From an uncultured Bacteroidales bacterium (GTDB lineage Bacteria > Bacteroidota > Bacteroidia > Bacteroidales > FEN-979): 64,000 nt of DNA. Positions within the stretch are counted from its first letter, which is position 1. Each line of letters starts with the position of its first letter. The notes below the pieces were generated by a model. The model saw only the letters and a list, made by a program, of their open reading frames with translations, was not told the DNA's origin and searched no databases. Positions 1-64,000 of the stretch are shown one piece after another. The position numbers were made by a program, and so were the translations under genes. The stretch is from assembly GCA_903887775.1 (NCBI GenBank), contig CAISRB010000012.1, positions 186,001 through 250,000 of the forward strand, read 5' to 3'.

Positions 1-856
1 ATCCTTTTGCAATGATGTCCGTTTCATTGATCGCAAAGTTATCTTCGGCCGAAGGTTTGATTTTCCTGATGGAGCGCATGATCCCGGTAAGCTCATCCTT
101 AAGTTCGGCATTTGATGCCAGGGGCTTGGCTTTTACAGCGATAGTGGTGCCCATTTCTTTGAGGTCAACAAGTGTTTTAAAATAATTGACAGGCAGGTAA
201 ACAGTCTTATCGTTGCTGTTGCCGAAAAAATCCTCACCTTCTTTTTTCATTACACCCACGATCTCGATATTTCTACCGAAAATCTTGATCTTCTGCCCAA
301 TAGCATCCTGGTTGGGAAATAGACCCGTGGCTATGTCGGCGCCGATTATCGCAATAGGACGGCCACTGGCATCTTCGTTGGCTGAAAAATACCGGCCGCT
401 GGCAATTTCAAATTTCCAGACCTTGTCAAAATCAGTGGAAACGCCAAGGATTCCGACGTTTTCAACATAGTTACTCCGGTATTTAACTGTTTTATTGACC
501 TGGGAGAAAAACGCAGAATTTTCAGCAAGGCTGCTCCTTCTTTCAATTTCGCGCAAATCGTTAAGAGTCGCTTCGGGACGCTGGTAGTATTTCCACCATG
601 GGTAATCCGAACCCATTGACCATGGCCATTTCTGGACATAAAGCACATTGCTGCCGAGAGAAGCAATGCTTTTTCGGATGGCTGCTTCCATCGAATCGAA
701 TACAGTGAAAACGGAAATAACACAGAAAATACCAATCGTGATGCCCAGCAAAGAAAGGATGGTTCTTACTTTATTGACCACAATTGCCTGAATGGCAAAA
801 AGATAACTTTCCCTGAATAGCCTGAGGAAAATAAGATATGCCTGAAATTGTTTCAC
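1..856 (-). CDS. ABC transporter permease, FtsX/MacB type (partial, C-terminus off window)
   Basis: Partial gene running off the left edge, so it is missing from the ORF track. Read on the minus strand, a GTG at 856 opens a frame that stays open to base 1. It begins with a basic stretch and one membrane helix containing TILSLLGITIGIFCVISVF. A periplasmic MacB_PCD-like region follows, including a Gly-rich segment resembling GRPIAIIGADIA and a KIFGRNIEIVGV strand, as in FtsX/MacB permeases that work with a separate ATPase. The three C-terminal helices expected of the family lie outside the window. I infer a role in lipoprotein, peptide or drug export. The start is uncertain because no clear ribosome binding site is visible. 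The track ORF at 346..735 is an out-of-frame shadow of this gene. Confidence 0.8.
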   Translation of the reverse strand, partial: MKQFQAYLIFLRLFRESYLFAIQAIVVNKVRTILSLLGITIGIFCVISVFTVFDSMEAAIRKSIASLGSNVLYVQKWPWSMGSDYPWWKYYQRPEATLNDLREIERRSSLAENSAFFSQVNKTVKYRSNYVENVGILGVSTDFDKVWKFEIASGRYFSANEDASGRPIAIIGADIATGLFPNQDAIGQKIKIFGRNIEIVGVMKKEGEDFFGNSNDKTVYLPVNYFKTLVDLKEMGTTIAVKAKPLASNAELKDELTGIMRSIRKIKPSAEDNFAINETDIIAKG

Positions 857-900
857 TGCAGTAAAGTTACGTAAATCCTTTAAAATCTAAGCTCTCTTTA

Positions 901-931
901 TTGTTAAATTCCCCGATTTTTAATATCATTG
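901..931 (+). promoter_or_regulatory. Putative Bacteroidota promoter of purH-mreBCD
   Basis: TTG at 901-903 is followed after 20 bases by TATCATTG at 924-931, one mismatch from the TAnnTTTG -7 consensus. Transcription would start near 938. This is downstream of the TTG start used by the ORF track (929) and supports the ATG at 992 as the purH start. Confidence 0.5.
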
Positions 932-991
932 CAGGAAATTGAGCATACTGGTTTTAGACGAAAAAATCCTTTTGGAGTTACAGATATCCTT

Positions 992-2518
992 ATGATCGAT
1001 CAAATTAAAATTACCTCTGCATTGATCTCAGTCTATTCGAAGGAAGGGATTGAAGAGATCGCGAAAACGCTGAAAGCCCATAATGTGAGTATTTATTCTA
1101 CCGGCGGAACCTATGATTTCCTTAAGGGCAAGGGCATTCCGGCTACCTCCATAGAAGAGGTGACGACTTATCCTTCTATCCTTGGCGGCCGTGTGAAGAC
1201 CCTTCACCCAAAGGTTTTCGGAGGAATTCTTTGGAGAAGGGACTCCCTCTCGGATGTGAAGGATGTTGAACATTATGATATTCCTTCAATTGATCTGGTG
1301 ATTGTCGACCTTTATCCTTTTGAAAAGACCGTAGCCGGCACGGATAACGAGGAAGAGATCATAGAAAAGATTGACATCGGCGGTATTTCGCTTATCAGGG
1401 CAGCTGCAAAAAACTACCGCCACGTGGTTGTTATCCCTGCTGCCGGCTATTACAAACCCCTGATGAAACTCCTTGAAGAGAAAAACGGTTTTACCAATGT
1501 TGATGACAGGAGGTATTTCGCCGCCCAGGCCTTCAATGTGTCCTCGCATTACGACACCCAGATCTTCAATTATTTCAACCGCAGGGAGAACATTGCTGCA
1601 TTCAAGCAGAGCCAGATGATCTCAACTCCAATGAGATATGGCGAGAATCCCCATCAGAAAGGTTCTTTTTATGGCCACTTGCACGAAAATTTTGAACAAT
1701 TACACGGGAAAGAGATTTCATACAACAATCTTGTGGATATCGATTCTGCCATCAACCTTAGTGCAGAATTTTCGGAACCATCAGTTGCAATTATAAAGCA
1801 TACCAACCCTTGCGGACTTGCATGCAGGAGTGCAATAAAAGAAGCGTATCTTGATGCCCTGGCATGCGACAGCATTTCCGCTTACGGAGGTGTGGTGATT
1901 GCCAACAGGAAGATAGATATGGAAACAGCCGAAGAGCTTAATAAACTGTTTTTTGAGATCCTCCTGGCGCCTGAATATGAAAAGAATGCCCTTGATGTCT
2001 TAAAATCAAAGAAAAATAGAATAATTTTACGTCAAAATCCGTTATCATTCAGTTCCAGGCAGTTTAAATCAGTCCTGAACGGAATTCTGGAGCAGGACAG
2101 GGATCTTAATACCGAAACGGAAGCAGATTTTCAATGTGTAACGAAAAAGAAACCTTCTGCTGCGGAAACCTCGGAATTGCTTTTTGCAAATAAAATTGTT
2201 AAACATTTGAAATCTAATACTATAGTTATCTCTAAGAACAAACAACTAATCGGTTGCGGAATGGGACAAACATCTCGTGTTGATGCAATGAAACAAGCCA
2301 TTTTAAAGGCAGAGACGTTTGGATTTGACCCGAAAGGCGCTGTTATGGCATCGGATGCCTTTTTCCCTTTTTCTGATTCTGTCGAGATTGCACACAAAGC
2401 TGGAATCATTGCTGTAATTCAACCCGGTGGTTCAATACGCGATACCGAATCGGTGAAATTTTGCGATGAACATGACATGGCCATGGTATTTACCGGTATT
2501 CGCCACTTTAAACATTAA
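992..2518 (+). CDS. purH: Bifunctional AICAR formyltransferase / IMP cyclohydrolase
   Basis: Catalyses the last two steps of de novo purine synthesis in the cytoplasm: AICAR formylation by 10-formyl-THF, then ring closure to IMP. The MGS-like cyclohydrolase domain spans about residues 1-150 with VKTLHPKV at 68-75. The transformylase domain follows, with YGENPHQ and the catalytic IKHTNPCG motif. Starting at ATG 992 gives 508 aa, the usual family length. The track start at 929 is a TTG that adds 21 unconserved residues and lies upstream of the predicted transcription start. Only 6 bases separate its stop from mreB, so purine synthesis and the cell-shape genes probably share a transcript. Confidence 0.97.
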   Translation: MIDQIKITSALISVYSKEGIEEIAKTLKAHNVSIYSTGGTYDFLKGKGIPATSIEEVTTYPSILGGRVKTLHPKVFGGILWRRDSLSDVKDVEHYDIPSIDLVIVDLYPFEKTVAGTDNEEEIIEKIDIGGISLIRAAAKNYRHVVVIPAAGYYKPLMKLLEEKNGFTNVDDRRYFAAQAFNVSSHYDTQIFNYFNRRENIAAFKQSQMISTPMRYGENPHQKGSFYGHLHENFEQLHGKEISYNNLVDIDSAINLSAEFSEPSVAIIKHTNPCGLACRSAIKEAYLDALACDSISAYGGVVIANRKIDMETAEELNKLFFEILLAPEYEKNALDVLKSKKNRIILRQNPLSFSSRQFKSVLNGILEQDRDLNTETEADFQCVTKKKPSAAETSELLFANKIVKHLKSNTIVISKNKQLIGCGMGQTSRVDAMKQAILKAETFGFDPKGAVMASDAFFPFSDSVEIAHKAGIIAVIQPGGSIRDTESVKFCDEHDMAMVFTGIRHFKH

Positions 2519-2524
2519 AGAACT

Positions 2525-3538
2525 ATGGGATTATTTACAAAGGAAATTGCTATTGACCTGGGTACAGCCAATACGATTATAATTTATAACGACAAAGTAG
2601 TGGTTGATGAACCATCTATTGTCGCCATTGAAAGAAGTTCAGGAAAAATCATTGCTGTTGGCAAGAAAGCCCAAATGATGCATGGGAAGACCCATGAGAA
2701 CATAAAAACCATCCGCCCGTTACGTGGGGGGGTGATCGCCGACTTTCATGCCGCCGAGCATATGATAAGGGAAATGATAAAAATGATCGAGATTGGAAAA
2801 TCATGGTTCCCGCCGGCAATGAAAATGGTCATTTGTATCCCTTCCGGCATCACTGAAGTTGAAGAGAGGGCAGTGAAGGATTCAGCAGAACAGGCCGGGG
2901 CCAAAGAGGTAAGACTTATCCATGAACCAATGGCTGCAGCTATCGGTATCGGCATAGATGTGCTTGAGCCTGTCGGGAACATGGTCATTGATATAGGAGG
3001 CGGAACCAGTGAAATCGCGGTTATTGCCTTAGGCGGCATAGTGAATAACAAATCAATCCGGATAGCAGGAGATGAATTCAACTCCGATATCGAGGAATAC
3101 ATGCGTAAGCAGCATAATATCAATATCGGTGAGCGGACTGCCGAAAGGATTAAAATTGAAGTTGGAGCAGCAATGGTTGATATTGATAATCCACCTCCCG
3201 ATTACGCGGTACACGGCCGTGATCTGCTTACAGGCATTCCAAAGGAAGTTATTGTTAACTATGCCGAAATAGCACATGCCCTTGATAAATCTGTTGCCAA
3301 AATTGAGGCTGCTGTTCTTAATGCTCTTGAAATGACGCCCCCTGAACTTGCTTCCGATATTTTTGAAACCGGCATTTATCTTACCGGAGGCGGCGCTTTG
3401 CTCCGAGGACTTGATAAACGTATTCACCTGAAAACAAAATTGAAGGTACATGTTGCGGAAGATCCCCTTCGCGCCGTAGCCAGGGGAACAGGGATTGCTC
3501 TTAAAAATTTCGACAAATTCACATTCCTGATCAAGTAA
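2525..3538 (+). CDS. mreB: Rod-shape-determining actin homologue MreB
   Basis: Bacterial actin that forms membrane-associated filaments and positions elongasome wall synthesis. The 337-aa length is typical. Phosphate 1 motif DLGTANTII is at about residues 12-20, and the second phosphate loop MVIDIGGGTSEIAVIALGG is near 160. The adenosine-site motif TGIYLTGGGALLRGLD is near 288. The gene follows purH by 6 bases and precedes mreC by 9, forming one operon. Nothing is unusual in the protein. The wider operon is odd because mrdA and rodA do not follow mreD. Confidence 0.97.
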   Translation: MGLFTKEIAIDLGTANTIIIYNDKVVVDEPSIVAIERSSGKIIAVGKKAQMMHGKTHENIKTIRPLRGGVIADFHAAEHMIREMIKMIEIGKSWFPPAMKMVICIPSGITEVEERAVKDSAEQAGAKEVRLIHEPMAAAIGIGIDVLEPVGNMVIDIGGGTSEIAVIALGGIVNNKSIRIAGDEFNSDIEEYMRKQHNINIGERTAERIKIEVGAAMVDIDNPPPDYAVHGRDLLTGIPKEVIVNYAEIAHALDKSVAKIEAAVLNALEMTPPELASDIFETGIYLTGGGALLRGLDKRIHLKTKLKVHVAEDPLRAVARGTGIALKNFDKFTFLIK

Positions 3539-3547
3539 ATCCGGTAT

Positions 3548-4378
3548 ATGCGGAACTTATATGTATTTCTCCGCAAACACTATTTCATTTTAGTATTTCT
3601 TTTGCTGGAAACAGTATCGCTGGTTCTGTTTTTTAATTTCAATGAATTCCAGGATACAGCGATATACAATATTTCGAGCACGCTTACCGGCATTATAAAC
3701 ACAACATTCAGAAACATCTCCGAATACTTTTCACTCCGAAAGACCAACCAGACCCTGGTTGAGGAGATGGCCAAACTGCATTCACGCCTTCCCGATGCCT
3801 ATTATAAGTCAGATGCTTACTCTTTCTACCGGAATGATACGGTGTATCAGCTTCAATACCGGTACATCAGCGCAAAGGTCATAAGCAACTCTACGAACAA
3901 AAGAAACAATTTTCTGATGATCAGCAAAGGAAGCCTTCAGGGAGTGAAGAACCATATGGGAGTGATTATAGGAAACCGCATTGTTGGCCAGGTTGTCAGC
4001 GTCTCGCCACATTTCAGCTGGATCATGTCGATGCTGAACAAAGACAGCAAAATATCGGGAAAATTCAAAAAGAACAACCAGCTTGTAAACGTGGAATGGT
4101 TAGGTGGAAATTACAGGAATGGAATCGTAAAAGAGATCCCTAAACATGTTGAGATCAGGAAAAATGATACTATTATAACAAGCGGAAATTCAGATATTTT
4201 TCCCGAAGGCATATTGATAGGAACAATCAGTGATTTCACAGTTTCCCCCGATGAAAACTTCAATTACGGTGTTGTACAGTTTTCTACTGACTTTAACAGC
4301 CTGGGCTATGTGGAAGTCGTTGTTGATCTGATGAGAAAAGAAAAAGAAGATATTAAAGCATCATTTAAAAGCCAGTAA
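3548..4378 (+). CDS. mreC: Rod-shape-determining protein MreC
   Basis: Bitopic elongasome scaffold that links MreB/MreD to the periplasmic penicillin-binding protein. An N-terminal membrane helix lies at about residues 11-31, followed by a short coiled-coil stretch (about 58-78, LRKTNQTLVEEMAKL). The double beta-barrel core follows, with the typical NNFLMISKGSLQGVKNHMGVI and GNSDIFPEGILIGTI segments. The 276-aa length is normal. The C-terminus carries a short basic/acidic tail. It is tightly spaced between mreB and mreD. Confidence 0.93.
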   Translation: MRNLYVFLRKHYFILVFLLLETVSLVLFFNFNEFQDTAIYNISSTLTGIINTTFRNISEYFSLRKTNQTLVEEMAKLHSRLPDAYYKSDAYSFYRNDTVYQLQYRYISAKVISNSTNKRNNFLMISKGSLQGVKNHMGVIIGNRIVGQVVSVSPHFSWIMSMLNKDSKISGKFKKNNQLVNVEWLGGNYRNGIVKEIPKHVEIRKNDTIITSGNSDIFPEGILIGTISDFTVSPDENFNYGVVQFSTDFNSLGYVEVVVDLMRKEKEDIKASFKSQ

Positions 4379-4389
4379 GAAAAAGCAGA

Positions 4390-4908
4390 ATGACAACATC
4401 AAAAGTGGTTTTATATAACGTTTTGAGGTTTTTTGTGCTTATCCTGCTCCAGGTGCTGATCCTGAATAATATATATCTGGGAGGCTTAATAAATCCTTAT
4501 TTTTATATTTATTTTATTCTCCTGCTCCCATATGAGACTCCGGGCGGATTATTGTTAGTTCTCTCATTTTTGTTGGGTGCAGGAATTGATATTTTTACCA
4601 ATACACTTGGATTGAATATTTCGGCCTGCCTGGCCATGGCTTTTGCACGTCCGCATATCATCCGATGGATCTCCTCCGGTCCGGATTCGCTGATCGGCGA
4701 CAGCCCATCCCTGAAAAACCAAGGCCTCAAATGGTTCCTGTATTATTCAATCAGCCTTATACTGATCCATCATGGAGTGCTTTTTTATCTCGAAACCTTC
4801 CGGTTTACTGAGTTTTTTACGACCTTTTTCAGGATGGTCCTGAGTGGCGCTTTCACCCTTTTGCTCGTTCTCATCAGCGAATACTTGTTATATCCCCGGG
4901 ATAATTAA
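4390..4908 (+). CDS. mreD: Rod-shape-determining protein MreD
   Basis: Small polytopic membrane protein of the elongasome, 172 aa with about five hydrophobic helices. The sequence is weakly conserved, as usual for MreD. The call rests on length, topology and position 11 bases after mreC. The C-terminal helix ends in SEYLLYPRDN. It is the last gene of the transcript: a hairpin terminator begins at its stop codon and the next gene is a tRNA on the other strand. Confidence 0.88.
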   Translation: MTTSKVVLYNVLRFFVLILLQVLILNNIYLGGLINPYFYIYFILLLPYETPGGLLLVLSFLLGAGIDIFTNTLGLNISACLAMAFARPHIIRWISSGPDSLIGDSPSLKNQGLKWFLYYSISLILIHHGVLFYLETFRFTEFFTTFFRMVLSGAFTLLLVLISEYLLYPRDN

Positions 4909-4942
4909 AAAGGCTGAACCTTTTTCCGGAACAGCCTTTTAA
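4908..4942. terminator. Bidirectional intrinsic terminator between mreD and tRNA-Cys
   Basis: AAAAGGCTG (4908-4916) pairs with CAGCCTTTT (4932-4940). The A run on one side and T run on the other make it usable from both strands. It ends the mre transcript and also lies just past the 3' end of tRNA-Cys. Confidence 0.8.
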
Positions 4943-4947
4943 TCCTG

Positions 4948-5018
4948 AGGTATCGAGCGGAGTCGAACCGCTGTACGAGGTTTTGCAGACCTCTGCCTAG
5001 CCACTCGGCCACGATACC
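4948..5018 (-). tRNA. tRNA-Cys (GCA)
   Basis: Full cloverleaf of 71 nt on the minus strand. The acceptor GGTATCG pairs with CGATACC. The anticodon stem is GAGGT/ACCTC with loop CTGCAAA (anticodon GCA), and the T arm is AGCGG-TTCGACT-CCGCT. The discriminator base is U, as expected for tRNA-Cys. No CCA is encoded. Confidence 0.97.
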
Positions 5019-5035
5019 CTGTTATTTAGGGAGTG

Positions 5036-5043
5036 CAAAGGTA
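5036..5043 (-). promoter_or_regulatory. -7 element of the tRNA-Cys promoter
   Basis: On the minus strand TACCTTTG matches TAnnTTTG exactly and lies 17 bases upstream of the tRNA 5' end. The -33 region is not convincing. The bases behind it hold short near-repeats of a TTTACGA-like unit. Confidence 0.5.
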
Positions 5044-5119
5044 AAAAAGATTTACGATTTACGAAGTACGATTTATGAATGAATTCGTATTTCACATATT
5101 GAACAGGGTAAAGCCTTTT

Positions 5120-5479
5120 TTATTTGCGGTTCCAGGAGGTGATGAAACTGACCTGCTTCACCTTCCCTCCTACCGGCGGATTAAGCTTCGAAACCTTAAG
5201 CTCTATGTCTGTAACAGAAGGAAATTGATCAATGACTGATCTTATGATTCGCATGGCCAGATGTTCCAGCAGGTGGGATTTCTGCTCCATTTCAGTTTTT
5301 ACACAATTATAAAGCGCTACATAATTAACAGTATCATGCAGCAGGTCACTTTGTTCGGCTGAAGAAGTATCAGACTCAACACACAAATCAACGACAAATT
5401 TTGACCCTGTCAGTTGTTCTTCCTTATAGCAACCGTGATATGCAAAAAATTCAATCCCATCCAAACTGATCTTTCCCAT
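5120..5479 (-). CDS. folB: Dihydroneopterin aldolase
   Basis: Converts dihydroneopterin to 6-hydroxymethyl-dihydropterin plus glycolaldehyde in folate synthesis. The 119-aa length is typical. Visible family features are the N-terminal GIEFFAYHGCYKEEQ (usual form aHGv..eE), the central LLEHLAMRII segment and the C-terminal KVSKLNPPVGGKV, which carries the conserved lysine. It is a single gene between tRNA-Cys and the divergent glnS. Confidence 0.93.
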   Translation of the reverse strand: MGKISLDGIEFFAYHGCYKEEQLTGSKFVVDLCVESDTSSAEQSDLLHDTVNYVALYNCVKTEMEQKSHLLEHLAMRIIRSVIDQFPSVTDIELKVSKLNPPVGGKVKQVSFITSWNRK

Positions 5480-5564
5480 AATGTTTTGTTGATTTTATCC
5501 TTTTCAGAGAGCATGCTAAATTATTAAAATCCGTTCAATCCGGCCCTGTTTCCCTAATTTTAAG

Positions 5565-5572
5565 TAGCTTTG
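5565..5572 (+). promoter_or_regulatory. -7 element of the glnS promoter
   Basis: TAGCTTTG matches TAnnTTTG exactly and lies 40 bases before the glnS start. The matching -33 TTG is poor. Confidence 0.45.
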
Positions 5573-5611
5573 CAGGCTGTTTTCAGGCAGCAGACTGAAT
5601 AATTTTACAAT

Positions 5612-7315
5612 ATGATGGAAGAGAGTACAAGCAAAGAGGCCAATACAGTCAGGTCACTTAATTTTATTGAGGAAATCATCGAAGAGGATCTGCGCATGGG
5701 CAAGAATGAATGCAGGGTGCATACCCGCTTTCCGCCGGAGCCAAACGGGTATCTTCATATAGGTCACGCAAAATCGATCTGTCTTAATTTTGGCCTGGCT
5801 AAAAAATACAATGGGAAGACTAATTTACGCTTTGATGACACCAACCCGGTTAAAGAGGACATTGAATATGTTGACTCGATAAAAGAAGATGTTAAATGGC
5901 TGGGTTTTGACTGGGAGGACAGGGAATTCTATGCTTCGGATTATTTTGAGCAGCTTTATGAGTTTGCTGTAATCCTGATCCGCAAAGGGAAAGCTTATGT
6001 ATGTGACATGAGCGCCGAAGAGATGAGCGAAAGCAGGGGAACCCCTACCCGGCCGGGCAGGGAAAATCCATACAGGAACAGGACAATTGAGGAGAACCTT
6101 GATCTTTTTACCCGCATGCGTGCAGGTGAATTCCCTGATGGCGCCAAAGTGCTGAGAGCCAAAGTCGATATGGCATCACCAAACATGCATATGAGAGATC
6201 CCGTGATTTACAGGATCCTTCATACCTCTCACCACCGCACAGGAGACAAATGGTGTATATATCCCATGTATGATTTCGCCCATGGGCAATCTGATTCCAT
6301 TGAAAAAATAACACACTCGATATGCACTCTTGAATTTGAGGTTCACAGGCCCTTATATGACTGGCTGATACAGGAGATCGGGATCTATGCCCCCCGACAG
6401 ATAGAATTTGCCAGGCTGAACCTGAGCTATACTGTAATGAGTAAAAGGAAGCTTTTGGAACTCGTCCAGGAAAAGCAGGTGAGAGGATGGGATGATCCCC
6501 GTATGCCGACTATTTGCGGCCTCAGGAGAAGGGGCTATACTCCCGAATCAATTAGAAATTTCGCTGATCTGATCGGAGTCGCGAAAAGAGATAATGTTAT
6601 CGATATAAGCCTTTTGGAATTTTGTATCAGGGAAGACCTGAATAAAAGGGCAATGCGTATCATGGGAATAATAAATCCCCTGAAAATCGTACTTGATAAT
6701 TATCCTGATGAGCTGGTTGAAGAAATGGCGGCAGTGAACAATCCTGAAGACCCTTCAGCAGGAAGCAGAAAAGTCCCTTTCTCGAAAGAACTGTATATTG
6801 AACATGAAGACTTCATGGAAAATCCTCCGGGCAAATTTTTCAGGCTGGCCCCGGGAAGGGAAGTTAGGCTGCGATCAGCATATATCATTAAATGTGAGTC
6901 GGTTACGAAAGATCCTGTAAGTGGCAGGATCCTGGAGGTTCATTGCTCATATGACCCCGCTACAAAAAGTGGGATGCCCGAAAGCAACAGAAAGGTCAAA
7001 GGAACCCTCCACTGGGTTTCGGTGAAACATGCAATAACAGCAGAAATCAGGATGTACGACCGTCTTTTTATGGTTGAAAGCCCCGATAATGCAGAAGAAG
7101 GAAAAACATATAAAGACTTCCTCAACCCTGATTCCCTGGAAATAAAGACAGGATTTATAGAACCTTCGGTCAGGAATGCAATACCAGGCCAAAAATACCA
7201 GTTTGAACGTTTAGGGTATTACAGTGTCGATTATGATTCAACCCCCGATAAGCTTGTTTTTAACTGCGTCGTGCCGTTAAAAGACAGCTGGTCTAAAAAA
7301 GAAAAAACCAAATAA
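5612..7315 (+). CDS. glnS: Glutaminyl-tRNA synthetase
   Basis: Class I synthetase that charges tRNA-Gln directly. The HIGH signature is in [15 protein letters not shown] (about residues 41-55) and the KMSKS loop is VMSKRK near 275. The remainder is the GlnRS-type beta-barrel anticodon-binding region ([21 protein letters not shown]). The 567-aa length is standard. ATG 5612 and the ATG one codon later are equally plausible. A tRNA-Gln gene with its own promoter begins 42 bases after the stop, so enzyme and substrate RNA are neighbours. Confidence 0.96.
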
Positions 7316-7316
7316 A

Positions 7317-7347
7317 TTTGAAATTTGCCGCAAGTATAGTAATTTTG
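7317..7347 (+). promoter_or_regulatory. Promoter of tRNA-Gln
   Basis: TTTG at 7317-7320, a 19-base spacer, then TAATTTTG at 7340-7347. This matches the Bacteroidota TTTG-N19-TAnnTTTG pattern exactly. The implied start is about 3 bases before the tRNA 5' end. The -33 element starts two bases after the glnS stop codon. Confidence 0.8.
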
Positions 7348-7356
7348 CAGCCGCAT

Positions 7357-7429
7357 TGTCCGATGGTGTAACTGGCAACACGTCTGCCTCTGGAGCAGAA
7401 GAGTCTAGGTTCGATTCCTAGTCGGACAA
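7357..7429 (+). tRNA. tRNA-Gln (CUG)
   Basis: Cloverleaf of 73 nt. The acceptor TGTCCGA pairs with TCGGACA; the first pair is U-A, a known tRNA-Gln identity feature. The D arm is GTGT..ACAC. The anticodon stem is TCTGC/GCAGA with loop CTCTGGA (anticodon CTG), and the T arm is CTAGG-TTCGATT-CCTAG. The discriminator is A. No CCA is encoded. Confidence 0.95.
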
Positions 7430-7439
7430 CAACAGAAAA

Positions 7440-7475
7440 ACCCAATTAACTTAATTTCAGTTAGTTGGGTTTTTT
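7440..7475 (+). terminator. Intrinsic terminator of tRNA-Gln
   Basis: The 12-bp stem ACCCAATTAACT / AGTTAGTTGGGT (one G-U pair) with a 7-base loop is followed by a T run at 7470-7475. It lies 10 bases after the tRNA 3' end. Confidence 0.88.
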
Positions 7476-7556
7476 AATAGTCGTTTTGTTAAAACAATGT
7501 TAAAACAAATTGGATATTTTTAGGTTTTTATTACAATTTTATGGACACGATTTAAT

Positions 7557-8255
7557 TTATTTGATCTGGAGAATGCAGGAAGCATAGTGAGCATCGGACA
7601 TCACAAACTCCAGCGGGGTTACTGTTTTTCCCTGACCATAATCCCAATAGGCTGCTTCCTTGACCCATCTTTCAAACCCGACGGTATTGAGAATATATAA
7701 CTGCGTCCCGGGTTTTGCCATTTTCAACCAGGTATTCACCACATCTGTATTGAAATCAGTATCCTCGTCGTCAAAATAGGCGGCAGAAGAGACCCAGGTT
7801 TTTGCAGGTTCATAGTTAACAGGGGTCCTCCATACGGTCTTGTCGTGATAATCAGGATGCGGGGATCCCTTTTTCCATTCGGGATATTTCCGGGTGCCGT
7901 CGTATTCATGGGAACTCCAGGCATACCAATAAATGGCTTCCTTTTTTTTGTCTTTCAGTAAATCGCTTTTAGCCTTAAACAAAGCATTCATCATCGATTC
8001 ATAAGTCTGGCCTTGTGGTAAGAGGGCTCTAAGATCCAAGCGGTTAGCACCCGCCTTCACATAAAATATTCCATTCTGATAGTCGAACTGAGCCGGATCA
8101 TATTTATCAAATGAAGGACGGCCGCCGATGGATACGGCGATGGAACCATAGCCGAAAGCTTTAAAATAAGCAGGATCGGGCCCGTCATACGATGAAGTAA
8201 AGGCTACCAGAAGCAGGGTGGCCAGCATAAAGATCAGAGTTGTTGTCTTTTTCAT
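7557..8255 (-). CDS. Secreted protein of unknown function
   Basis: I do not recognise this 232-aa protein. It starts with a clear Sec signal (MKKTTTLIFMLATLLLVAFT, cleavage probably near SSYDG). The mature part is soluble, without further membrane segments. It is rich in aromatic residues (Trp/Tyr), with segments such as YWYAWSSHEYDG and VNTWLKMAKPGTQLYILN. No cysteine pattern or catalytic motif stands out. It probably acts in the periplasm or is exported. It stands alone, converging on the tRNA-Gln terminator. A short gene-like remnant lies upstream. Confidence 0.75.
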   Translation of the reverse strand: MKKTTTLIFMLATLLLVAFTSSYDGPDPAYFKAFGYGSIAVSIGGRPSFDKYDPAQFDYQNGIFYVKAGANRLDLRALLPQGQTYESMMNALFKAKSDLLKDKKKEAIYWYAWSSHEYDGTRKYPEWKKGSPHPDYHDKTVWRTPVNYEPAKTWVSSAAYFDDEDTDFNTDVVNTWLKMAKPGTQLYILNTVGFERWVKEAAYWDYGQGKTVTPLEFVMSDAHYASCILQIK

Positions 8256-8327
8256 GGGTTTGGTTTTAAGGTTTCAAATAGTGGGTGGAGATGATATATT
8301 TGAAGAATTGACATGTATATCAATGGC

Positions 8328-8460
8328 TTAATAACCAAAGTCCGGTCGGGAATCGGGATTGATCAGATAGGCAGGGAAGATCGCCCAGGTATTGGCATAA
8401 TAAACCGACCGGTTGTTGCAAATATATGTAAAGAAAGCCCGGAAAGCAAGTGTTAGGAGA
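8328..8460 (-). pseudogene. Possible gene remnant (C-terminal fragment)
   Basis: In the roughly 250-base gap between the secreted protein and gltX, the minus strand holds a short open frame. It ends in ANTWAIFPAYLINPDSRPD plus four residues before a TAA at 8328-8330. The composition looks protein-coding (Trp, Pro, Asp/Asn rich) rather than random, but there is no start or upstream domain. It could be the tail of a decayed gene. I see no other feature in the gap. Confidence 0.2.
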
Positions 8461-8507
8461 AATTTATGGTACCACAACGCAACTGCGGCTGTCGCTCCAG
8501 CCTGACA

Positions 8508-10031
8508 TCATATCTTTTTAATGCCCAGATACAACCTTCTCAGGAATTCCTCCTTCCCCAACATCACGGCAATATCCATCATACCCGGGCCCTGGTTTGA
8601 TCCGACTACCAGCAGGCGTAACGGATTCATTAACTGGCCGGTTTTAATTTTTCTGCTCCCGGTAAACTCTTCAACAAGCCGGTGAAGGCTTTCTTTGTCA
8701 AATGGTTCAAGCCTGCTGACCATGGTCGCAAATTCTTCAACATATAAGGCGGTCCCTTCCTGCCATATCTTCTGTTTCACCTGTTGGTCATATGTTTCAG
8801 GAGCCCTGAAAAACAATAAGGAATTCTTCAGAAGGTCAGGCAGTAACTCCACCCTTTCCCTGATCAGTGCGATCACCCTGATCACATATTCAGGATCGGC
8901 ATTGATTCCGTTGGCTGCTAAGGCAGGCTGCAGATAATTGTACAATTCTGCATCAGGTTTTTGCTGTATGTACTTATGATTGAACCAGCGGGCTTTTGGC
9001 GGATCAAATTTCGCTCCTGATTTATTGATCCGGTCAAGAGAAAAGGCCGAAACAAGTTCGTTCATCGAAAAAATTTCCTGTTCCGTACCCGGATTCCATC
9101 CAAGCAAAGCAAGCATATTGATAAATGCCTCAGGCAGGTAACCATCCTCTTTATAACCATGAAAAATATCATCTGAATCAGGGTCTTTCCACTCCAATGG
9201 AAACACCGGGAAACCGAGGCGGTCCCCGTCTCTTTTACTAAGTTTTCCATTGCCGTCGGGCTTCAGAATCAAAGGCAGATGCGCAAATTGGGGCATACTG
9301 CTTTCCCAGCCAAAAAACCGGTATAAGAGCAGATGCATCGGTGCCGATGGCAGCCATTCTTCTCCCCTGATCACATGGGAGATCTTCATCAGGTAGTCAT
9401 CAATTACATTTGCCAGATGATAGGTAGGAAGGCCGTCAGACTTAAAAAGGACTTTATCGTCAAGCGTATCTGTGTGAACTTTAACCTCTCCCCTGATCAG
9501 GTCGTGAAAAATCACTGTCTGGTTTTCGGGAATCAGAATGCGGATCACATAGCGGTCTCCCCTTTCAGTTCTCGTGCTAACCTCATCCGCAGACAGCGAA
9601 AGACTGTTTTTCATCTGCAACCTGGTTTTAACCCCGTATTGAAACTGCTCATGGCCCCGTGAAAGCCTGTTCCTTGCATCTTCAAGCTCGGCAGCCGTAT
9701 CAAAGGCCTTGTATGCATGCCCTTTTTCAAGCAATACCTGAACGTATTCCCTGTAAATCGAAGATCGTTCCGATTGGCGATATGGGGCATGAGGTCCGCC
9801 TTTAATGATATCTTCATCAAATTCAAGTCCGCACCACTTAAGTGATTTAATAATATAATCTTCTGCCCCGGGGACAAACCTGTTCTGGTCGGTATCTTCT
9901 ATTCTGAGGATAAATGCGCCATTATGTTTTCGGGCAAAAAGATAATTATACAGAGCTGTCCGAACTCCGCCAAGATGCAAAGGTCCGGTCGGGCTTGGAG
10001 CAAAGCGAACACGTATTCCTGCTGGTTCCAT
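8508..10031 (-). CDS. gltX: Glutamyl-tRNA synthetase
   Basis: Class I synthetase that charges tRNA-Glu. The HIGH-equivalent is in RFAPSPTGPLHLGGVR (about residues 9-24). The LRIEDTDQNR segment follows, and the KMSKS loop is GKLSKRDGD near 262. The helical anticodon-binding domain fills the C-terminal third. ATG 10031 gives 508 aa, which fits the family. The track start (10088) is a TTG that adds 19 unconserved residues. It is divergent from the DUF4175-like gene. With glnS 3 kb away, the organism appears to charge Gln and Glu with separate enzymes. Confidence 0.96.
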   Translation of the reverse strand: MEPAGIRVRFAPSPTGPLHLGGVRTALYNYLFARKHNGAFILRIEDTDQNRFVPGAEDYIIKSLKWCGLEFDEDIIKGGPHAPYRQSERSSIYREYVQVLLEKGHAYKAFDTAAELEDARNRLSRGHEQFQYGVKTRLQMKNSLSLSADEVSTRTERGDRYVIRILIPENQTVIFHDLIRGEVKVHTDTLDDKVLFKSDGLPTYHLANVIDDYLMKISHVIRGEEWLPSAPMHLLLYRFFGWESSMPQFAHLPLILKPDGNGKLSKRDGDRLGFPVFPLEWKDPDSDDIFHGYKEDGYLPEAFINMLALLGWNPGTEQEIFSMNELVSAFSLDRINKSGAKFDPPKARWFNHKYIQQKPDAELYNYLQPALAANGINADPEYVIRVIALIRERVELLPDLLKNSLLFFRAPETYDQQVKQKIWQEGTALYVEEFATMVSRLEPFDKESLHRLVEEFTGSRKIKTGQLMNPLRLLVVGSNQGPGMMDIAVMLGKEEFLRRLYLGIKKI

Positions 10032-10093
10032 GATAGATGCCGGTTTTCGGGCAGGCAAAGTTAAGGTTATATCCTGTAAGATCAGCAATTTCG

Positions 10094-10101
10094 TAATTTT
10101 G
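10094..10101 (+). promoter_or_regulatory. -7 element upstream of the DUF4175-like gene
   Basis: TAATTTTG fits TAnnTTTG. Transcription would begin near 10108, only 2 bases before the ATG at 10110 and 8 before the ATG at 10116. The mRNA would be nearly leaderless. No good -33 TTG is visible. Confidence 0.35.
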
Positions 10102-10109
10102 CAGTTTCA

Positions 10110-13100
10110 ATGATAATGGACGGGGAAAACATCCTGATCAGTAAACTCAATGAGTTTACCAGGAAATATTATAAGAACAAGATCATCAGGGGGGCCTTGA
10201 TCAGCCTGGGGGTATTATTATCGCTATACCTGATGGAGATCCTGCTCGAGTACTTCAGCTATTTTCCTTCACTGGCCCGTATCATTCTTGTAAACCTTTA
10301 CCTTATAACCACAGCCATTTGCCTGGGATTCCTTGTGATCAAACCTGCATTAAAATACCTGAGGATAGGCAAAACACTGACTAAGGAACAGGCTGCCCTT
10401 ATTATCGGTGAACATTTCAGCGAAATTGGCGATAAACTGCTGAACACACTTCAGCTGATTGAACAACAAAACGATTCAACGGAAAGCGTCGGATTGCTCC
10501 TGGCAAGCATAGACCAGAGGATTAAGGCATTGAAACCGATACCTTTTGTGAAAGTCATAAACCTGAAGAAAAATGCAAAATATCTCAGGTATGCACTTCC
10601 TCCTGTTATTATTTTACTTCTTTTACTGCTGATTGAACCTGCCATCGTATCTGACCCGACCCTAAGGCTGATTCAGTTCAATGAAAAATTTACCCCCCCT
10701 GCCCTATTCAGAATCATCGTGCTTAATAAAGATCTGAAAGCAATGCAGCAGGATGATTTTAACCTCAGGATTGAACTCAGGGGAAATGAAATACCGGAGG
10801 AAGTATTCGTGAAAACAGGAAATTCAACATTTCCGATGAAACGAGAAAACAAATCTGATTATTCCTATAATTTCAAAGCACTTCAGGAAAATACTGTGTT
10901 TACACTTATTGCTGATGAGAAAGAATCGGGGGAATATACAATCAATGTTTATCCCAAGCCCATTATTTTAAATTTTGAAACCCGCCTCGATTACCCATCA
11001 TATACCGGCAAGCAAACCGAGACACTTAGCAACATTGGCGATTTTATTATTCCGGAAGGCACCATACTCTCCTGGATTGTTTATACAAGGGATGTGACAG
11101 CAGTAAAATTCAGAATGCCAAAAGAAGAAATTAAACTTGAAAATAAAACTTCCGGCGTATTTACCTGCTCGAAACGCTTTCCCGAGTCAACCAGATACTC
11201 GATACTCCAGGAGAATGAGTTCTCGAAAAAATCAGATTCCTTAGGGTATTCGGTGACTGTGGTTAAAGATGCTTTTCCTGAGATTACCGTGAAAGAGACT
11301 GCTGATACATCAAACACCGGTAAACTGTTTTTCGAGGGAACTATAAAAGATGATTACGGATTTTCGAAATTACTTTTCTGGTTTTCGGTAAAGGGAGAAA
11401 ACGATAGCTTATATAAACCAGTCAAAACGGAAACAATTGCAATTGATAAAAAAAATCCATCCCAGGTTTACTTTTATTCCCTTGACTTTTCAAACCTGGA
11501 GATTAGTCCCGGTGAACAATATTCTTATTATTTTGAAGTCTGGGATAATGACGGAATACATGGACCAAAACCTGCCCGTACAACAGCGATGACATTTGAA
11601 GTCCCATCCCTCGAGAAAATCGCTGAATCGACTGATCAAAACGCGGAGAACATCAGGAAAGACCTGAATCAGAGCCTGGAGGAAACAAAAAATATTAGCA
11701 AGTCACTGGACGAGATAAACAGAAGAATGGTAGACCAGAATGATGTCACATGGAAAGAAAAAAAGAAAATAGAGGAAGTGATAAAGGCGAATGAGAAAAT
11801 TCAGAAACAGGTAGAAGAGTTTAAGGCAAAAAGCGATCAGAATATAAAGAACGAGCAACAATACCTTAAAACGAGTGAAAGAATATTGGAGAAGCAAAAA
11901 AAGCTTAACGAACTAGCAAACCAGTTGCTCACAGAGGAAATGAAAGAGACGATAAGGGAAATGAAGAAACTGCTTAACCAGATGGACAAGAGCAAGCTGA
12001 ATGACCTTTTGCCCAAGATGAAACAAATGAATGAAAACCTTGAAAAGGAACTCGACCGGAACCTCCAGCTTTTCAAGCAAATAGAGTTTGAAAGAAAACT
12101 TGAACAGAACACGGCAGAATTGAAAAATCTTGCTGATCAGCAAAATAAACTGGCCGATCAGACGAGGGACGAGAAGAAATCAGGCGAAAAGCTGGCATCT
12201 GAGCAAAAAGCAATTGAACAAAAATTCGATACAATCAGCAAATCACTCGATGAGTTAAAAAAGCAAGGCCAGGAAATAGAAAGCACTCCTGATCTTAAAA
12301 ATACGAAAGATGATATAGAGTCTATAAATCAGGAGCTTCTCAGGAACGAAGAGCTGATAAAATCAAAAAAAATGAAGGATGCTTCGAGGAATCAGAAAAA
12401 AACATCCGGGGAAATGAAGGATCTGGCCAATAAACTTGAGAATATGCAGGAAGAATCGACAGAGGAAGCCGAGGAAGAAGATGCCGGAGCTCTCAAACTT
12501 TTATTGCAAAACCTGAATAAGCTTTCATTTCAACAGGAAGATCTGATTTACCAGACTAGGAATATCAATAGGAATGATCCAAAGTATCTTCAATTAATTG
12601 AGGACCAGAAACAGGTCAGTGATAAATTTAAAACGATAGAAGATTCATTAAACAGGATAGCCAGAAGGGAAATTATGATGAAAAGCATCATCACGAAAGA
12701 AGTTTCATCAGTAAAAGAGAATCTGGAGTACACTGAAAAATCACTTCAGGATCGACAGATAGCAGCAGCAATGGCCAGGCAGCAGTATAGTATGACAAGT
12801 ATGAATAATCTTGCGTTATTGCTTGATGAAGCGCTCAGGCAAATGAAAGATCAAATGAATGATGCAAAAATGAGCAGTGGCCAGAAAGCCTGCAAGAAAC
12901 CGGGTAAACAAGGCGGTAAGAAAAGCATGAGTTCGATGAGACAAATGCAGCAGGAAATGAGTGAAAAGCTTGAAAAAATGAAACAGGGCATCAATAATAA
13001 ATCAAAGAATGGAACGAGTCCAAAAACAGGGGAAGAAGAAAGCACGAACAAGGAAATAGCTAAAATGGCAGCAGAGCAGGAAGCGATACGAGAAGCACTT

Positions 13101-13469
13101 CAGGAATATGAGAATGCAATGAAAGAGCAGGGAATAAAGGACAATGGAAACCTTAATATGATTATTGACGGGATGGAGAAGAATGAGAATGATATTTTGA
13201 ATCAACGAATCAATCAGGAAACCATAAACAGGCAGCAACAGATAGTTACAAGAATGCTGGATTCAGAGAAAGCTGAACAAAAGCGGGATAAAGAAGAGAA
13301 AAGGGAATCTGTCGAGGCAAAAAATCAGGTATTAAGTAACCCTGAAGCAAATTTTAAGTATAAGAAGAATAGCAATGCAGGGACAGATATGATTAACTTT
13401 ACGCCTGCACCGGTAAATTATTATTATAGAAGCAAGGCATCAGAGTATATTTTAAAAATAGGGAAATAG
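10110..13469 (+). CDS. DUF4175-like large membrane coiled-coil protein
   Basis: 1119-aa protein of the kind annotated as DUF4175 in Bacteroidota; its function is unknown. Three hydrophobic segments occur near residues 30-50, 57-80 and 158-180. An extracytoplasmic region of about 330 residues with Ig-like strands follows. From about 500 to 1050 there is a very long, Lys/Glu/Gln/Asn-rich coiled coil, with a Met-rich stretch near 890-960. The acidic run STEEAEEEDAG interrupts it near 785. No enzymatic motif is visible. I infer a membrane-anchored structural or scaffold protein. ATG 10110 and 10116 are both possible starts. Confidence 0.75.
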   Translation: MIMDGENILISKLNEFTRKYYKNKIIRGALISLGVLLSLYLMEILLEYFSYFPSLARIILVNLYLITTAICLGFLVIKPALKYLRIGKTLTKEQAALIIGEHFSEIGDKLLNTLQLIEQQNDSTESVGLLLASIDQRIKALKPIPFVKVINLKKNAKYLRYALPPVIILLLLLLIEPAIVSDPTLRLIQFNEKFTPPALFRIIVLNKDLKAMQQDDFNLRIELRGNEIPEEVFVKTGNSTFPMKRENKSDYSYNFKALQENTVFTLIADEKESGEYTINVYPKPIILNFETRLDYPSYTGKQTETLSNIGDFIIPEGTILSWIVYTRDVTAVKFRMPKEEIKLENKTSGVFTCSKRFPESTRYSILQENEFSKKSDSLGYSVTVVKDAFPEITVKETADTSNTGKLFFEGTIKDDYGFSKLLFWFSVKGENDSLYKPVKTETIAIDKKNPSQVYFYSLDFSNLEISPGEQYSYYFEVWDNDGIHGPKPARTTAMTFEVPSLEKIAESTDQNAENIRKDLNQSLEETKNISKSLDEINRRMVDQNDVTWKEKKKIEEVIKANEKIQKQVEEFKAKSDQNIKNEQQYLKTSERILEKQKKLNELANQLLTEEMKETIREMKKLLNQMDKSKLNDLLPKMKQMNENLEKELDRNLQLFKQIEFERKLEQNTAELKNLADQQNKLADQTRDEKKSGEKLASEQKAIEQKFDTISKSLDELKKQGQEIESTPDLKNTKDDIESINQELLRNEELIKSKKMKDASRNQKKTSGEMKDLANKLENMQEESTEEAEEEDAGALKLLLQNLNKLSFQQEDLIYQTRNINRNDPKYLQLIEDQKQVSDKFKTIEDSLNRIARREIMMKSIITKEVSSVKENLEYTEKSLQDRQIAAAMARQQYSMTSMNNLALLLDEALRQMKDQMNDAKMSSGQKACKKPGKQGGKKSMSSMRQMQQEMSEKLEKMKQGINNKSKNGTSPKTGEEESTNKEIAKMAAEQEAIREALQEYENAMKEQGIKDNGNLNMIIDGMEKNENDILNQRINQETINRQQQIVTRMLDSEKAEQKRDKEEKRESVEAKNQVLSNPEANFKYKKNSNAGTDMINFTPAPVNYYYRSKASEYILKIGK

Positions 13470-13558
13470 TAAAAAGGCCGTTTACAGAATACTTCGTATA
13501 TAGGCTTAATTGTAATGCGGGTAGTTTATGTGAAGTTGAAAAACCAAATTATTAGCAC

Positions 13559-14047
13559 ATGAAAAAGGATTACAGGGAAATAGTTATAGCAGGGAAAACT
13601 GAACTATATAAACTCGAAAGGTTTATAGAAGAAATATGTGATTTTCATAATATCAATAATGAATATTTTGGAAATATTCTTCTGGCATCTACAGAGGCAG
13701 CGAACATACTTATTTCTGTTTCTGAGGGGAAAAGCGGTACGGCTCTGGTCATAACCTTTGAGAAAACAGTAAAAGGATTTACCTTCAAACTAAAGTTTAA
13801 CGGGGAAGATATTCCGGGCGGAACAGATCATTTCCTTGAAACCGAGATAAGAAAACATAAACTCGCAAAGGAAATTTATATTATCAAAGCACTTGCAGAT
13901 GAAGTAACGATTTCGGTAAAAGGAGAATCAATAACACTTACCTTTTATGTATCGAGCATGAATTATGAAAAATCCCTGATGAGGATCAATAAACTGAAAG
14001 AATACTGGGTTAAAAAGACCAGTTCAGTAAATAAGGGAAATGAATAA
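13559..14047 (+). CDS. HATPase_c_2-like (anti-sigma-factor-kinase fold) protein
   Basis: 162 aa resembling RsbW/SpoIIAB-type GHKL proteins. The N-box-like segment ILLASTEAANILISV (about residues 40-54) holds the Glu and Asn expected in ExxxN. The downstream region has the strand pattern of the fold. The ATP-lid Gly motifs (DxGxG, GxGL) are not recognisable; the nearest is NGEDIPGG. Nucleotide binding is therefore doubtful. Its last 8 bases overlap ybeY, implying translational coupling. A role as a partner-switch regulator or an inactive adaptor is inference. Confidence 0.6.
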   Translation: MKKDYREIVIAGKTELYKLERFIEEICDFHNINNEYFGNILLASTEAANILISVSEGKSGTALVITFEKTVKGFTFKLKFNGEDIPGGTDHFLETEIRKHKLAKEIYIIKALADEVTISVKGESITLTFYVSSMNYEKSLMRINKLKEYWVKKTSSVNKGNE

Positions 14048-14468
14048 GCAGATTCATTTTTTTTCATATAAAATCAAGTATCTTATAAAAAATAAGCGAA
14101 AGCTGATAGAATGGCTTGAAAGGGTCATTACTGAAAACGGTAAGATCACAGGAGAGATCAACCTGATTATTACAAGCGATAAAGTTTTACAAGAGATTAA
14201 TATAAAATATTTATATACTGACAAATACACCGACACGATCAGCTTTATATTATCAGAGGAGGAAGAAATAGTAAGCGGAGATATTTATATAAGCATTGAA
14301 AGGGTTATTGAAAATGCAGGAAAATACAAAGTCAGCCAGGAAGATGAGTTAAACCGAATCTTAGTCCATAGTGTTTTACATCTAATGGGGTATGATGACA
14401 AAACTCGAAAGGAAAGACTTACGATGAGGAAATTAGAAAATAAATATCTGGACATGGTTATGCAATAA
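14040..14468 (+). CDS. ybeY: Endoribonuclease YbeY (16S rRNA maturation)
   Basis: Metal-dependent single-strand RNase involved in 16S rRNA 3'-end maturation and ribosome quality control. The 142-aa length is typical. The metal motif reads HSVLHLMGYDD (near residue 112). The first two His ligands are present, but the third, usually His (HGxLHLxGYDH), is Asp. From memory this substitution is common in Bacteroidota homologues. It overlaps the preceding HATPase-like gene by 8 bases and is followed by a strong terminator. Confidence 0.92.
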   Translation: MNKQIHFFSYKIKYLIKNKRKLIEWLERVITENGKITGEINLIITSDKVLQEINIKYLYTDKYTDTISFILSEEEEIVSGDIYISIERVIENAGKYKVSQEDELNRILVHSVLHLMGYDDKTRKERLTMRKLENKYLDMVMQ

Positions 14469-14489
14469 AGTATTTCAACTAAGAGGTGG

Positions 14490-14527
14490 ATCGCGTTGAA
14501 TTGTTATTTATTTCAACGCGATTTTTA
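14490..14527 (+). terminator. Intrinsic terminator after ybeY
   Basis: ATCGCGTTGAA (14490-14500) pairs with TTCAACGCGAT (14512-14522), followed by a short T-rich tail. It separates ybeY from the mnmG unit. Confidence 0.85.
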
Positions 14528-14587
14528 TTATAAGGGAAGACAAACACCAGGGGAAAGAAGTATATTAGCTGATAGGTAAGAATTAAT

Positions 14588-14603
14588 TGTTCCACGTGAA
14601 ACT
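14588..14603 (+). other. parS-like ParB binding site (upstream of mnmG)
   Basis: TGTTCCACGTGAAACT matches the Bacillus-type parS consensus TGTTCCACGTGAAACA at 15 of 16 positions, with an intact CACGTG core. It lies in the intergenic region 60 bases before mnmG. A second site lies just past the gene in the opposite orientation. Confidence 0.75.
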
Positions 14604-14663
14604 ATTTCAAAGTTCCAAAGATGAATTATAATTAAGCTAAGGGTTAAAAAGTTTCAAAAATCA

Positions 14664-16544
14664 ATGGGAAGAATTAAAGAGAAATTTGATTTAATAGTCG
14701 TGGGAGGCGGGCATGCAGGATGTGAGGCAGCCGCGGCCGCGGCAAATATGGGATCAAAAGTGTTATTGATTACGATGAATATGACAAACCTCGCACAGAT
14801 GTCATGTAACCCTTCAGTCGGAGGAATAGCAAAAGGTCAAATTGTTCGCGAAATAGATGCTCTGGGAGGATATACAGGAATCGTTGCTGATAATACGATG
14901 ATACAATTTCGGATGCTGAACCTTTCAAAAGGACCTGCAATGTGGAGCCCGAGAGCACAAAACGACAGGGTTTTGTATTCCCTTGAATGGAGAAGTATTT
15001 TAGAGGGGATAAACAATCTGGATTTTTGGCAGGATATCGTAACTTCAGTGATTGTTAAAGGACAAAAAGCTGTCGGAGTTAAAACCCTGATGGGCTTGAA
15101 TTTTTTTTCAAAGACCGTTGTACTTTCAAATGGCACATTTTTAAACGGAATAATACACATTGGAATAAAGCAATTTTCAGGAGGACGAATAGGAGAGGGG
15201 ACCTCAAAAAATTTAACAGAAAACCTTAAAGATTTAGGAATCCTGTCCAGCAGGATGAAAACAGGCACTCCGGTCAGGGCAGATGGAAGATCTCTTGATT
15301 TTTCGAAAATGATTGAACAGAAAGGTGACAAGATCCCCGGAAAATTTTCATTCGCTTCAACACGAAAATTAACAAAACAAAGAAGTTGTTTTCTGACATA
15401 TACAAACCCGGAAGTTCACGAAATATTGAAACAGGGGTTTGATCAGTCGCCTCTGTTTACAGGAAGGATAAAAGGAAGAGGACCCAGGTATTGTCCGTCA
15501 ATTGAAGATAAAATTGAACGGTTTGCTTCGAAGGACAAGCATCAGCTGTTCATTGAGCCGGAAGGCTGGAACACTGTGGAATATTACGTAAACGGATTTT
15601 CATCTTCCTTGCCTGAAGAGATACAGTTTAAAGCTTTGAGAAAAGTCCCGGGGTTTAAAAATGCAAAGTTTTTCAGGCCGGGTTATGCTATAGAATATGA
15701 TTACTTTCCACCATCCCAATTAAGTTTTAATCTTGAAACAAAACAAATTGAAAACCTTTTTTTCGCGGGGCAAATTAATGGAACGACCGGATATGAAGAA
15801 GCTGCTGCCCAGGGATTGATGGCAGGGATTAATGCGCATCTTAAGGTTAAACAAAAGCCGGGCTTCATTTTAAAAAGATCCGAAGCCTATATCGGTGTTT
15901 TAATCGATGATTTAATAACAAAAGGCACAGATGAGCCTTACAGAATGTTTACTTCAAGAGCGGAATACAGGATACTTTTACGGCAGGATAATGCGGACTT
16001 CAGGCTGACTGAGAAATCGCATGAACTGGGATTGGCCAAACCCGAAAGATTAAAAGAGTTAAAAAAGAAATATGGCAAAATACGCAGCCTCGAAAAACTT
16101 ATGCAGGAAGAATCTGTCACGCCGGCAGAAATTAATCCATTTCTTCATACCAGGGGCTTATCGCTGATCAGACAAAAAAACAGGATAGAAACGATAATAC
16201 AAAGGCCACAGGTCAAAATAATCGATCTGTACAGGAACATAGAAAAGATAAGGGAACTGATAGATGCAATAGGCAAGGTTAGAAATGATGAAATAGAAGA
16301 AGCCGAATTGCTTGTTAAATACCGTTCATATATTGAAAAGGAAAAAGAAGTTGCTGACAGACTTGGTAAATTTGAGGATTATTTATTACCCAAAAACCTG
16401 AATTTTCATACTATTTTATCTCTTTCTTATGAGGCCAGGGAAAAATTGTCGAGGATAAAACCCGAAACAATAGGGCAGGCTTCAAGAATAAGTGGAGTGT
16501 CTCCTTCTGATGTTTCTGTTCTTATCGTATTTTTGGGAAAATAG
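14664..16544 (+). CDS. mnmG: tRNA uridine-5-carboxymethylaminomethyl modification enzyme MnmG (GidA)
   Basis: FAD enzyme that, with MnmE, installs cmnm5 at U34 of certain tRNAs. The 626-aa length is standard. The Rossmann FAD motif VVGGGHAGCEAAAAAA is near residue 13. Family signatures include AQMSCNPSVGGIAKGQIVREID near 46, GTFLNGIIHIG, and GTTGYEEAAAQGLMAGINA near 375. The helical C-terminal domain is intact. It is bracketed by two parS-like sites. In many bacteria this gene lies near oriC, which is consistent with that. Confidence 0.97.
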   Translation: MGRIKEKFDLIVVGGGHAGCEAAAAAANMGSKVLLITMNMTNLAQMSCNPSVGGIAKGQIVREIDALGGYTGIVADNTMIQFRMLNLSKGPAMWSPRAQNDRVLYSLEWRSILEGINNLDFWQDIVTSVIVKGQKAVGVKTLMGLNFFSKTVVLSNGTFLNGIIHIGIKQFSGGRIGEGTSKNLTENLKDLGILSSRMKTGTPVRADGRSLDFSKMIEQKGDKIPGKFSFASTRKLTKQRSCFLTYTNPEVHEILKQGFDQSPLFTGRIKGRGPRYCPSIEDKIERFASKDKHQLFIEPEGWNTVEYYVNGFSSSLPEEIQFKALRKVPGFKNAKFFRPGYAIEYDYFPPSQLSFNLETKQIENLFFAGQINGTTGYEEAAAQGLMAGINAHLKVKQKPGFILKRSEAYIGVLIDDLITKGTDEPYRMFTSRAEYRILLRQDNADFRLTEKSHELGLAKPERLKELKKKYGKIRSLEKLMQEESVTPAEINPFLHTRGLSLIRQKNRIETIIQRPQVKIIDLYRNIEKIRELIDAIGKVRNDEIEEAELLVKYRSYIEKEKEVADRLGKFEDYLLPKNLNFHTILSLSYEAREKLSRIKPETIGQASRISGVSPSDVSVLIVFLGK

Positions 16545-16548
16545 AAAT

Positions 16549-16564
16549 TGTTTCACGTGGAACT
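16549..16564 (-). other. parS-like ParB binding site (downstream of mnmG)
   Basis: Plus-strand TGTTTCACGTGGAACT; its reverse complement AGTTCCACGTGAAACA matches the Bacillus-type parS consensus at 15 of 16 bases. The 14-base core is the exact reverse complement of the upstream site. It begins 5 bases after the mnmG stop and ends 6 bases before the next ATG. Confidence 0.75.
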
Positions 16565-16570
16565 ATCAAA

Positions 16571-17461
16571 ATGGAACTATTAAAAAACTGTCCTTCCTGC
16601 AATTCAATCGAATTCAAAACAAATTTTACTGGTTGTGATTACTTCCTTTCAAAGGAGGAGTTCACGATCATGGAATGCATTGATTGCGGACTACGATTCA
16701 CGAACCCAAGACCTGCGTTTGACGACATCATCAAGTATTATAATTCGACTGAATACATCTCTCATGATACCAGCAAAAAAGGATTAGTGACATGGCTTTA
16801 TAAAGCCGCCAGGAATTTTATGCTCAGGAAAAAGTTTTCAATTGTTTCAAATTATTCAAAAGGAAAACGAATCCTCGATATTGGTTGCGGGACAGCTGAG
16901 TTTTTAAACTTTTGCAAGAAACATGGATTTGAAGCTTTCGGTGTTGAGCTTAATGAAAAACCCAGGGAAGCGGGTAAGAAAAATTATGGACTGGATATCA
17001 GGGAAAAAACCCCTGACTTTCAGAATGAGAATTTCAAATTTGACTGTATTACTCTTTGGCATGTCCTGGAGCATATTCATAATTTATCGGAATTAGTCAA
17101 TTCGATAAAGGAACTTTTAAAACCTGATGGAGTTTTAATTATTGCTTTACCGAATTCCTCCTCCTGGGATGCGGTTCATTATAAAAAATACTGGGCGGCC
17201 TATGATCTCCCAAGGCATCTTTACCATTTCAATAAAAACTCATTCAGAAAATTTGCAGGAAACCATCAGCTGAAAATCGTGAAGATTCTTCCACAGGTTC
17301 TTGACTCATTTTACATTTCTTTACTCAGTGAAAAATATATGGGTGGAACTCAAAATTTAATTAAAGCTGGTTTTAAAGGAGCAATATCAAATTTAATGGC
17401 AGGAAAACATGAATCCGGTCATTCAAGTCTGATATATATCCTTTTCCCGGAAATTTCTTAA
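16571..17461 (+). CDS. Class I SAM methyltransferase with N-terminal zinc-ribbon-like motif
   Basis: 296 aa. The N-terminus has two Cys pairs, CPSC and CIDC (residues 8-11 and 36-39), suggesting a small zinc ribbon. SAM motif I is RILDIGCGTAEFL near residue 97. Motif II/III is DCITLWHVLEHIHNL, and PDGVLIIALPNSSS follows. This is the Methyltransf_23 pattern seen in enzymes acting on lipids, quinones or polysaccharides. The substrate is not evident. It is 26 bases after mnmG with the second parS-like site between them. Confidence 0.8.
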   Translation: MELLKNCPSCNSIEFKTNFTGCDYFLSKEEFTIMECIDCGLRFTNPRPAFDDIIKYYNSTEYISHDTSKKGLVTWLYKAARNFMLRKKFSIVSNYSKGKRILDIGCGTAEFLNFCKKHGFEAFGVELNEKPREAGKKNYGLDIREKTPDFQNENFKFDCITLWHVLEHIHNLSELVNSIKELLKPDGVLIIALPNSSSWDAVHYKKYWAAYDLPRHLYHFNKNSFRKFAGNHQLKIVKILPQVLDSFYISLLSEKYMGGTQNLIKAGFKGAISNLMAGKHESGHSSLIYILFPEIS

Positions 17462-17541
17462 TTTTAAGCTCACAGACGAACGATTATTCTTACCGGGACG
17501 ATATCCCGGCCGGAGAAAAATAATGCTTTATAGAAAGCCAA

Positions 17542-20500
17542 ATGAAGCCGAATGTATCACGCGGAAAATCAATTAATTATGCGCTTCTGGCCCTACTTTC
17601 AGGAATTTTCTTTGTGCTTTGCCTGATCACTGCAGAATTTATTTTAATAAGAAGAAATAAGCCTGAACAAATTTCTTCAAGGCTTGAACAGGTTTTACAC
17701 AGGAAGGAATTACAGGCAAAAAACATATTGAATATAAACAGCTATGATTTTTTACAGACATCGAAGCTGAAAGGGCAAAATAATTTCCCGGAATCTTTGC
17801 CCGACATCCGGAAAAACGGAATAGCCTTACAATATTATCTCCACGACAGCCTTGTTTTTTGGTCCGACAATTCCGTTGATGAATTAAAGAGCAATCAACT
17901 GGTGAAAGAAGATAATATTCAAAAATTACCCAATGGCTGGTACCAGGTATTAGTTTTTAAGAAAGGAAATATTAAAACAGTTTGCCTGATACTTATTAAA
18001 TATGAATACTCATTCGAAAATGAATATCTTGAAAATACCTTCCAGAAAGATTTTGATATCCCTGAAAATATTGGAATCTCTCATGAACTGGTAAAAAATC
18101 CGGTTTGTTCTGTTAATGGCACGCCATTATTTTCACTTGACTTTACTGGATATACTCCTTCATATGATCATTATGTATTCCTGTTGTTTTTCTTATTTCT
18201 CTCAGCATTTTTCTCCCTTAGTTTTGCGATTTATTTTCTTTATTCGGCAATCGAATGGCTCAGAAAAAAACCCTGGCTGTTTGTCATTTGCTTTATTGCC
18301 GATGTGGCCCTGCTGAGATTGCTGCAAATGTATTTTACCTTTCCTGCATCCCTGTACTCGACAGTCTGGTTTTCACCCCTGTATTATTCCTCATCAGTCT
18401 TCCTCCCGTCAGCCGGAGACTACCTGATCAATAGTTTAATCATGTTGATGGTCGCATATGTTGCGTTCGTAAAATTATACAGGGAAAAACCAATTCCCGG
18501 CCGGCAGCTTGCATCAGGAATATTTAATGGATGGAAAGCGGTCCTGTTTATTTTGGCAATATATATGCTTCTTTGTTACGGCCTGAACGACCTGATCAGG
18601 AATTCTTCTTTTTTTCTTGATTTGAAAGATATTTCGAAAATCGGGTTGCAAAGCTTAATAGGCCTGCTAATTGCATACCTGCTGTCTATGGCATTTTACC
18701 TTTTTTCCAGAACAGCCGGATCTTATACAGTTAACACCGACAGTAAAACTAAAGTTATTTTTATCAGCATTACAGCAGTTTGCGTTTTCCTTGTAAGCAT
18801 ATTTTGGTGGAATACCATTAACGCAATTATCCTGGCAATTCTCTTTGCGGCATTTTTATCACTGATTTTCTTTTACTATAACGAGAACATAAAGAGCAGT
18901 CCCTTTGCGAATATCATACTACCAATGATTTGGATGGCAGTGCTGGTTGCTGCAGTATTCAATTATGCAGGATATTCAAAAGAAAGGGAAGAGCGAAAAC
19001 TTATAGCCATGAAGCTGGCAACTGAAAAAAACCCTGTTACCGAGCTTTTTTATAATAAACTTGAACGCAAATTACTGAGTGATTCATTAATTCTCGTGAT
19101 GAGTAAAGATACTGATGCCGTCAGGGAGGGAGCTTTAGTAAAAAGGATAAAAACAGAATATATCAGGAATTACTGGAACAGGTTTACAGTCCAGATAACG
19201 GTTTGTCCCCCGGGTAAGATGCTCAGGATCCAACCAAGAGGATATGTCTTTGATTGCCAGCAATACTTCAGGCAGGTTTGTGAAAAAGTGGGAGAAAAAA
19301 CTGCAAATCCCAATTTGTTTTATCTTGATTATGAAACCGGAATAGAAACATACCTTGCTGTACTTAATCCACATGATTCTGCCGTAAATAGTAAAGACCA
19401 GGGAATTTTGATCTATATTGAATTTACCGCTAAAACTCCGGCAAAGGACCTGGGTTACCCAGAATTACTAATCGACAGGAGGATCATGAACATACCCGAT
19501 CTGGGTAATTATTCCTATGCGCTCTATCAAAGCGGGTCCCTGGTATATAAAACGGGGAAATACGCTTATACCATGGGATTAAATGACCTGATTCCTTCAT
19601 CTGACAGTGCTCCTTTTTTCAATTCAGCAGGGATGGACCACTTCAGGTTCAACATGAATAAATCCAGGGTGCTGGTGATCAGTAAAAAAGACGATAGTTT
19701 TCTTGGCGTGATTTCCCCGGCCTCTTACCTTTTTATTTTGTTTTCATTCCTGTCGCTGTTTCTGAACCTTATTTTCAGACCTTCGATATTGAGGGAATTC
19801 TCTTTTATGACCCTGAAAAGCCGCTTCCAGCTAGCTAATGTCGGAATCATAGTTGTTTCCTTCCTGATTTTGGGATGCCTGTTATTGTATTTTCTGATCC
19901 GGCTGAACAACCTTAAGAACATGGATTCATTCACCGAACGGACCCTGTCGGTTATTTCAGATATGCAAAATGATTTCGGGGACAAAGAAAATTTTAATAA
20001 ACCCGACAAAACATTTCTCGAGGAAGACCTTCAGAAATTATCAGGGATGTTTTATACCGATGTCAATGTTTATTCCCCAAACGGGAAGCTGATTTTATCA
20101 AGCAGGCCCCAGGTTTTTGATGAAGGTTTAATCTCCGGCAGAATGAATATCGGGGCATTGGCAGATCTTAGAAGTAACAGGCAATCGGTTTTTTTCCAGG
20201 ACGAGAAAATTGGTGCATATGATTATATCTCTGCTTATTTTCCTTTATTGAATGACAAAAACGAACTGCTTGCCTATATAAACCTGCCCTTTTTCTCCCG
20301 CCAGGAAGATCTTAAAAAGGAAATCAATGATTTTCTGGTAGCCTTCATGAACCTGTATATTTTATTTATCCTGATCAGTGTTTTTATTTCAATTGCCATT
20401 TCACGTTATCTGTCTGCACCTCTGCGGATCCTGGTTAGCAGGATGGAGGGCTTCCAGCTGGGAGAGCGGAATGAAAAGATAAGCTGGAACCATCACGATG

Positions 20501-21261
20501 AAATTGGGCGCCTGGTGGAGGAATACAACCGCCTGATTGATGAACTTGCATTCAGCGCCGATCAGCTGGCTAAATCGGAAAGGGAAAGCGCCTGGAGGGA
20601 AATGGCAAAACAGGTTGCACATGAGATTAAAAATCCGCTTACGCCTATGAAACTCAGTGTGCAGCATTTGCGAAAAGCATGGGATGATAAGTCGGATGAT
20701 TTTAATCTCAGGATTCAGCGTTTTACGAAGATCATGACGGATCAGATCGATTCGCTGTCGGCTATTGCTTCCGAGTTTTCGGATTTTGCGAAAATGCCAT
20801 TGCCTGTAGCAGAAGATATTGACCTTGTCGAGATTTTAAATTCCATTTTATCAATGTACAGTGGTCTCGATAAAATACAGATCAGCCTCAAAACTTCTGA
20901 AAAAAATGCAAGTATCATTGGCGATAAAAAACAGCTGGTGAGGGTGTTTACCAATCTTTTTAATAACGCCATACAAGCCATCAGCAACACTGAAAGGGGT
21001 TTGATAAAAGTTGTGGTTCGCAAACAGGAAAGCTCTTATGCAATTGACATTGAAGATAACGGCAACGGGATACCAGACGAACTTGCAGAAAAAATCTTCC
21101 TTCCCAACTTTACAACCAAATCAGGAGGGGCAGGACTGGGACTTGCAATTGTAAGAGAAATCATCAGGAGCATGGGCGGAGAAGTTAACTTTGCATCCGG
21201 AAAAAACGGAACGGTTTTCACTGTAACGATTCCAATTCATTATGAAAAGATATCAGGATAA
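17542..21261 (+). CDS. Large multi-TM sensor histidine kinase, NtrY-like
   Basis: 1239 aa. One N-terminal helix and an extracytoplasmic segment (about 40-210) are followed by a bundle of about eight helices to near 485. A long extracytoplasmic region (to about 735) comes next, then further helices near 737-755, 784-808 and 930-955 around another sensor-like loop. HAMP is at about 951-1005. HisKA has its His in VAHEIKNPLTPMKLS at about 1026. HATPase has an N box (NLFNNAIQAI, near 1138), DNGNGIPDE near 1171 and GAGLGLAIV near 1193. The kinase residues look intact. No response regulator is adjacent. Its last 20 bases overlap gldH. Confidence 0.88.
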   Translation: MKPNVSRGKSINYALLALLSGIFFVLCLITAEFILIRRNKPEQISSRLEQVLHRKELQAKNILNINSYDFLQTSKLKGQNNFPESLPDIRKNGIALQYYLHDSLVFWSDNSVDELKSNQLVKEDNIQKLPNGWYQVLVFKKGNIKTVCLILIKYEYSFENEYLENTFQKDFDIPENIGISHELVKNPVCSVNGTPLFSLDFTGYTPSYDHYVFLLFFLFLSAFFSLSFAIYFLYSAIEWLRKKPWLFVICFIADVALLRLLQMYFTFPASLYSTVWFSPLYYSSSVFLPSAGDYLINSLIMLMVAYVAFVKLYREKPIPGRQLASGIFNGWKAVLFILAIYMLLCYGLNDLIRNSSFFLDLKDISKIGLQSLIGLLIAYLLSMAFYLFSRTAGSYTVNTDSKTKVIFISITAVCVFLVSIFWWNTINAIILAILFAAFLSLIFFYYNENIKSSPFANIILPMIWMAVLVAAVFNYAGYSKEREERKLIAMKLATEKNPVTELFYNKLERKLLSDSLILVMSKDTDAVREGALVKRIKTEYIRNYWNRFTVQITVCPPGKMLRIQPRGYVFDCQQYFRQVCEKVGEKTANPNLFYLDYETGIETYLAVLNPHDSAVNSKDQGILIYIEFTAKTPAKDLGYPELLIDRRIMNIPDLGNYSYALYQSGSLVYKTGKYAYTMGLNDLIPSSDSAPFFNSAGMDHFRFNMNKSRVLVISKKDDSFLGVISPASYLFILFSFLSLFLNLIFRPSILREFSFMTLKSRFQLANVGIIVVSFLILGCLLLYFLIRLNNLKNMDSFTERTLSVISDMQNDFGDKENFNKPDKTFLEEDLQKLSGMFYTDVNVYSPNGKLILSSRPQVFDEGLISGRMNIGALADLRSNRQSVFFQDEKIGAYDYISAYFPLLNDKNELLAYINLPFFSRQEDLKKEINDFLVAFMNLYILFILISVFISIAISRYLSAPLRILVSRMEGFQLGERNEKISWNHHDEIGRLVEEYNRLIDELAFSADQLAKSERESAWREMAKQVAHEIKNPLTPMKLSVQHLRKAWDDKSDDFNLRIQRFTKIMTDQIDSLSAIASEFSDFAKMPLPVAEDIDLVEILNSILSMYSGLDKIQISLKTSEKNASIIGDKKQLVRVFTNLFNNAIQAISNTERGLIKVVVRKQESSYAIDIEDNGNGIPDELAEKIFLPNFTTKSGGAGLGLAIVREIIRSMGGEVNFASGKNGTVFTVTIPIHYEKISG

Positions 21262-21727
21262 AGAACAAAAAAGTCTTCTGAATTGCCTGTTGATCATTCT
21301 GATGCTCCTGACTTCATGCGGCCACGAAAAACCAGCGGAGCAAAGTATAGCATTTCCAAATAAATCATGGCAGAGGTATAACATTCTGAACTTTAAATTT
21401 CCGGTTACAGAGACAAACAGGTCATATGATATTATTCTTGAACTTCGGTGCAACAAGTCCTTTGACTATGATAATCTCCCTATAAATATGGTTATCAGTA
21501 CACCATCCGGCGAAGAAAGAATAAGAGAATACCACGTACAGATCAAAGATAAAAATGGTTCATTTACGGGAGCCATAAAAGGAGACACATGTTTAACCAG
21601 GCTTGTTCTCAAACGCAAGCTGTACTGTTCCAGTAAAGGCCTGATGAAAGTTGAAATTGAGAATCTCAATCCAAAGATGGAAACGGAAGGAATTTTTTCT
21701 GTGAACTTAATTCTTATTCAGCACTGA
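21242..21727 (+). CDS. gldH: GldH-like gliding motility lipoprotein
   Basis: 161-aa lipoprotein: signal with lipobox LLTSC|G near residue 26, then a single domain of about 130 residues. The pattern of W-x-Y...F.F....RSYDIILELR and an acidic/hydrophobic beta-rich core fits GldH, an accessory of Bacteroidota gliding/T9SS machinery. The sequence is divergent, so the symbol is moderately sure. It overlaps the kinase gene by 20 bases and converges with the riboflavin kinase gene, overlapping its 3' end by 21 bases. Confidence 0.68.
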   Translation: MKRYQDKEQKSLLNCLLIILMLLTSCGHEKPAEQSIAFPNKSWQRYNILNFKFPVTETNRSYDIILELRCNKSFDYDNLPINMVISTPSGEERIREYHVQIKDKNGSFTGAIKGDTCLTRLVLKRKLYCSSKGLMKVEIENLNPKMETEGIFSVNLILIQH

Positions 21728-22102
21728 TAATATTCTCGTTGCCTTTAACCTGTCAAGTTTGATCTGGCTGACAAGCTGGTCAAGGTGTTCAAATTTTTTC
21801 TCTTTTCTGATCCATCGGATGATCCTGACAGAGATTTCCATCCCGTAAATATCTTCGGAAAAATCAAGGATATTAACCTCGATCACAAGATGTGTTCCCC
21901 CAATTGTAGGACGGTAGCCAATATTGCAAATACCGAACAGTTTCCTTTCCTGAAGCGTAACATGCACAAGGTATACGCCATTCCGGATCATGGGCGGCTG
22001 ATCCTTATAAGGCTGAATATTGGCCGTGGGAAAGCCAAGGGTCTTTCCAAGATGGTTCCCATGGACCACGGTTCCCCTGATGATATAATCTTTTGGGGGC
22101 AC
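21707..22102 (-). CDS. Stand-alone riboflavin kinase (flavokinase domain only)
   Basis: Phosphorylates riboflavin to FMN. The whole 131-aa protein corresponds to the C-terminal RFK domain of bifunctional RibF. Visible motifs are VVHGNHLGKTLGFPTANIQP (about 12-31), NIGYRPTIGG and the catalytic-Glu region EVNILDFSEDIYG. The N-terminal FAD-synthetase domain is absent. Upstream, the frame closes at a TGA inside the previous gene, so the GTG at 22102 is the only reasonable start. It is 23 bases after the preceding gene and looks like the last gene of the cytochrome operon, suggesting a coupled FMN supply. Confidence 0.85.
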   Translation of the reverse strand: MPPKDYIIRGTVVHGNHLGKTLGFPTANIQPYKDQPPMIRNGVYLVHVTLQERKLFGICNIGYRPTIGGTHLVIEVNILDFSEDIYGMEISVRIIRWIRKEKKFEHLDQLVSQIKLDRLKATRILSVLNKN

Positions 22103-22125
22103 AGTAAGCGTTATTTTAACTGAAT

Positions 22126-23022
22126 TCAGAGAGTAGGTTTGTCATTGTTACCTGTAAACTTGATCATAATCAATTCCCAGACAGCATAGAAATAATGAGC
22201 CCATACACCGGCAAGCATGATGATCAGGGTTACGATCATCCACAGGGGTGCGATCGGTGTCCAGAGTTCGCGTGAAGGTACTTCTGCCTTATAATATTGC
22301 TTTGGCACACCCCAGTTAATTGTTGAAGTGCCCTGTACAAATCCGTACTTTTCATTTTCCTCTATTTTGGCGATGATATTAAGATTTCCCAGGGTGTCGC
22401 CTACGATGTTGTTGGGAAATTCAAAACTACCTTTACCCTGGTCATCCAGAGAAACTTCTCCAATTTTCAGAAGGCTGAAAAGCCGGGGAACATACAGTAT
22501 AACGGTTTCCTTGGCAAGGGCAACTTCCTGTCCTTTTGAGTCCTCTCGGGTCCCGGTCAGATTCAGATACCGGATTGAATCCTGCACATTAAAAGACATC
22601 CGGAGTTTTGCGGGTTCTGCGCTGAAATCAGCAGAAACCTCACTGTATTTCAGAGTCCCGGAAAATTTCGCCTGATATGAGATAATCCCTTCCTTACCGG
22701 GCTGAAGTTTATTGATTGCAACCCTCAGCACTGCATTGCCATCCTGATCTGTTATGGCTGTTCCCAAAGAAAGGAGTTTATTATCCCTGGCCGAGAAGAA
22801 TTCAATCGTTGCATTTTTCAATCCGTAAGTGTCACTCTCCCTTTTAACGAACAGATTTGCTGTAAGGCAAACCGAATCATTGGAAGTGCATAAATACGAA
22901 AAAGTAATTTTGGACTGCTGGACTGAATTGCTGTCAGTTTTTTCCTGGGCATGAAGAATTGAAGGGACGAGCAGTGTTATTATCAGCGCCTCGACAATAA
23001 TCCTGTATATATTTCTTTTCAT
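22126..23022 (-). CDS. Membrane-anchored periplasmic protein of the cytochrome locus, unknown function
   Basis: 298 aa, not recognised. N-terminal signal (about 1-25, ending LLVPSILHAQ). A periplasmic beta-rich region of about 220 residues has two Ig-like repeats (DGNAVLRVAINKL and QGKGSFEFPNN segments). One membrane helix near the C-terminus (about 258-285) is followed by a short cytoplasmic tail. There are no heme or Fe-S motifs. It lies 11 bases after the NrfD-like gene and before the riboflavin kinase, so it is probably a structural or accessory subunit of the same complex. Confidence 0.7.
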   Translation of the reverse strand: MKRNIYRIIVEALIITLLVPSILHAQEKTDSNSVQQSKITFSYLCTSNDSVCLTANLFVKRESDTYGLKNATIEFFSARDNKLLSLGTAITDQDGNAVLRVAINKLQPGKEGIISYQAKFSGTLKYSEVSADFSAEPAKLRMSFNVQDSIRYLNLTGTREDSKGQEVALAKETVILYVPRLFSLLKIGEVSLDDQGKGSFEFPNNIVGDTLGNLNIIAKIEENEKYGFVQGTSTINWGVPKQYYKAEVPSRELWTPIAPLWMIVTLIIMLAGVWAHYFYAVWELIMIKFTGNNDKPTL

Positions 23023-23033
23023 TTGTTAATGAT

Positions 23034-24347
23034 TTATATTAAAACGTCCTCTGGTTTGGTTTCCTGAACATTGCCGGATACGGTGACAATAGGGATGAAT
23101 TTCGAGGCTATCGTGAAGAGCAGGCAGAAAAGGGCTACACCGGCAGCGGTAAGGCTCCATTCAACCCAGGTTGAGGAATAAATGCTCCATTCGGGCCGCG
23201 AATCCTGTATCGGAAGATAAGGCGATTGCAGGGTGGGAATAACAATCAGGTATCTGTTCAGCCAGAGAGCGATAATAACAACAACAGCAGTCAGTGTAAT
23301 ATTTGTGATGGTCCGCAATTTTGCTATTCCAACAACCAGTAAGGGTAATAGCACGCCGACGTAATTTGAAATGATAAATGGCCAGTAGAATTCTTTAAAC
23401 AGGAGCTGGATCAGGAGCTCGTCATTTTTTTCTGAACCATACCATTTGGTAAGGTAGTCACTGAACGTAAAATAACCGAAAAATGCTGCCAGTACCAGCA
23501 TAATAACACCAACAGATATAAAATGTTTCTTCGTAATATACTGTTCAAGGTGGTAGACTTTCCTGAAAAACCACATGGCTACAATAAGCACTGCACTCCC
23601 TGAATACACTGCAGCAATGACGAAATAGGGGCCGAAAATAGTACTGTGCCATCCCGGCTGAAGGGTCACGCTGAAGATCCATGCCAATACAGAGTACACA
23701 ATGATAGCGATGGCAATGACCATGGTTGCCATAATATTTGTAGCTCTGTCAAGACGTTTCTTTTGATCTTCTGTCCCGGTATACCCAAGGGCAAGAACCC
23801 TGTACAGCTTTTTTCTCCATTTGGGGAGTTGCAGCTCTTCGAAATCCCTCATGTTTGCAAGATCCCTGAGGACAGCCAGGTACAGGAAGATAAGGCAGCC
23901 GAAGATATCGGTGGAGATCGCTATAACGTCCCAGGTGATTGGGGATTGGATACGTCCGTGCAGTATAAGATAATGCAGTTTATCGAGCCTGCCGATGCAA
24001 AGCAGGATATAACAGGGACCGATCAGAAGGGAAATAATGGTAATGAATTCCGCCATTCTGATAACAGGTTTTCTCCATGCAGTCCTGAATAAATGCAAGG
24101 TCCCCGAAATAAGGGCACCTGCATAACTGACCCCCATGAAAAATATGAAATTCACGATGTAAATACCCCAGACAACATTATCGCGCATACCCGTTACGAC
24201 ATGTCCTTTTGTCACCTGCTGAATGAAAGCAAACACGCCTAATCCGATAACTGAAAGCAGGAAAAGGATCCAGATATATCCCTGGACCCCCGTTCTTTCG
24301 ATCTGCGGGGCAAACTCCTTCAGTAATTGTTTTTCATTGTTTTCCAT
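23034..24347 (-). CDS. NrfD/PsrC-family integral membrane quinol-interacting subunit
   Basis: 437 aa with about ten hydrophobic helices. It is a member of the NrfD/PsrC/ActC family, which exchanges electrons with the quinone pool and passes them to a partner ferredoxin. Typical family segments include NVVWGIYIVNFIFFMGVSYA near residue 40 and the following SGTLHLFRTAWRKPV. It lies 2 bases after the Tat ferredoxin gene, the classic NrfC-NrfD pairing. Compared with Qrc, Psr or alternative complex III loci, no molybdopterin-type subunit is present. Confidence 0.88.
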   Translation of the reverse strand: MENNEKQLLKEFAPQIERTGVQGYIWILFLLSVIGLGVFAFIQQVTKGHVVTGMRDNVVWGIYIVNFIFFMGVSYAGALISGTLHLFRTAWRKPVIRMAEFITIISLLIGPCYILLCIGRLDKLHYLILHGRIQSPITWDVIAISTDIFGCLIFLYLAVLRDLANMRDFEELQLPKWRKKLYRVLALGYTGTEDQKKRLDRATNIMATMVIAIAIIVYSVLAWIFSVTLQPGWHSTIFGPYFVIAAVYSGSAVLIVAMWFFRKVYHLEQYITKKHFISVGVIMLVLAAFFGYFTFSDYLTKWYGSEKNDELLIQLLFKEFYWPFIISNYVGVLLPLLVVGIAKLRTITNITLTAVVVIIALWLNRYLIVIPTLQSPYLPIQDSRPEWSIYSSTWVEWSLTAAGVALFCLLFTIASKFIPIVTVSGNVQETKPEDVLI

Positions 24348-24349
24348 GG

Positions 24350-25315
24350 CTACAGCTTATGTTTTTGAGCGTATGGTGTATTGAGATATCTGTTTTTAAC
24401 ACTCTCATCGAGATCATTAAATCCGCGATCTACCGGGAACTGCCTGTCAACAGGCGGAAGGTAATACACGCATGGCCTGGTTCCGAGAACTTCCAGATAA
24501 CGGTATCCGGCCCGGTCACGTATCAGTTCGCTGAATTGGAAAGTTTCAGTTCCATTGGTCACGGTATCTTCATCCACATCACCAAAATAGATAACACCCA
24601 TCGGGCATGATGAAACACAATATGGAACTTTTCCAACCCGGATAAGGTCGGGGCAGAAATCGCATTTCGAAACGGTGCCTTCTTTGCCCGGGCTGCTTGC
24701 TTCCGGTGAATAAGGTTGCTTATCTTCGTCAAATTCAGGGTAATGTTTCCAGGCGAATACCCTGGTGGAATAAGGGCAGCCTGTCATGCAGAATTTACAT
24801 CCTATGCAACGGTTATTATCTATTAATACAATGCCATCGGTTCGCTTAAACGTAGCTCCAACAGGACAAACGCTCACGCACAACGGGTTATCGCAATGGA
24901 AACAGGGTTTTGGGAACCAGTATGGCGATGTTTTTTCGGAGTCCTGTAAAAGATAAACTTTCATGAATTCCTGACTTTTCGGAAGATGGTGGGCTTTTTG
25001 GCAACCCTCAACACATTTGCGGGCATTTTTACATTTTCCGAGGTCTATGACCATTACAAATTTCTTTCCGGGAATTCCCAGGTGAGCTTCTTCAATTGAA
25101 ACCCTTGGAAGTTTAAGCATAGCCTTGTCTACCTCCATGACCTCCCCATTTGTGGTCATAACTTTTACCTTTTCGCCGCTTTCACCCCCTGTTTTTTCGG
25201 AATATGCCTTAAGCATACCTCCGCTTGCAGCCACCGCGGCTCCTGCCAGTAAACCTTTTTTCAGGAACTGCCGCCTGGAATTCTTTTTATTTGTCTGTTC
25301 TTCTTCCACGATCAA
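24350..25315 (-). CDS. Tat-exported multi-[4Fe-4S] ferredoxin (NrfC/DmsB-like)
   Basis: 321 aa, with a twin-arginine signal SRRQFLKKG at about residues 13-21. Four Cys clusters are visible: CKNARKCVEGC (C-x5-C-x3-C), CFHCDNPLCVSVCP, CIGCKFCMTGCP and CDFC-x11-CVSSCP. The last three are canonical. The first lacks the usual CxxCxxxC spacing and may hold an unusual cluster. It passes electrons between the NrfD subunit and periplasmic cytochromes. The start is a TTG at 25315 or a GTG two codons later; a TAA three codons upstream of the TTG excludes anything longer. Confidence 0.88.
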   Translation of the reverse strand: MIVEEEQTNKKNSRRQFLKKGLLAGAAVAASGGMLKAYSEKTGGESGEKVKVMTTNGEVMEVDKAMLKLPRVSIEEAHLGIPGKKFVMVIDLGKCKNARKCVEGCQKAHHLPKSQEFMKVYLLQDSEKTSPYWFPKPCFHCDNPLCVSVCPVGATFKRTDGIVLIDNNRCIGCKFCMTGCPYSTRVFAWKHYPEFDEDKQPYSPEASSPGKEGTVSKCDFCPDLIRVGKVPYCVSSCPMGVIYFGDVDEDTVTNGTETFQFSELIRDRAGYRYLEVLGTRPCVYYLPPVDRQFPVDRGFNDLDESVKNRYLNTPYAQKHKL

Positions 25316-25332
25316 TGAAAATTATTTTGGAT

Positions 25333-25947
25333 TTAATGATATCCGTTAATAATACTCTTGAAATTGCTCAGTGCTGTTTTTCCGAAAGTGCAGAAATATA
25401 TATGAATACACATAAAAATGGTCACAACGAATCCGCAAAAAAGATGCAGGAGGTCGGTATAATCCAATCCGCTTATACCTAACAGGTTGTTAATGGTTAT
25501 CTCCGGGTATAAAAGTCCTAATCCGGACAGGATCACGAGGGGGATAATAACATACATGACAGCGACATACGATAACTGCTGAAGAGGGTTGAACTTTGAA
25601 TCCACCGTCACGGGGAAAGGGGCTGCTTCCTTTTTGAACACACCTATCGTATAATGGTGAAACTGTGATTTCAGTCGTGAAAAATAACCCCTGACCTCGA
25701 ACACATAATAAGCCCCGTTTTTTGTAAAGAGGTTCCCAATGAAAAAGATAATATAATTAACAGACAAAAGGACACCTGCAACATTATGAACAGCGACTGC
25801 GACCCTGAATCTGACAATGATGGTTGGATTTGAAAACTGTATGCTGAGACCAGTAATGATCAGGGTGAGGCAGAAAAGAGCATTCAGAATATGCCATAAT
25901 CTGATCCAGACCGGATAAAGGTATAATGGTTCACTATGATTTTCCAT
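25333..25947 (-). CDS. Di-heme cytochrome b membrane subunit
   Basis: 204 aa with four hydrophobic helices, like the cytochrome b of Ni-Fe hydrogenase, formate dehydrogenase and thiosulfate reductase. One His falls in each of four segments: IRLWHILNA, AVAVHNVAG, DLLHLFCGF and FMCIHIYF. These provide two bis-His heme b sites. It lies 2 bases after the heptaheme cytochrome gene and 17 bases before the Tat ferredoxin, so it is probably an additional quinol-interacting subunit of the same system. Confidence 0.82.
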   Translation of the reverse strand: MENHSEPLYLYPVWIRLWHILNALFCLTLIITGLSIQFSNPTIIVRFRVAVAVHNVAGVLLSVNYIIFFIGNLFTKNGAYYVFEVRGYFSRLKSQFHHYTIGVFKKEAAPFPVTVDSKFNPLQQLSYVAVMYVIIPLVILSGLGLLYPEITINNLLGISGLDYTDLLHLFCGFVVTIFMCIHIYFCTFGKTALSNFKSIINGYH

Positions 25948-25949
25948 GG

Positions 25950-26966
25950 TCAGTGAGATTTTTGGATACGAATAACAGCATGAATCAGGATGGCAAGTAT
26001 GGTGAGCCCGAATAAAACAAGACTGATGATGTTCAGCGTATTGTTCTGGTCGGGACCAATTGTGGAGGTTTCACTCAGGAATAAACCTTTAAACCACCCC
26101 TTTGTCTTGATATTTTCCTGAACATTATATTTAAAGAGGGAGGCATAAAGAATAGAATTTTGCGCATGACAGGATTCGCATTTTTTCACAGCCAGGTTTT
26201 TTGGTACGATTTCATGTGCGACTATCAGTGTATCCTTATTCTGTGCATGACATTCAATGCAGCGGACATTAATGAAGTGTGTTGCCTGGTTTGGAAGCCA
26301 ATCGTGTTTCTTCAATATATTCGGTTGTTGCTTGTTGGTAAGAAGTTCATATTTTGTGATGTCACCATGGCAGTTCAGGCAAATGAGATTGTCGTATGCA
26401 ACCGTTTCCTGCATGTTTTCATTTGTTCTTGCATTGATCTTGTAAGTATGAGGATTATGGCACATCCAGCAGGTAAATTCCTCGCTGTGTTTCTGGGAAT
26501 GTACACTGGCCGTAAAATTTGAGTCTATCTTTTCAAACTTGAACTTCGAAAATTTTTCATCACCTCCGTGACAATCGATACAATTTGCCTTGGCTTCCAT
26601 ACGAAGATTTCCAGGATGAGGGAATATGCTGTAATCTTCTGAATGACAGTCAGTGCACTTAAACCCTTTATGGTTTGAAATGTAATACTCATTTCGGCTG
26701 ATGATCAGCTCCGAATACATCCTTTTATAACTTATTTTCTTCGATTCGGCATTTTCGAAAATATATTTTGACTGCCCATGGCATCTGAGGCATTTTTCAT
26801 TGGTGGGAAACTGGTCGAGATTAACTATGGGAGTTTTTTCAACAGATTTTGCTTTCTTTGTTGAAGAAGAAGATTCAGAGTTTTTTACCAATGCAAAAGC
26901 AATGGCAAAAAAGAGTAAGAGGACAAGCACAACCCAAGCAGGACGAATATTTGCTCTGTACATCAT
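25950..26966 (-). CDS. Membrane-anchored heptaheme cytochrome c
   Basis: 338 aa with seven CXXCH motifs: CLRCH, CTDCH, CIDCH, CWMCH, CLNCH, CIECH and CESCH. A signal-anchor helix lies at about residues 10-28. A second helix is near the C-terminus (NIISLVLFGLTILAILIHAVI). The heme domain is therefore held on the periplasmic face by both ends. The heme arrangement resembles cytochrome c3/NrfB-like families rather than NapC. It probably accepts electrons from the b-type/NrfD module and hands them to soluble or outer-membrane cytochromes. Confidence 0.85.
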   Translation of the reverse strand: MMYRANIRPAWVVLVLLLFFAIAFALVKNSESSSSTKKAKSVEKTPIVNLDQFPTNEKCLRCHGQSKYIFENAESKKISYKRMYSELIISRNEYYISNHKGFKCTDCHSEDYSIFPHPGNLRMEAKANCIDCHGGDEKFSKFKFEKIDSNFTASVHSQKHSEEFTCWMCHNPHTYKINARTNENMQETVAYDNLICLNCHGDITKYELLTNKQQPNILKKHDWLPNQATHFINVRCIECHAQNKDTLIVAHEIVPKNLAVKKCESCHAQNSILYASLFKYNVQENIKTKGWFKGLFLSETSTIGPDQNNTLNIISLVLFGLTILAILIHAVIRIQKSH

Positions 26967-27071
26967 TGGAAACAGTAATTAATCTGGTGAACAAACATAG
27001 GGGTAAAATCAATGGGTGCTTACTTTAATTAAAGCAAACACCCATTGATATCGGTATTTACGACACTGGGA

Positions 27072-27491
27072 TTATTTTTTCAGTGTGCGCATAAAAGCAA
27101 CCAAAGCCCAACGATCGCTGGCTTCGGGAATTTTCTTATCATAAGCAGGCATCTCATCGCGCCCTTTGCTTGTTTCATAAAACAATTCTCCGTCGGTCTG
27201 TCCCTGGAAAGCAGCAGCTGTGAAATCTCCGGGATTGGTTTTCAGTGAAGCAGCTTTTGGCCCATCACCGACGCCTTTACTGCCATGGCATGATTTGCAA
27301 TGCTTTGCCCAAAGATCTTTACCGTTGCTGATTACGGTCTGATCTTTCAGGTTTACAGATGCTTTTGCGTTCTTATCCTTGTCGGGAACGTTCCAGGGTT
27401 TTTTTGCCTGGGCATAGGAATTCCCTGCAATGAAAAATACAGCAATCACGATCGTGATCACAATTGTAAAGATTTTCTGTGTTGTTTTCAT
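27072..27491 (-). CDS. Periplasmic monoheme class I cytochrome c
   Basis: 139 aa. The Sec signal ends near NSYAQA. There is one CKSCH heme motif at about residue 66. A downstream methionine in RDEMPAYDKKIPEASDRW is the likely sixth ligand, typical of class I cytochromes. It is a soluble electron shuttle by inference, encoded between the outer-membrane barrel and the inner-membrane cytochromes. The intergenic space of about 105 bases to the next gene shows nothing clear. Confidence 0.88.
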   Translation of the reverse strand: MKTTQKIFTIVITIVIAVFFIAGNSYAQAKKPWNVPDKDKNAKASVNLKDQTVISNGKDLWAKHCKSCHGSKGVGDGPKAASLKTNPGDFTAAAFQGQTDGELFYETSKGRDEMPAYDKKIPEASDRWALVAFMRTLKK

Positions 27492-27527
27492 AATTGTATT
27501 TATTAGTTAATAGGTTTAAAATTATTA

Positions 27528-28487
27528 TTAAAAGCTCCACAAGCGGGTCAGGTTAAATCCGAAGAGAATATACCCGTTCCAAAAACTGCCACTGTTGTTT
27601 TTAGCTGTGACATACTGAGGCACAATGCCATTGGCGCAAGACATAAAGATCTGAAAAGTATGTGTGCTGGTTGAAATTTCCCATCCAAGGCTTACATTCT
27701 GGTAAGGGGCAACTCCGCTTTTAATTGAAAGCCAATGATTTGGGGATCTAACTATAAAAGCGGGGTCGTAATTGACAACGATGGGTTGTTCGAAAGACAG
27801 GATAACAGATGATTGGGGGCTGACTTTCACGCGACCAAGGAGAGAAAAGGAAGCAACGTCATTGGTTGGAGCAGCACCATCTGTAACAGTAGTATCGACC
27901 TTATTAAAATGGGAGTAAGACAGGCCAATTTGCATTGAGAACATTTTGCAGAACCTGCGGGCAAACATGAATTCATGGTACCAGGAAAACCTGTCAGTGA
28001 ATTTATAACCCACTCCGTATCCGGCATTACTGGTTTTGGTGTCAAGGCCAAGATCGCCATAATAAGCGATCGTCAGAGGGCAACCTCCTTTTCTCTGATG
28101 AAGGAAAGTATATTTCACCTGCAGGTCCTGGACCATATAATTTTTGGTTGTCCCTAAACCGATCATAAGGTTTTTAATGGGGGTGAAATTGAGTCCGAGG
28201 CGGATATTCGAGGCTCCCCACAAACCGTAAATGTCCTTTATACCGTTCTGGATATTTCCGAAACGGTGCTGGAGGATAAATTCAAGGGTTTTTGCCGGAG
28301 TAACGGTAACTGTCTGGTAATCCATGAAAATCCCGCTCTCAAACGGATTTTTTTCAAGGGGCTTTTTTGCAGGCTGGGCAGAGGCCGAATCAGCAGATTC
28401 CTGTGCGGAAGCCACAACCAGTCCCGAGAAAAAGAATAATATACTGAGGAAAATCTTTTTGATTGTCATAGTAATGGTTTTATTCAT
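27528..28487 (-). CDS. DUF5777-type outer-membrane beta-barrel protein
   Basis: 319 aa. A signal peptide ends near VVASAQ. Alternating amphipathic strands follow, with the segments AKTLEFILQHRFGNIQNG and DIYGLWGASNIRLGL that I associate with DUF5777 proteins. The protein ends in Phe (RLWSF), the usual outer-membrane barrel C-terminus. There is a second in-frame ATG at codon 7. Family function is unknown, but these genes often sit next to cytochromes. Here the gene lies between heme lipoproteins and soluble cytochrome c, so it could be the porin part of an electron conduit. Confidence 0.78.
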   Translation of the reverse strand: MNKTITMTIKKIFLSILFFFSGLVVASAQESADSASAQPAKKPLEKNPFESGIFMDYQTVTVTPAKTLEFILQHRFGNIQNGIKDIYGLWGASNIRLGLNFTPIKNLMIGLGTTKNYMVQDLQVKYTFLHQRKGGCPLTIAYYGDLGLDTKTSNAGYGVGYKFTDRFSWYHEFMFARRFCKMFSMQIGLSYSHFNKVDTTVTDGAAPTNDVASFSLLGRVKVSPQSSVILSFEQPIVVNYDPAFIVRSPNHWLSIKSGVAPYQNVSLGWEISTSTHTFQIFMSCANGIVPQYVTAKNNSGSFWNGYILFGFNLTRLWSF

Positions 28488-28500
28488 GATTATACTTGAT

Positions 28501-28860
28501 TTAATTATTTAAAGCTCCCTGATTAATCCAGTTTTTGATCAGCGCGGCTGAAGTTGCATCGCAATAAGAGGCCATGGTACCACTTGATACTTTCTGATAC
28601 AGAATGCTTGAGGCAGCATCCCCTGCAACGAACAGGCTATTATCCTTCAGGCTCTGATAGGAACTTCCGGCAACGAGGTCAGGTGCAGGGCCTCCGGGTT
28701 TGTGGCAGGTACAACCCTTGGTAAATATTGGCTGGATATCGGTTGCATAACTTACAGGGGTGCTGGGAGAAGGGATGTCAGGATATATTTTAGCGTATTC
28801 GCAGGCGGCCAAAGTATAAACTACCAGAACAATTGATAAAAGATTGAATAACTTTTTCAT
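28501..28860 (-). CDS. Small cytochrome-like lipoprotein with a CXCH motif
   Basis: 119 aa with lipobox LAAC at residues 17-20. The mature part resembles Bacteroidota lipoprotein cytochromes (TDIQPIFTKGCTCHKPGGPAP ... ILYQKVSSGTM ... IKNWINQGA), which normally have C-x2-CH. Here the read sequence is C-T-C-H, one residue short of the heme c motif. The Met in SSGTMASYC could be a distal ligand. It may bind heme by a contracted motif or may have lost heme. It lies 13 bases before the DUF5777 barrel gene and probably faces the periplasm or the cell surface. Confidence 0.72.
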   Translation of the reverse strand: MKKLFNLLSIVLVVYTLAACEYAKIYPDIPSPSTPVSYATDIQPIFTKGCTCHKPGGPAPDLVAGSSYQSLKDNSLFVAGDAASSILYQKVSSGTMASYCDATSAALIKNWINQGALNN

Positions 28861-28913
28861 TTTTAAATATTTGTTGTTAGTAATGAGGATTAAGCAATAT
28901 TTACATTTTTATG

Positions 28914-28953
28914 AAAAAAGGCTTCAGGATTGTTATATCCTGAAGCCTTTTTT
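28914..28953. terminator. Hairpin terminator between hexaheme and CXCH lipoprotein genes
   Basis: GGCTTCAGGAT (28920-28930) pairs with ATCCTGAAGCC (28937-28947), flanked by an A run and a T run. It works in either direction. On the minus strand it would attenuate or end transcription after the hexaheme gene, so downstream genes may be expressed at a lower level. Confidence 0.8.
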
Positions 28954-28970
28954 GATAATGGTTACAAGAA

Positions 28971-30053
28971 TTATGGTAATGAATTCATGTAAGTAATCCC
29001 GGCATCCAGCATATCCCTGATATATGCGAAATTGTGAACACCCATACTGCGGTCAGCATCAACCAAACAGAAGTTCCAGTAAACTGCTAACTGAATCTGT
29101 GTGAATTTTTTGGGTTTTGTTGCACTCATGGGTCCTTTCAGAAGCATAGTGTTAGTATCAAGAACCTTTTTCTGTGCCAATAAAACCTTAAGCTGCTGGT
29201 ACTTGCCTTCAATCGTAGTTTGAGCTCCATTAAGGTCGAAGGTAGTGCCGATTGCAGTATGGCATGGCCTGCAAACTGCGACATTATCACCTGTTTCCGT
29301 GCTGGACATCGTAAGGGTGTGACCGCCAACAGCTTCGCCCTGTGCAGGACCCATATGGCAGTTCCTGCAGCTCACATTGCCTTTATGATTCGTGCTGGCA
29401 AAAGCTGAAGCTCCCATTTCGAAAGCGCCTTTCCCGGCGAGCATCAGGAACTGGGGCCCGTGATGCGGTCCCCAACGGGTGCTTGTAACTCCTACAGAGT
29501 CGGTTCCTTTGGGATTGGTGATCCAGGGGCTGGCTAATCTTGCCTGGTGGCATTTACCGCAAAGGTTTGAAGTGCCGTCGGTACCTCCGGGAATCGTAAC
29601 GGTAAGGTCAATAGATGAAGTTGTATCAATATAAGGATGAACAGGCTCAATATCTCTCAATGCCCAGTCAGTCGGGGAATACGTATTGTGAATTAAATGA
29701 CAGGTGCGGCAGTTGATCGGGGCAGCGTCATTATATGCCTGTGTAACGGTAGAACCGGTCTGCAGTTTTTCAAGGAAACCTTCGTGACTATGGCATCCGG
29801 AACATCCAGAACGGGCAGCTTCAATGATTGTGCTTGCCGATGCATGCTTTGAAGCATCATACTGGAAAATTTTAACAATTACGGTGTCCCCGAAATTATG
29901 GCAGTTGGTGCAGGTTGCATTGGCATCCTTGCCATTTGTTCCGTTGGGGCCGGCCGGGCCCTGGGGTCCTTCCTTTGTACAACCGATAAAGATAAGACCG
30001 GAAACCGCCATAACCATGATCCCAGACAGAACTAACAAGAGTAATTTTTTCAT
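28971..30053 (-). CDS. Hexaheme cytochrome c lipoprotein with collagen-like linker
   Basis: 360 aa from ATG 30053; the track start at 30125 adds an implausible leader. The signal has a lipobox-like IFIGC at 21-25. A short Gly-x-y run (GPQGPAGPNGTNGKDA, about 29-44) follows. The heme domain has six CXXCH motifs: CTNCH, CSGCH, CRTCH, CGKCH, CRNCH and CRPCH. The collagen-like stretch would act as a spacer lifting the heme domain off the membrane. I infer an outer-membrane-anchored multiheme electron carrier. It is the first gene after the Crp/Fnr regulator. Confidence 0.85.
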   Translation of the reverse strand: MKKLLLLVLSGIMVMAVSGLIFIGCTKEGPQGPAGPNGTNGKDANATCTNCHNFGDTVIVKIFQYDASKHASASTIIEAARSGCSGCHSHEGFLEKLQTGSTVTQAYNDAAPINCRTCHLIHNTYSPTDWALRDIEPVHPYIDTTSSIDLTVTIPGGTDGTSNLCGKCHQARLASPWITNPKGTDSVGVTSTRWGPHHGPQFLMLAGKGAFEMGASAFASTNHKGNVSCRNCHMGPAQGEAVGGHTLTMSSTETGDNVAVCRPCHTAIGTTFDLNGAQTTIEGKYQQLKVLLAQKKVLDTNTMLLKGPMSATKPKKFTQIQLAVYWNFCLVDADRSMGVHNFAYIRDMLDAGITYMNSLP

Positions 30054-30122
30054 ATTTCTTTCAGTTTTTGTTAATAAATGCATTAATGACAGCAAATAAT
30101 ATAGTGCAATAATCGCGCATGA

Positions 30123-30130
30123 CAAAAATA
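30123..30130 (-). promoter_or_regulatory. -7 element upstream of the hexaheme cytochrome gene
   Basis: On the minus strand TATTTTTG matches TAnnTTTG, predicting transcription from about 30116 and a leader of about 63 nt. No clear -33 TTG is present, which would suit an activator-dependent promoter. Confidence 0.45.
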
Positions 30131-30206
30131 TTGAAGTTAAGTTGTGATAAGCTTAACAGGCAGGTGAGATTTGTTTCGGAAAGAAATGATATGCCTCAAT
30201 TCTACA

Positions 30207-30220
30207 TTGACATTTATCAA
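30207..30220. promoter_or_regulatory. FNR-box-like palindrome upstream of the cytochrome locus
   Basis: TTGACATTTATCAA differs by one base from the TTGAT-N4-ATCAA consensus of FNR-type regulators. It lies in the 207-base gap between the Crp/Fnr-family gene and the first cytochrome gene, about 97 bases upstream of the predicted transcription start. Apart from this and the -7 element I see nothing in the gap. Confidence 0.4.
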
Positions 30221-30260
30221 TGATTGTCAGGACGCATGTCATCAAAGGCAGAAGATTTTC

Positions 30261-30956
30261 TCAGCCGGTTTCGCTGATTTGTTTTAGTTGTTTGATATTT
30301 AGTATTTCAAACAAGTTGCTTCTCACCGAAAGGATTCCCTCTTCTTTTAATTCCTTGAGAATCCTGATCGCACTTTCTTTCGACATCCCTGAAATATCGG
30401 CAAGATCCTGGCGTGAAATGGTCATATTAAAAGGATTTGCGCAATAAATCTTCTCAGAGAGATAAAACAGGGCATCGGCAATACGCCCGGGCATTTGTTT
30501 CTGGGTAAGGCTGATCACCTGTTCAAAATTAAACAGCGTCTGGCTCGAGATACGTTTGATAAAATCTTCAGCAAAGTCAGAGTTTGAACGGACGATCTTT
30601 TTAAAGATGGAGGTGTCAACCAGGCAGGCGGTAGAATCTTCAACGGCAGAGGCAGAGTAATAATGCTTATTATCTATATAAACCCCGGGGCCAAAAATAT
30701 AATCAACAGGCTTTACCAAGGCCAGGATAAGGTTTTTGCCATACCCTTCAATATAGATCTTGGCTAAGCCTGAAGTAATACACACAAAATGAGAAGAAGG
30801 AGTTCCCTGCTTAAACAGGATCTCACCTGCTTTATAAGCAACATGGAATCTCCCTGTGTTTATTTGTTCAAGTTCATCACTGCTGAGGCTCTTAAAAATG
30901 GATGACTTGCAGCTGCAGTCTGCACAGTGTGAAATCAACACAGGTTTTCCGTTCAT
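30261..30956 (-). CDS. Crp/Fnr-family transcriptional regulator
   Basis: 231 aa. The N-terminal Cys-rich stretch CADCSCKSSIF is at about residues 11-21. A cyclic-nucleotide-binding-type beta roll (KAGEILFKQGTPSSHFVCITSG) follows, then a long helix and a C-terminal winged helix with the recognition region SRQDLADISGMSKESAIRILKEL. The Cys cluster could bind Fe-S, but Cys spacing differs from FNR of E. coli. The gene is directly upstream of the cytochrome operon on the same strand and is the natural candidate regulator. A good promoter precedes it. Confidence 0.9.
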   Translation of the reverse strand: MNGKPVLISHCADCSCKSSIFKSLSSDELEQINTGRFHVAYKAGEILFKQGTPSSHFVCITSGLAKIYIEGYGKNLILALVKPVDYIFGPGVYIDNKHYYSASAVEDSTACLVDTSIFKKIVRSNSDFAEDFIKRISSQTLFNFEQVISLTQKQMPGRIADALFYLSEKIYCANPFNMTISRQDLADISGMSKESAIRILKELKEEGILSVRSNLFEILNIKQLKQISETG

Positions 30957-31069
30957 TCTGTCTTTGTCAATAGAAACCGGTCTGAGATCTTACCTGAAAA
31001 CCAATCTGCATGTTTCAGCGAAAAACCTTCAGGTCATTTAAAATCAATACGATGAATGATTTAATTTAA

Positions 31070-31100
31070 CAAAAATAGAGAAAGAATTGATAAAAAACAA
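31070..31100 (-). promoter_or_regulatory. Promoter of the Crp/Fnr-family gene
   Basis: Minus strand: TTG (31100-31098), a 20-base spacer, then TATTTTTG (31077-31070). The start is predicted near 31063, leaving a leader of about 107 nt. The rest of the 209-base gap to asd is AT-rich and shows no other feature. Confidence 0.65.
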
Positions 31101-31165
31101 AAAATCCAATACTTTTTGTCAATAATCAGGTTGAGGAAAATCAATCCGCGGGATTTCGTATCATG

Positions 31166-32155
31166 TTAACAAAGCAGATGACCCAGAATGTATTCTGCGA
31201 TCTGCACGGCATTGGTAGCAGCGCCTTTTCTCAGGTTATCTGCAACCACCCACAGATTCAACGAATTTAACTGGCTTTCATCACGCCTTATTCTTCCTAC
31301 AAATACCTCATCCCGTCCTTTTGAGAAAAGAGGCATAGGATAAATATTTTCAGCCGGACTATCCTGGACCACAACTCCGGGTGTATTGCGAAGCAAACTG
31401 AATACATTGTCAAGAACAAAATCTTTTTCAAATTCTATGTTTACAGCCTCGGAGTGACCTCCTATAACGGGGACCCTGGCTATTGTAGCCGTGATCCTGA
31501 TCGAATCGTCATTAAGAATCTTCCTGGTTTCATTCACCAGTTTATCTTCTTCAGTTGTATAACCGTTTGGCAGGAAGCTGCCGCCATGGGGAAATAGATT
31601 CAGGTCGATAGGGTGGGGATAAGCCATTTCACCTTTGATCCCCCTGCGCTCGTTTTCAAGCTGACGCACAGCACGGATGCCTGTTCCCGTGACTGACTGG
31701 TAAGTAGCCACAACAATTCTTTTAATCCGGTATCTCAGATGAAGAGGTGAAAGGACCATGACCAGCTGGATTGTCGAACAGTTAGGATTCGCTATGATCT
31801 TATGGGTTTTTTTCAGAATACCGGCGTTTATTTCAGGAACAATAAGCGGAATATCCTTATCCATTCTCCAGGCCGAAGAATTGTCGATAACAGTGATCCC
31901 GGCCTCAGCATACCTTCTAGCCCATTCCTTTGATGTGCCTGCTCCGGCGCTGAAAATAGCTATTTCCGGCTTCAGTGAAAGAACATCGGGATGATCGATC
32001 ACCGTATACGGATTGCCAGCAAATTCAATGATTGATCCCACAGATTTTTGGGAGGCGACCGGATAAAATTTCTCAGGCCGGATATTTCTTTCTTCCAGTA
32101 CTTTAATGATCTCCCTGCCTACCAAACCAGTGGCACCAACTACTGCAAGCTTCAT
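31166..32155 (-). CDS. asd: Aspartate-semialdehyde dehydrogenase
   Basis: Reduces aspartyl phosphate to aspartate semialdehyde, the branch point to lysine/diaminopimelate, threonine and methionine. Starting at ATG 32155 (329 aa) puts the NADP-binding motif VVGATGLVGREI at residues 4-15. The track start adds six residues upstream. The active-site Cys is in IANPNCSTIQ near residue 128, and the substrate-binding region GHSEAVNIEFEK is near 245. TATCTTTG on the minus strand at 32178-32171 is a plausible -7 element giving a leader of about 9 nt. Confidence 0.95.
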   Translation of the reverse strand: MKLAVVGATGLVGREIIKVLEERNIRPEKFYPVASQKSVGSIIEFAGNPYTVIDHPDVLSLKPEIAIFSAGAGTSKEWARRYAEAGITVIDNSSAWRMDKDIPLIVPEINAGILKKTHKIIANPNCSTIQLVMVLSPLHLRYRIKRIVVATYQSVTGTGIRAVRQLENERRGIKGEMAYPHPIDLNLFPHGGSFLPNGYTTEEDKLVNETRKILNDDSIRITATIARVPVIGGHSEAVNIEFEKDFVLDNVFSLLRNTPGVVVQDSPAENIYPMPLFSKGRDEVFVGRIRRDESQLNSLNLWVVADNLRKGAATNAVQIAEYILGHLLC

Positions 32156-32271
32156 AAAACTAATTTTCAGCAAAGATAACGCAACAATTTATGCCTTTGT
32201 ATGTCACTTTTGTGTTTTTGACGGATAAAGGGATAAATGATACTGTTAATTATTTAATCTCTCCAGTTGAA

Positions 32272-32330
32272 TTCCCCCTCCCTTTGAGGCGGAACCCGGG
32301 TCCGGGGACCTGCCCCGGGATCAGTACCGG
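32272..32330. repeat. GC-rich inverted-repeat element in an AT-rich spacer
   Basis: A C/G-rich block, unlike the surrounding AT-rich spacer, contains CCCGGG twice and the hairpin TCCGGGG-ACCTG-CCCCGGGA (32301-32320). It may be a dispersed intergenic palindromic element. No second copy was noticed in this window. Confidence 0.35.
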
Positions 32331-32346
32331 TTTAATCTGAAATGAT

Positions 32347-34143
32347 ATGAAATTTTTACTTTATTGGATCATATTGCTTCCTTTCGCCCTTACGGCCCAG
32401 GTTAAAGATGATTTTGCAGATGGAAATTTTACTTCCGATCCGGCCTGGACAGGAGATACATCTTCTTTTATAGTGAATTCTCAATTCCAGCTGCAACTGA
32501 ATTCTTCGGGATCAGACACCACCTGCCTGGTCACTCAGAATATGACCACTCCGGAGATGGAATGTTCATTCTGGATTAAAATGTCATTCAACTCTTCACT
32601 GAACAATTATGCAAGGGTATATCTTTGTTCAGATTCCAGGGATCTCCGGGGGGCCTTAAATGGAATATACATTCAACTGGGAGGCACAGGCGACAGTATT
32701 ATTATTTACAGACAAAATGGAAAGGTTCATACTCCTCTCTTTAAATTTCCCTTTCTCAGAACCAATAAATCCACCAATATTTTCCGGATAAAAATCTGCA
32801 GGGACTCTGCCGGAACCTGGGACCTGTATGCCGACAGCACAGGCGGAAAGCGGTTTAGCCGATATGGTTCTTTCCCGGACAAGCAAACAGCACCCACGGC
32901 ATGGCTGGGTGTGTATTGCAGGTATACTTCAAGTAATTCAACCGCATTTTGCTTCGATGATTTTTATTCCGGTTTAATAATCCGCGATACAATACCACCC
33001 GCTGTGATCTCAGCTGGTTTTTCAGATAGTTTGACAATCAGTATAAAGTTCAATGAATTCATCGATTCAACGAGCCTTGACAAAGGATCAAATTTTACGC
33101 TGAAAAACAATCCTGAAAAAATTCAGGAAGCGTATATTTTAAAGACAGATCCATCAATTATATTTATCAAAATAAATACGAACGAAAATAAATTTTTTTG
33201 TGATACTTTGATCACCAGAAATATTTCCGATTTATCAGGTAATTTTGTTACAGATACTTCCGTTTATCTCTGCTATTATATACCCGGGCCCTGTCAGCGG
33301 GGTGACCTCGTCATCAATGAAGTATTGTTCCACCCGGATGCATCAGGTTCCCGGTTCATTGAATTTTACAACCGGTCTTCGAAAGTCATCAGATTGAATA
33401 CGGTGTCGGTGCGAACTTCCGTAAATTCAGAAACCGCCTTTCATTATGAAATCCTTAGTAAGACCGGAAGATTACTGCTTCCTGAGGATTTTTATGTAAT
33501 CACAGCGGATTCGGCAAAACTCTGCTCGAGATATAATATACCGGATCCGGACAAGATTTCAGAACCAGCAGACTTCCCCGGTATGAAGACAGACTCGGGA
33601 TTTGTTGAAATAATCTCAAATACCGATTCAGTGTTGATAGATGCAATGTCATACAGCCAAAGTATGCATTTACCATTTCTTATAAATACTGAAGGCGTTT
33701 CGCTTGAACGTCTGGATCCTCAAATTCCTTCTGATTACAGGGCAAACTGGCAATCTGCTTCGGAAACTTCAGGGTTTGCAAGCCCCGGCTATGAGAATTC
33801 ACATTATGCCATTGAACCAGGTAACGGAACAGATATCCAGTTGAGCAGTTCAATAATTTCTCCAGATAATGATGGCAAAGACGACTTTTTATACATCAAA
33901 GTCAATACTGTTGAGCCTGGCACATTGTTTTCACTGAGGGTATTCGACCTGAAAGGAAACTTGGTTAAAACCATTACAAGCCCGTCAATAATATCGGAAA
34001 ATTCAATTTTCATCTGGGATGGTACCGGAGACAGCAATTTAATTTTACCAATGGGGTATTACCTTATTTTTTCAGAAAGTATAAGTGTTTCAGGAAAACA
34101 TTCCAGTGTGAAAAAAGCGATCGTTATCGCACAGAAATTATAA
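32347..34143 (+). CDS. Secreted lamin-tail-domain protein with FlgD/T9SS-like C-terminus
   Basis: 598 aa. The Sec signal ends near ALTAQ. An N-terminal beta-sandwich-like region spans about 20-220 (PAWTGDTSSF, ending CFDDFYSG). A Big/CohE-like segment follows, then a lamin-tail domain near 320-440 (RGDLVINEVLFHPDASGSRFIEFY). The C-terminus (about 500-598) has SIISPDNDGKDDFLYIKV and WDGTGDSNLILPMGYY, the pattern of FlgD-like or gliding-associated sorting domains. It is therefore probably exported by T9SS and surface attached. The enzymatic role is unknown. Confidence 0.8.
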   Translation: MKFLLYWIILLPFALTAQVKDDFADGNFTSDPAWTGDTSSFIVNSQFQLQLNSSGSDTTCLVTQNMTTPEMECSFWIKMSFNSSLNNYARVYLCSDSRDLRGALNGIYIQLGGTGDSIIIYRQNGKVHTPLFKFPFLRTNKSTNIFRIKICRDSAGTWDLYADSTGGKRFSRYGSFPDKQTAPTAWLGVYCRYTSSNSTAFCFDDFYSGLIIRDTIPPAVISAGFSDSLTISIKFNEFIDSTSLDKGSNFTLKNNPEKIQEAYILKTDPSIIFIKINTNENKFFCDTLITRNISDLSGNFVTDTSVYLCYYIPGPCQRGDLVINEVLFHPDASGSRFIEFYNRSSKVIRLNTVSVRTSVNSETAFHYEILSKTGRLLLPEDFYVITADSAKLCSRYNIPDPDKISEPADFPGMKTDSGFVEIISNTDSVLIDAMSYSQSMHLPFLINTEGVSLERLDPQIPSDYRANWQSASETSGFASPGYENSHYAIEPGNGTDIQLSSSIISPDNDGKDDFLYIKVNTVEPGTLFSLRVFDLKGNLVKTITSPSIISENSIFIWDGTGDSNLILPMGYYLIFSESISVSGKHSSVKKAIVIAQKL

Positions 34144-34149
34144 TACCTG

Positions 34150-34836
34150 CTATAATTTGGTGTACGCAATTGTTGCAACAGATATTCTGACGCCCGGAAC
34201 GGCCGACAAAGCTGAGATGCAAGACTCAAGCGTTGCTCCTGTAGTAACGACATCATCAACCAAAAGGATTATTGAACCGGCAATAGCAACCGGATCTGCA
34301 ACGAAGAAACAGTCATTCGCATTTTTCCACCGCAAAAAACGTGATTTATGGGTCTGGGTTTCAGTCGCATTTTTTCGCAGAAGGTATTGACCCGAGTATG
34401 GAATGTTCATTGAAGAGGAAAGCCCGATAGCAAACTGTTCGCTCTGATTATAGCCTCTTTTAAGGTATTTTTTTCTATGCAGGGGAACAGGGATAATGAT
34501 CCCCGACTCACGATAGGGAGGAGAGGACTTTAGCATCTTTCCAAACTCTTCACCAAGAAAAATCCCGACATCTTTTCGGCCTTTATATTTCAATTCATGG
34601 ATCATATTCTGGACCTTGCTGCCCTTATTAAACAGAAGATATGAGGTGGCCGATAAAATATCCGCCCGGCCAAGAAATATTCTGTTGACAGGGTTATCGA
34701 CCTGCAGATGGAAATTTGTTTTCGGCAGATGATAAAAACAGGGATCACAGATCACGTTTTCATGCTTCCACAGGGAATTACCGCAACAGCTGCAAAGACG
34801 CGGAAAGATCAATCCCAGAAAATCATTGGTCCACAT
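34150..34836 (-). CDS. comF: ComF-family phosphoribosyltransferase-like protein
   Basis: 228 aa. The N-terminal Cys motif is CSCCGN...CDPC (about residues 15-34). The PRTase domain has the PRPP-binding motif IILLVDDVVTTGAT near 190 and the family segment IIIPVPLHRKKYLKRGYNQSEQFA near 110. In competent bacteria ComF takes part in DNA uptake; in other bacteria the role is unclear. It converges on the lamin-tail gene with 6 bases between stops. Confidence 0.9.
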   Translation of the reverse strand: MWTNDFLGLIFPRLCSCCGNSLWKHENVICDPCFYHLPKTNFHLQVDNPVNRIFLGRADILSATSYLLFNKGSKVQNMIHELKYKGRKDVGIFLGEEFGKMLKSSPPYRESGIIIPVPLHRKKYLKRGYNQSEQFAIGLSSSMNIPYSGQYLLRKNATETQTHKSRFLRWKNANDCFFVADPVAIAGSIILLVDDVVTTGATLESCISALSAVPGVRISVATIAYTKL

Positions 34837-34947
34837 ACCGCTTTATCCGCCGGTAATAAAAAAGTGATACATAAAAGTTTATTAACAGATGAAGGAATTC
34901 ATTAAAAATTACCGTAGGTTTGATCAGGTTTTCCGAAAAAACCTGTT

Positions 34948-36648
34948 ATGGATGAAATAAAGCAGGGAAAACTCCTGGAAATTAAAGATCTTAAAATCAG
35001 TTTTCGTCAGGGAAAAGAAACCACTTCCGCCGTTGACGGCATCTCGTTTGACATGTTCCCGTCTGAAACACTTGCAATTGTGGGCGAATCGGGATCCGGA
35101 AAATCGGTCACGGCCCTGTCGGTGATGAAACTTATACAGGTTCCTGCAGGAAAAGTCGAAGCTGAACAAATGAGGTTTACCACAAAAAGTAACAAGCTGA
35201 TCGACCTGCTGAATGCAACTGAAACTGAAATGACAGGGGTCAGGGGAAAAGAGATTGCTATGGTATTCCAGGAGCCAATGACTTCGCTGAATCCTGTATT
35301 AACCTGCGGGGACCAGGTATATGAGGCGATACGCCTGCATTTTAAAATCTCTAAAACCAGGGCGGTAATGAAAACCCTTGAATTATTCAGGGAAGTAAGA
35401 TTACCTCAGCCTGACAGGATATTCAGAGCATACCCTCATGAATTATCAGGCGGACAAAAACAAAGGATCATGATCGCAATGGCAATATCATGCAATCCTT
35501 CTTTGCTCATAGCCGACGAACCCACAACTGCCTTGGATGTTACTGTACAAAAGCAGATTCTTCTGTTGTTGAAAAAGATACAGAAAATCAGGGGAATGGG
35601 TATTTTATTTATTACACACGACCTCGCCCTGGTTTCAGGTTTTGCCGACAAGGTCATTGTGATGTACAAAGGAAAAATCGTCGAACAGGGAAGCGTATCC
35701 AAGATTTACACCAGTCCGGAGCACCCGTATACACAAGGTTTGCTTGCCTGCAGGCCGCCCCTGAACACCAGGCTGAAGCGGCTCCCTACAATAATTGACT
35801 TTATGACGACGGATGTCAAAATCCAGACTGAAGTCGTCAGCCCTGAAGACCGGGAGGAAAGGCTTACCGGATTGTATAAACTTGAGCCTGTGCTCAAAGT
35901 TAAAGATCTTGTAAAACACTTTCCGGGGACAAGGGCCGTCGATAAAGTAAGTTTTGATGTCTTTCCAGGTGAAACCCTCGGGATTGTCGGTGAATCGGGG
36001 AGCGGGAAAACCACACTGGCAAGGGCTGTTCTTGAACTTATACCGCCTGATTCGGGCCGGATCTTTTTCAGAAACGAAGAAATAACGCAGATCTCAAAAG
36101 AAAAGCTGAAATCGCTTCGGAAACATTTGCAGATCATTTTTCAGGATCCGTATTCTTCGCTGAATCCAAGGCTCACGGCGGGTTCTGCAATCCAGGAACC
36201 AATGACAGTTCATCGTCTTCACGACAATGAAAAAACGAGAAAGAAAAAGGTTATCGACCTGCTTGAGAAAGTGGGACTTCAACCCGAACATTTTAACAGG
36301 TATCCTCATGAATTCTCGGGGGGCCAGCGGCAGCGAATCTGCATCGCCAGGGCTCTGGCTGTAGAACCCAGGCTCCTCATCTGCGATGAATCAGTATCAG
36401 CGCTGGATGTTTCAGTTCAGGCTCAGGTCCTCAACCTGCTTAATGATTTGAAAAAGGAATTCGGGCTCACCTATATCTTCATTTCACATGACCTTTCTGT
36501 TATGAGGTATATGGCCGACAGGATCATCGTTATGAAGAACGGCAGAGTTATTGAGACCCGCGACGCAGATAAACTGTTTACCAATCCTCAGAGCCCTTAT
36601 ACCAGTTCATTGATTGAAGCGATACCTCATCCGGAATTTCTTCAATAA
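34948..36648 (+). CDS. Fused oligopeptide/dipeptide ABC transporter ATPase (DppD-DppF type)
   Basis: 566 aa with two complete ATPase domains. Domain 1 has Walker A GESGSGKSV (near 49), signature LSGGQKQR and Walker B LLIADEPTTALD. Domain 2 has Walker A GESGSGKTT (near 350), signature FSGGQRQR and Walker B LLICDESVSALD. Each ends with the oligopeptide-type extension (SPEHPYTQGLL, NPQSPYTSSLI). It would power peptide or nickel uptake with permeases encoded elsewhere. None are adjacent. It precedes rnr by 23 bases. Confidence 0.93.
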   Translation: MDEIKQGKLLEIKDLKISFRQGKETTSAVDGISFDMFPSETLAIVGESGSGKSVTALSVMKLIQVPAGKVEAEQMRFTTKSNKLIDLLNATETEMTGVRGKEIAMVFQEPMTSLNPVLTCGDQVYEAIRLHFKISKTRAVMKTLELFREVRLPQPDRIFRAYPHELSGGQKQRIMIAMAISCNPSLLIADEPTTALDVTVQKQILLLLKKIQKIRGMGILFITHDLALVSGFADKVIVMYKGKIVEQGSVSKIYTSPEHPYTQGLLACRPPLNTRLKRLPTIIDFMTTDVKIQTEVVSPEDREERLTGLYKLEPVLKVKDLVKHFPGTRAVDKVSFDVFPGETLGIVGESGSGKTTLARAVLELIPPDSGRIFFRNEEITQISKEKLKSLRKHLQIIFQDPYSSLNPRLTAGSAIQEPMTVHRLHDNEKTRKKKVIDLLEKVGLQPEHFNRYPHEFSGGQRQRICIARALAVEPRLLICDESVSALDVSVQAQVLNLLNDLKKEFGLTYIFISHDLSVMRYMADRIIVMKNGRVIETRDADKLFTNPQSPYTSSLIEAIPHPEFLQ

Positions 36649-36671
36649 TCCGTTTCTTAAAAAACAGCATT

Positions 36672-38828
36672 ATGGGTAAAAAACCATTCAAAGGGATTCC
36701 GGCCGACCGAAACAATATCGTCAAATCGGTGATCGGGGTCTTTCAGCAAAATCCATTCAGCAGTTTCAATTACAAACAGGTATCGGCAAGGCTTGGCTTA
36801 GAAGACCGTGCCAGTAAGGATGCGGTAAGGCTGGTGGTAGAACGTTTATTCATGGCAAAAGACCTCGTGGAGTCTAAAAGAGGGAAATACCAGATCAATA
36901 AGGAAAGCGAAAGATTTAAAAAGGAGACGAGCAGGGAAATCATTGGCAGGGTTGATATGAAACAGACCGGGAAAGCTTATATTATTCCTGAAGACGGCTC
37001 TGAAGATGTTTTTATTGCTGCAGAAAACACACACCATGCCCTGCATGGCGATACCGTCAGAGTAAGCATTTTCCCGATGAGGAAAGGGCATAAGCGCGAC
37101 GGGCAGGTCACGGAGGTTATCAAACGGCATAAGCTGCAGTTTGTCGGCACGATTGAAACGAGCAAGAACTTTGCATTTCTGATTCCCGACAACCCTTCGG
37201 TGCCGGTGGAAATCCTGATCCAGAAACCTGATCTGAACGGCGCAAGGAATGGACAGAAAGTTGTCGCCGTAATCACCGAATGGCCTGAACATTCGCAGAA
37301 CCCTTTTGGCAAAGTCATCCAGGTGCTTGGCGCGCCGGGTGACAATCATGTTGAGATGCAGGCTATCCTCGCCGAGTATGATTTTCCCTTATCATTTTCT
37401 GAAAAAGCTGAAGCGGAAGCAGGAAAGATACCGGAGGAAATACCCCAGGCGGAGATCAGCAAACGAAGGGATTTCAGAAAAGTTTTTACAATTACTATCG
37501 ACCCTGAAGATGCCAAGGATTTTGATGATGCGGTTTCCCTGAAAAAGCTTACAAACGGACATTGGGAAGTCGGTGTTCATATTGCAGATGTTTCATACTA
37601 TGTTCAAAAGGGATCCGGCATTGACAAGGAAGCTTTTGAAAGGGGGACATCGGTTTACATGGTACACAAAACAATTCCGATGCTTCCCGAGAGATTGTCG
37701 AACCAGCTTTGCTCACTTCAGCCAGATAAGGACCGGTTGAGCTTTTCAGCGGTTTTTGAATTTGACGACCAGGGCAAACTGTATAACGAATGGTTTGGGA
37801 AAACAATAATCCATTCCTGCAGAAGATTTGCCTATGAGGAAGTGCAGGGTATCATTGAAACAGGAAAAGGCGAATATGCCGAAGAAATTGCCGTTCTTAA
37901 CGGGATCGCTTTAAAGCTCAGGGAAGAAAGGTTTAAGAAAGGATCTTTTAATTTTGAGACCCAGGAGGTCAGGTTCAGGCTCGATGAAAAAGGCCGTCCG
38001 CTGAGTATTTACATCCGGGAAATGAAGGAAGCAAACAAGCTGATCGAGGACTTCATGTTGCTCGCAAACAGGAAAGTCGCTGAATGGGTGGGTAAACAGA
38101 AACCGAATGTTCAGCCGAAAACCTTTGTTTACAGGGTCCACGACAAACCAAATCCCGAGAAGCTGGAAGTCTTTACACAGCTGGTCGAGCGTTTAGGTTT
38201 TTCACTCAGGCTGTCCACCAAAAAATCAATGGCACATTCCTTTAACCAGCTTTTTCATGATATCAAAGGCACAGGAGCGGAGAACATGGTTGAAAGCGTT
38301 GCAATCCGGACTATGGCGAAAGCTGTTTATACTACAAAGAATATTGGGCATTACGGCCTGGCCTTTCCGTATTATACACATTTTACTTCACCCATACGCC
38401 GTTACCCGGATCTGATGGTCCATCGATTGTTTCAGGATTACCTCGACAACAAGCCATCGGTCCCGGCAGCAGAATATGAAATGCAGTGCGAACATGCATC
38501 GGATCTGGAAAAACGCGCTGCTGACGCCGAAAGGGCATCCGTAAAATACAAACAGGCCGAATATATGCTTGATAAGATTGGACAGGAATTTGATGCCCTG
38601 ATTTCGGGAGTCAGCAAATGGGGCATATTTGCCGAGATCATTGGAACAAAATGCGAAGGGATGATCAAATTAAGAGATCTCGATGACGACTATTACTACC
38701 TTGATGAAGAAAATTTCCGGGTGATCGGGCAGAGGTCCGGAAATGTTTATAAACTTGGCGATAAGGTGAGGATCAGGGTAAAAAAAATTGATCTTTCCAG
38801 GAAGCAGATGGACTATATAATACTTTAG
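36672..38828 (+). CDS. rnr: Ribonuclease R
   Basis: 3'-5' exoribonuclease that degrades structured RNA. 718 aa with N-terminal winged helix, two cold-shock domains, an RNB catalytic domain and an S1 domain. The catalytic acidic motif ITIDPEDAKDFDDAVSL is near 275, and HFTSPIRRYPDLMVHR near 575 is a family hallmark. The S1 domain starts near 637 (FDALISGVSKWGIFAEI). Only one base separates its stop from the acyltransferase gene, implying co-transcription. Confidence 0.96.
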   Translation: MGKKPFKGIPADRNNIVKSVIGVFQQNPFSSFNYKQVSARLGLEDRASKDAVRLVVERLFMAKDLVESKRGKYQINKESERFKKETSREIIGRVDMKQTGKAYIIPEDGSEDVFIAAENTHHALHGDTVRVSIFPMRKGHKRDGQVTEVIKRHKLQFVGTIETSKNFAFLIPDNPSVPVEILIQKPDLNGARNGQKVVAVITEWPEHSQNPFGKVIQVLGAPGDNHVEMQAILAEYDFPLSFSEKAEAEAGKIPEEIPQAEISKRRDFRKVFTITIDPEDAKDFDDAVSLKKLTNGHWEVGVHIADVSYYVQKGSGIDKEAFERGTSVYMVHKTIPMLPERLSNQLCSLQPDKDRLSFSAVFEFDDQGKLYNEWFGKTIIHSCRRFAYEEVQGIIETGKGEYAEEIAVLNGIALKLREERFKKGSFNFETQEVRFRLDEKGRPLSIYIREMKEANKLIEDFMLLANRKVAEWVGKQKPNVQPKTFVYRVHDKPNPEKLEVFTQLVERLGFSLRLSTKKSMAHSFNQLFHDIKGTGAENMVESVAIRTMAKAVYTTKNIGHYGLAFPYYTHFTSPIRRYPDLMVHRLFQDYLDNKPSVPAAEYEMQCEHASDLEKRAADAERASVKYKQAEYMLDKIGQEFDALISGVSKWGIFAEIIGTKCEGMIKLRDLDDDYYYLDEENFRVIGQRSGNVYKLGDKVRIRVKKIDLSRKQMDYIIL

Positions 38829-38829
38829 C

Positions 38830-40611
38830 ATGGACCTGGTTTCTCCGGAAGATCTTGTCAAAGCCGGCAAAGGCATCCGGGTTATAGGCCGCGAGAGGCT
38901 GGCAAAAGTGCTGTTCAGGCTTCTCAGCCTGGACGTGATCAACAAAAAATACAACGAGAACGTTCACCTTCCTGCCCATGAATTTGTTGATAAGATCCTT
39001 GAAGAGGTTAAGATCATTTATAAGGTATCTGAAAGTGACCTGGATAACATTCCGGCAGAAGGCAGTTTCATTACCATATCGAATCATGCATACGGTGGGA
39101 TTGACGGGCTGATCCTGATCTCCATGATCACAAAACAAAGACCCGATTACAAAATCCTGGTGAATTTTCTACTCACACGCATCATGCCGCTGAAAGGATA
39201 TTTTATCGGGGTAAATCCTTTTGAGACGCATAAAGATGTAAAATCCAGTTTTGGGGGTTTAAAAGATGCTTTTATTCATATTGTCAATGGTCACCCGATG
39301 GGATTTTTCCCGGCCGGCGAAGTCAGTAGCTTTAAACTCAAACACCTAGCGGTCACCGACAGGGAGTGGCAGCATTCGATGCTGAAGTTTATTAAAAAAG
39401 CAGGGATTCCTGTCGTCCCTGTGTATTTCCCGGGCCATAACAGTATTCAATTCAACATTCTCGGTTTTATCCATCCCGTTCTTCGCACGGCCAAACTGCC
39501 TTCCGAATTATTAAATAAAAAAAGCAAAAAAATACAGGTCAGGATTGGAGCTCCTGTTACTGTTGAGGAACAGAATGAATTTAAGGATATTACCGACTAT
39601 GGCAGGTTCCTTCGCATGAAAACATACACTCTCGGGCTGTCTGAAAAACCCGGGAAAATAAAATACAGGCTTTTGACGCACTCGCCGGAACCTGTCATTG
39701 ATCCGGTTCCCGATGCCATGATACAAGACGAAATTGAGCAGATAAAATCAGACTATCTGCTGTTCAGCATAAAGGAGAATTATGTTTTTTGTGTTCCCTC
39801 GGCCAGGATACCGAACATCCTGAGAGAGCTTGGCAGGAGAAGGGAAAAAACATACCGGGAAGTAGGCGAGGGAACAAATAAAAGTCTGGATGTTGACCAG
39901 TATGATCCCTATTTCGAGCAGCTTTTTATATGGGATGAAAACGAGAAACAGCTGATCGGGGGATACCGCGTTGGCAAAGGAAACCAAATCCTCACGAATT
40001 TCGGGATGAGGGGTTTTTACATTACGAGCCTGTTTAAAATCAAACGGGGATTTGCACCTATCCTGAATGTTTCCATCGAGCTTGGCCGTTCATTTATCAT
40101 TAAAGAATACCAGAAAAAGCCTCTGCCGCTTTTTTTGCTCTGGAAAGGCATCCTGTACCTTCTGCTTAAAAATCCCAATTACAGGTATCTGCTGGGACCT
40201 GTCAGTATAAGCAATGAATTCAGATCATTCTCAAAAACTCTTTGCGTGGAATTCCTGAAAGCAAATTATTTTAATTCGGAATTTGCCGAATACATAAGGC
40301 CCAGAAACCCTTTTAAAGGAAAACCAGGGAGGATTATTGAAAAGGAACTGTTTCTTAAATATACCGAAAAAAATACGGGAAGGCTCGACAGTTTCATCCG
40401 TGATTTCGATCCTCAGTACAAGACCCCGATTCTTCTCAGGAAATATCTCAGTGTCAATGCTGAAGTCCTTGGCTTCAATGTTGACCCGCTATTTAATAAT
40501 TGCCTGGATGCGCTGATGATACTTGACCTGTTTGAAGTGCCGTTTCCTACGATTGAAGGCCTGGCGAAGGAATTCCACGACCAGTCGCTGCTGGAAAGAT
40601 TCAGGAAATAA
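38830..40611 (+). CDS. olsF: Bifunctional acyltransferase, OlsF-like ornithine-lipid synthase
   Basis: 593 aa with two acyltransferase domains. The N-terminal PlsC/OlsA-like domain has NHAYGGIDG near residue 84 (H-x5-D as often in Bacteroidota homologues) and FFPAGEVS near 158. The C-terminal OlsB-like GNAT domain runs from about 320 (FCVPSARIPNILRELGRRREKTYREVGEG). This layout is that of OlsF, which makes ornithine lipids in Flavobacterium and Serratia. The enzyme would act at the inner membrane. It could instead use another amino acid or lysophospholipid. Confidence 0.78.
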   Translation: MDLVSPEDLVKAGKGIRVIGRERLAKVLFRLLSLDVINKKYNENVHLPAHEFVDKILEEVKIIYKVSESDLDNIPAEGSFITISNHAYGGIDGLILISMITKQRPDYKILVNFLLTRIMPLKGYFIGVNPFETHKDVKSSFGGLKDAFIHIVNGHPMGFFPAGEVSSFKLKHLAVTDREWQHSMLKFIKKAGIPVVPVYFPGHNSIQFNILGFIHPVLRTAKLPSELLNKKSKKIQVRIGAPVTVEEQNEFKDITDYGRFLRMKTYTLGLSEKPGKIKYRLLTHSPEPVIDPVPDAMIQDEIEQIKSDYLLFSIKENYVFCVPSARIPNILRELGRRREKTYREVGEGTNKSLDVDQYDPYFEQLFIWDENEKQLIGGYRVGKGNQILTNFGMRGFYITSLFKIKRGFAPILNVSIELGRSFIIKEYQKKPLPLFLLWKGILYLLLKNPNYRYLLGPVSISNEFRSFSKTLCVEFLKANYFNSEFAEYIRPRNPFKGKPGRIIEKELFLKYTEKNTGRLDSFIRDFDPQYKTPILLRKYLSVNAEVLGFNVDPLFNNCLDALMILDLFEVPFPTIEGLAKEFHDQSLLERFRK

Positions 40612-40612
40612 C

Positions 40613-41344
40613 TCAAACCAGCTTATTTTTTTCTATCAGGTCGAAGAAGTTTTTTCGGAACGTTTCACTGATTGGGATGTATTTATCAAGGATCTTGATA
40701 CGGTTCCTTTCAATGGATTCGATCTTGTCGAGAGCTACGAAAAATGATTTGTGGACCCTGCAAAACAAAGGCTCATGCAATATCTCCTCCAGTTTTTTAG
40801 AATTCATAAGGGTCATGATCCGCCTCGTTTTAGTAACAATTCTCCAATAGTCACCCATGCCTTCCACATAAAGAACATCAGGACATTCAATTCGTTCCAT
40901 CCGGGTTTCTGTCTTCACAAAGAAATATGAAAGCACAGGGGTTTTGGGTTCATTTGCAGGCGTTTTTTCACGCACACTGGTTTCGAGCTGCTTGCGTTCA
41001 TAAACCTTATTAACTCCTTTTAAAAACCTTGCAAACGATATAGGTTTCAGCATGTAATCAATGACATCCAGGTCAAATCCCTGAATGGCATAATTTTCAT
41101 ATGCCGTGGTAAAAATCACAAAAGGAGGATTCTGAAGAGAGTTAAGAAGCTGGATCCCGGAAAGTTCTTCCATCTGGATATCGAGAAAGATCAGGTCAAC
41201 CTTTCCGGAACGGATAAATTCGATGGAATCAACAGCGTTATCGAAGGTCTTTAATAAATTAAGAAAGGAAACTTTCGAACAGTAATCCCTGATAATATCC
41301 AATGCCAGGGGTTCATCATCTATGGCAATACAATCGATCTGCAT
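40613..41344 (-). CDS. LytTR-family response regulator
   Basis: 243 aa from ATG 41344. The track begins at a GTG one codon earlier. Receiver domain: acidic pair DDEP near residue 9, phospho-acceptor Asp in DLIFLDIQM near 55, and switch/Lys region YMLKPISFARFLKG near 105. The C-terminal LytTR DNA-binding domain spans about 140-240 (DVLYVEGMGDYWRIV ... CRVHKSFFVALDKI). Its ATG overlaps the kinase stop as TGATG, so it is translationally coupled. Its own stop is one base from the convergent olsF stop. Confidence 0.95.
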   Translation of the reverse strand: MQIDCIAIDDEPLALDIIRDYCSKVSFLNLLKTFDNAVDSIEFIRSGKVDLIFLDIQMEELSGIQLLNSLQNPPFVIFTTAYENYAIQGFDLDVIDYMLKPISFARFLKGVNKVYERKQLETSVREKTPANEPKTPVLSYFFVKTETRMERIECPDVLYVEGMGDYWRIVTKTRRIMTLMNSKKLEEILHEPLFCRVHKSFFVALDKIESIERNRIKILDKYIPISETFRKNFFDLIEKNKLV

Positions 41345-42357
41345 CACGTCCTGATTATTAATTTAACACAAAAAACATCTCCATCCGGTTTGATATCGAG
41401 GCTGTATTTCTGGGGATAAAGCAGTTCCAGCCTGCGGCGGATATTGCTCAACCCTATACCTCCCTGCTGGTCAGTAGGAGCCTGCTGGTTTTTACGGATG
41501 AAATTTTTCACTTCAAACTTTATTTCGATGGGCCTGATATCCAGGCGGACTATGATGCCGGGTGCAGGAACTGTGCGGCTGGCATGCTTGAACGCATTCT
41601 CCACAAAGGGGATCAGCAGCATAGGCGCAATTGTAAGCCCTTCGGCCGAACCATTAATGTCGAGGGAGACAAACTCCTTATTCCGCAACCTCAGCTTCTC
41701 AAGTTCGATAAAGCTTTTCAGGTATTCAATTTCTTTTTCAAGAAGAACCTTGTCGGTAGTGGCGTCGTACAGCATGTATCTCATAATTGACGACAATTTC
41801 ATAACGGCTTCGGGAGCATCATCTGATTTCTGGTAAACCAGGGAGTAAATATTATTAAGTGTGTTGAAAAAGAAATGCGGATTAACCTGGGATCTCAGCA
41901 AAGCCAGTTCGCTAACCTGTTTCTGATTGATAAAGTCAGCCTGGAGTTTTTGATTTTCGTACCAGTTGATAGCAAGGCGGATCAGCAGACTGTAAATGAA
42001 AAAAATGATAATCAGCCGGATATCATCAAAGATCCATTCCCTGCCCACTTTCAGTTTCGTAATATCATAATGGACGAGATATCTCCAGAAAGAATATTCC
42101 ATGCTAATTCTGCCTGCCAGAATGAGCCCGGCCAAAGCAAGGCCGATAAGGATACTGATGAACTTATTGTTAAGCTGGAACAGATATTTGAACGAAAAGT
42201 AAAACACGTAAAAAGCAAGCATTCCGGTGAGCATATGTATGATGAGGTCAGGAACAAGGAAAGAGTCCGACTTATTGATATAATATGGGAATGCCGCCTG
42301 GTTAAAAATGTATAACCAGAAGACCACATGGATTATTATTTTGTATTTCAGTTTCAT
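41344..42357 (-). CDS. LytS-type sensor histidine kinase
   Basis: 337 aa. Four hydrophobic helices lie in the first 135 residues. The His_kinase domain has LRSQVNPHFFFNTLNNIYSL near 153-172, with the phospho-acceptor His in NPHF. The HATPase end has FVENAFKHASR and GGIGLSNIRRRLELLYP. It is the usual Bacteroidota partner of LytTR regulators. The sensed signal is unknown because there is no large extracellular domain. Confidence 0.93.
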   Translation of the reverse strand: MKLKYKIIIHVVFWLYIFNQAAFPYYINKSDSFLVPDLIIHMLTGMLAFYVFYFSFKYLFQLNNKFISILIGLALAGLILAGRISMEYSFWRYLVHYDITKLKVGREWIFDDIRLIIIFFIYSLLIRLAINWYENQKLQADFINQKQVSELALLRSQVNPHFFFNTLNNIYSLVYQKSDDAPEAVMKLSSIMRYMLYDATTDKVLLEKEIEYLKSFIELEKLRLRNKEFVSLDINGSAEGLTIAPMLLIPFVENAFKHASRTVPAPGIIVRLDIRPIEIKFEVKNFIRKNQQAPTDQQGGIGLSNIRRRLELLYPQKYSLDIKPDGDVFCVKLIIRT

Positions 42358-42495
42358 CCGATACGTTTGAAAATCAATGCTAAGATAAGAAAAGAATCAG
42401 CCTTTCAGCAGGTTTTTCAGGCCTAATCTGCAATGAGGCTGTTTCTGTCGATAAAGGAGTATAATCCATCGGTGAAAATTCGGGGTCATATCAAT

Positions 42496-42536
42496 AAAAA
42501 AATCCCCGGTATTTGTTTTCCTTCAATACCGGGGAT
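42496..42536 (-). terminator. Intrinsic terminator of the S46 peptidase gene
   Basis: Minus-strand ATCCCCGGTATT (42536-42525) pairs with AATACCGGGGAT (42513-42502), followed by a T run (plus-strand A run 42496-42501). It is 22 bases past the stop codon. The remaining spacer up to 42358 shows nothing else. Confidence 0.85.
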
Positions 42537-42557
42537 AAGGGGAAATCATGATAAAGG

Positions 42558-44750
42558 TTATTGAACCAGGGTAAGTTCCCCGATCAGGTTGCTTGCACCT
42601 GCAAATTTGTCGATAATGAAAAGCACATAACGGATATCCACATTGATTGTTCTCTGCAGATCGGGTTCAAACATAATGTCTCCGCTCATAGCTTCCCAGT
42701 TGCCGTCGAATGCGAGGCCAATAAGCTGTCCGTCTGCGTTGATTACCGGGCTGCCTGAGTTGCCGCCTGTGATGTCGTTGGTAGTAAGGAAGCAAACGTT
42801 CATCTCGCCGTTCTCGCCGTATTTCCCGTAATCTTTCTGCTGGTACAGGTCCTTCAGCTTCTTTTCAACGATGAATTCTTCGTTTTCAGGGTCTTCTTTT
42901 TGCATAACGCCATAAAGAGTTGTGAAATAGTCGTAATGTACGGCATCAGCGGGATAATAGTCAAGGACTTTGCCATAGCTTACGCGCATCGTCGAATTGG
43001 CATCGGGATAGTATTTCTTATCCGGGTCCATTTCACGAAGTCCGGCCACAAATAAACGGTTACCCGTTGAAACATTATTTCTCAGGGATGTCATGGCATT
43101 GGAGTATTTCGCTGCGGTTTCGCCTACAGAACGGGAGAGTTTCCACGCCGGGTCTTTTTCAAGTGTTTTCCGGCTTGGCTTGTCTAGGAATTTGTTCAGT
43201 TTTTCAGGGGATGAGAAAATCGAAGTGGCATACACGTTTTCAGCATATGCTGAAAAATCATTTCCGTATTCTTTCGCAATATCCTTTAAAATCGAAGGCT
43301 GTTCCTGTGAAGCAACGTTCCGGAAGTACAACGTCAGGGTTCCTGCAAGTTTCTTTTTCTCAATGATCTGATCTTTATCCTTGAACAAGACGGGAATAGT
43401 TGACCTGTATGCCGCAATAGCTTTTTTGAGAGCGGCTTTATCCTTTTTCTCATAAGCTTCTTCTATTGCCGAAGCCCTGCCTGCAGTTCTTACTATGTCG
43501 AGAGCCATCGCTCCTGAATTCGCATAATAACTGGGAACAGCAACTTTTTCAAGAGCTGAATAGGCCTGTTTCAGGTCATCCAGCAAATGACCGTACTTCT
43601 TTTGCCGTGCAGGATCTTTACTGCACCAGGCGGCAAAAGCGGCTTCTATTTCTTTTTTCTTTTCCTCGACATGATTTCGTTTAAGCATTTTGGACTGGCC
43701 GATGAAATTTTTCCAGGTATTGGCCATATTCGCATAACTCCCCGAATATGCGATCTTCACAGCCTTGTCAACATCCATTCGTTCCTTCATGATCTCAAGA
43801 TTATTACCATAGAGGGTAATAAGACTGGGATACTGGACCGAGAGGTTATACTCAATACCGTAGGAAGTCAGGTAGCGGGACGTCCTGGCCGGGTAGCCCC
43901 AGATCATGGCAAAATCATTCTTTTTAATCCCTTTAAGGCTGACAGGCAGGTGGTATGCGGGTTTCAGGGGAACGTTATCTTTTGAATATTTTGCAGGTTT
44001 CCCGGTGGAATCGGTATAAATGCGGAAAATCGTAAAATCACCGGTATGCCTTGGCCACATCCAGTTGTCGGTATCACCGCCGAACTTCCCGATAGATGAG
44101 GGGGGGGCTCCGACAAGCCTGACATCCTGGTATGTTTTGTAAACAAAGAGGTAGTATTCATTCCCTGAATAAAAAGCCTGGATCACGGCATCGTATTTAC
44201 CGTTTTCTTCAGCTCTCTTTTTTATCCTGTTGCTGATATTACGCACTTTCATCTGCCGGTCAGCTTCTTTCAGTGTATCGGGCAGGAAGGGAATAATAGA
44301 ATCTGTTTCATTCTCAACTCTTACAAGAAAAGAAGCACACATCCTTTCATTCATAAGTTCCTCGCTTTTATTTTTCGCCCAGAAACCGTTAGTAAGGTAA
44401 TCATGTTCGGTGGTGCTGTGGTTTTCAACTGCAGTAAAACCACAATGGTGATTTGTAAAAATTAGGCCCTGGTCCGAAACTACTTCAGCGGTACAGAAAA
44501 ACCCCTGTCCTCCGCCATTCGCAGAAAGGCCGACAATTGCATCTTTCAGGCTTGAGTGGTTAATGTTGTAAAGTTCCTCAGCAGTGAGGTGAAGCCCCAT
44601 TTTCTGCATATCAACATAATTGAGGCGGTCAAGCAGGAGGGGAAGCCACATGCCTTCTTCAGGCGGGTTGTCAGCGAAAGCTGGCAAAGTACTGGTCAAC
44701 AGAAGTAAACCAAGCACTGCCCAAGTCATTTTTTTCAAGTTGGATTTCAT
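42558..44750 (-). CDS. S46-family dipeptidyl peptidase (DPP7/DPP11 type)
   Basis: 730 aa. The signal peptide ends near LPAFA. It is a serine exopeptidase of the Bacteroidota S46 family, which removes dipeptides from peptide N-termini in the periplasm. The catalytic His is in FTNHHCGF near residue 101, and the Ser is in DITGGNSGSPV near 664. From memory of the Porphyromonas enzymes, the residue 18 after the catalytic Ser sets specificity: Gly in DPP7 and Arg in DPP11. Here it is Gly (AFDGNWE), so the DPP7-like preference for hydrophobic residues is more likely. Confidence 0.92.
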   Translation of the reverse strand: MKSNLKKMTWAVLGLLLLTSTLPAFADNPPEEGMWLPLLLDRLNYVDMQKMGLHLTAEELYNINHSSLKDAIVGLSANGGGQGFFCTAEVVSDQGLIFTNHHCGFTAVENHSTTEHDYLTNGFWAKNKSEELMNERMCASFLVRVENETDSIIPFLPDTLKEADRQMKVRNISNRIKKRAEENGKYDAVIQAFYSGNEYYLFVYKTYQDVRLVGAPPSSIGKFGGDTDNWMWPRHTGDFTIFRIYTDSTGKPAKYSKDNVPLKPAYHLPVSLKGIKKNDFAMIWGYPARTSRYLTSYGIEYNLSVQYPSLITLYGNNLEIMKERMDVDKAVKIAYSGSYANMANTWKNFIGQSKMLKRNHVEEKKKEIEAAFAAWCSKDPARQKKYGHLLDDLKQAYSALEKVAVPSYYANSGAMALDIVRTAGRASAIEEAYEKKDKAALKKAIAAYRSTIPVLFKDKDQIIEKKKLAGTLTLYFRNVASQEQPSILKDIAKEYGNDFSAYAENVYATSIFSSPEKLNKFLDKPSRKTLEKDPAWKLSRSVGETAAKYSNAMTSLRNNVSTGNRLFVAGLREMDPDKKYYPDANSTMRVSYGKVLDYYPADAVHYDYFTTLYGVMQKEDPENEEFIVEKKLKDLYQQKDYGKYGENGEMNVCFLTTNDITGGNSGSPVINADGQLIGLAFDGNWEAMSGDIMFEPDLQRTINVDIRYVLFIIDKFAGASNLIGELTLVQ

Positions 44751-44778
44751 CGTTCAGATTTAAAACAGTAGTGATTAA

Positions 44779-45462
44779 TTAAGGTATATGTATAGTAAAT
44801 ACTTTGTAATATTCAAATAAAGAACCTGAAATAATAAAGGAACCGATGATCATAAAGAGCAGTCCAACGATACGGTTCAGCCATAATTTAATCTGTGGGT
44901 TTCCCAGCACTTTGATCCTGTTAGCCAGAAAGCATTTAAGGATGTCAGTTGTGAGTACCATGAACAATGTTCCGCTGAAGAACAGAGCTACGGCTCTCTG
45001 GTCACCTCCATAGGTTGCATTGATGGCAAGCATCGAAGTGATCCAGAAGACCCAGAGAAAAGGATTAGCGAGATTGAGCACAAACCCCTTGAAAAAGTAG
45101 GGGAGAAGTCCGGGTTTCCTGACTTTTATTTCATTGATAGCCTCAACCCTCTCAGTCATCGGGATTTTCTTAAAAAAAGTATAGATGCCAAAAATGGTCA
45201 TAATACCGCCCCCGATAATTCCAAGAATAAGGTGGTAAAACTTGTCATTAACAATCTGTGCAGCCCCGAAATAAAACCCGATCACAAGGGCCAGGTCGCT
45301 CGCAAAAATGCCCAGCGCAAGGAATATCCCGGTTTTAATCCCATGCTTAATGCTGGTTTGAAGAAGCGCAAAAAGCGCAGGGCCCAGGGTAATGGCAATG
45401 GTAATCCCGAGGATCATCCCCTCGAAAAGGGGGTGTAAAATGGCCAGGCTATTGACAACCAT
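44779..45462 (-). CDS. LysE-family amino acid exporter
   Basis: 227 aa with six hydrophobic helices. The N-terminal family segment GITIAITLGPALFALLQTSI (about 19-38) and the later GFVLNLANPFLWVFW (about 120-134) are typical of LysE/RhtB translocators. The substrate is probably an amino acid. It starts inside the 3' end of the GH3 gene, overlapping by 14 bases, so the two are co-transcribed. Confidence 0.9.
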   Translation of the reverse strand: MVVNSLAILHPLFEGMILGITIAITLGPALFALLQTSIKHGIKTGIFLALGIFASDLALVIGFYFGAAQIVNDKFYHLILGIIGGGIMTIFGIYTFFKKIPMTERVEAINEIKVRKPGLLPYFFKGFVLNLANPFLWVFWITSMLAINATYGGDQRAVALFFSGTLFMVLTTDILKCFLANRIKVLGNPQIKLWLNRIVGLLFMIIGSFIISGSLFEYYKVFTIHIP

Positions 45463-46984
45463 AGTTTTGAAGATGATTTTCCCAGGATGTCAGTTGTTGG
45501 TTTTTCAAAACTCGGGGAAACTTATGAGCTCCTCCTTCTTTACCCTGAACCTTCATCCAGTCATAAAAAGCCTGCAAAGGTACAATTTCCGCCCGGATCT
45601 CTCTTATAGCTTCGAGTCTTTCGACCCGATAATCGTCGTTCAGGACTTTCAGGTAATCATCCAGTTTGCGGGCAAGGATTACCGGATCTGCAGGACTGTC
45701 GGTTCCCAGGTACCATTTATGGCCAAAAAGGCTGCCGTGCCTTATCCCGCATACTGTAAACTCATTGATTTTTATGTTCATCTCGTCCTGAAGCAGTTTA
45801 ACGGCCCGGTTCATGTTATCCTGCGACAGATGCTCCCCGCAAAGACTGAGAAAATGTTTCGTCCTTCCGGTCAGCTGGATCTCGCAGGATTTTGTATTTG
45901 TAAATTTGAGGGTATCACCGATCAGGTACCTCCATGCGCCCGCACAGGTTGAGAGAAGAAGGGCATAATTTCTGTTTTCTTCAACCTCATTTAAACTTAA
46001 AACCTCAGGGTTTTCTTTCAGGTTGCCTTCTTCATCGAAATTCCTGTCGGTGTATGGAATGAACTCATAATATATCCCGTTATCGGTAATCATTGCCATC
46101 GAGTTTTTGCTTTCAGGATGCTGATAAGCAATATACCCTTCCGACGACAGGTAGGATTCGTTATAAATGATTGACCTTCCAAGCAGGGGCAGAAAGCCGT
46201 TCACATAGGGCTCAAACGATACACCACTGTGGACGTAAGCGCTGAAATTCGGCCAGATCTCATGAATATGTCTGAGCTTGTATTCCTGGATGATCCTTTC
46301 GAGGATGATCTGTATCCAGGCCGGCACGCCAACTATGATCCCAATATCCCAATTTGGGGCATTGCGGACAATCTCCTTGAGTTTTACAGGCCATTCCACT
46401 TCCCTTGAGATGCTTTTCTCCGGTTTGTAGAAATGCTGAAACCAGAACGGGATGTTTTTAGCTGTAATACCCGACACGTCACCCTGGTAATATGTCCCGT
46501 TATACTGCAAATGCGTGCTTCCGCCAATCATCAGTATCCCTTTTTCATAAAACTCATCGGGGAAGTCATACTTTGTAGTGCTTACCAGAAGCCGGATTGT
46601 CGCTCTGCGAATAGCCATAAGCATATCGCTGGTCACAGGGATCTGTTTTGACGAGGCATCGGATGTGCCCGATGTCAGTGCAAAATATTTAACCCGTCCG
46701 GGCCAGGTTACATAGGATTCTCCGTTCAGGCTGCGGTACCACCAGGAACGGAACATCAAATTATAATCATGAACTGGAATATTTTCACGGAATCCTGTAA
46801 TAATATTCGGAGAATCCAGGATATCGGCGAAATGATAGTATTCCCCGAATGCCGTTCCCTGAGCCCTGGCCAGCAGTTTTCTCAGGACTTTTTGTTGTTC
46901 ACGAAAGGGGTCTGTGTTTTTGATGTCAATCGGGAAACGTCTTATTTCATAAGCTTTTTTAATAATTGACCCAAGCAGCGGCAT
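45449..46984 (-). CDS. GH3-family (auxin-responsive-promoter-like) acyl-adenylating protein
   Basis: 511 aa. GH3 proteins belong to the ANL superfamily; plant members conjugate amino acids to auxin or jasmonate. Visible family features are YFALTSGTSDASSKQIPVT near 106 (ATP loop), the YLSSEGYIAYQ segment near 283 and CAGAWRYLIGDTLKF near 345. Function in Bacteroidota is unknown. An acyl-amino acid conjugation role is inference, though pairing with an amino acid exporter fits it. Confidence 0.9.
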   Translation of the reverse strand: MPLLGSIIKKAYEIRRFPIDIKNTDPFREQQKVLRKLLARAQGTAFGEYYHFADILDSPNIITGFRENIPVHDYNLMFRSWWYRSLNGESYVTWPGRVKYFALTSGTSDASSKQIPVTSDMLMAIRRATIRLLVSTTKYDFPDEFYEKGILMIGGSTHLQYNGTYYQGDVSGITAKNIPFWFQHFYKPEKSISREVEWPVKLKEIVRNAPNWDIGIIVGVPAWIQIILERIIQEYKLRHIHEIWPNFSAYVHSGVSFEPYVNGFLPLLGRSIIYNESYLSSEGYIAYQHPESKNSMAMITDNGIYYEFIPYTDRNFDEEGNLKENPEVLSLNEVEENRNYALLLSTCAGAWRYLIGDTLKFTNTKSCEIQLTGRTKHFLSLCGEHLSQDNMNRAVKLLQDEMNIKINEFTVCGIRHGSLFGHKWYLGTDSPADPVILARKLDDYLKVLNDDYRVERLEAIREIRAEIVPLQAFYDWMKVQGKEGGAHKFPRVLKNQQLTSWENHLQNYGCQ

Positions 46985-47088
46985 CCCTGAAATATTATTA
47001 GAATCCTGTAAAATTACAAAAAAAGATACTTAATTTCGGATCAGATTTGAGGCAACGCGTATTTTAAACCCGACAATAAGGACAACCA

Positions 47089-48174
47089 ATGAAAAGAAAG
47101 ATGATTTATGCACTCCTGATCATTATAGGATTGCCTGTGATTGCGGCAATCTTTGTACTGGGTTATCTGCAGATTACTGAATACTGGCCGGCCGATATAG
47201 AGATGGTTCAGGCCAGCGGAAAAGGCTTGCCCCTTTCGTCTGCCAGGACCGATTTTTCATTTCTCACATGGAATATAGGATACGCCGGCCTGGGCAGGGA
47301 GGCAGACTTTTTTTATGACGGGGGGACCATGGTGCAGCCGGAAAAGGCAGAAATGGCAAATTATTTGAAAGGAATAGAGGCTGAACTGAAAGCACAAGAC
47401 TCGGTCGATTTTATTTTTATTCAGGAAATCGACAGGGGCGGCAAACGAACATATGGCCAGGACCAGCTTGCCGAGATTGAGAAAGGCTTACCTGATTTTT
47501 GTAATGTTTATGCAACCAACTTTAAAGTAGCGTACATACCGATTCCGCTGTTCAAGCCTATCGGCAAAGTAAATGCAGGCCTTTGCACTTTCTCAAAGTA
47601 CCCTCCCGAGAACAACGAACGGCATGCCTATGATGCTTTTTTCTCATGGCCGAAAAGACTGGCCTTCCTGAAAAGGTGTTTTCTTGTCTCGTCCTTTGAA
47701 GTCTGCGGAGGGAAACAGCTTATCGTGGTAAACCTCCACAATTCGGCTTATGATGTTACAGGGGAACTGCGCAGCAAAGAACTTGCACTCCTCCAGACAT
47801 ATCTTCAGAGGGAATACCAGAAGGGAAATTTTATTGTTGTCGGAGGCGACTGGAATATGAACCCAAATGGATTCCGGCCTGAAAAAATCAGTTCAGGCGA
47901 CAAAGCTTTTTCAATTCAGCCAGCTGTGGACAGTACATTTATGCCTGGCTGGCAAATTGTTTATGATCCTTTGTTGCCGACCAACCGGAATACCGATGCG
48001 CCTTATAAAAAGGGTGTGACAGGCACAACGGTGATCGATTTTTTCATTATTTCTCCCAATGTTAAAATGTTGAATTGTTTTACTTTGGATAAAGGTTTCG
48101 AAAACTCCGACCATAATCCTGTTTTCGCGAAGTTCCGGCTTAATGCAGGCTTCAGTGGCAATCCCTTGTTTTAA
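47089..48174 (+). CDS. Membrane-anchored endonuclease/exonuclease/phosphatase-family protein
   Basis: 361 aa with an N-terminal signal-anchor (about residues 5-27). EEP-fold motifs are FLTWNIGYAG near 60, catalytic Glu in FIFIQEIDRGG near 107, VVGGDWNMNPNG near 248 and the terminal SDHNPVFAKF near 340. The class includes nucleases, phosphodiesterases and sphingomyelinases. The extracytoplasmic position suggests a phosphodiesterase or nuclease on exported substrates. Confidence 0.85.
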   Translation: MKRKMIYALLIIIGLPVIAAIFVLGYLQITEYWPADIEMVQASGKGLPLSSARTDFSFLTWNIGYAGLGREADFFYDGGTMVQPEKAEMANYLKGIEAELKAQDSVDFIFIQEIDRGGKRTYGQDQLAEIEKGLPDFCNVYATNFKVAYIPIPLFKPIGKVNAGLCTFSKYPPENNERHAYDAFFSWPKRLAFLKRCFLVSSFEVCGGKQLIVVNLHNSAYDVTGELRSKELALLQTYLQREYQKGNFIVVGGDWNMNPNGFRPEKISSGDKAFSIQPAVDSTFMPGWQIVYDPLLPTNRNTDAPYKKGVTGTTVIDFFIISPNVKMLNCFTLDKGFENSDHNPVFAKFRLNAGFSGNPLF

Positions 48175-48184
48175 CTCCACTTGT

Positions 48185-49072
48185 ATGCTTAACCAGGCCG
48201 TATGTTATAGTGTTAAAGAAGATTCATCCCTGCTCGATTTTCTGGAATTCCATTATCCGCAGTCATCAAAAACAAGTCTGAAAAAAATTATTTCACACGG
48301 CAGTATTTCAGTAAACGGGAAAACTGTAAAGAACCCTGCCGCAGAAGTCCACAGCGGGGAGGAAGTGTGTTATATGAAGCATACCATGGTTGCAAAGGCA
48401 AATGCGCCTTTCCGCCTGGTATTTGAAGATGAATCAATCATCGTTATAGACAAACCTGCCGGCTTGCTGACATACGGCGAAAAGGGAAGCAGTGGTTCAT
48501 CCGCTTATAAGGAGCTGAAGGAATATCTGAGTACAGCTTCAAAAAGCAGGGCGGAACTGTTTGTGGTTCACCGGCTCGACCGGGAAGTATCTGGATTACT
48601 GTTGTTTGCCAAATCAGAGGAAATCCAGGAAAATCTGAAAGAAAACTGGAAGGACTTTACGAAAAAATACCTGGCCCTTACAGAGGGCAGGCTGAAGAAT
48701 AAAACAGGGGAGATTAAAAGCTGGCTGACCAACGGGCCGGATTATAAAGTTCGTTCAGGGCCGCAGCGCGAAGGGGCTAAATACGCAGAAACATCATACC
48801 GGGTTGTAAAGGAGCTGGATGACCATACCCTGCTTGAACTTCAGCTTGTAACCGGCAGGAAAAACCAGATCCGGGTTCATTTGTCGGATATGGGTCACCC
48901 GGTCGTCGGAGACAGAAGATATGGAGCTGATGCCAGATTTGAACGGAGGATAAGGCTTCATGGCTTTTATTTGCGGATACGGCATCCGAAAACCAGCGAG
49001 TGGCTTGAATTCAGGATTGAGCTCCCGAAAGGTTTTCTGGTTCTGCGCCCTGAGCATGAAAAATACAAATAG
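48185..49072 (+). CDS. RluA-family 23S rRNA/tRNA pseudouridine synthase
   Basis: 295 aa from ATG 48185. The track start at 48143 overlaps the previous gene and adds unconserved residues. An S4-like RNA-binding domain occupies about 10-70 (LKKIISHGSISVNGKTVKNPA). The catalytic domain has RLDREVSGLLLFAKS near 135, holding the catalytic Asp, and the later VTGRKNQIRVHLSDMGHPV is a family hallmark. Target uridine unknown. Confidence 0.92.
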   Translation: MLNQAVCYSVKEDSSLLDFLEFHYPQSSKTSLKKIISHGSISVNGKTVKNPAAEVHSGEEVCYMKHTMVAKANAPFRLVFEDESIIVIDKPAGLLTYGEKGSSGSSAYKELKEYLSTASKSRAELFVVHRLDREVSGLLLFAKSEEIQENLKENWKDFTKKYLALTEGRLKNKTGEIKSWLTNGPDYKVRSGPQREGAKYAETSYRVVKELDDHTLLELQLVTGRKNQIRVHLSDMGHPVVGDRRYGADARFERRIRLHGFYLRIRHPKTSEWLEFRIELPKGFLVLRPEHEKYK

Positions 49073-49077
49073 ACGTT

Positions 49078-49881
49078 TCAGGAACCGAAATTCCTTTGGC
49101 GCCTGGCCTCAAAAACCACAATAGCCGCCGAAACCGATACATTCATCGAATCTATTTTACCACTCATAGGGATCTTGATCGTATGATCGGCAGTTGTCAG
49201 CCACGATTGGCTGAGACCTGTCGATTCGGTTCCCATGACAAATGCCGTCGGACCACGAAAATCCACCTCGTGATAATACTGATCAGCGGTAAGGGAAGTG
49301 GCATATGAAGTGATGCCTTTCGAATGCAGCCAGGTCAGTGTTTCCTGTGTCGAACTGACGACGATGGGTATCGTGAAAATACAGCCAATGCTGGAACGTA
49401 CCGCATTCGGGTTATAAACATCCGTCAGAGAATCGCAGATTATGACGGCATCAAGATTTGCAGCATCCGCTGTACGAAGCAAGGCACCCAGGTTCCCCGG
49501 CTTTTCAACGGCTTCGAGGATCAGGATCAGCGGGTTGACAGACAGGTTAAGGTCCTGCAATCCGTAATTTCGCGGCTGGGCAACTGCAATTATCCCTTCT
49601 GCATCATTCCGGTATGCAATGCGGTTATAAACCTGCTGTGAAACCTCGAAAATCCCTGAAATAAAAGAGATCCCGGAAATTTTCCGGACTTCTTCAGGCG
49701 GAAGCAATTCAGGACAAAAAAATACCGTTCGTATTGTAAAACCCCCCAAAATGGCCAGGTTGAATTCACGTAAACCTTCAATTATAAACAGGTTCTTTTC
49801 TTTTCTCTCCCGTGATTTTTCCCGGAGTAAAAGCACATTTTTTATAAGAGGATTTTTAAGGCTGGTGATCTGGTAAATCAT
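49078..49881 (-). CDS. TrmH/SpoU-family RNA 2'-O-methyltransferase
   Basis: 267 aa from ATG 49881; the track start is five residues longer. The N-terminal substrate-binding domain has the EKNLFIIEGLREF segment. SPOUT motif 1 is EAVEKPGNLGALLRTADA near 120, motif 2 is AFVMGTESTGLS near 212, and motif 3 is IPMSGKIDSMNVSVSAAIV near 235. It is probably an rRNA 2'-O-ribose methyltransferase. It converges on the pseudouridine synthase, so two RNA modification genes adjoin. Confidence 0.93.
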   Translation of the reverse strand: MIYQITSLKNPLIKNVLLLREKSRERKEKNLFIIEGLREFNLAILGGFTIRTVFFCPELLPPEEVRKISGISFISGIFEVSQQVYNRIAYRNDAEGIIAVAQPRNYGLQDLNLSVNPLILILEAVEKPGNLGALLRTADAANLDAVIICDSLTDVYNPNAVRSSIGCIFTIPIVVSSTQETLTWLHSKGITSYATSLTADQYYHEVDFRGPTAFVMGTESTGLSQSWLTTADHTIKIPMSGKIDSMNVSVSAAIVVFEARRQRNFGS

Positions 49882-49975
49882 ATGCCGAAGGTACAAAGAA
49901 TTCAGAACGGATAATTTTCAGGATACGGTATTGATTTTTTAATAATTTTGCGCATTCAGGTACCACAAATATTTT

Positions 49976-50374
49976 ATGTCAAGGATTTTTGCATTATCGG
50001 AAGCCGCTTCAATTGCAATTCACAGCATGGTTTTAATCTCCCGATCAGAGGGGGGTATTAATGCCGTAAAAATAGCTGAATTCACAGGTTTTTCAAAAAA
50101 TCATATTGCAAAAGTTTTACAGCGGCTCGTGAAAAGCGACCTGCTGAAATCGGTGAGAGGTCCGGCAGGCGGATTTACCCTGAAAAAAGATCCGGAAAGC
50201 CTGTCACTCCTGGATATTTATCAGGCTATCGAAGGTCCCCTCGAATTGAACGACTGCCCCCTGGCGAACGAGATTTGCAACTTTGACCGTTGTTTAATGG
50301 GCAATGTAATCAATAAACTTACTGCTGAATTTAAAAAGTTCCTTCAGGATCAGACATTAAGCTCCTACCTGTAA
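49976..50374 (+). CDS. Rrf2-family transcriptional regulator with C-terminal Cys cluster
   Basis: 132 aa. An N-terminal winged helix (IHSMVLISRSEGGINAVKIAE, FSKNHIAKVLQRLVKS) is followed by RGPAGGF typical of Rrf2. Three Cys in NDCPLANEICNFDRCLMG (C-x6-C-x4-C, near 97-109) could hold an Fe-S cluster as in IscR or NsrR, although spacing differs from IscR. TAATTTTG at 49943-49950 is a plausible -7 element. It lies upstream of the BACON protein and nrfHA and could be a nitrosative-stress or Fe-S sensor for them. Confidence 0.88.
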   Translation: MSRIFALSEAASIAIHSMVLISRSEGGINAVKIAEFTGFSKNHIAKVLQRLVKSDLLKSVRGPAGGFTLKKDPESLSLLDIYQAIEGPLELNDCPLANEICNFDRCLMGNVINKLTAEFKKFLQDQTLSSYL

Positions 50375-50415
50375 ATAATTTTAACACGGTTGAAGGGCCG
50401 GAAAACTTGTTTTTG

Positions 50416-50423
50416 TATCTTTG
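50416..50423 (+). promoter_or_regulatory. -7 element of the BACON-repeat protein promoter
   Basis: TATCTTTG matches TAnnTTTG exactly, 53 bases before the start codon. A TTG at 50390-50392 is 23 bases upstream, longer than the usual spacing. Confidence 0.5.
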
Positions 50424-50476
50424 CAAGGAACCATAATTTCCAAACCTTAAACAATTATTAAACCCGTTAATTAAGT

Positions 50477-53400
50477 ATGAAAAAATATTTATTCTTTACG
50501 ACGCTGATTTTATTGGCATTTTTAGCTGGTTCGGCTTTCGGCCAGGACTGGTCCAATAATACCATCAGGATCAATACTCACGATGGTTTGGAAACGTATT
50601 ATTCTACCCCTCTTTTCTTTGACATCACTCCTCCTCTGAGGGAAATGAAACAGTTGCCTCCAAGAAAAAAGAAAATGGAGAATGAAAATCATGTAGTTCC
50701 AAACAATGTCAGACCGGGCATCGAAGGGAATAACCGGTTTTCAATAAAGGAAGACCCCGCATGGCAAAAACAGGATGCAACATACAGTCCGTTAAGCGCC
50801 GGACCAATTCAGAATTTTGAAGGGATTGGAAATCTCTCCGGAGTAATGCCCCCGGATACCCAGGGAGATGTCGGGCCTGATTATTATTTGCAAGTGGTCA
50901 ACTCGAATTATGAGATTTTTACAAAAACAGGCACCCAGGTTCTTGGGCCATCACAATTGTCGACGATCTGGACCGGCATTGGTGCTCCCTGGGAGGGAAC
51001 TAATTGGGGGGACCCTATTGTTCTGTATGACCAGGCTGCCCAGCGATGGATGATTTCGCAGTTTTCTTTACCCAACTGCTACAATCCTTGCAACCCACCA
51101 TTTGCTGTACTTGTGGCAATTTCACAAACTTCAGATCCTACGGGTTCCTGGTACAGGTATGTTTATAATTTTGGAAACACATTCCCCGATTATCCCAAAT
51201 TTGGCATATGGCCTGATGGGTATTATATGTCAGTTAACCAGTTTTACGGTAGTAGCGGTGTGGGAGCCTGTGTATGGGAACGCAATAAAATGTTAACCGG
51301 TGACCCAAATGCAGGTTTTATATATAAACAAGTAGGCGAATGGGCCATGCTTCCTTCCGACTGGGACGGAGCAACTGCGCCCCCTGCAAATGAACCCAAT
51401 TATTTTGCTTGTATAAACGGAGGATCTGTAGATGTCTGGGCTTATCATACTGACTGGACAACGATAGCAAATTCCACTTTTTCCCTTACAACCAGCCTCA
51501 CTCCGGATGCATACAATTCCACGCTCTGCAATGACCCATCCGGCAGGGGACGTTGCATACCTGAGCCAGGTGGTACGGGCTCAACTTATAAGCTTGAATC
51601 TTTATCAGACCGCCTTATGTATCGTTTACAATACAGGAATTTCAGCAGTTACCAGTCCATGGTTACAAATCACACGGTTAATGTGGATGGTAACGGACTT
51701 GCAGGAATCAGGTGGTACGAATTAAGAAACACGGGCAGCGGATGGAACATTTACCAGCAGGGGACTTGGTCCCCTGATGCCTCCTGTCGATGGATGGGAA
51801 GCGCGTCGATGAACGGAAATGGAGATATCGCTTTGGGCTTTTCAGTTTCTGATGCCACCTCAGTATATCCGTCAATACATTATACTGGACGACGTGCCGC
51901 GGACCCCCTGGGCCTAATGACAGTTCCGGAACAGACAGTGATTAATGGTACCGGTTCCCAGAACCAGTCAGGTGACGGTTATGGTCGCTGGGGTGATTAT
52001 TCGGGGATGTCGGTTGATCCTTCAGACGATCTGACTTTCTGGTTTACGACCGAATATATTAAGGTTACTGGGGGTTGGAACTGGCAAACACGCATCGCCT
52101 CCTTTAAATTTGCCAATAATCCTTCGGTAACGACTACAGCAGCAACAGCCGTTTTACTTACGACTGCCACCTTGAACGGAACTATTAATCCAAACGGCCT
52201 GGCAAGTAACTATCATTTTGATTATGGGACGACTATTTCTTACGGTAATTCCACTACCACAACACCTGCAGGAGCCGGCAGCAGCAGTGTTGACGTGAAC
52301 GCCCCGATCACCGGGCTGACATCAGGTGTAACCTATCATTTCCGCCTCGTTGGCGTAAACAGCGATGGAACCAGCAACGGGAATGACATGACATTTACAA
52401 CCCCGACCAATATCCTTGTAGTTACCCCGTCAAACCGGAATGTCCCGGCATCACCTGCAGGCGTGACCACCTTCGACGTGAATTCAAATACTACCTGGAC
52501 TGCCAGCAGTAACCAGACCTGGTGTACTGTCACACCTTCGGGCTCAGGAAACGGAACCATTACCGCAAATTATCAGGCGAATACTACTGTAGGAGTCCGC
52601 GTTGCAACCATTACGGTTTCAGGTGTCAATGCTCCGACTACGACAGTAACTGTTTCCCAGGATGGCGTTCCTCCTACACTTTCAGTGACTCCGGCCAACA
52701 GTAATGTTCCGGCTACTCCTGCCGGTACAACAAACTTTACAGTGGCTTCCAATACCAGCTGGACGGTAGTTTCAGATCAGTCATGGTGCACTGTGACTCC
52801 TTCAGGTACCGGGAACGGAACCATAGCAGCGGCCTATGCTGTGAATTCTACAATCACAGCCAGGGTTGCAAATATCACTGTTACAGTGGCAAATCTGACT
52901 CCTGTAACTGTAACGGTGACTCAGGCTGCCGGTGCTCCGAGCCTGGCGGTTGTTCCGTCAAACCGGAATGTGTCTTTCACACCTGCCGGCACAACAGATT
53001 TTACTGTTACTTCCAATATACCCTGGACAGCAAGCAGCGATGTAAGCTGGTGCACCGTGACTCCTTCAGGTACCGGGAACGGAACCATTACTGCATCCTA
53101 CGCAGAGAACACTACTTTTGCTCCACGTATTGCCAGTATAACAGTTTCCGGAACCGGAGTGACTTCGGTGATTGTTACAGTAACACAGGAAAGTGCAGTG
53201 CCATCGCTTACAGTTTTGCCTGCTAATCAGGATGTACCTAATTCTCCGTCAGGATCCACGACCTTCAGTGTTACTTCAAATACAAACTGGTCAGTTGTTT
53301 CAGATCAGACTTGGTGCACTGTAAATCCTTCAGGATCAGGCAACGGAACAATAACTGCAAATTATTCTGCAAACACCGGGGCGTCCTCAAGGGTTGCAAA

Positions 53401-53992
53401 TATTTCGGTGACCGTTACCGGTCTGCCTCCTGTTGTTGTTACTGTTACTCAGGCAGGATTTAGTCCGACCTTAAGCGTGACACCAGCCAACCGGGATGTT
53501 GTTTATACGGAAGGAAATACGACTTTCACAGTTACCTCCAACTCTTCATGGACTGCCGTCAGTGATTCTGCATGGCTCACTGTTACACCATCCGGAACAG
53601 GTGATGGTACGATAAACGCCGCTTTCCTCGAGAATCCGTATTATGAGCAAAGAATGGCAACAATAACAGTGACAGTTGCCGGGTTAACACCACAAACGGT
53701 TACAGTAACCCAGGCTCCATCAACGGTTTCAGTTGCCGAACATCCGGCAGATGTCATCCGCCTTGTCCCGAACCCATCGAAAGGAGCCTTCCGTATTGAC
53801 GCAGGCAATATGAAATTCAAAACGCTTACAGTGACCATCACTGATATCAGCGGAAGAACCATTTTATACAAGGTCTGCTGGGAAAAACCGGATTTGCGTT
53901 TTGACCTTTCCTCCTCCCCGGAAGGATCTTATATCGTAAAGATCGTTGCCGATGACCAGGAAATGACACAGAAACTAATATTGAAACATTAA
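50477..53992 (+). CDS. Large secreted protein with five BACON-like repeats and T9SS sorting domain
   Basis: 1171 aa. The signal peptide ends near GSAFGQ. An N-terminal domain of about 400 residues (VMPPDTQGDVGPDYYLQVVN, then Trp/Tyr-rich segments) is not recognised. A fibronectin-III-like domain follows at about 550-645 (TLNGTINPNGLASNYHFDYG). Five tandem BACON-like repeats of about 88 residues each occupy roughly 647-1080. The type A T9SS domain ends the protein (VPNPSKGAFRIDAG ... GSYIVKI). BACON domains are linked to carbohydrate or mucin binding. I infer a surface-anchored binding protein. Four of five repeats carry Cys in WCTV. Confidence 0.85.
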   Translation: MKKYLFFTTLILLAFLAGSAFGQDWSNNTIRINTHDGLETYYSTPLFFDITPPLREMKQLPPRKKKMENENHVVPNNVRPGIEGNNRFSIKEDPAWQKQDATYSPLSAGPIQNFEGIGNLSGVMPPDTQGDVGPDYYLQVVNSNYEIFTKTGTQVLGPSQLSTIWTGIGAPWEGTNWGDPIVLYDQAAQRWMISQFSLPNCYNPCNPPFAVLVAISQTSDPTGSWYRYVYNFGNTFPDYPKFGIWPDGYYMSVNQFYGSSGVGACVWERNKMLTGDPNAGFIYKQVGEWAMLPSDWDGATAPPANEPNYFACINGGSVDVWAYHTDWTTIANSTFSLTTSLTPDAYNSTLCNDPSGRGRCIPEPGGTGSTYKLESLSDRLMYRLQYRNFSSYQSMVTNHTVNVDGNGLAGIRWYELRNTGSGWNIYQQGTWSPDASCRWMGSASMNGNGDIALGFSVSDATSVYPSIHYTGRRAADPLGLMTVPEQTVINGTGSQNQSGDGYGRWGDYSGMSVDPSDDLTFWFTTEYIKVTGGWNWQTRIASFKFANNPSVTTTAATAVLLTTATLNGTINPNGLASNYHFDYGTTISYGNSTTTTPAGAGSSSVDVNAPITGLTSGVTYHFRLVGVNSDGTSNGNDMTFTTPTNILVVTPSNRNVPASPAGVTTFDVNSNTTWTASSNQTWCTVTPSGSGNGTITANYQANTTVGVRVATITVSGVNAPTTTVTVSQDGVPPTLSVTPANSNVPATPAGTTNFTVASNTSWTVVSDQSWCTVTPSGTGNGTIAAAYAVNSTITARVANITVTVANLTPVTVTVTQAAGAPSLAVVPSNRNVSFTPAGTTDFTVTSNIPWTASSDVSWCTVTPSGTGNGTITASYAENTTFAPRIASITVSGTGVTSVIVTVTQESAVPSLTVLPANQDVPNSPSGSTTFSVTSNTNWSVVSDQTWCTVNPSGSGNGTITANYSANTGASSRVANISVTVTGLPPVVVTVTQAGFSPTLSVTPANRDVVYTEGNTTFTVTSNSSWTAVSDSAWLTVTPSGTGDGTINAAFLENPYYEQRMATITVTVAGLTPQTVTVTQAPSTVSVAEHPADVIRLVPNPSKGAFRIDAGNMKFKTLTVTITDISGRTILYKVCWEKPDLRFDLSSSPEGSYIVKIVADDQEMTQKLILKH
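52415..53720 (+). repeat. Five tandem 264-bp coding repeats (BACON-like)
   Basis: The period is 88 codons. Each unit has the plan P(A/S)N-x-(N/D)V, SNT-x-W, W-C/L-T-V, PSG-(S/T)-G-(N/D)-G and VTVTQ. Units 2 and 3 share an identical stretch of about 32 bases at 52793 and 53057, exactly 264 bases apart. Unit 5 is the most divergent, with Leu instead of Cys. Confidence 0.85.
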
Positions 53993-54013
53993 CAGATCAA
54001 TTGTTCTTACAGG

Positions 54014-54054
54014 ATGCTGCCGGATCATTTCCATGATCCGGCAGCATTTTTTTT
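54014..54054 (+). terminator. Intrinsic terminator after the BACON protein gene
   Basis: ATGCTGCCGGATCA and TGATCCGGCAGCAT form a perfect 14-bp stem with a 5-base loop, followed by a run of T. The T run merges into the -33 element of the nrfH promoter. Confidence 0.92.
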
Positions 54055-54083
54055 GGGGAATATGGCGGATCTTATTAGCTTTG
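54053..54083 (+). promoter_or_regulatory. Promoter of nrfHA
   Basis: TTG at 54053-54055, a 20-base spacer, then TAGCTTTG at 54076-54083. Transcription would start near 54090, giving a leader of about 28 nt. No FNR-like palindrome is evident beside it. Confidence 0.65.
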
Positions 54084-54117
54084 TTAGTACATTAACAAGC
54101 CGTAAATAAGATCCTGC

Positions 54118-54735
54118 ATGAAAAACTTTTTCCGTAAGTTTATTCCGCCGGAAAAATGGTTGAAACCCGTCATCGTTTTACTTGGGATTTTTTTCGGCCT
54201 GGCTGCTTATGCAATTTATATTTCCAGGGCCCCCTCTTACCTTTCCGACATGCCGGAAACCTGCATAAACTGCCACGTCATGAATCCCCAGTTTTATGAC
54301 TGGGCTCACAGTTCGCACAGACAATTCACAACTTGCAACGATTGCCATGTACCTCATGGTAATATGCTTCAAAAATATCTTTTCAAGGCTAAGGACGGGT
54401 TGCGTCATGCAAGCATCTTTACATTCCGGGCCGAGCCACAGGTTATTTTTATCAGGGAAGCGGGGCGCAAAGCAGTACAAGCCAACTGCATCCGCTGCCA
54501 CGAAAAGACAGTAGGAACAGCATTCATCTATATGGTACAACCCAATTTTCATAATTACCTGAAAGAAAGGACCTGCCTTGACTGTCACCGCGAAACACCT
54601 CACAAGAGAGTCAACGGCCTTTCTTCTGCTCCGAATGCCCTGGTAAAAACAAAGATCGAAAGCCGCACCGAAAGGGATGAAGGCGAGGAGGAAGAAACAG
54701 GCCGGGGCCAACATCCTGTAAAAAAACAGCAATAA
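54118..54735 (+). CDS. nrfH: Cytochrome c nitrite reductase small subunit, NapC/NirT family
   Basis: 205 aa membrane-anchored tetraheme cytochrome that oxidises menaquinol and feeds NrfA. An N-terminal helix lies at about 19-38. The four CXXCH motifs are CINCH (near 49), CNDCH (72), CIRCH (126) and CLDCH (154). The first heme region CINCHVMNPQFYDWAHSSH is characteristic of NrfH. The last 30 residues form a charged Glu/Arg/Lys tail (RTERDEGEEEETGRG) longer than I expect for the family. It is 18 bases before nrfA. Confidence 0.95.
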   Translation: MKNFFRKFIPPEKWLKPVIVLLGIFFGLAAYAIYISRAPSYLSDMPETCINCHVMNPQFYDWAHSSHRQFTTCNDCHVPHGNMLQKYLFKAKDGLRHASIFTFRAEPQVIFIREAGRKAVQANCIRCHEKTVGTAFIYMVQPNFHNYLKERTCLDCHRETPHKRVNGLSSAPNALVKTKIESRTERDEGEEEETGRGQHPVKKQQ

Positions 54736-54753
54736 ACCAATTATTCAATACAG

Positions 54754-56274
54754 ATGGAAACCGAACCGAAGAGAAAACCATGGAAAAACTGGCTTCTGTT
54801 TTTTGCCACGATGGTCATAGTGTTTTTATTGGGATTGCTTGCTTCTTCCATTACCCAAAGAAAGGCCGAATCGGAATATGTGTATAAACCAAAGGTCAAA
54901 CTCGACGAATATGAACCCAGGAATTCGCTTTGGGGAGAAAATTTCCCAAGGGAATACCAGAGTTATTTACAGACTGCCGATACGAGCTTTGCCAGCAAGT
55001 ATAACGGGAATATTTTCATTGACATGCTTGAGAGGGATCCCCGCATGGTAGTGCTTTGGGCAGGCTACGCTTTTTCGAAGGATTACAGCCAGAGCCGGGG
55101 TCATTACTATGCTATAACCGACATCCGGAACACACTCAGAACAGGAGCACCGAAAGGGCCGGAAGATGGCCCGCAGCCCAATACATGCTGGACCTGCAAG
55201 AGCCCTGATGTACCGCGATTGATGGAAAAACTTGGGCCTATCGATTTCTATAAGGGCAAGTGGGCTTCGAGGGGAAATGAAATTGTCAATTACATAGGCT
55301 GCGCCGACTGCCATGACCCCACGACCATGGACCTGAGGATCACAAGGCCGGCATTGATCGAGGCATTTAAAGCTATGGGAAAGGACATCAGCAAGGCAAC
55401 GCACCAGGAAATGAGATCACTGGTTTGCGCACAATGCCATGTAGAATATTATTTCGATAAACACAAACCCGGAGCACCCGATGTGGCATACCTGACTTTT
55501 CCATGGAAATACGGAACTTCTGCCGACTCTGCACTGAAATATTATAATGAGATCGGTTTTTCGGATTTCACTCACCAGTTGAGCAAGGCTCCCATGCTTA
55601 AGGCCCAGCATCCCGATTATGAGATCTATCTTACCGGGATCCATGCCGACCGTGGCGTTGCATGTGCCGATTGTCATATGCCGTATATCAAGGAAGGGGG
55701 GCAAAAGTTCACAAGCCATAAAATTACCAGTCCGCTGGCAAACATTACGAATACCTGCCAGGTATGCCATAGGGAAAGCGAAGAATCGCTGCGAGAGAAT
55801 GTTTATGAACGTCAGGACAAAGTCAGGCAGATCTGCGACCTGGCAGAGACCGAACTGGTTAAGGCCCATTTGGAAGCAAAAGCTGCCTGGGATGCAGGCG
55901 CCAATGAAAAAGAAATGGAAGAAGGGTTGAACCATATCCGCAATGCACAATGGTACTGGGATTATTCTGCCGCAAGCCACGGGGCATCATTCCATTCACC
56001 CATTGAGGTTTCAAGGATCATTGGTCTGGCAATCAATGAAGCCAAGGAGGCCCGGATTGACCTGACCCGCATCCTTTTCAGATACGGAAAAAACAGCGAA
56101 ATCTCCTTTCCTGATATTGCCACGAAAGAAAAAGCCCAAAAATTCATAGGTTTGCAAATGGAACAGCTGAACAATGAAAAACAGGAATTCCTGAAGAAGA
56201 TAGTTCCTGCCTGGGACCAGAAAGCAAAAGAAAGAGAAAATCAATGGTATAAACCTGAAAACGAAAACCATTAA
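54754..56274 (+). CDS. nrfA: Ammonia-forming cytochrome c nitrite reductase
   Basis: Periplasmic pentaheme enzyme that reduces nitrite to ammonium with six electrons. 506 aa with an N-terminal signal-anchor (about 14-33). The active-site heme motif is CWTCK (near 146), followed by CADCH (184), CAQCH (225), CADCH (304) and CQVCH (334). The Ca/active-site region GIHADRGVACADCHMPY and the distal SHGASFHSP are typical. All catalytic features look intact. Together with NrfH this gives respiratory ammonification. Confidence 0.97.
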   Translation: METEPKRKPWKNWLLFFATMVIVFLLGLLASSITQRKAESEYVYKPKVKLDEYEPRNSLWGENFPREYQSYLQTADTSFASKYNGNIFIDMLERDPRMVVLWAGYAFSKDYSQSRGHYYAITDIRNTLRTGAPKGPEDGPQPNTCWTCKSPDVPRLMEKLGPIDFYKGKWASRGNEIVNYIGCADCHDPTTMDLRITRPALIEAFKAMGKDISKATHQEMRSLVCAQCHVEYYFDKHKPGAPDVAYLTFPWKYGTSADSALKYYNEIGFSDFTHQLSKAPMLKAQHPDYEIYLTGIHADRGVACADCHMPYIKEGGQKFTSHKITSPLANITNTCQVCHRESEESLRENVYERQDKVRQICDLAETELVKAHLEAKAAWDAGANEKEMEEGLNHIRNAQWYWDYSAASHGASFHSPIEVSRIIGLAINEAKEARIDLTRILFRYGKNSEISFPDIATKEKAQKFIGLQMEQLNNEKQEFLKKIVPAWDQKAKERENQWYKPENENH

Positions 56275-56276
56275 TT

Positions 56277-56729
56277 ATGAGCCTGGAAGAAAAGATCAAC
56301 AATGACATTAAAACAGCCATGCTTGCCAGGGAACCTGAAAAACTGGAAGCCATACGTGCCGTGAAGGCAGCCATCCTGCTTGAAAAATCAAAAGAAAGCG
56401 GAATGGCAATATTGGACGATTCAGCCGAACTCAGAATACTCCAGAAACTGGTAAAACAACGGAAGGAATCGGCAGCAGTATACTCTGCCGGAAACCGCGA
56501 AGATCTTGCTAAAAAGGAAATTTTCGAGGCCTCGATTATTGAAGCATACCTGCCGCAGCAGCTGGGCCACGATGAGGTTGCAGCAAAAATACAGCAGATC
56601 ATTGCGCAGACGGGCGCCAGTTCGATGAAGGATATGGGCAGGATCATGGGCCTGGCAAGCAAGGAATTTGCAGGCAGGGCCGACAATAAAATGATCTCGG
56701 AAATCGTCAAACAACTGCTCGGAGCATAA
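56277..56729 (+). CDS. yqeY: GatB/YqeY-domain protein
   Basis: 150 aa, helical. LEEKINNDIKTAMLAREPEKLEAIR at the N-terminus and IEAYLPQQLGHDEVAAKI near 87 are typical of YqeY. YqeY is related to the tRNA-binding tail of GatB, but its cellular role is unclear. It starts 2 bases after the nrfA stop and may be carried on the nrf transcript. Confidence 0.9.
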   Translation: MSLEEKINNDIKTAMLAREPEKLEAIRAVKAAILLEKSKESGMAILDDSAELRILQKLVKQRKESAAVYSAGNREDLAKKEIFEASIIEAYLPQQLGHDEVAAKIQQIIAQTGASSMKDMGRIMGLASKEFAGRADNKMISEIVKQLLGA

Positions 56730-56731
56730 CA

Positions 56732-57637
56732 ATGGACTTTCTTACTCCTGATAACTGGAAGGACTACGAGTTGATCGATACCGGCGGTCTTGAAAAACTG
56801 GAGCGGTTCGGGCAATTCATACTTGCTCGCCCAGAGCCTCAGGCTGTTTGGAAGAAAGGGCTTACGGAAAGCGAATGGGAAAGTCTTGCCCATGCCCGGT
56901 ACAGGAGGCAGAAAGGAAGCGACCAGGCAAAATCGGACAATTCTGAAAAAGGTGAGTGGATCAAATTCAAAAGGATTCCCGACCAGTGGACGATCGGCTT
57001 TGAGTATCATACCATGAAACTCAGGTTCCGGTTGGGACTGACATCATTTGGTCATATAGGCGTGTTCCCCGAGCAGGCCCTGAACTGGGAATTCATTTTT
57101 AACTTTATCTCCGGCAAAATCACAAAGCAAAAAGAGTTTAAAGTCCTCAATCTTTTTGCATATACCGGAGGCGCATCCCTGGCAGCTAAGGCTGCAGGAG
57201 CTGATGTAGTCCACATTGACTCATCGAAACCGACCCTCACATGGGCCAGGGAGATCATGGAGCTGTCGAAGCTTGATGGTATCCGGTGGGTCGCTGAGGA
57301 TGCCCTGAAATTCATCAGGAGGGAAGCCAAACGTGGGAATCAGTACAATGGGGTAATTCTGGATCCTCCATCCTACGGCCGGGGCCCGGAAGGCGAGAAA
57401 TGGATGCTGCAAAACAGTATTGATGAGATGATCGCACATTGCAGGGAAATACTGCTTCCATCCGGCAGCTTTATGATCTTCAGCCTGTATTCGATGGGCT
57501 TTTCTTCGCTGATAGCCGAAAACCTGGTTAAAACGCATTTCCCGGCCGGCACAACAACGGAAACCGCTGAACTCTTTTTCCCCGACAGAAGCGGAAGGAA
57601 GCTGCCCCTGGGGACAATGCTCAGGCTGACAACTTAA
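56732..57637 (+). CDS. Class I SAM-dependent rRNA methyltransferase (RlmI/K-like)
   Basis: 301 aa. The SAM-binding motif KVLNLFAYTGGASLAAKAAG (near 137-156) and the catalytic-type segment GVILDPPSYGRGPEGEKW (near 206) match the PF10672-type family that methylates rRNA bases. There is no PUA domain, so it is shorter than RlmI. It is 2 bases after yqeY and its stop overlaps the convergent M14 gene by 4 bases. Confidence 0.9.
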   Translation: MDFLTPDNWKDYELIDTGGLEKLERFGQFILARPEPQAVWKKGLTESEWESLAHARYRRQKGSDQAKSDNSEKGEWIKFKRIPDQWTIGFEYHTMKLRFRLGLTSFGHIGVFPEQALNWEFIFNFISGKITKQKEFKVLNLFAYTGGASLAAKAAGADVVHIDSSKPTLTWAREIMELSKLDGIRWVAEDALKFIRREAKRGNQYNGVILDPPSYGRGPEGEKWMLQNSIDEMIAHCREILLPSGSFMIFSLYSMGFSSLIAENLVKTHFPAGTTTETAELFFPDRSGRKLPLGTMLRLTT

Positions 57638-60222
57638 GGCAGCAGCAAAGGGTTAAATAAAAGCTTGTAAGTAGCCTGGGTGGAAGCCCTGAACTGCGGA
57701 CTGAACCCGTAAAGGACCATTTGACCTTTCCCTTTTTTCAGCCAGACGATAACAGATTTGTCAGCCAGTTTTTCGGGTTTTTCGCAGTATCCGCTCAAGA
57801 GGATGTTCTCTTCGGGAAATTTTCCTATGACCCTGCGGTCCATATCAAAAATCGGAATGGAGGTGGCGAATACCGGCTCCCCACGGAAGAAAACGCCAGT
57901 CGATAAAGGCATTCCGGCAGTGAGGGGATTATCCGGCAACAGCTTGATCCTGACCAGAGATCCGGGGCAGAATAAGCCTTCTTTAGTAAGTCGTTTTGAT
58001 ATATCCTTCACGGGCAGCCGGAAATCCCGGGTCGTATCTCCGGCTTTTACATTCAGCAGGCCGGTGAAGAGCTCGGTTGAACCTCCCCACGAAAGTATCC
58101 TTCCTCCCTGGTTGAAGAAGTCCATAAGCCTGGCCATCCCTTTTTTCCCAATCCCTTTCGTAAACTCAGGCGGGTAAGAAGTGGGATAGGTCTGACCGTC
58201 CGATTCGTTCCTGCCTTCCATAAGAATGGATTTATCATCATCCGGGAATATCACGAGATCAAAATCTCTGATAAAATCAGTCTTTTCGAATTCTCCGGGA
58301 TGAACTACCTTATAAGGGATATGATAAGTGTCAAAAACATAACGGGTCCATCCTGCATCAATGTCATGCATATAAGTTTCCACCAGGGCGATCCTTGCGA
58401 TCTTCACAGGATTTGAAGGGAGAACCGATCCGGCAGGTAGGAATTCAGGAGAAACCCCCATGAAACGGATAAGACTGTCAAGCTTTGAATCTTTGCCCCC
58501 GTCCCTCTTGATGATAAAATCACCCCCGGAATTACGGTTTACTTCGAGGCCCCCGGCCCTGGCCATGAAAACAGCTTTAAAGCTTTCGTTGTTGTTTACA
58601 GGGAAGCAGGCTGCAATATAATCATCCGGCTCAGGTTTCGTGAGACTGAAATGACCCTGAACCTGTGTCATCCGGGGTGGAAGATCCGGGATCAGTGAAT
58701 CCACCTCAAAGCAATTTACTCCATGGTGGAGAGGAAGTGACCAGCTTGCTATGTCGTAAGGCTTCATGATCTCTCCATCGGGCGTAAAATGCCGGACAGG
58801 ATATTTTTGCTTTTCCATGACCTCCTTTATGAAAGAGCGGAATGGCTGGGCAAGAGGAACTACTATACTGCCTTTTGAAACTGCCTGCCCGTTTATCAGG
58901 ATATTGTCCTGCAGCTGGTAAGTTGCAATTCCATGGTCCATTAACAGGTTTACGAGAGAAACCATTTCACTGCGGTCATGCTGGGCTGCAGGCAGGATGT
59001 AGTAATACGGGGCTTCGGTCATCCCCTTTTTAACTTCATTCCGGCACATGAAATTCCTGAATTGAAGTATGGCCGACTTGTTGGCAGCAGCAGTTTTTAA
59101 TATCGAATAAGTGGATGAGGTTTCCAGGTTAACGATATCACGAAGCCTCCACCAGCCACCCTTCCAGGGTTCGGGAAAATTAATGCTCTTCTTGTATTCC
59201 GAAAGACCTTTGCCACCGGGGTCCAGTTCGTTTTCTTCGCAGTAGATCGGGCTCGCGATATGCACACTGGCTGCTTCGGTAAGAAACCCGATCACGTTTT
59301 TCCAGATGCAGGTCTCAGTGGAACCCGGCCAGTAATCGTCGAAGAGGTAATTCTGTGCAATCCCCTTTAGGCCATCCGCAGTCATATCATTCATCAGGTT
59401 CGACCCGAAAACCCCGATCCAGTTCCAGATACCTGCATCCACGTTTTCAGCAATAGGGTCATGGGGAGGCGGGATAAAATACCTCACCCCTTCGGAACCC
59501 ATCTGGTGTTTTTCCACCATCACCTGGGGAAACCATTCCTTGCTGTATAACCCATCGATAGCCCGTGTGTCTTCCTGAGTAAGGGAAATAAAATCCCGGT
59601 TATTGTCATGGCCGGCATATTTATGATAGACCCTGGGAAGGGCACATCCTTCAAATTCGGTACCCAGGTATTTCAGGTAATTCTCAACGACCATATCCAT
59701 TCCGTCGGGGTTATGGCATGGGACCGCCATATACACGACCTCATTCAGGGACTTCAGCTTTTCAGGATCGCCTGTAGTGGCCAGTTCATAGGCAATCAGC
59801 GGCAGGGATTGGGCGGGAGCCACTTCCGTTGAATGCATCGACAGGGTGGCCAAAACAAACACCTTTCCTTCTTCAGTCATTTTTTTGATATTTTCTGCAG
59901 AAAGATCAGGGTTCAGGGCTAACTGGCGATTAATTTCCTTAAGCTTATCAAGGTTTTTAATGTTGTCGGCGGATGAGATACACAGCACATACATAGGCTT
60001 ACCCATCGGAGACCGGCCGATCAGGGCAAGTTTTACTTTTTGTGAGCTTTGCTCAAGCAGTTTCAGGTAGTCAATCAGTTTCTCGTAATTAAAGAGTTTG
60101 CGGTCGCTGCCCGGTTTAAACCCGAAAAATTCTTCAGGGGTTGTTACATTCTGGGCTGCTGCAGCATTGTTGAGGGAAAGGGTAAAGACTAGGGCGAAAA
60201 ACAATACAACTATTTTCTTCAT
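57634..60222 (-). CDS. M14-family zinc carboxypeptidase-like exoprotein
   Basis: 862 aa from ATG 60222. The track start is a TTG five codons upstream. The signal ends near NNAAAAQ. Zinc site: SMHSTEVAP (H-x2-E, near 126) with the later H/E residues in EKHQMGSEG and HNPDGMD nearby. RDFISLTQED follows DNNRD. The C-terminal half has class-I-glutamine-amidotransferase-like segments (DFFNQGGRILSWGGSTELF), a layout seen in large Bacteroidota M14 proteins. It is probably periplasmic and involved in peptide catabolism. Confidence 0.88.
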   Translation of the reverse strand: MKKIVVLFFALVFTLSLNNAAAAQNVTTPEEFFGFKPGSDRKLFNYEKLIDYLKLLEQSSQKVKLALIGRSPMGKPMYVLCISSADNIKNLDKLKEINRQLALNPDLSAENIKKMTEEGKVFVLATLSMHSTEVAPAQSLPLIAYELATTGDPEKLKSLNEVVYMAVPCHNPDGMDMVVENYLKYLGTEFEGCALPRVYHKYAGHDNNRDFISLTQEDTRAIDGLYSKEWFPQVMVEKHQMGSEGVRYFIPPPHDPIAENVDAGIWNWIGVFGSNLMNDMTADGLKGIAQNYLFDDYWPGSTETCIWKNVIGFLTEAASVHIASPIYCEENELDPGGKGLSEYKKSINFPEPWKGGWWRLRDIVNLETSSTYSILKTAAANKSAILQFRNFMCRNEVKKGMTEAPYYYILPAAQHDRSEMVSLVNLLMDHGIATYQLQDNILINGQAVSKGSIVVPLAQPFRSFIKEVMEKQKYPVRHFTPDGEIMKPYDIASWSLPLHHGVNCFEVDSLIPDLPPRMTQVQGHFSLTKPEPDDYIAACFPVNNNESFKAVFMARAGGLEVNRNSGGDFIIKRDGGKDSKLDSLIRFMGVSPEFLPAGSVLPSNPVKIARIALVETYMHDIDAGWTRYVFDTYHIPYKVVHPGEFEKTDFIRDFDLVIFPDDDKSILMEGRNESDGQTYPTSYPPEFTKGIGKKGMARLMDFFNQGGRILSWGGSTELFTGLLNVKAGDTTRDFRLPVKDISKRLTKEGLFCPGSLVRIKLLPDNPLTAGMPLSTGVFFRGEPVFATSIPIFDMDRRVIGKFPEENILLSGYCEKPEKLADKSVIVWLKKGKGQMVLYGFSPQFRASTQATYKLLFNPLLLP

Positions 60223-60246
60223 AAGCTGGGGTTTCAAGGGGCAATA

Positions 60247-61380
60247 TTAATCATTATCCAGAAAAAGATCAGAACTTATCTTATCGGCAAAGAGCTTTCC
60301 TTTATCGGTCAGCCTGAATAAACCCGCATTTTCATGCATTTCGTTATTGTTTATATGCTGTGTGGCCCTGCTCCTGAAATATGATGCCACTCCTTCGCCG
60401 AATGCTGTTTGTATGTGATCAAGGCCGGCTCCCCACATTGTTCTGAGGGATACCATAACATACTCATTGTATAGTTGGATGGGCGTAAGGAGTTCTGTTT
60501 CAAAATGAGGCTTGCCGGCATCGATAAGTCCGGAATACTGGTTTATGCTGCTTATATTCCATTGCCTTGAAACACCGTTGAATGAATGAGCTGATGGGCC
60601 GAGTCCAAGGTAATGATCACCCTTCCAGTATGAGGAATTATGTTTTGAATAAGATCCGGGAAGGCAGAAATTGGAAATTTCGTAATGCTCGTAATTATTG
60701 GAACCAAGATACTGCATCAGAAAGAGGAATTGTGAAACCGATTGTTCTTCTTCCGGACCCGGCAACTGGTTTTTCCTGATCATCACATCCATCAGGGTCT
60801 TTGGTTCTATGGTCAGTGAATAGGCTGAAATATGAGGGACTTTAAGTGCCACAACCTTTTCAAGGTTGAAGGCGAAAGCCCTGTCAGAAAGAGTGGGGAT
60901 ACCGTAAATGAAATCCACCGACAGATCAGAAAAACCATGATCAAGGGCAAGCCGTATCGATCGTTCGGCCTGTTCTCCGGTATGGATGCGTCGAAGGTAT
61001 TTCAGGTCAGCGTCATTAAAACTCTGAATCCCGATACTCAGCCTGTTAATTCCGGCCTTGAGCCACTCCTGAAGATGTTCGGCCGTAATGTCGTCGGGAT
61101 TAGCTTCAAGTGTGATCTCGGCGGCTTTGCCGACAGAAAAGACAGTTCTGATTTTTTCAAGTATGCCATTGATTTCGGAGAGCTTTAGCAGTGAGGGGGT
61201 GCCTCCTCCAAAGTAGATCGTTTTAACTTCCTGATCATCCAGATAATCCTTTTGGGAATTGATCTCCAAATACAATGCTCCGAGAAACTCATTGACGGAT
61301 TTCAGGGACGCTACTGAAAAGAAATTGCAATAGGGGCATTTGCTTTTACAGAAAGGGATATGCAGGTAAATCCCGGCCAT
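60247..61380 (-). CDS. hemW: Radical SAM heme chaperone HemW
   Basis: 377 aa. The radical SAM motif CKSKCPYCNFFS (near residues 11-22), GGGTPS near 54 and EANPDDIT near 93 are typical. HemW transfers heme to respiratory enzymes, and is often mis-annotated as a second HemN. The Cys three residues before the 4Fe-4S motif in HemN is not relevant here. It is 4 bases after the histidine kinase gene. Such a chaperone suits a genome rich in cytochromes. Confidence 0.93.
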   Translation of the reverse strand: MAGIYLHIPFCKSKCPYCNFFSVASLKSVNEFLGALYLEINSQKDYLDDQEVKTIYFGGGTPSLLKLSEINGILEKIRTVFSVGKAAEITLEANPDDITAEHLQEWLKAGINRLSIGIQSFNDADLKYLRRIHTGEQAERSIRLALDHGFSDLSVDFIYGIPTLSDRAFAFNLEKVVALKVPHISAYSLTIEPKTLMDVMIRKNQLPGPEEEQSVSQFLFLMQYLGSNNYEHYEISNFCLPGSYSKHNSSYWKGDHYLGLGPSAHSFNGVSRQWNISSINQYSGLIDAGKPHFETELLTPIQLYNEYVMVSLRTMWGAGLDHIQTAFGEGVASYFRSRATQHINNNEMHENAGLFRLTDKGKLFADKISSDLFLDND

Positions 61381-61384
61381 CCTT

Positions 61385-62962
61385 CTATTTTTTCAGAATA
61401 ATACGGAAAGTAGTCCCTTTCCCGAGAGTCGATGATTTTACAAAGATCTTCCCGTTATGGTAGTTTTGGATGATTCTTTTTGAAAGTGTAAGCCCAAGGC
61501 CCCATCCCCTTGACTTGCTTGTAAAGCCGGGATGAAAGATAGTTTTGAACCTTGACTTGGGGATTCCTTTTCCTGTATCGGAGACATCGACATGAACATG
61601 ATCAACATCATCGGTAATTTCAATAGTGATCAGCCCGCTGCCTTCCATGGCGTCCACGGCATTCTTACAGAGGTTTTCAATAACCCATTCAAAAAGATGA
61701 AGGTTCAGCGGGATTTCCATTATTTTCAGCGGAGGAGGGCTTACCTCGAACTTGACTTTCTGGGAGGTGCGTGTACTGATATACCCGACTGCCTGATGAA
61801 CAACCTGCACGATATTCAGCTTTTCAAGTTTTGCCGATGAGCCTATTTTCGAAAACCGGTCGGTAATGGTTTCAAGCCGCTGAACATCTTTTTCGATCTC
61901 GGTTACTGTTTCATTATCAAGCCCCTTAAGTTTAAGCAATTCAATCCACGCAACCATCGATGAAAGCGGGGTCCCCAGCTGGTGGGCCGTTTCCTTCGCC
62001 ATACCGACCCAAACCTGGTTCTGCTCCGACTTCCTGGCAAAGCTGAACAGCATGTAGGCAATAAACAGGAACACAGCGATCACGGCCAGCTGAACATAGG
62101 GATAATACTGCAGCTGTTTAAGAAGAAATGAGTCTTCAAAGAAAATATAATGAACCCCTGTATTTGCAAGGTTCACCCTGATCGGAGTGTTCCGGGAAGC
62201 CATCGAATTCAGGGTTTTCTCAACGAAGACGGGATCCTGCATCTTTTTCTTCGTGATATTGCCATAGCTTGTCCAGTTCTTTCCCGTGCTGTCCGTGACG
62301 ATCACAGGGACTGAAGCCGAATTCAGCACGACTTCGGCAAAGAAGGAATCGACAAGATCGTCAATGACCTGTTTAAGTTCCGTGTAAATGTTTGAATCGG
62401 TATAATACAGGTAAATCTTTTTATCCCGGTAATACTTAACAATAATAGGGGAATATTTAGTAAACTCCTTTTTAAGCTTTCCGTCCAGTTTCGTGCCAAC
62501 AAGACTTACCAGGGAATCCTTTCCCTGTTTGACATTTCTGACAAAGCTGATCATGCCATCGTCGCCGGTTATGATCACAGGGATGGTTGTGTTGTTAGAA
62601 ATGATCTCCAGAAAAAAGTTCAGGTCTTCATTCGAAGTAGCGGTGATAATCCTTCTCTGGGCTTCAGCCAGTGTTACCACCCTTCGCCTCTCTTCATCCT
62701 TGATCTGTTCGAACAGCTTATTGGTGATATTAACGAGATCGGCTTTATGGTGGATGGCATCGGCCCAGATCGCAACGTTTTTACGTTCGTCTTTTCGTAT
62801 TTCATTGACCAGGATGTTGGTATAATACAATGAAGTTGCCACAATGATGATGGCAATTGCAAAAAGGATCAGTTTCCAGCGTCGTTTTCTGAGATAAATA
62901 TCCACAATACGCTTTTTAGTTAATAACGCAGGAATACATAATTTATTTTTTATTTCTAACAT
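61385..62962 (-). CDS. Sensor histidine kinase
   Basis: 525 aa. An N-terminal helix (about 29-48), an extracytoplasmic sensor of about 230 residues and a second helix near 290-310 precede the kinase. The H box KETAHQLGTPLSSMVAW has its His at about 326. The N box NLCKNAVDAM is near 437, with DTGKGIP near 465 and GWGLGLTLS near 492. All key residues are present. No HAMP domain is evident and no response regulator is adjacent. It is co-transcribed with hemW and divergent from the S9 peptidase gene. Confidence 0.93.
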   Translation of the reverse strand: MLEIKNKLCIPALLTKKRIVDIYLRKRRWKLILFAIAIIIVATSLYYTNILVNEIRKDERKNVAIWADAIHHKADLVNITNKLFEQIKDEERRRVVTLAEAQRRIITATSNEDLNFFLEIISNNTTIPVIITGDDGMISFVRNVKQGKDSLVSLVGTKLDGKLKKEFTKYSPIIVKYYRDKKIYLYYTDSNIYTELKQVIDDLVDSFFAEVVLNSASVPVIVTDSTGKNWTSYGNITKKKMQDPVFVEKTLNSMASRNTPIRVNLANTGVHYIFFEDSFLLKQLQYYPYVQLAVIAVFLFIAYMLFSFARKSEQNQVWVGMAKETAHQLGTPLSSMVAWIELLKLKGLDNETVTEIEKDVQRLETITDRFSKIGSSAKLEKLNIVQVVHQAVGYISTRTSQKVKFEVSPPPLKIMEIPLNLHLFEWVIENLCKNAVDAMEGSGLITIEITDDVDHVHVDVSDTGKGIPKSRFKTIFHPGFTSKSRGWGLGLTLSKRIIQNYHNGKIFVKSSTLGKGTTFRIILKK

Positions 62963-63020
62963 AATGTGTTGGAATACAAATATATTTACTTTTGTAAGAA
63001 GAACTTAAAATGAAGTATTT

Positions 63021-64000
63021 ATGAGAACAAGATTTATGCTGTCCCTGATGATTTCAGGGATATTAGCTCTGTCATTTATGATGGAGGGATGCAAGCCGGG
63101 TAAGCCTGCCCAGGTGCGCCAGATCCCGCTGGAGGACTTCTTTAAGAATCCCGAGAAAGCACGTTACCAGATTTCGCCCGACGGGAAATACTTCTCCTAT
63201 ATGGCACCTTATCAGAAAAGGATGAATATTTACGTACAGGAAATCGGCAAAGACAGCGCTGTGAGGCTGACTTCCGAAACCGACCGTGATATTTCGAATT
63301 ATTTCTGGAAGAATCCCACCCGTATCCTTTTCCTGAAGGATACCGGAGGGGATGAAAATTTCCGTCTTTACGGAGTTAATGTTGACGGCAGCAACCAGAA
63401 ATGCTTTACTGATTTTCCAAAGGTGCGCACTGAGATATTTGACGAGATGGAGAATTTCCCCGACGAAGTGCTCATTGGCCTGAATAAGAGGAATCCCCAG
63501 GTTTTTGACCCCTTCCGCCTGAACATCGTGACGGGTGACATGAAACAGCTTGCCGAAAACCCGGGTAATATCCAGGGCTGGATGATGGATCATGAAGGGA
63601 AACTCCGTGTGGCTACTGCAATTGTGGATGGAGTTAACGCACAAATCCTTTACCGGGAAAAAGAAACCGACAAATTCAAGCCGGTGCTGACCACGAGTTT
63701 TAAGGAAACTGTTTCTCCGGCATTTTTCACCTTCGACAACAAGAATGTTTATGCAATTTCAAATCTTGGCAGGGATAAGGCTGTGGTATGCGAATTTGAC
63801 ATTGCCAATGGCAAGGAGATCAAAACGCTTTATGAGAACCCCAATTTTGATGTAATGGGACTGAATTACTCGAAGAAACGTAAGGTGCTCACATCGGCCG
63901 ATTATGAATCTTCCAAAGCGGAGAGGTATTTCTTTGACGAAGAAACCAAAAAGGTATACGACCGTGTCCAGAAAGAAGTAGGCGATCTCAGAGTGAATAT
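63021..64000 (+). CDS. S9-family prolyl oligopeptidase-type peptidase (partial, 3' end off window)
   Basis: Absent from the ORF track because it runs off the right edge. From ATG 63021 the frame stays open for 326 codons. The N-terminal signal has a weak lipobox (MEGC, Cys 24). A beta-propeller follows with RYQISPDGKYFSYMAPYQKRM, TDRDISNYFWKN and DENFRLYGVNVDG, typical of S9 DPP-type propellers. The alpha/beta-hydrolase domain with the Ser-Asp-His triad lies beyond the window. TACTTTTG at 62987-62994 is a plausible -7 element. The minus-strand ORF 63072..63644 is its shadow. Confidence 0.87.
   Translation, partial: MRTRFMLSLMISGILALSFMMEGCKPGKPAQVRQIPLEDFFKNPEKARYQISPDGKYFSYMAPYQKRMNIYVQEIGKDSAVRLTSETDRDISNYFWKNPTRILFLKDTGGDENFRLYGVNVDGSNQKCFTDFPKVRTEIFDEMENFPDEVLIGLNKRNPQVFDPFRLNIVTGDMKQLAENPGNIQGWMMDHEGKLRVATAIVDGVNAQILYREKETDKFKPVLTTSFKETVSPAFFTFDNKNVYAISNLGRDKAVVCEFDIANGKEIKTLYENPNFDVMGLNYSKKRKVLTSADYESSKAERYFFDEETKKVYDRVQKEVGDLRVN

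Follow-up and report, generated by a model that had tools for sequence, protein, structure and literature searches.

A conserved gene cassette in this Bacteroidota DNA can, with moderate confidence, be read as a redox-regulated respiratory unit in which electrons from the quinol pool reach an OcwA-like hexaheme lipoprotein anchored in the outer membrane. Its genes, their conservation and co-occurrence, the fold membership of the hexaheme protein and a narrow model of the accompanying barrel were established directly. Electrode biofilms and metagenomes of humic lakes have raised the suspicion that Bacteroidota perform extracellular electron transfer (PMC8258643, PMC6344600), and we found no defined Bacteroidota pathway for it in the literature. 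Judged by the 468 relatives of its heptaheme cytochrome, the cassette is present in several hundred species. It connects the phylum with terminal reductases of the OcwA/OmhA lineage, which are known from metal-reducing Gram-positive bacteria, and it supplies concrete genes for deletion, labelling and purification. In addition, the DUF5777 cassette is set apart from a PCC3-like conduit of the same genome, so that there are two candidates, each testable independently of the other.

Gene content and conservation of the cassette

The cassette lies on the minus strand of the window (the whole stretch of DNA analysed, 64,000 nucleotides), in the order hexaheme lipoprotein, small lipoprotein, DUF5777 barrel and monoheme cytochrome c. 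An inner-membrane module, comprising a heptaheme cytochrome c, cytochrome b561, an Fe-S protein, NrfD and a 298-residue protein (P298), follows directly after the monoheme cytochrome:

30261..30956, minus strand: Crp/Fnr-family regulator (Pfam PF13545/PF00027)
28971..30053, minus strand: hexaheme c-type lipoprotein, 360 aa, six CXXCH, lipobox Cys25, NrfA/OCC-superfamily domain
28501..28860, minus strand: small monoheme-type lipoprotein (PSCyt1-like), 119 aa, heme motif CTCH (CX1CH)
27528..28487, minus strand: DUF5777 outer-membrane β-barrel (PF19089, E = 2.6e-62, 210.8 bits)
27072..27491, minus strand: soluble periplasmic monoheme cytochrome c (PF13442/PF00034 above cut-off)
25950..26966, minus strand: heptaheme cytochrome c with C-terminal transmembrane helix (PF14537/PF14522 above cut-off)
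25333..25947, minus strand: cytochrome b561-type quinol/quinone subunit (PF01292, 78 bits; PRK15006, 177 bits, below cut-off)
24350..25315, minus strand: TAT-exported 4Fe-4S protein, DsrO/TtrB/NrfC-like (Fer4_11 and TAT_signal; DsrO 165 bits, below the cut-off of 200)
23034..24347, minus strand: NrfD-family integral membrane quinone subunit (PF03916, 105.8 bits)
22126..23022, minus strand: P298, exported, 298 aa, single C-terminal transmembrane helix, travels with Fe-S/NrfD

The four genes named in an initial annotation, from the hexaheme lipoprotein to the monoheme cytochrome, were all found where it had placed them, on the minus strand. P298 gave zero matches in Pfam, NCBIfam and the PDB.

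Using the heptaheme cytochrome c as query against a collection of 85k species, we retrieved 468 relatives and inspected the loci of the best 80. DUF5777 adjoined the heptaheme gene in 76 of these 80 loci, which also held the small lipoprotein (71), the monoheme cytochrome c (64), the hexaheme lipoprotein (61) and P298 (40). As the loci were retrieved by the heptaheme protein alone and mostly carry DUF5777, the small lipoprotein and the hexaheme lipoprotein, the grouping is not due to chance. Across Bacteroidota metagenome-assembled genomes (MAGs) the order hexaheme, small lipoprotein, DUF5777, cytochrome c, heptaheme, cytochrome b recurs. Heptaheme was absent from 12 of 45 genomes with the hexaheme protein, and hexaheme from 7 of 40 with the heptaheme protein. 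The source organism is an uncultured lake bacterium, and many of the MAGs with the recurrent order come from stratified or anoxic lakes.

Compared with five close relatives, nine cassette genes had dN/dS values of ~0.02-0.16, and all seven CXXCH motifs of the heptaheme protein are invariant in 26 relatives; a search for homologues in plasmids found none. The Crp/Fnr-family regulator belongs regularly to the unit, adjoining the cassette in 60 of the same best 80 loci. Its Cys11, Cys14 and Cys111 are nearly invariant among 95 orthologues, with Cys59 present in 70, a pattern that makes it a possible Fe-S or redox sensor.

The hexaheme lipoprotein

The hexaheme lipoprotein consists of a lipobox with Cys25, followed by CTKEGPQGPAGPNG, a short collagen-like Gly-X-Y spacer and a six-CXXCH domain of the NrfA/OCC superfamily. 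Cys25 and all six CXXCH motifs are invariant in 42 relatives, and the AlphaFold2 model has a pLDDT of 86. Its best profile match among solved structures is OcwA (PDB 6i5b, E = 8.7e-13); NrfA and ONR structures also match, with 6v0a, 8rv0, 2ot4, 1oah and others at E = 3e-11 to 2e-7 and the alignment running through GxHN. Foldseek returned OmhA (6qvm) as the best, though weak, match (E = 1.3e-3, TM 0.46). Given profile similarity over both the heme core and the C-terminal helical G-x-HN region, the protein is, judged by sequence and model, a member of the NrfA/octaheme superfamily and a distant relative of the surface reductases OcwA and OmhA. His197, within an H[H/Y]G motif, is invariant (42/42) and is followed by His in 24 relatives and Tyr in 13; in sequence, it recalls the distal His-His pair of OcwA, which stands above an open-coordinated CXXCH heme. 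A profile of the fragment around this motif, searched against structures, matched mostly NrfA, and OcwA was not among the matches.

We searched the hexaheme protein for the NrfA traits CXXCK, the catalytic Tyr after heme 3 and the QHPE His, and all were absent; its would-be catalytic heme has CXXCH, and CHQxR is present. The NrfA of the window (54754-56274), which belongs to a canonical NrfHA (54118-56274), carries CXXCK, the active-site Tyr and the QHP His. The hexaheme protein was ruled out as the organism's nitrite reductase, since it lacks the catalytic residues and the window encodes that canonical system as well.

A role in the periplasm, which we regard as possible but rather unlikely, would make the protein an NrfA/OCC-type reductase on the inner leaflet of the outer membrane, acting on a new soluble substrate that DUF5777 admits or whose product it releases. 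Membership in the nitrite/hydroxylamine/sulfite reductase superfamily would suit such a role, as would the open distal site that one heme may have under the invariant His, the resemblance of DUF5777 to small-solute channels, and the periplasmic orientation of Bacteroidota lipoproteins without an export signal (PMC5080379). OcwA, too, slowly reduces nitrite and hydroxylamine, so a soluble substrate is possible. Against a periplasmic reductase stand the missing CXXCK, Tyr and QHP His, the surface reductases found as closest profile and fold relatives, and a strong association with multiheme and barrel clusters. Outside the order Bacteroidales, neighbours of the hexaheme gene encode 14-heme and 6/8-heme cytochromes, tetraheme c554, NapC/ImcH-like proteins and a candidate barrel of ~425 aa; in other cases the gene adjoins that of a fused monoheme-barrel protein. 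Together with the kinship to OcwA and OmhA, these multiheme-plus-barrel clusters in other classes favour extracellular or outer-membrane electron transfer.

The lipoprotein export signal of Capnocytophaga is C-X-K-(D/E)2 (PMC5080379). Compared with this or an S(D/E)-rich signal, the hexaheme N-terminus CTKEG shares Lys at +3 and has one acidic residue, not two. Lys occupies +3 from the lipidated Cys in 78 of 100 hexaheme lipoproteins, and orthologues beginning with CEGP carry no export signal. Lys at +3 also matches four SusD-type N-termini of the same genome.

The DUF5777 barrel and its small lipoprotein

The barrel ending in Phe that the initial annotation had reported is borne out by the PF19089 match and the C-terminus RLWSF. 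Its AlphaFold2 model has 12 strands (pLDDT 83, pTM 0.77), with NanC, FapF, OmpG and the COG4313 channel as Foldseek neighbours; a profile of the barrel had no match in the PDB, and we found no mention of DUF5777 in the open-access papers searched. The estimated backbone radius is ~11-12 Å, versus ~26 Å for a 26-strand MtrB-type barrel, and on this model DUF5777 looks too narrow for sheathing a cytochrome. Across the phylum, 113 of 297 genomes encode DUF5777, and most of these have no hexaheme cassette. We also considered a b-heme held by the invariant His74 and His276, and rejected it as the in/out alternation of the strands puts both residues on the lipid side, at opposite ends of the barrel.

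What had been annotated as a cytochrome-like lipoprotein is a lipoprotein indeed, with CTCH (CX1CH) in place of CXXCH. Sequencing error was ruled out by an identical CTCH in six genomes or MAGs and a dN/dS near 0.1. In an alignment of 38 sequences C20, C50, C52 and H53 are invariant, while the spacing of the heme motif among orthologues is X1, X2, X3 or X4. The protein scored 32.8 bits against NCBIfam LIC11213_lipo, under the cut-off, and its N-terminus, CEYAK, lacks the C-X-K-(D/E)2 or S(D/E)-rich export motif.

The pair might function as a split Cyc2-like module, in which the small lipoprotein plugs the periplasmic mouth of DUF5777 and either takes electrons from a soluble substrate in the pore, for instance Fe(II)/Fe(III), or gives them to it, with inward (oxidation) or outward flow. 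The genome's second DUF5777 locus also holds a small CXnCH lipoprotein, and three sampled genera of one family (loci L185, L188 and L192) have an N-terminal CXXCH fused to barrel-like sequence instead of the pair. The order in L188 (hexaheme, fused protein, Rieske-like protein, cytochrome c, a heptaheme-like 13-heme protein, cytochrome b) parallels that of the window. However, the prediction for Cyc2 is a 16-strand barrel with the motif AXPXFAR[Q/K][T/Y] (PMC8406198), versus 12 strands in DUF5777; the fused relatives match this motif in part only, the substitution is known from a single family, and DUF5777 is common in genomes without the hexaheme cassette. On balance, we consider such a module distinctly improbable as the explanation of the locus.

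Least probable, and in our view very unlikely, is the arrangement first annotated, in which DUF5777 sheathes the heme lipoprotein(s) as a trans-outer-membrane wire like MtrAB: barrel and heme lipoproteins are near-invariable neighbours, but the modelled barrel is narrow, each lipoprotein has its own lipid anchor, and the hexaheme protein is a globular NrfA-type domain and not an extended chain of the MtrA type. Even the Cyc2 cytochrome domain (~20 x 20 x 10 Å), with a barrel of 16 strands, has been suggested to do no more than plug the mouth (PMC8406198). The 12-strand model and the wide occurrence of DUF5777 thus bring the pore, by prediction, close to the excessive narrowness that the annotation had named as fatal to its proposal. 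Of the Bacteroidota-specific extracellular route that it envisaged, a respiratory cassette unrelated to Mtr, running from quinol oxidation to outer-membrane lipoproteins, is retained, and the DUF5777 conduit is not.

Proposed electron route and comparison with known systems

For the preferred reading, a respiratory unit ending at the hexaheme lipoprotein, we infer the direction of flow, surface exposure, substrate and handover between modules as follows. Menaquinol would be oxidised at the CbcBA-like cytochrome b/heptaheme pair and at the Fe-S/NrfD/P298 module, and the soluble monoheme cytochrome c would then relay the electrons to the outer-membrane lipoproteins. Held off the membrane by its flexible Gly-X-Y spacer, the hexaheme protein would reduce an extracellular or outer-membrane-accessible acceptor, with Fe(III), humics, another cell or a shuttle as candidates. 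DUF5777, with its 12 predicted strands, would pair with the small monoheme lipoprotein and act as a narrow channel or a scaffold, but would not sheathe a heme chain.

Should electrons have to cross the outer membrane as along a wire, a second cluster of the same genome (G000:C33, L168) would be the likelier conduit. PCC3 porin-cytochrome clusters, reported mostly from Proteobacteria (PMC5566968), combine a porin, two very-many-heme cytochromes and an inner-membrane protein in which HX13H occurs twice. The second cluster shares this combination, with 20- and 27-heme cytochromes, a two-HX13H inner-membrane protein and a 551-aa barrel candidate whose fold is predicted from sequence; the cassette itself lacks it. 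The PCC3-like barrel and the hexaheme protein occur together in 20 of 24 genomes (Fisher p = 1.4e-11, phylogeny ignored), and the cluster appears a better candidate than DUF5777 for a trans-outer-membrane conduit. Multiheme proteins of the genome were inventoried through family searches, which may have missed some.

OcwA of Thermincola potens (PDB 6i5b; PMC6703420) and OmhA of Carboxydothermus ferrireducens (PDB 6qvm; PMC7829351) are surface terminal reductases of Fe(III) or electrodes. The hexaheme protein resembles them in its NrfA/OCC heme domain, C-terminal helices, G-x-HN and CXXCH at the catalytic position, and may do so in a His-His-type motif. Unlike them, it is a diderm lipoprotein with a Gly-X-Y spacer, has six hemes versus nine in OcwA (c554-like and NrfA-like halves) and eleven in OmhA, and shares an operon with a barrel, a small lipoprotein and a quinol oxidase; identity is low. 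With NrfA and octaheme nitrite reductase, the last five hemes and the distal His pattern align, although CXXCK, the catalytic Tyr and the QHP His set NrfA apart.

In architecture, the heptaheme cytochrome and cytochrome b match Geobacter CbcBA, a cytochrome b with a membrane-anchored heptaheme c. An ImcH-like NapC/NirT protein of ~500 aa with seven hemes is encoded in related loci too, and compared with Geobacter CbcBA/ImcH the Fe-S/NrfD/P298 module is extra. With MtrCAB and OmbB-OmaB-OmcB the cassette shares the logic of inner membrane, periplasm and outer membrane, but it has no homologous decaheme protein (a search for an MtrA/DmsE-family partner reached 20.8 bits with the DmsE model, against a cut-off of 192.2), and its modelled barrel has 12 strands versus 20 or more, and about 26 in the large MtrAB type.

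Cyc2, finally, likewise combines a monoheme domain with a barrel, in a single polypeptide, as does the fused version that replaces the pair in L185, L188 and L192; the cassette pair is encoded by two genes, with 12 predicted strands, CX1-4CH and no Cyc2 motif. We regard it as conceivable, though unlikely, that DUF5777 and the small lipoprotein are a split minimal counterpart of Cyc2 and, with the OcwA-like hexaheme lipoprotein, form a new Bacteroidota-wide outer-membrane electron-exchange system beside the PCC3-like heavy-heme conduit.

Gene content and conservation of the cassette

The cassette is transcribed from the minus strand in the following order.

30261-30956, minus: Crp/Fnr-type regulator, first
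28971-30053, minus: hexaheme lipoprotein, 360 aa, second
28501-28860, minus: small lipoprotein, 119 aa, carrying CTCH (CX1CH), third
minus: DUF5777 barrel, 319 aa, fourth
minus: monoheme cytochrome c, 139 aa, fifth
minus: heptaheme cytochrome, 338 aa, with a C-terminal membrane helix, sixth
minus: cytochrome b561, seventh
minus: Fe-S protein, TAT-exported, eighth
minus: NrfD, ninth
22126-23022, minus: single-helix protein of 298 aa (P298), tenth and last

The four genes from the hexaheme lipoprotein to the monoheme cytochrome, which the initial annotation had read as a possible Bacteroidota porin-cytochrome conduit, exist and were correctly placed; its description is amended on two points, as the motif of the small lipoprotein is CTCH, not CXXCH, and the unit includes the regulator as well. 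Cys11, Cys14 and Cys111 of this regulator are near-invariant and Cys59 is frequent, making it a possible Fe-S sensor and suggesting redox or oxygen control of the cassette.

Of the 198 genomes analysed from the order, 45 encode the hexaheme lipoprotein, 40 the heptaheme cytochrome and 33 both (Fisher p 8e-21), with DUF5777 present in 39 of the 40 heptaheme-bearing genomes. Scanning for the heptaheme cytochrome only, one genome per species, yielded 468 relatives. In the best 80 of these loci, all titled as MAGs (one as Alphaproteobacteria), the neighbours were cytochrome b (78/80), DUF5777 (76/80), the small lipoprotein (71/80), the monoheme cytochrome (64/80), the hexaheme lipoprotein (61/80), the regulator (60/80), the Fe-S protein (50/80), NrfD (46/80) and a 500-aa NapC/NirT protein (21/80). 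Purifying selection is strong on all nine compared genes, with dN at 0.03-0.19 and dS at ~0.7 or more. For many loci, the names of the isolates (e.g. Lake Pavin, Loclat, Alinen, Kiruna) suggest an origin in lakes and ponds that are stratified or humic. Locus L098, from a record titled Alphaproteobacteria MAG, is syntenic with Bacteroidales and ~63% identical, so that its title is probably a mislabelling or misbinning. Four loci (L090, L094, L103, L146) have one cassette with two hexaheme lipoprotein genes nearby.

The DUF5777 barrel and its small lipoprotein partner

AlphaFold2 modeling of DUF5777 from 68 sequences gave a 12-strand barrel (pLDDT 83), whose closest structures are NanC, FapF, OmpG and a COG4313 channel. 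Since standard barrel geometry assigns it a backbone radius of 11-12 Å, versus 26 Å for 26 strands, the modeled lumen has no room for a cytochrome, and DUF5777 is unlikely to be the electron wire that had been proposed. In a phylum-wide sample of 297 genomes, moreover, 113 encode DUF5777, most of them without the hexaheme lipoprotein, and a second copy in the genome of the window (L069, contig G000:C15) lies with two small PSCyt1-like lipoproteins (cytochromes) and YceI-like and OB-fold-like proteins; DUF5777 alone is therefore not a marker of extracellular electron transfer. Sets resembling L069 also occur in L110, L111 and L122.

In the loci read, a small CXnCH lipoprotein is the regular partner of DUF5777. 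CX1CH (GCTCH) is kept in six related genomes or MAGs (window 28501-28860, L079-L082 and L100), while orthologues elsewhere carry CX2CH (73), CX4CH (22) or CX3CH (1), an unusual plasticity of spacing. We know of no case of heme attachment to CX1CH.

The hexaheme lipoprotein

Invariant positions in 42 hexaheme relatives are the lipid Cys, the six CXXCH motifs and another six His. A Gly-X-Y spacer, 11-47 residues long with a median of 26, separates the lipid Cys from the first heme and is a physical tether. The protein may face outward: its Lys at +3 fits both the SusD N-termini of the same genome and the Capnocytophaga export signal, but just one acidic residue comes after it.

A PDB profile search placed the protein in the NrfA/octaheme superfamily, with 6i5b as top match (E 8.7e-13); this is OcwA, the terminal reductase at the cell surface of Thermincola potens (PMC6703420). 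Using the AlphaFold2 model (pLDDT 86), Foldseek ranked OmhA of Carboxydothermus ferrireducens first, weakly (E 1.3e-3, TM 0.46); OmhA is located both on the cells and on magnetite that these produce (PMC7829351). Unlike nitrite reductase, the hexaheme lipoprotein has CXXCH at the heme aligned to the catalytic CXXCK, Arg in place of Tyr, and lacks QHPE, whereas the separate NrfA of the window (54754-56274) has CXXCK, CHVEY and QHP. An invariant His lies ~31 residues upstream of heme 5, followed in most sequences by His or Tyr. OcwA has two open hemes with a His-His pair above each (PMC6703420), to which this motif may correspond, judging from spacing rather than alignment.

The window also holds a canonical NrfH and NrfA pair (54118-56274; CWTCK, CAQCHVEYYF, KAQHPDY), preceded by a regulator that appears Rrf2-like by eye (49976-50374).

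Candidate conduits and proposed electron flow

A better conduit candidate than the DUF5777 cassette is a cluster elsewhere in the genome (L168, G000:C33:116000-135999, at 6877-14563), whose make-up is like that of PCC3 (PMC5566968). Its products are a membrane protein of 288 aa in which the HX13H motif occurs exactly twice, a FAD/Fe-S protein, two cytochromes of 20 and 27 hemes, and an exported protein of 551 aa that is a barrel candidate. The cluster is kept whole or partly in 14 examined relatives, where the second cytochrome ranges from 12 to 55 hemes, the maximum being in one protein (L182). Its barrel occurs in 24 of the 198 genomes, and the hexaheme lipoprotein accompanies it in 20 of these (p 1.4e-11, uncorrected for phylogeny).

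Outside the order, the hexaheme lipoprotein keeps its Gly-X-Y spacer and lies in clusters (L184, L187, L189-L191, L193) that also encode cytochromes of 14 and of 6/8 hemes, a candidate barrel of ~425 aa, tetraheme c554 and an 11-heme/cytochrome b-type protein; some of these clusters add an ImcH-like protein. In three genera of one family it adjoins one polypeptide whose N-terminal part carries CXXCH and whose remainder resembles a barrel (L188:8568-9860; L192:10614-11870; L185). This architecture is Cyc2-like, and the Cyc2 motif (PMC8406198) is only partly matched. In L188, a Rieske-like protein, a cytochrome c, a heptaheme-like protein and a cytochrome b follow, nearly in the order of the window.

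The cassette is best read as a route for electrons to the outer membrane or beyond, with the chance of this reading being correct about one half. The genome additionally encodes a heme-copper oxidase, one molybdopterin protein and NrfHA, and the cassette is therefore one branch of a flexible chain. In the proposed flow, the monoheme cytochrome c would serve as periplasmic carrier and the hexaheme lipoprotein as terminal or near-terminal reductase. Judging from their protein families, cytochrome b/heptaheme and Fe-S/NrfD/P298 would oxidize menaquinol, and these modules are comparable to CbcBA and ImcH of Geobacter, which serve low- and high-potential extracellular acceptors (PMC12307469, PMC10553843).
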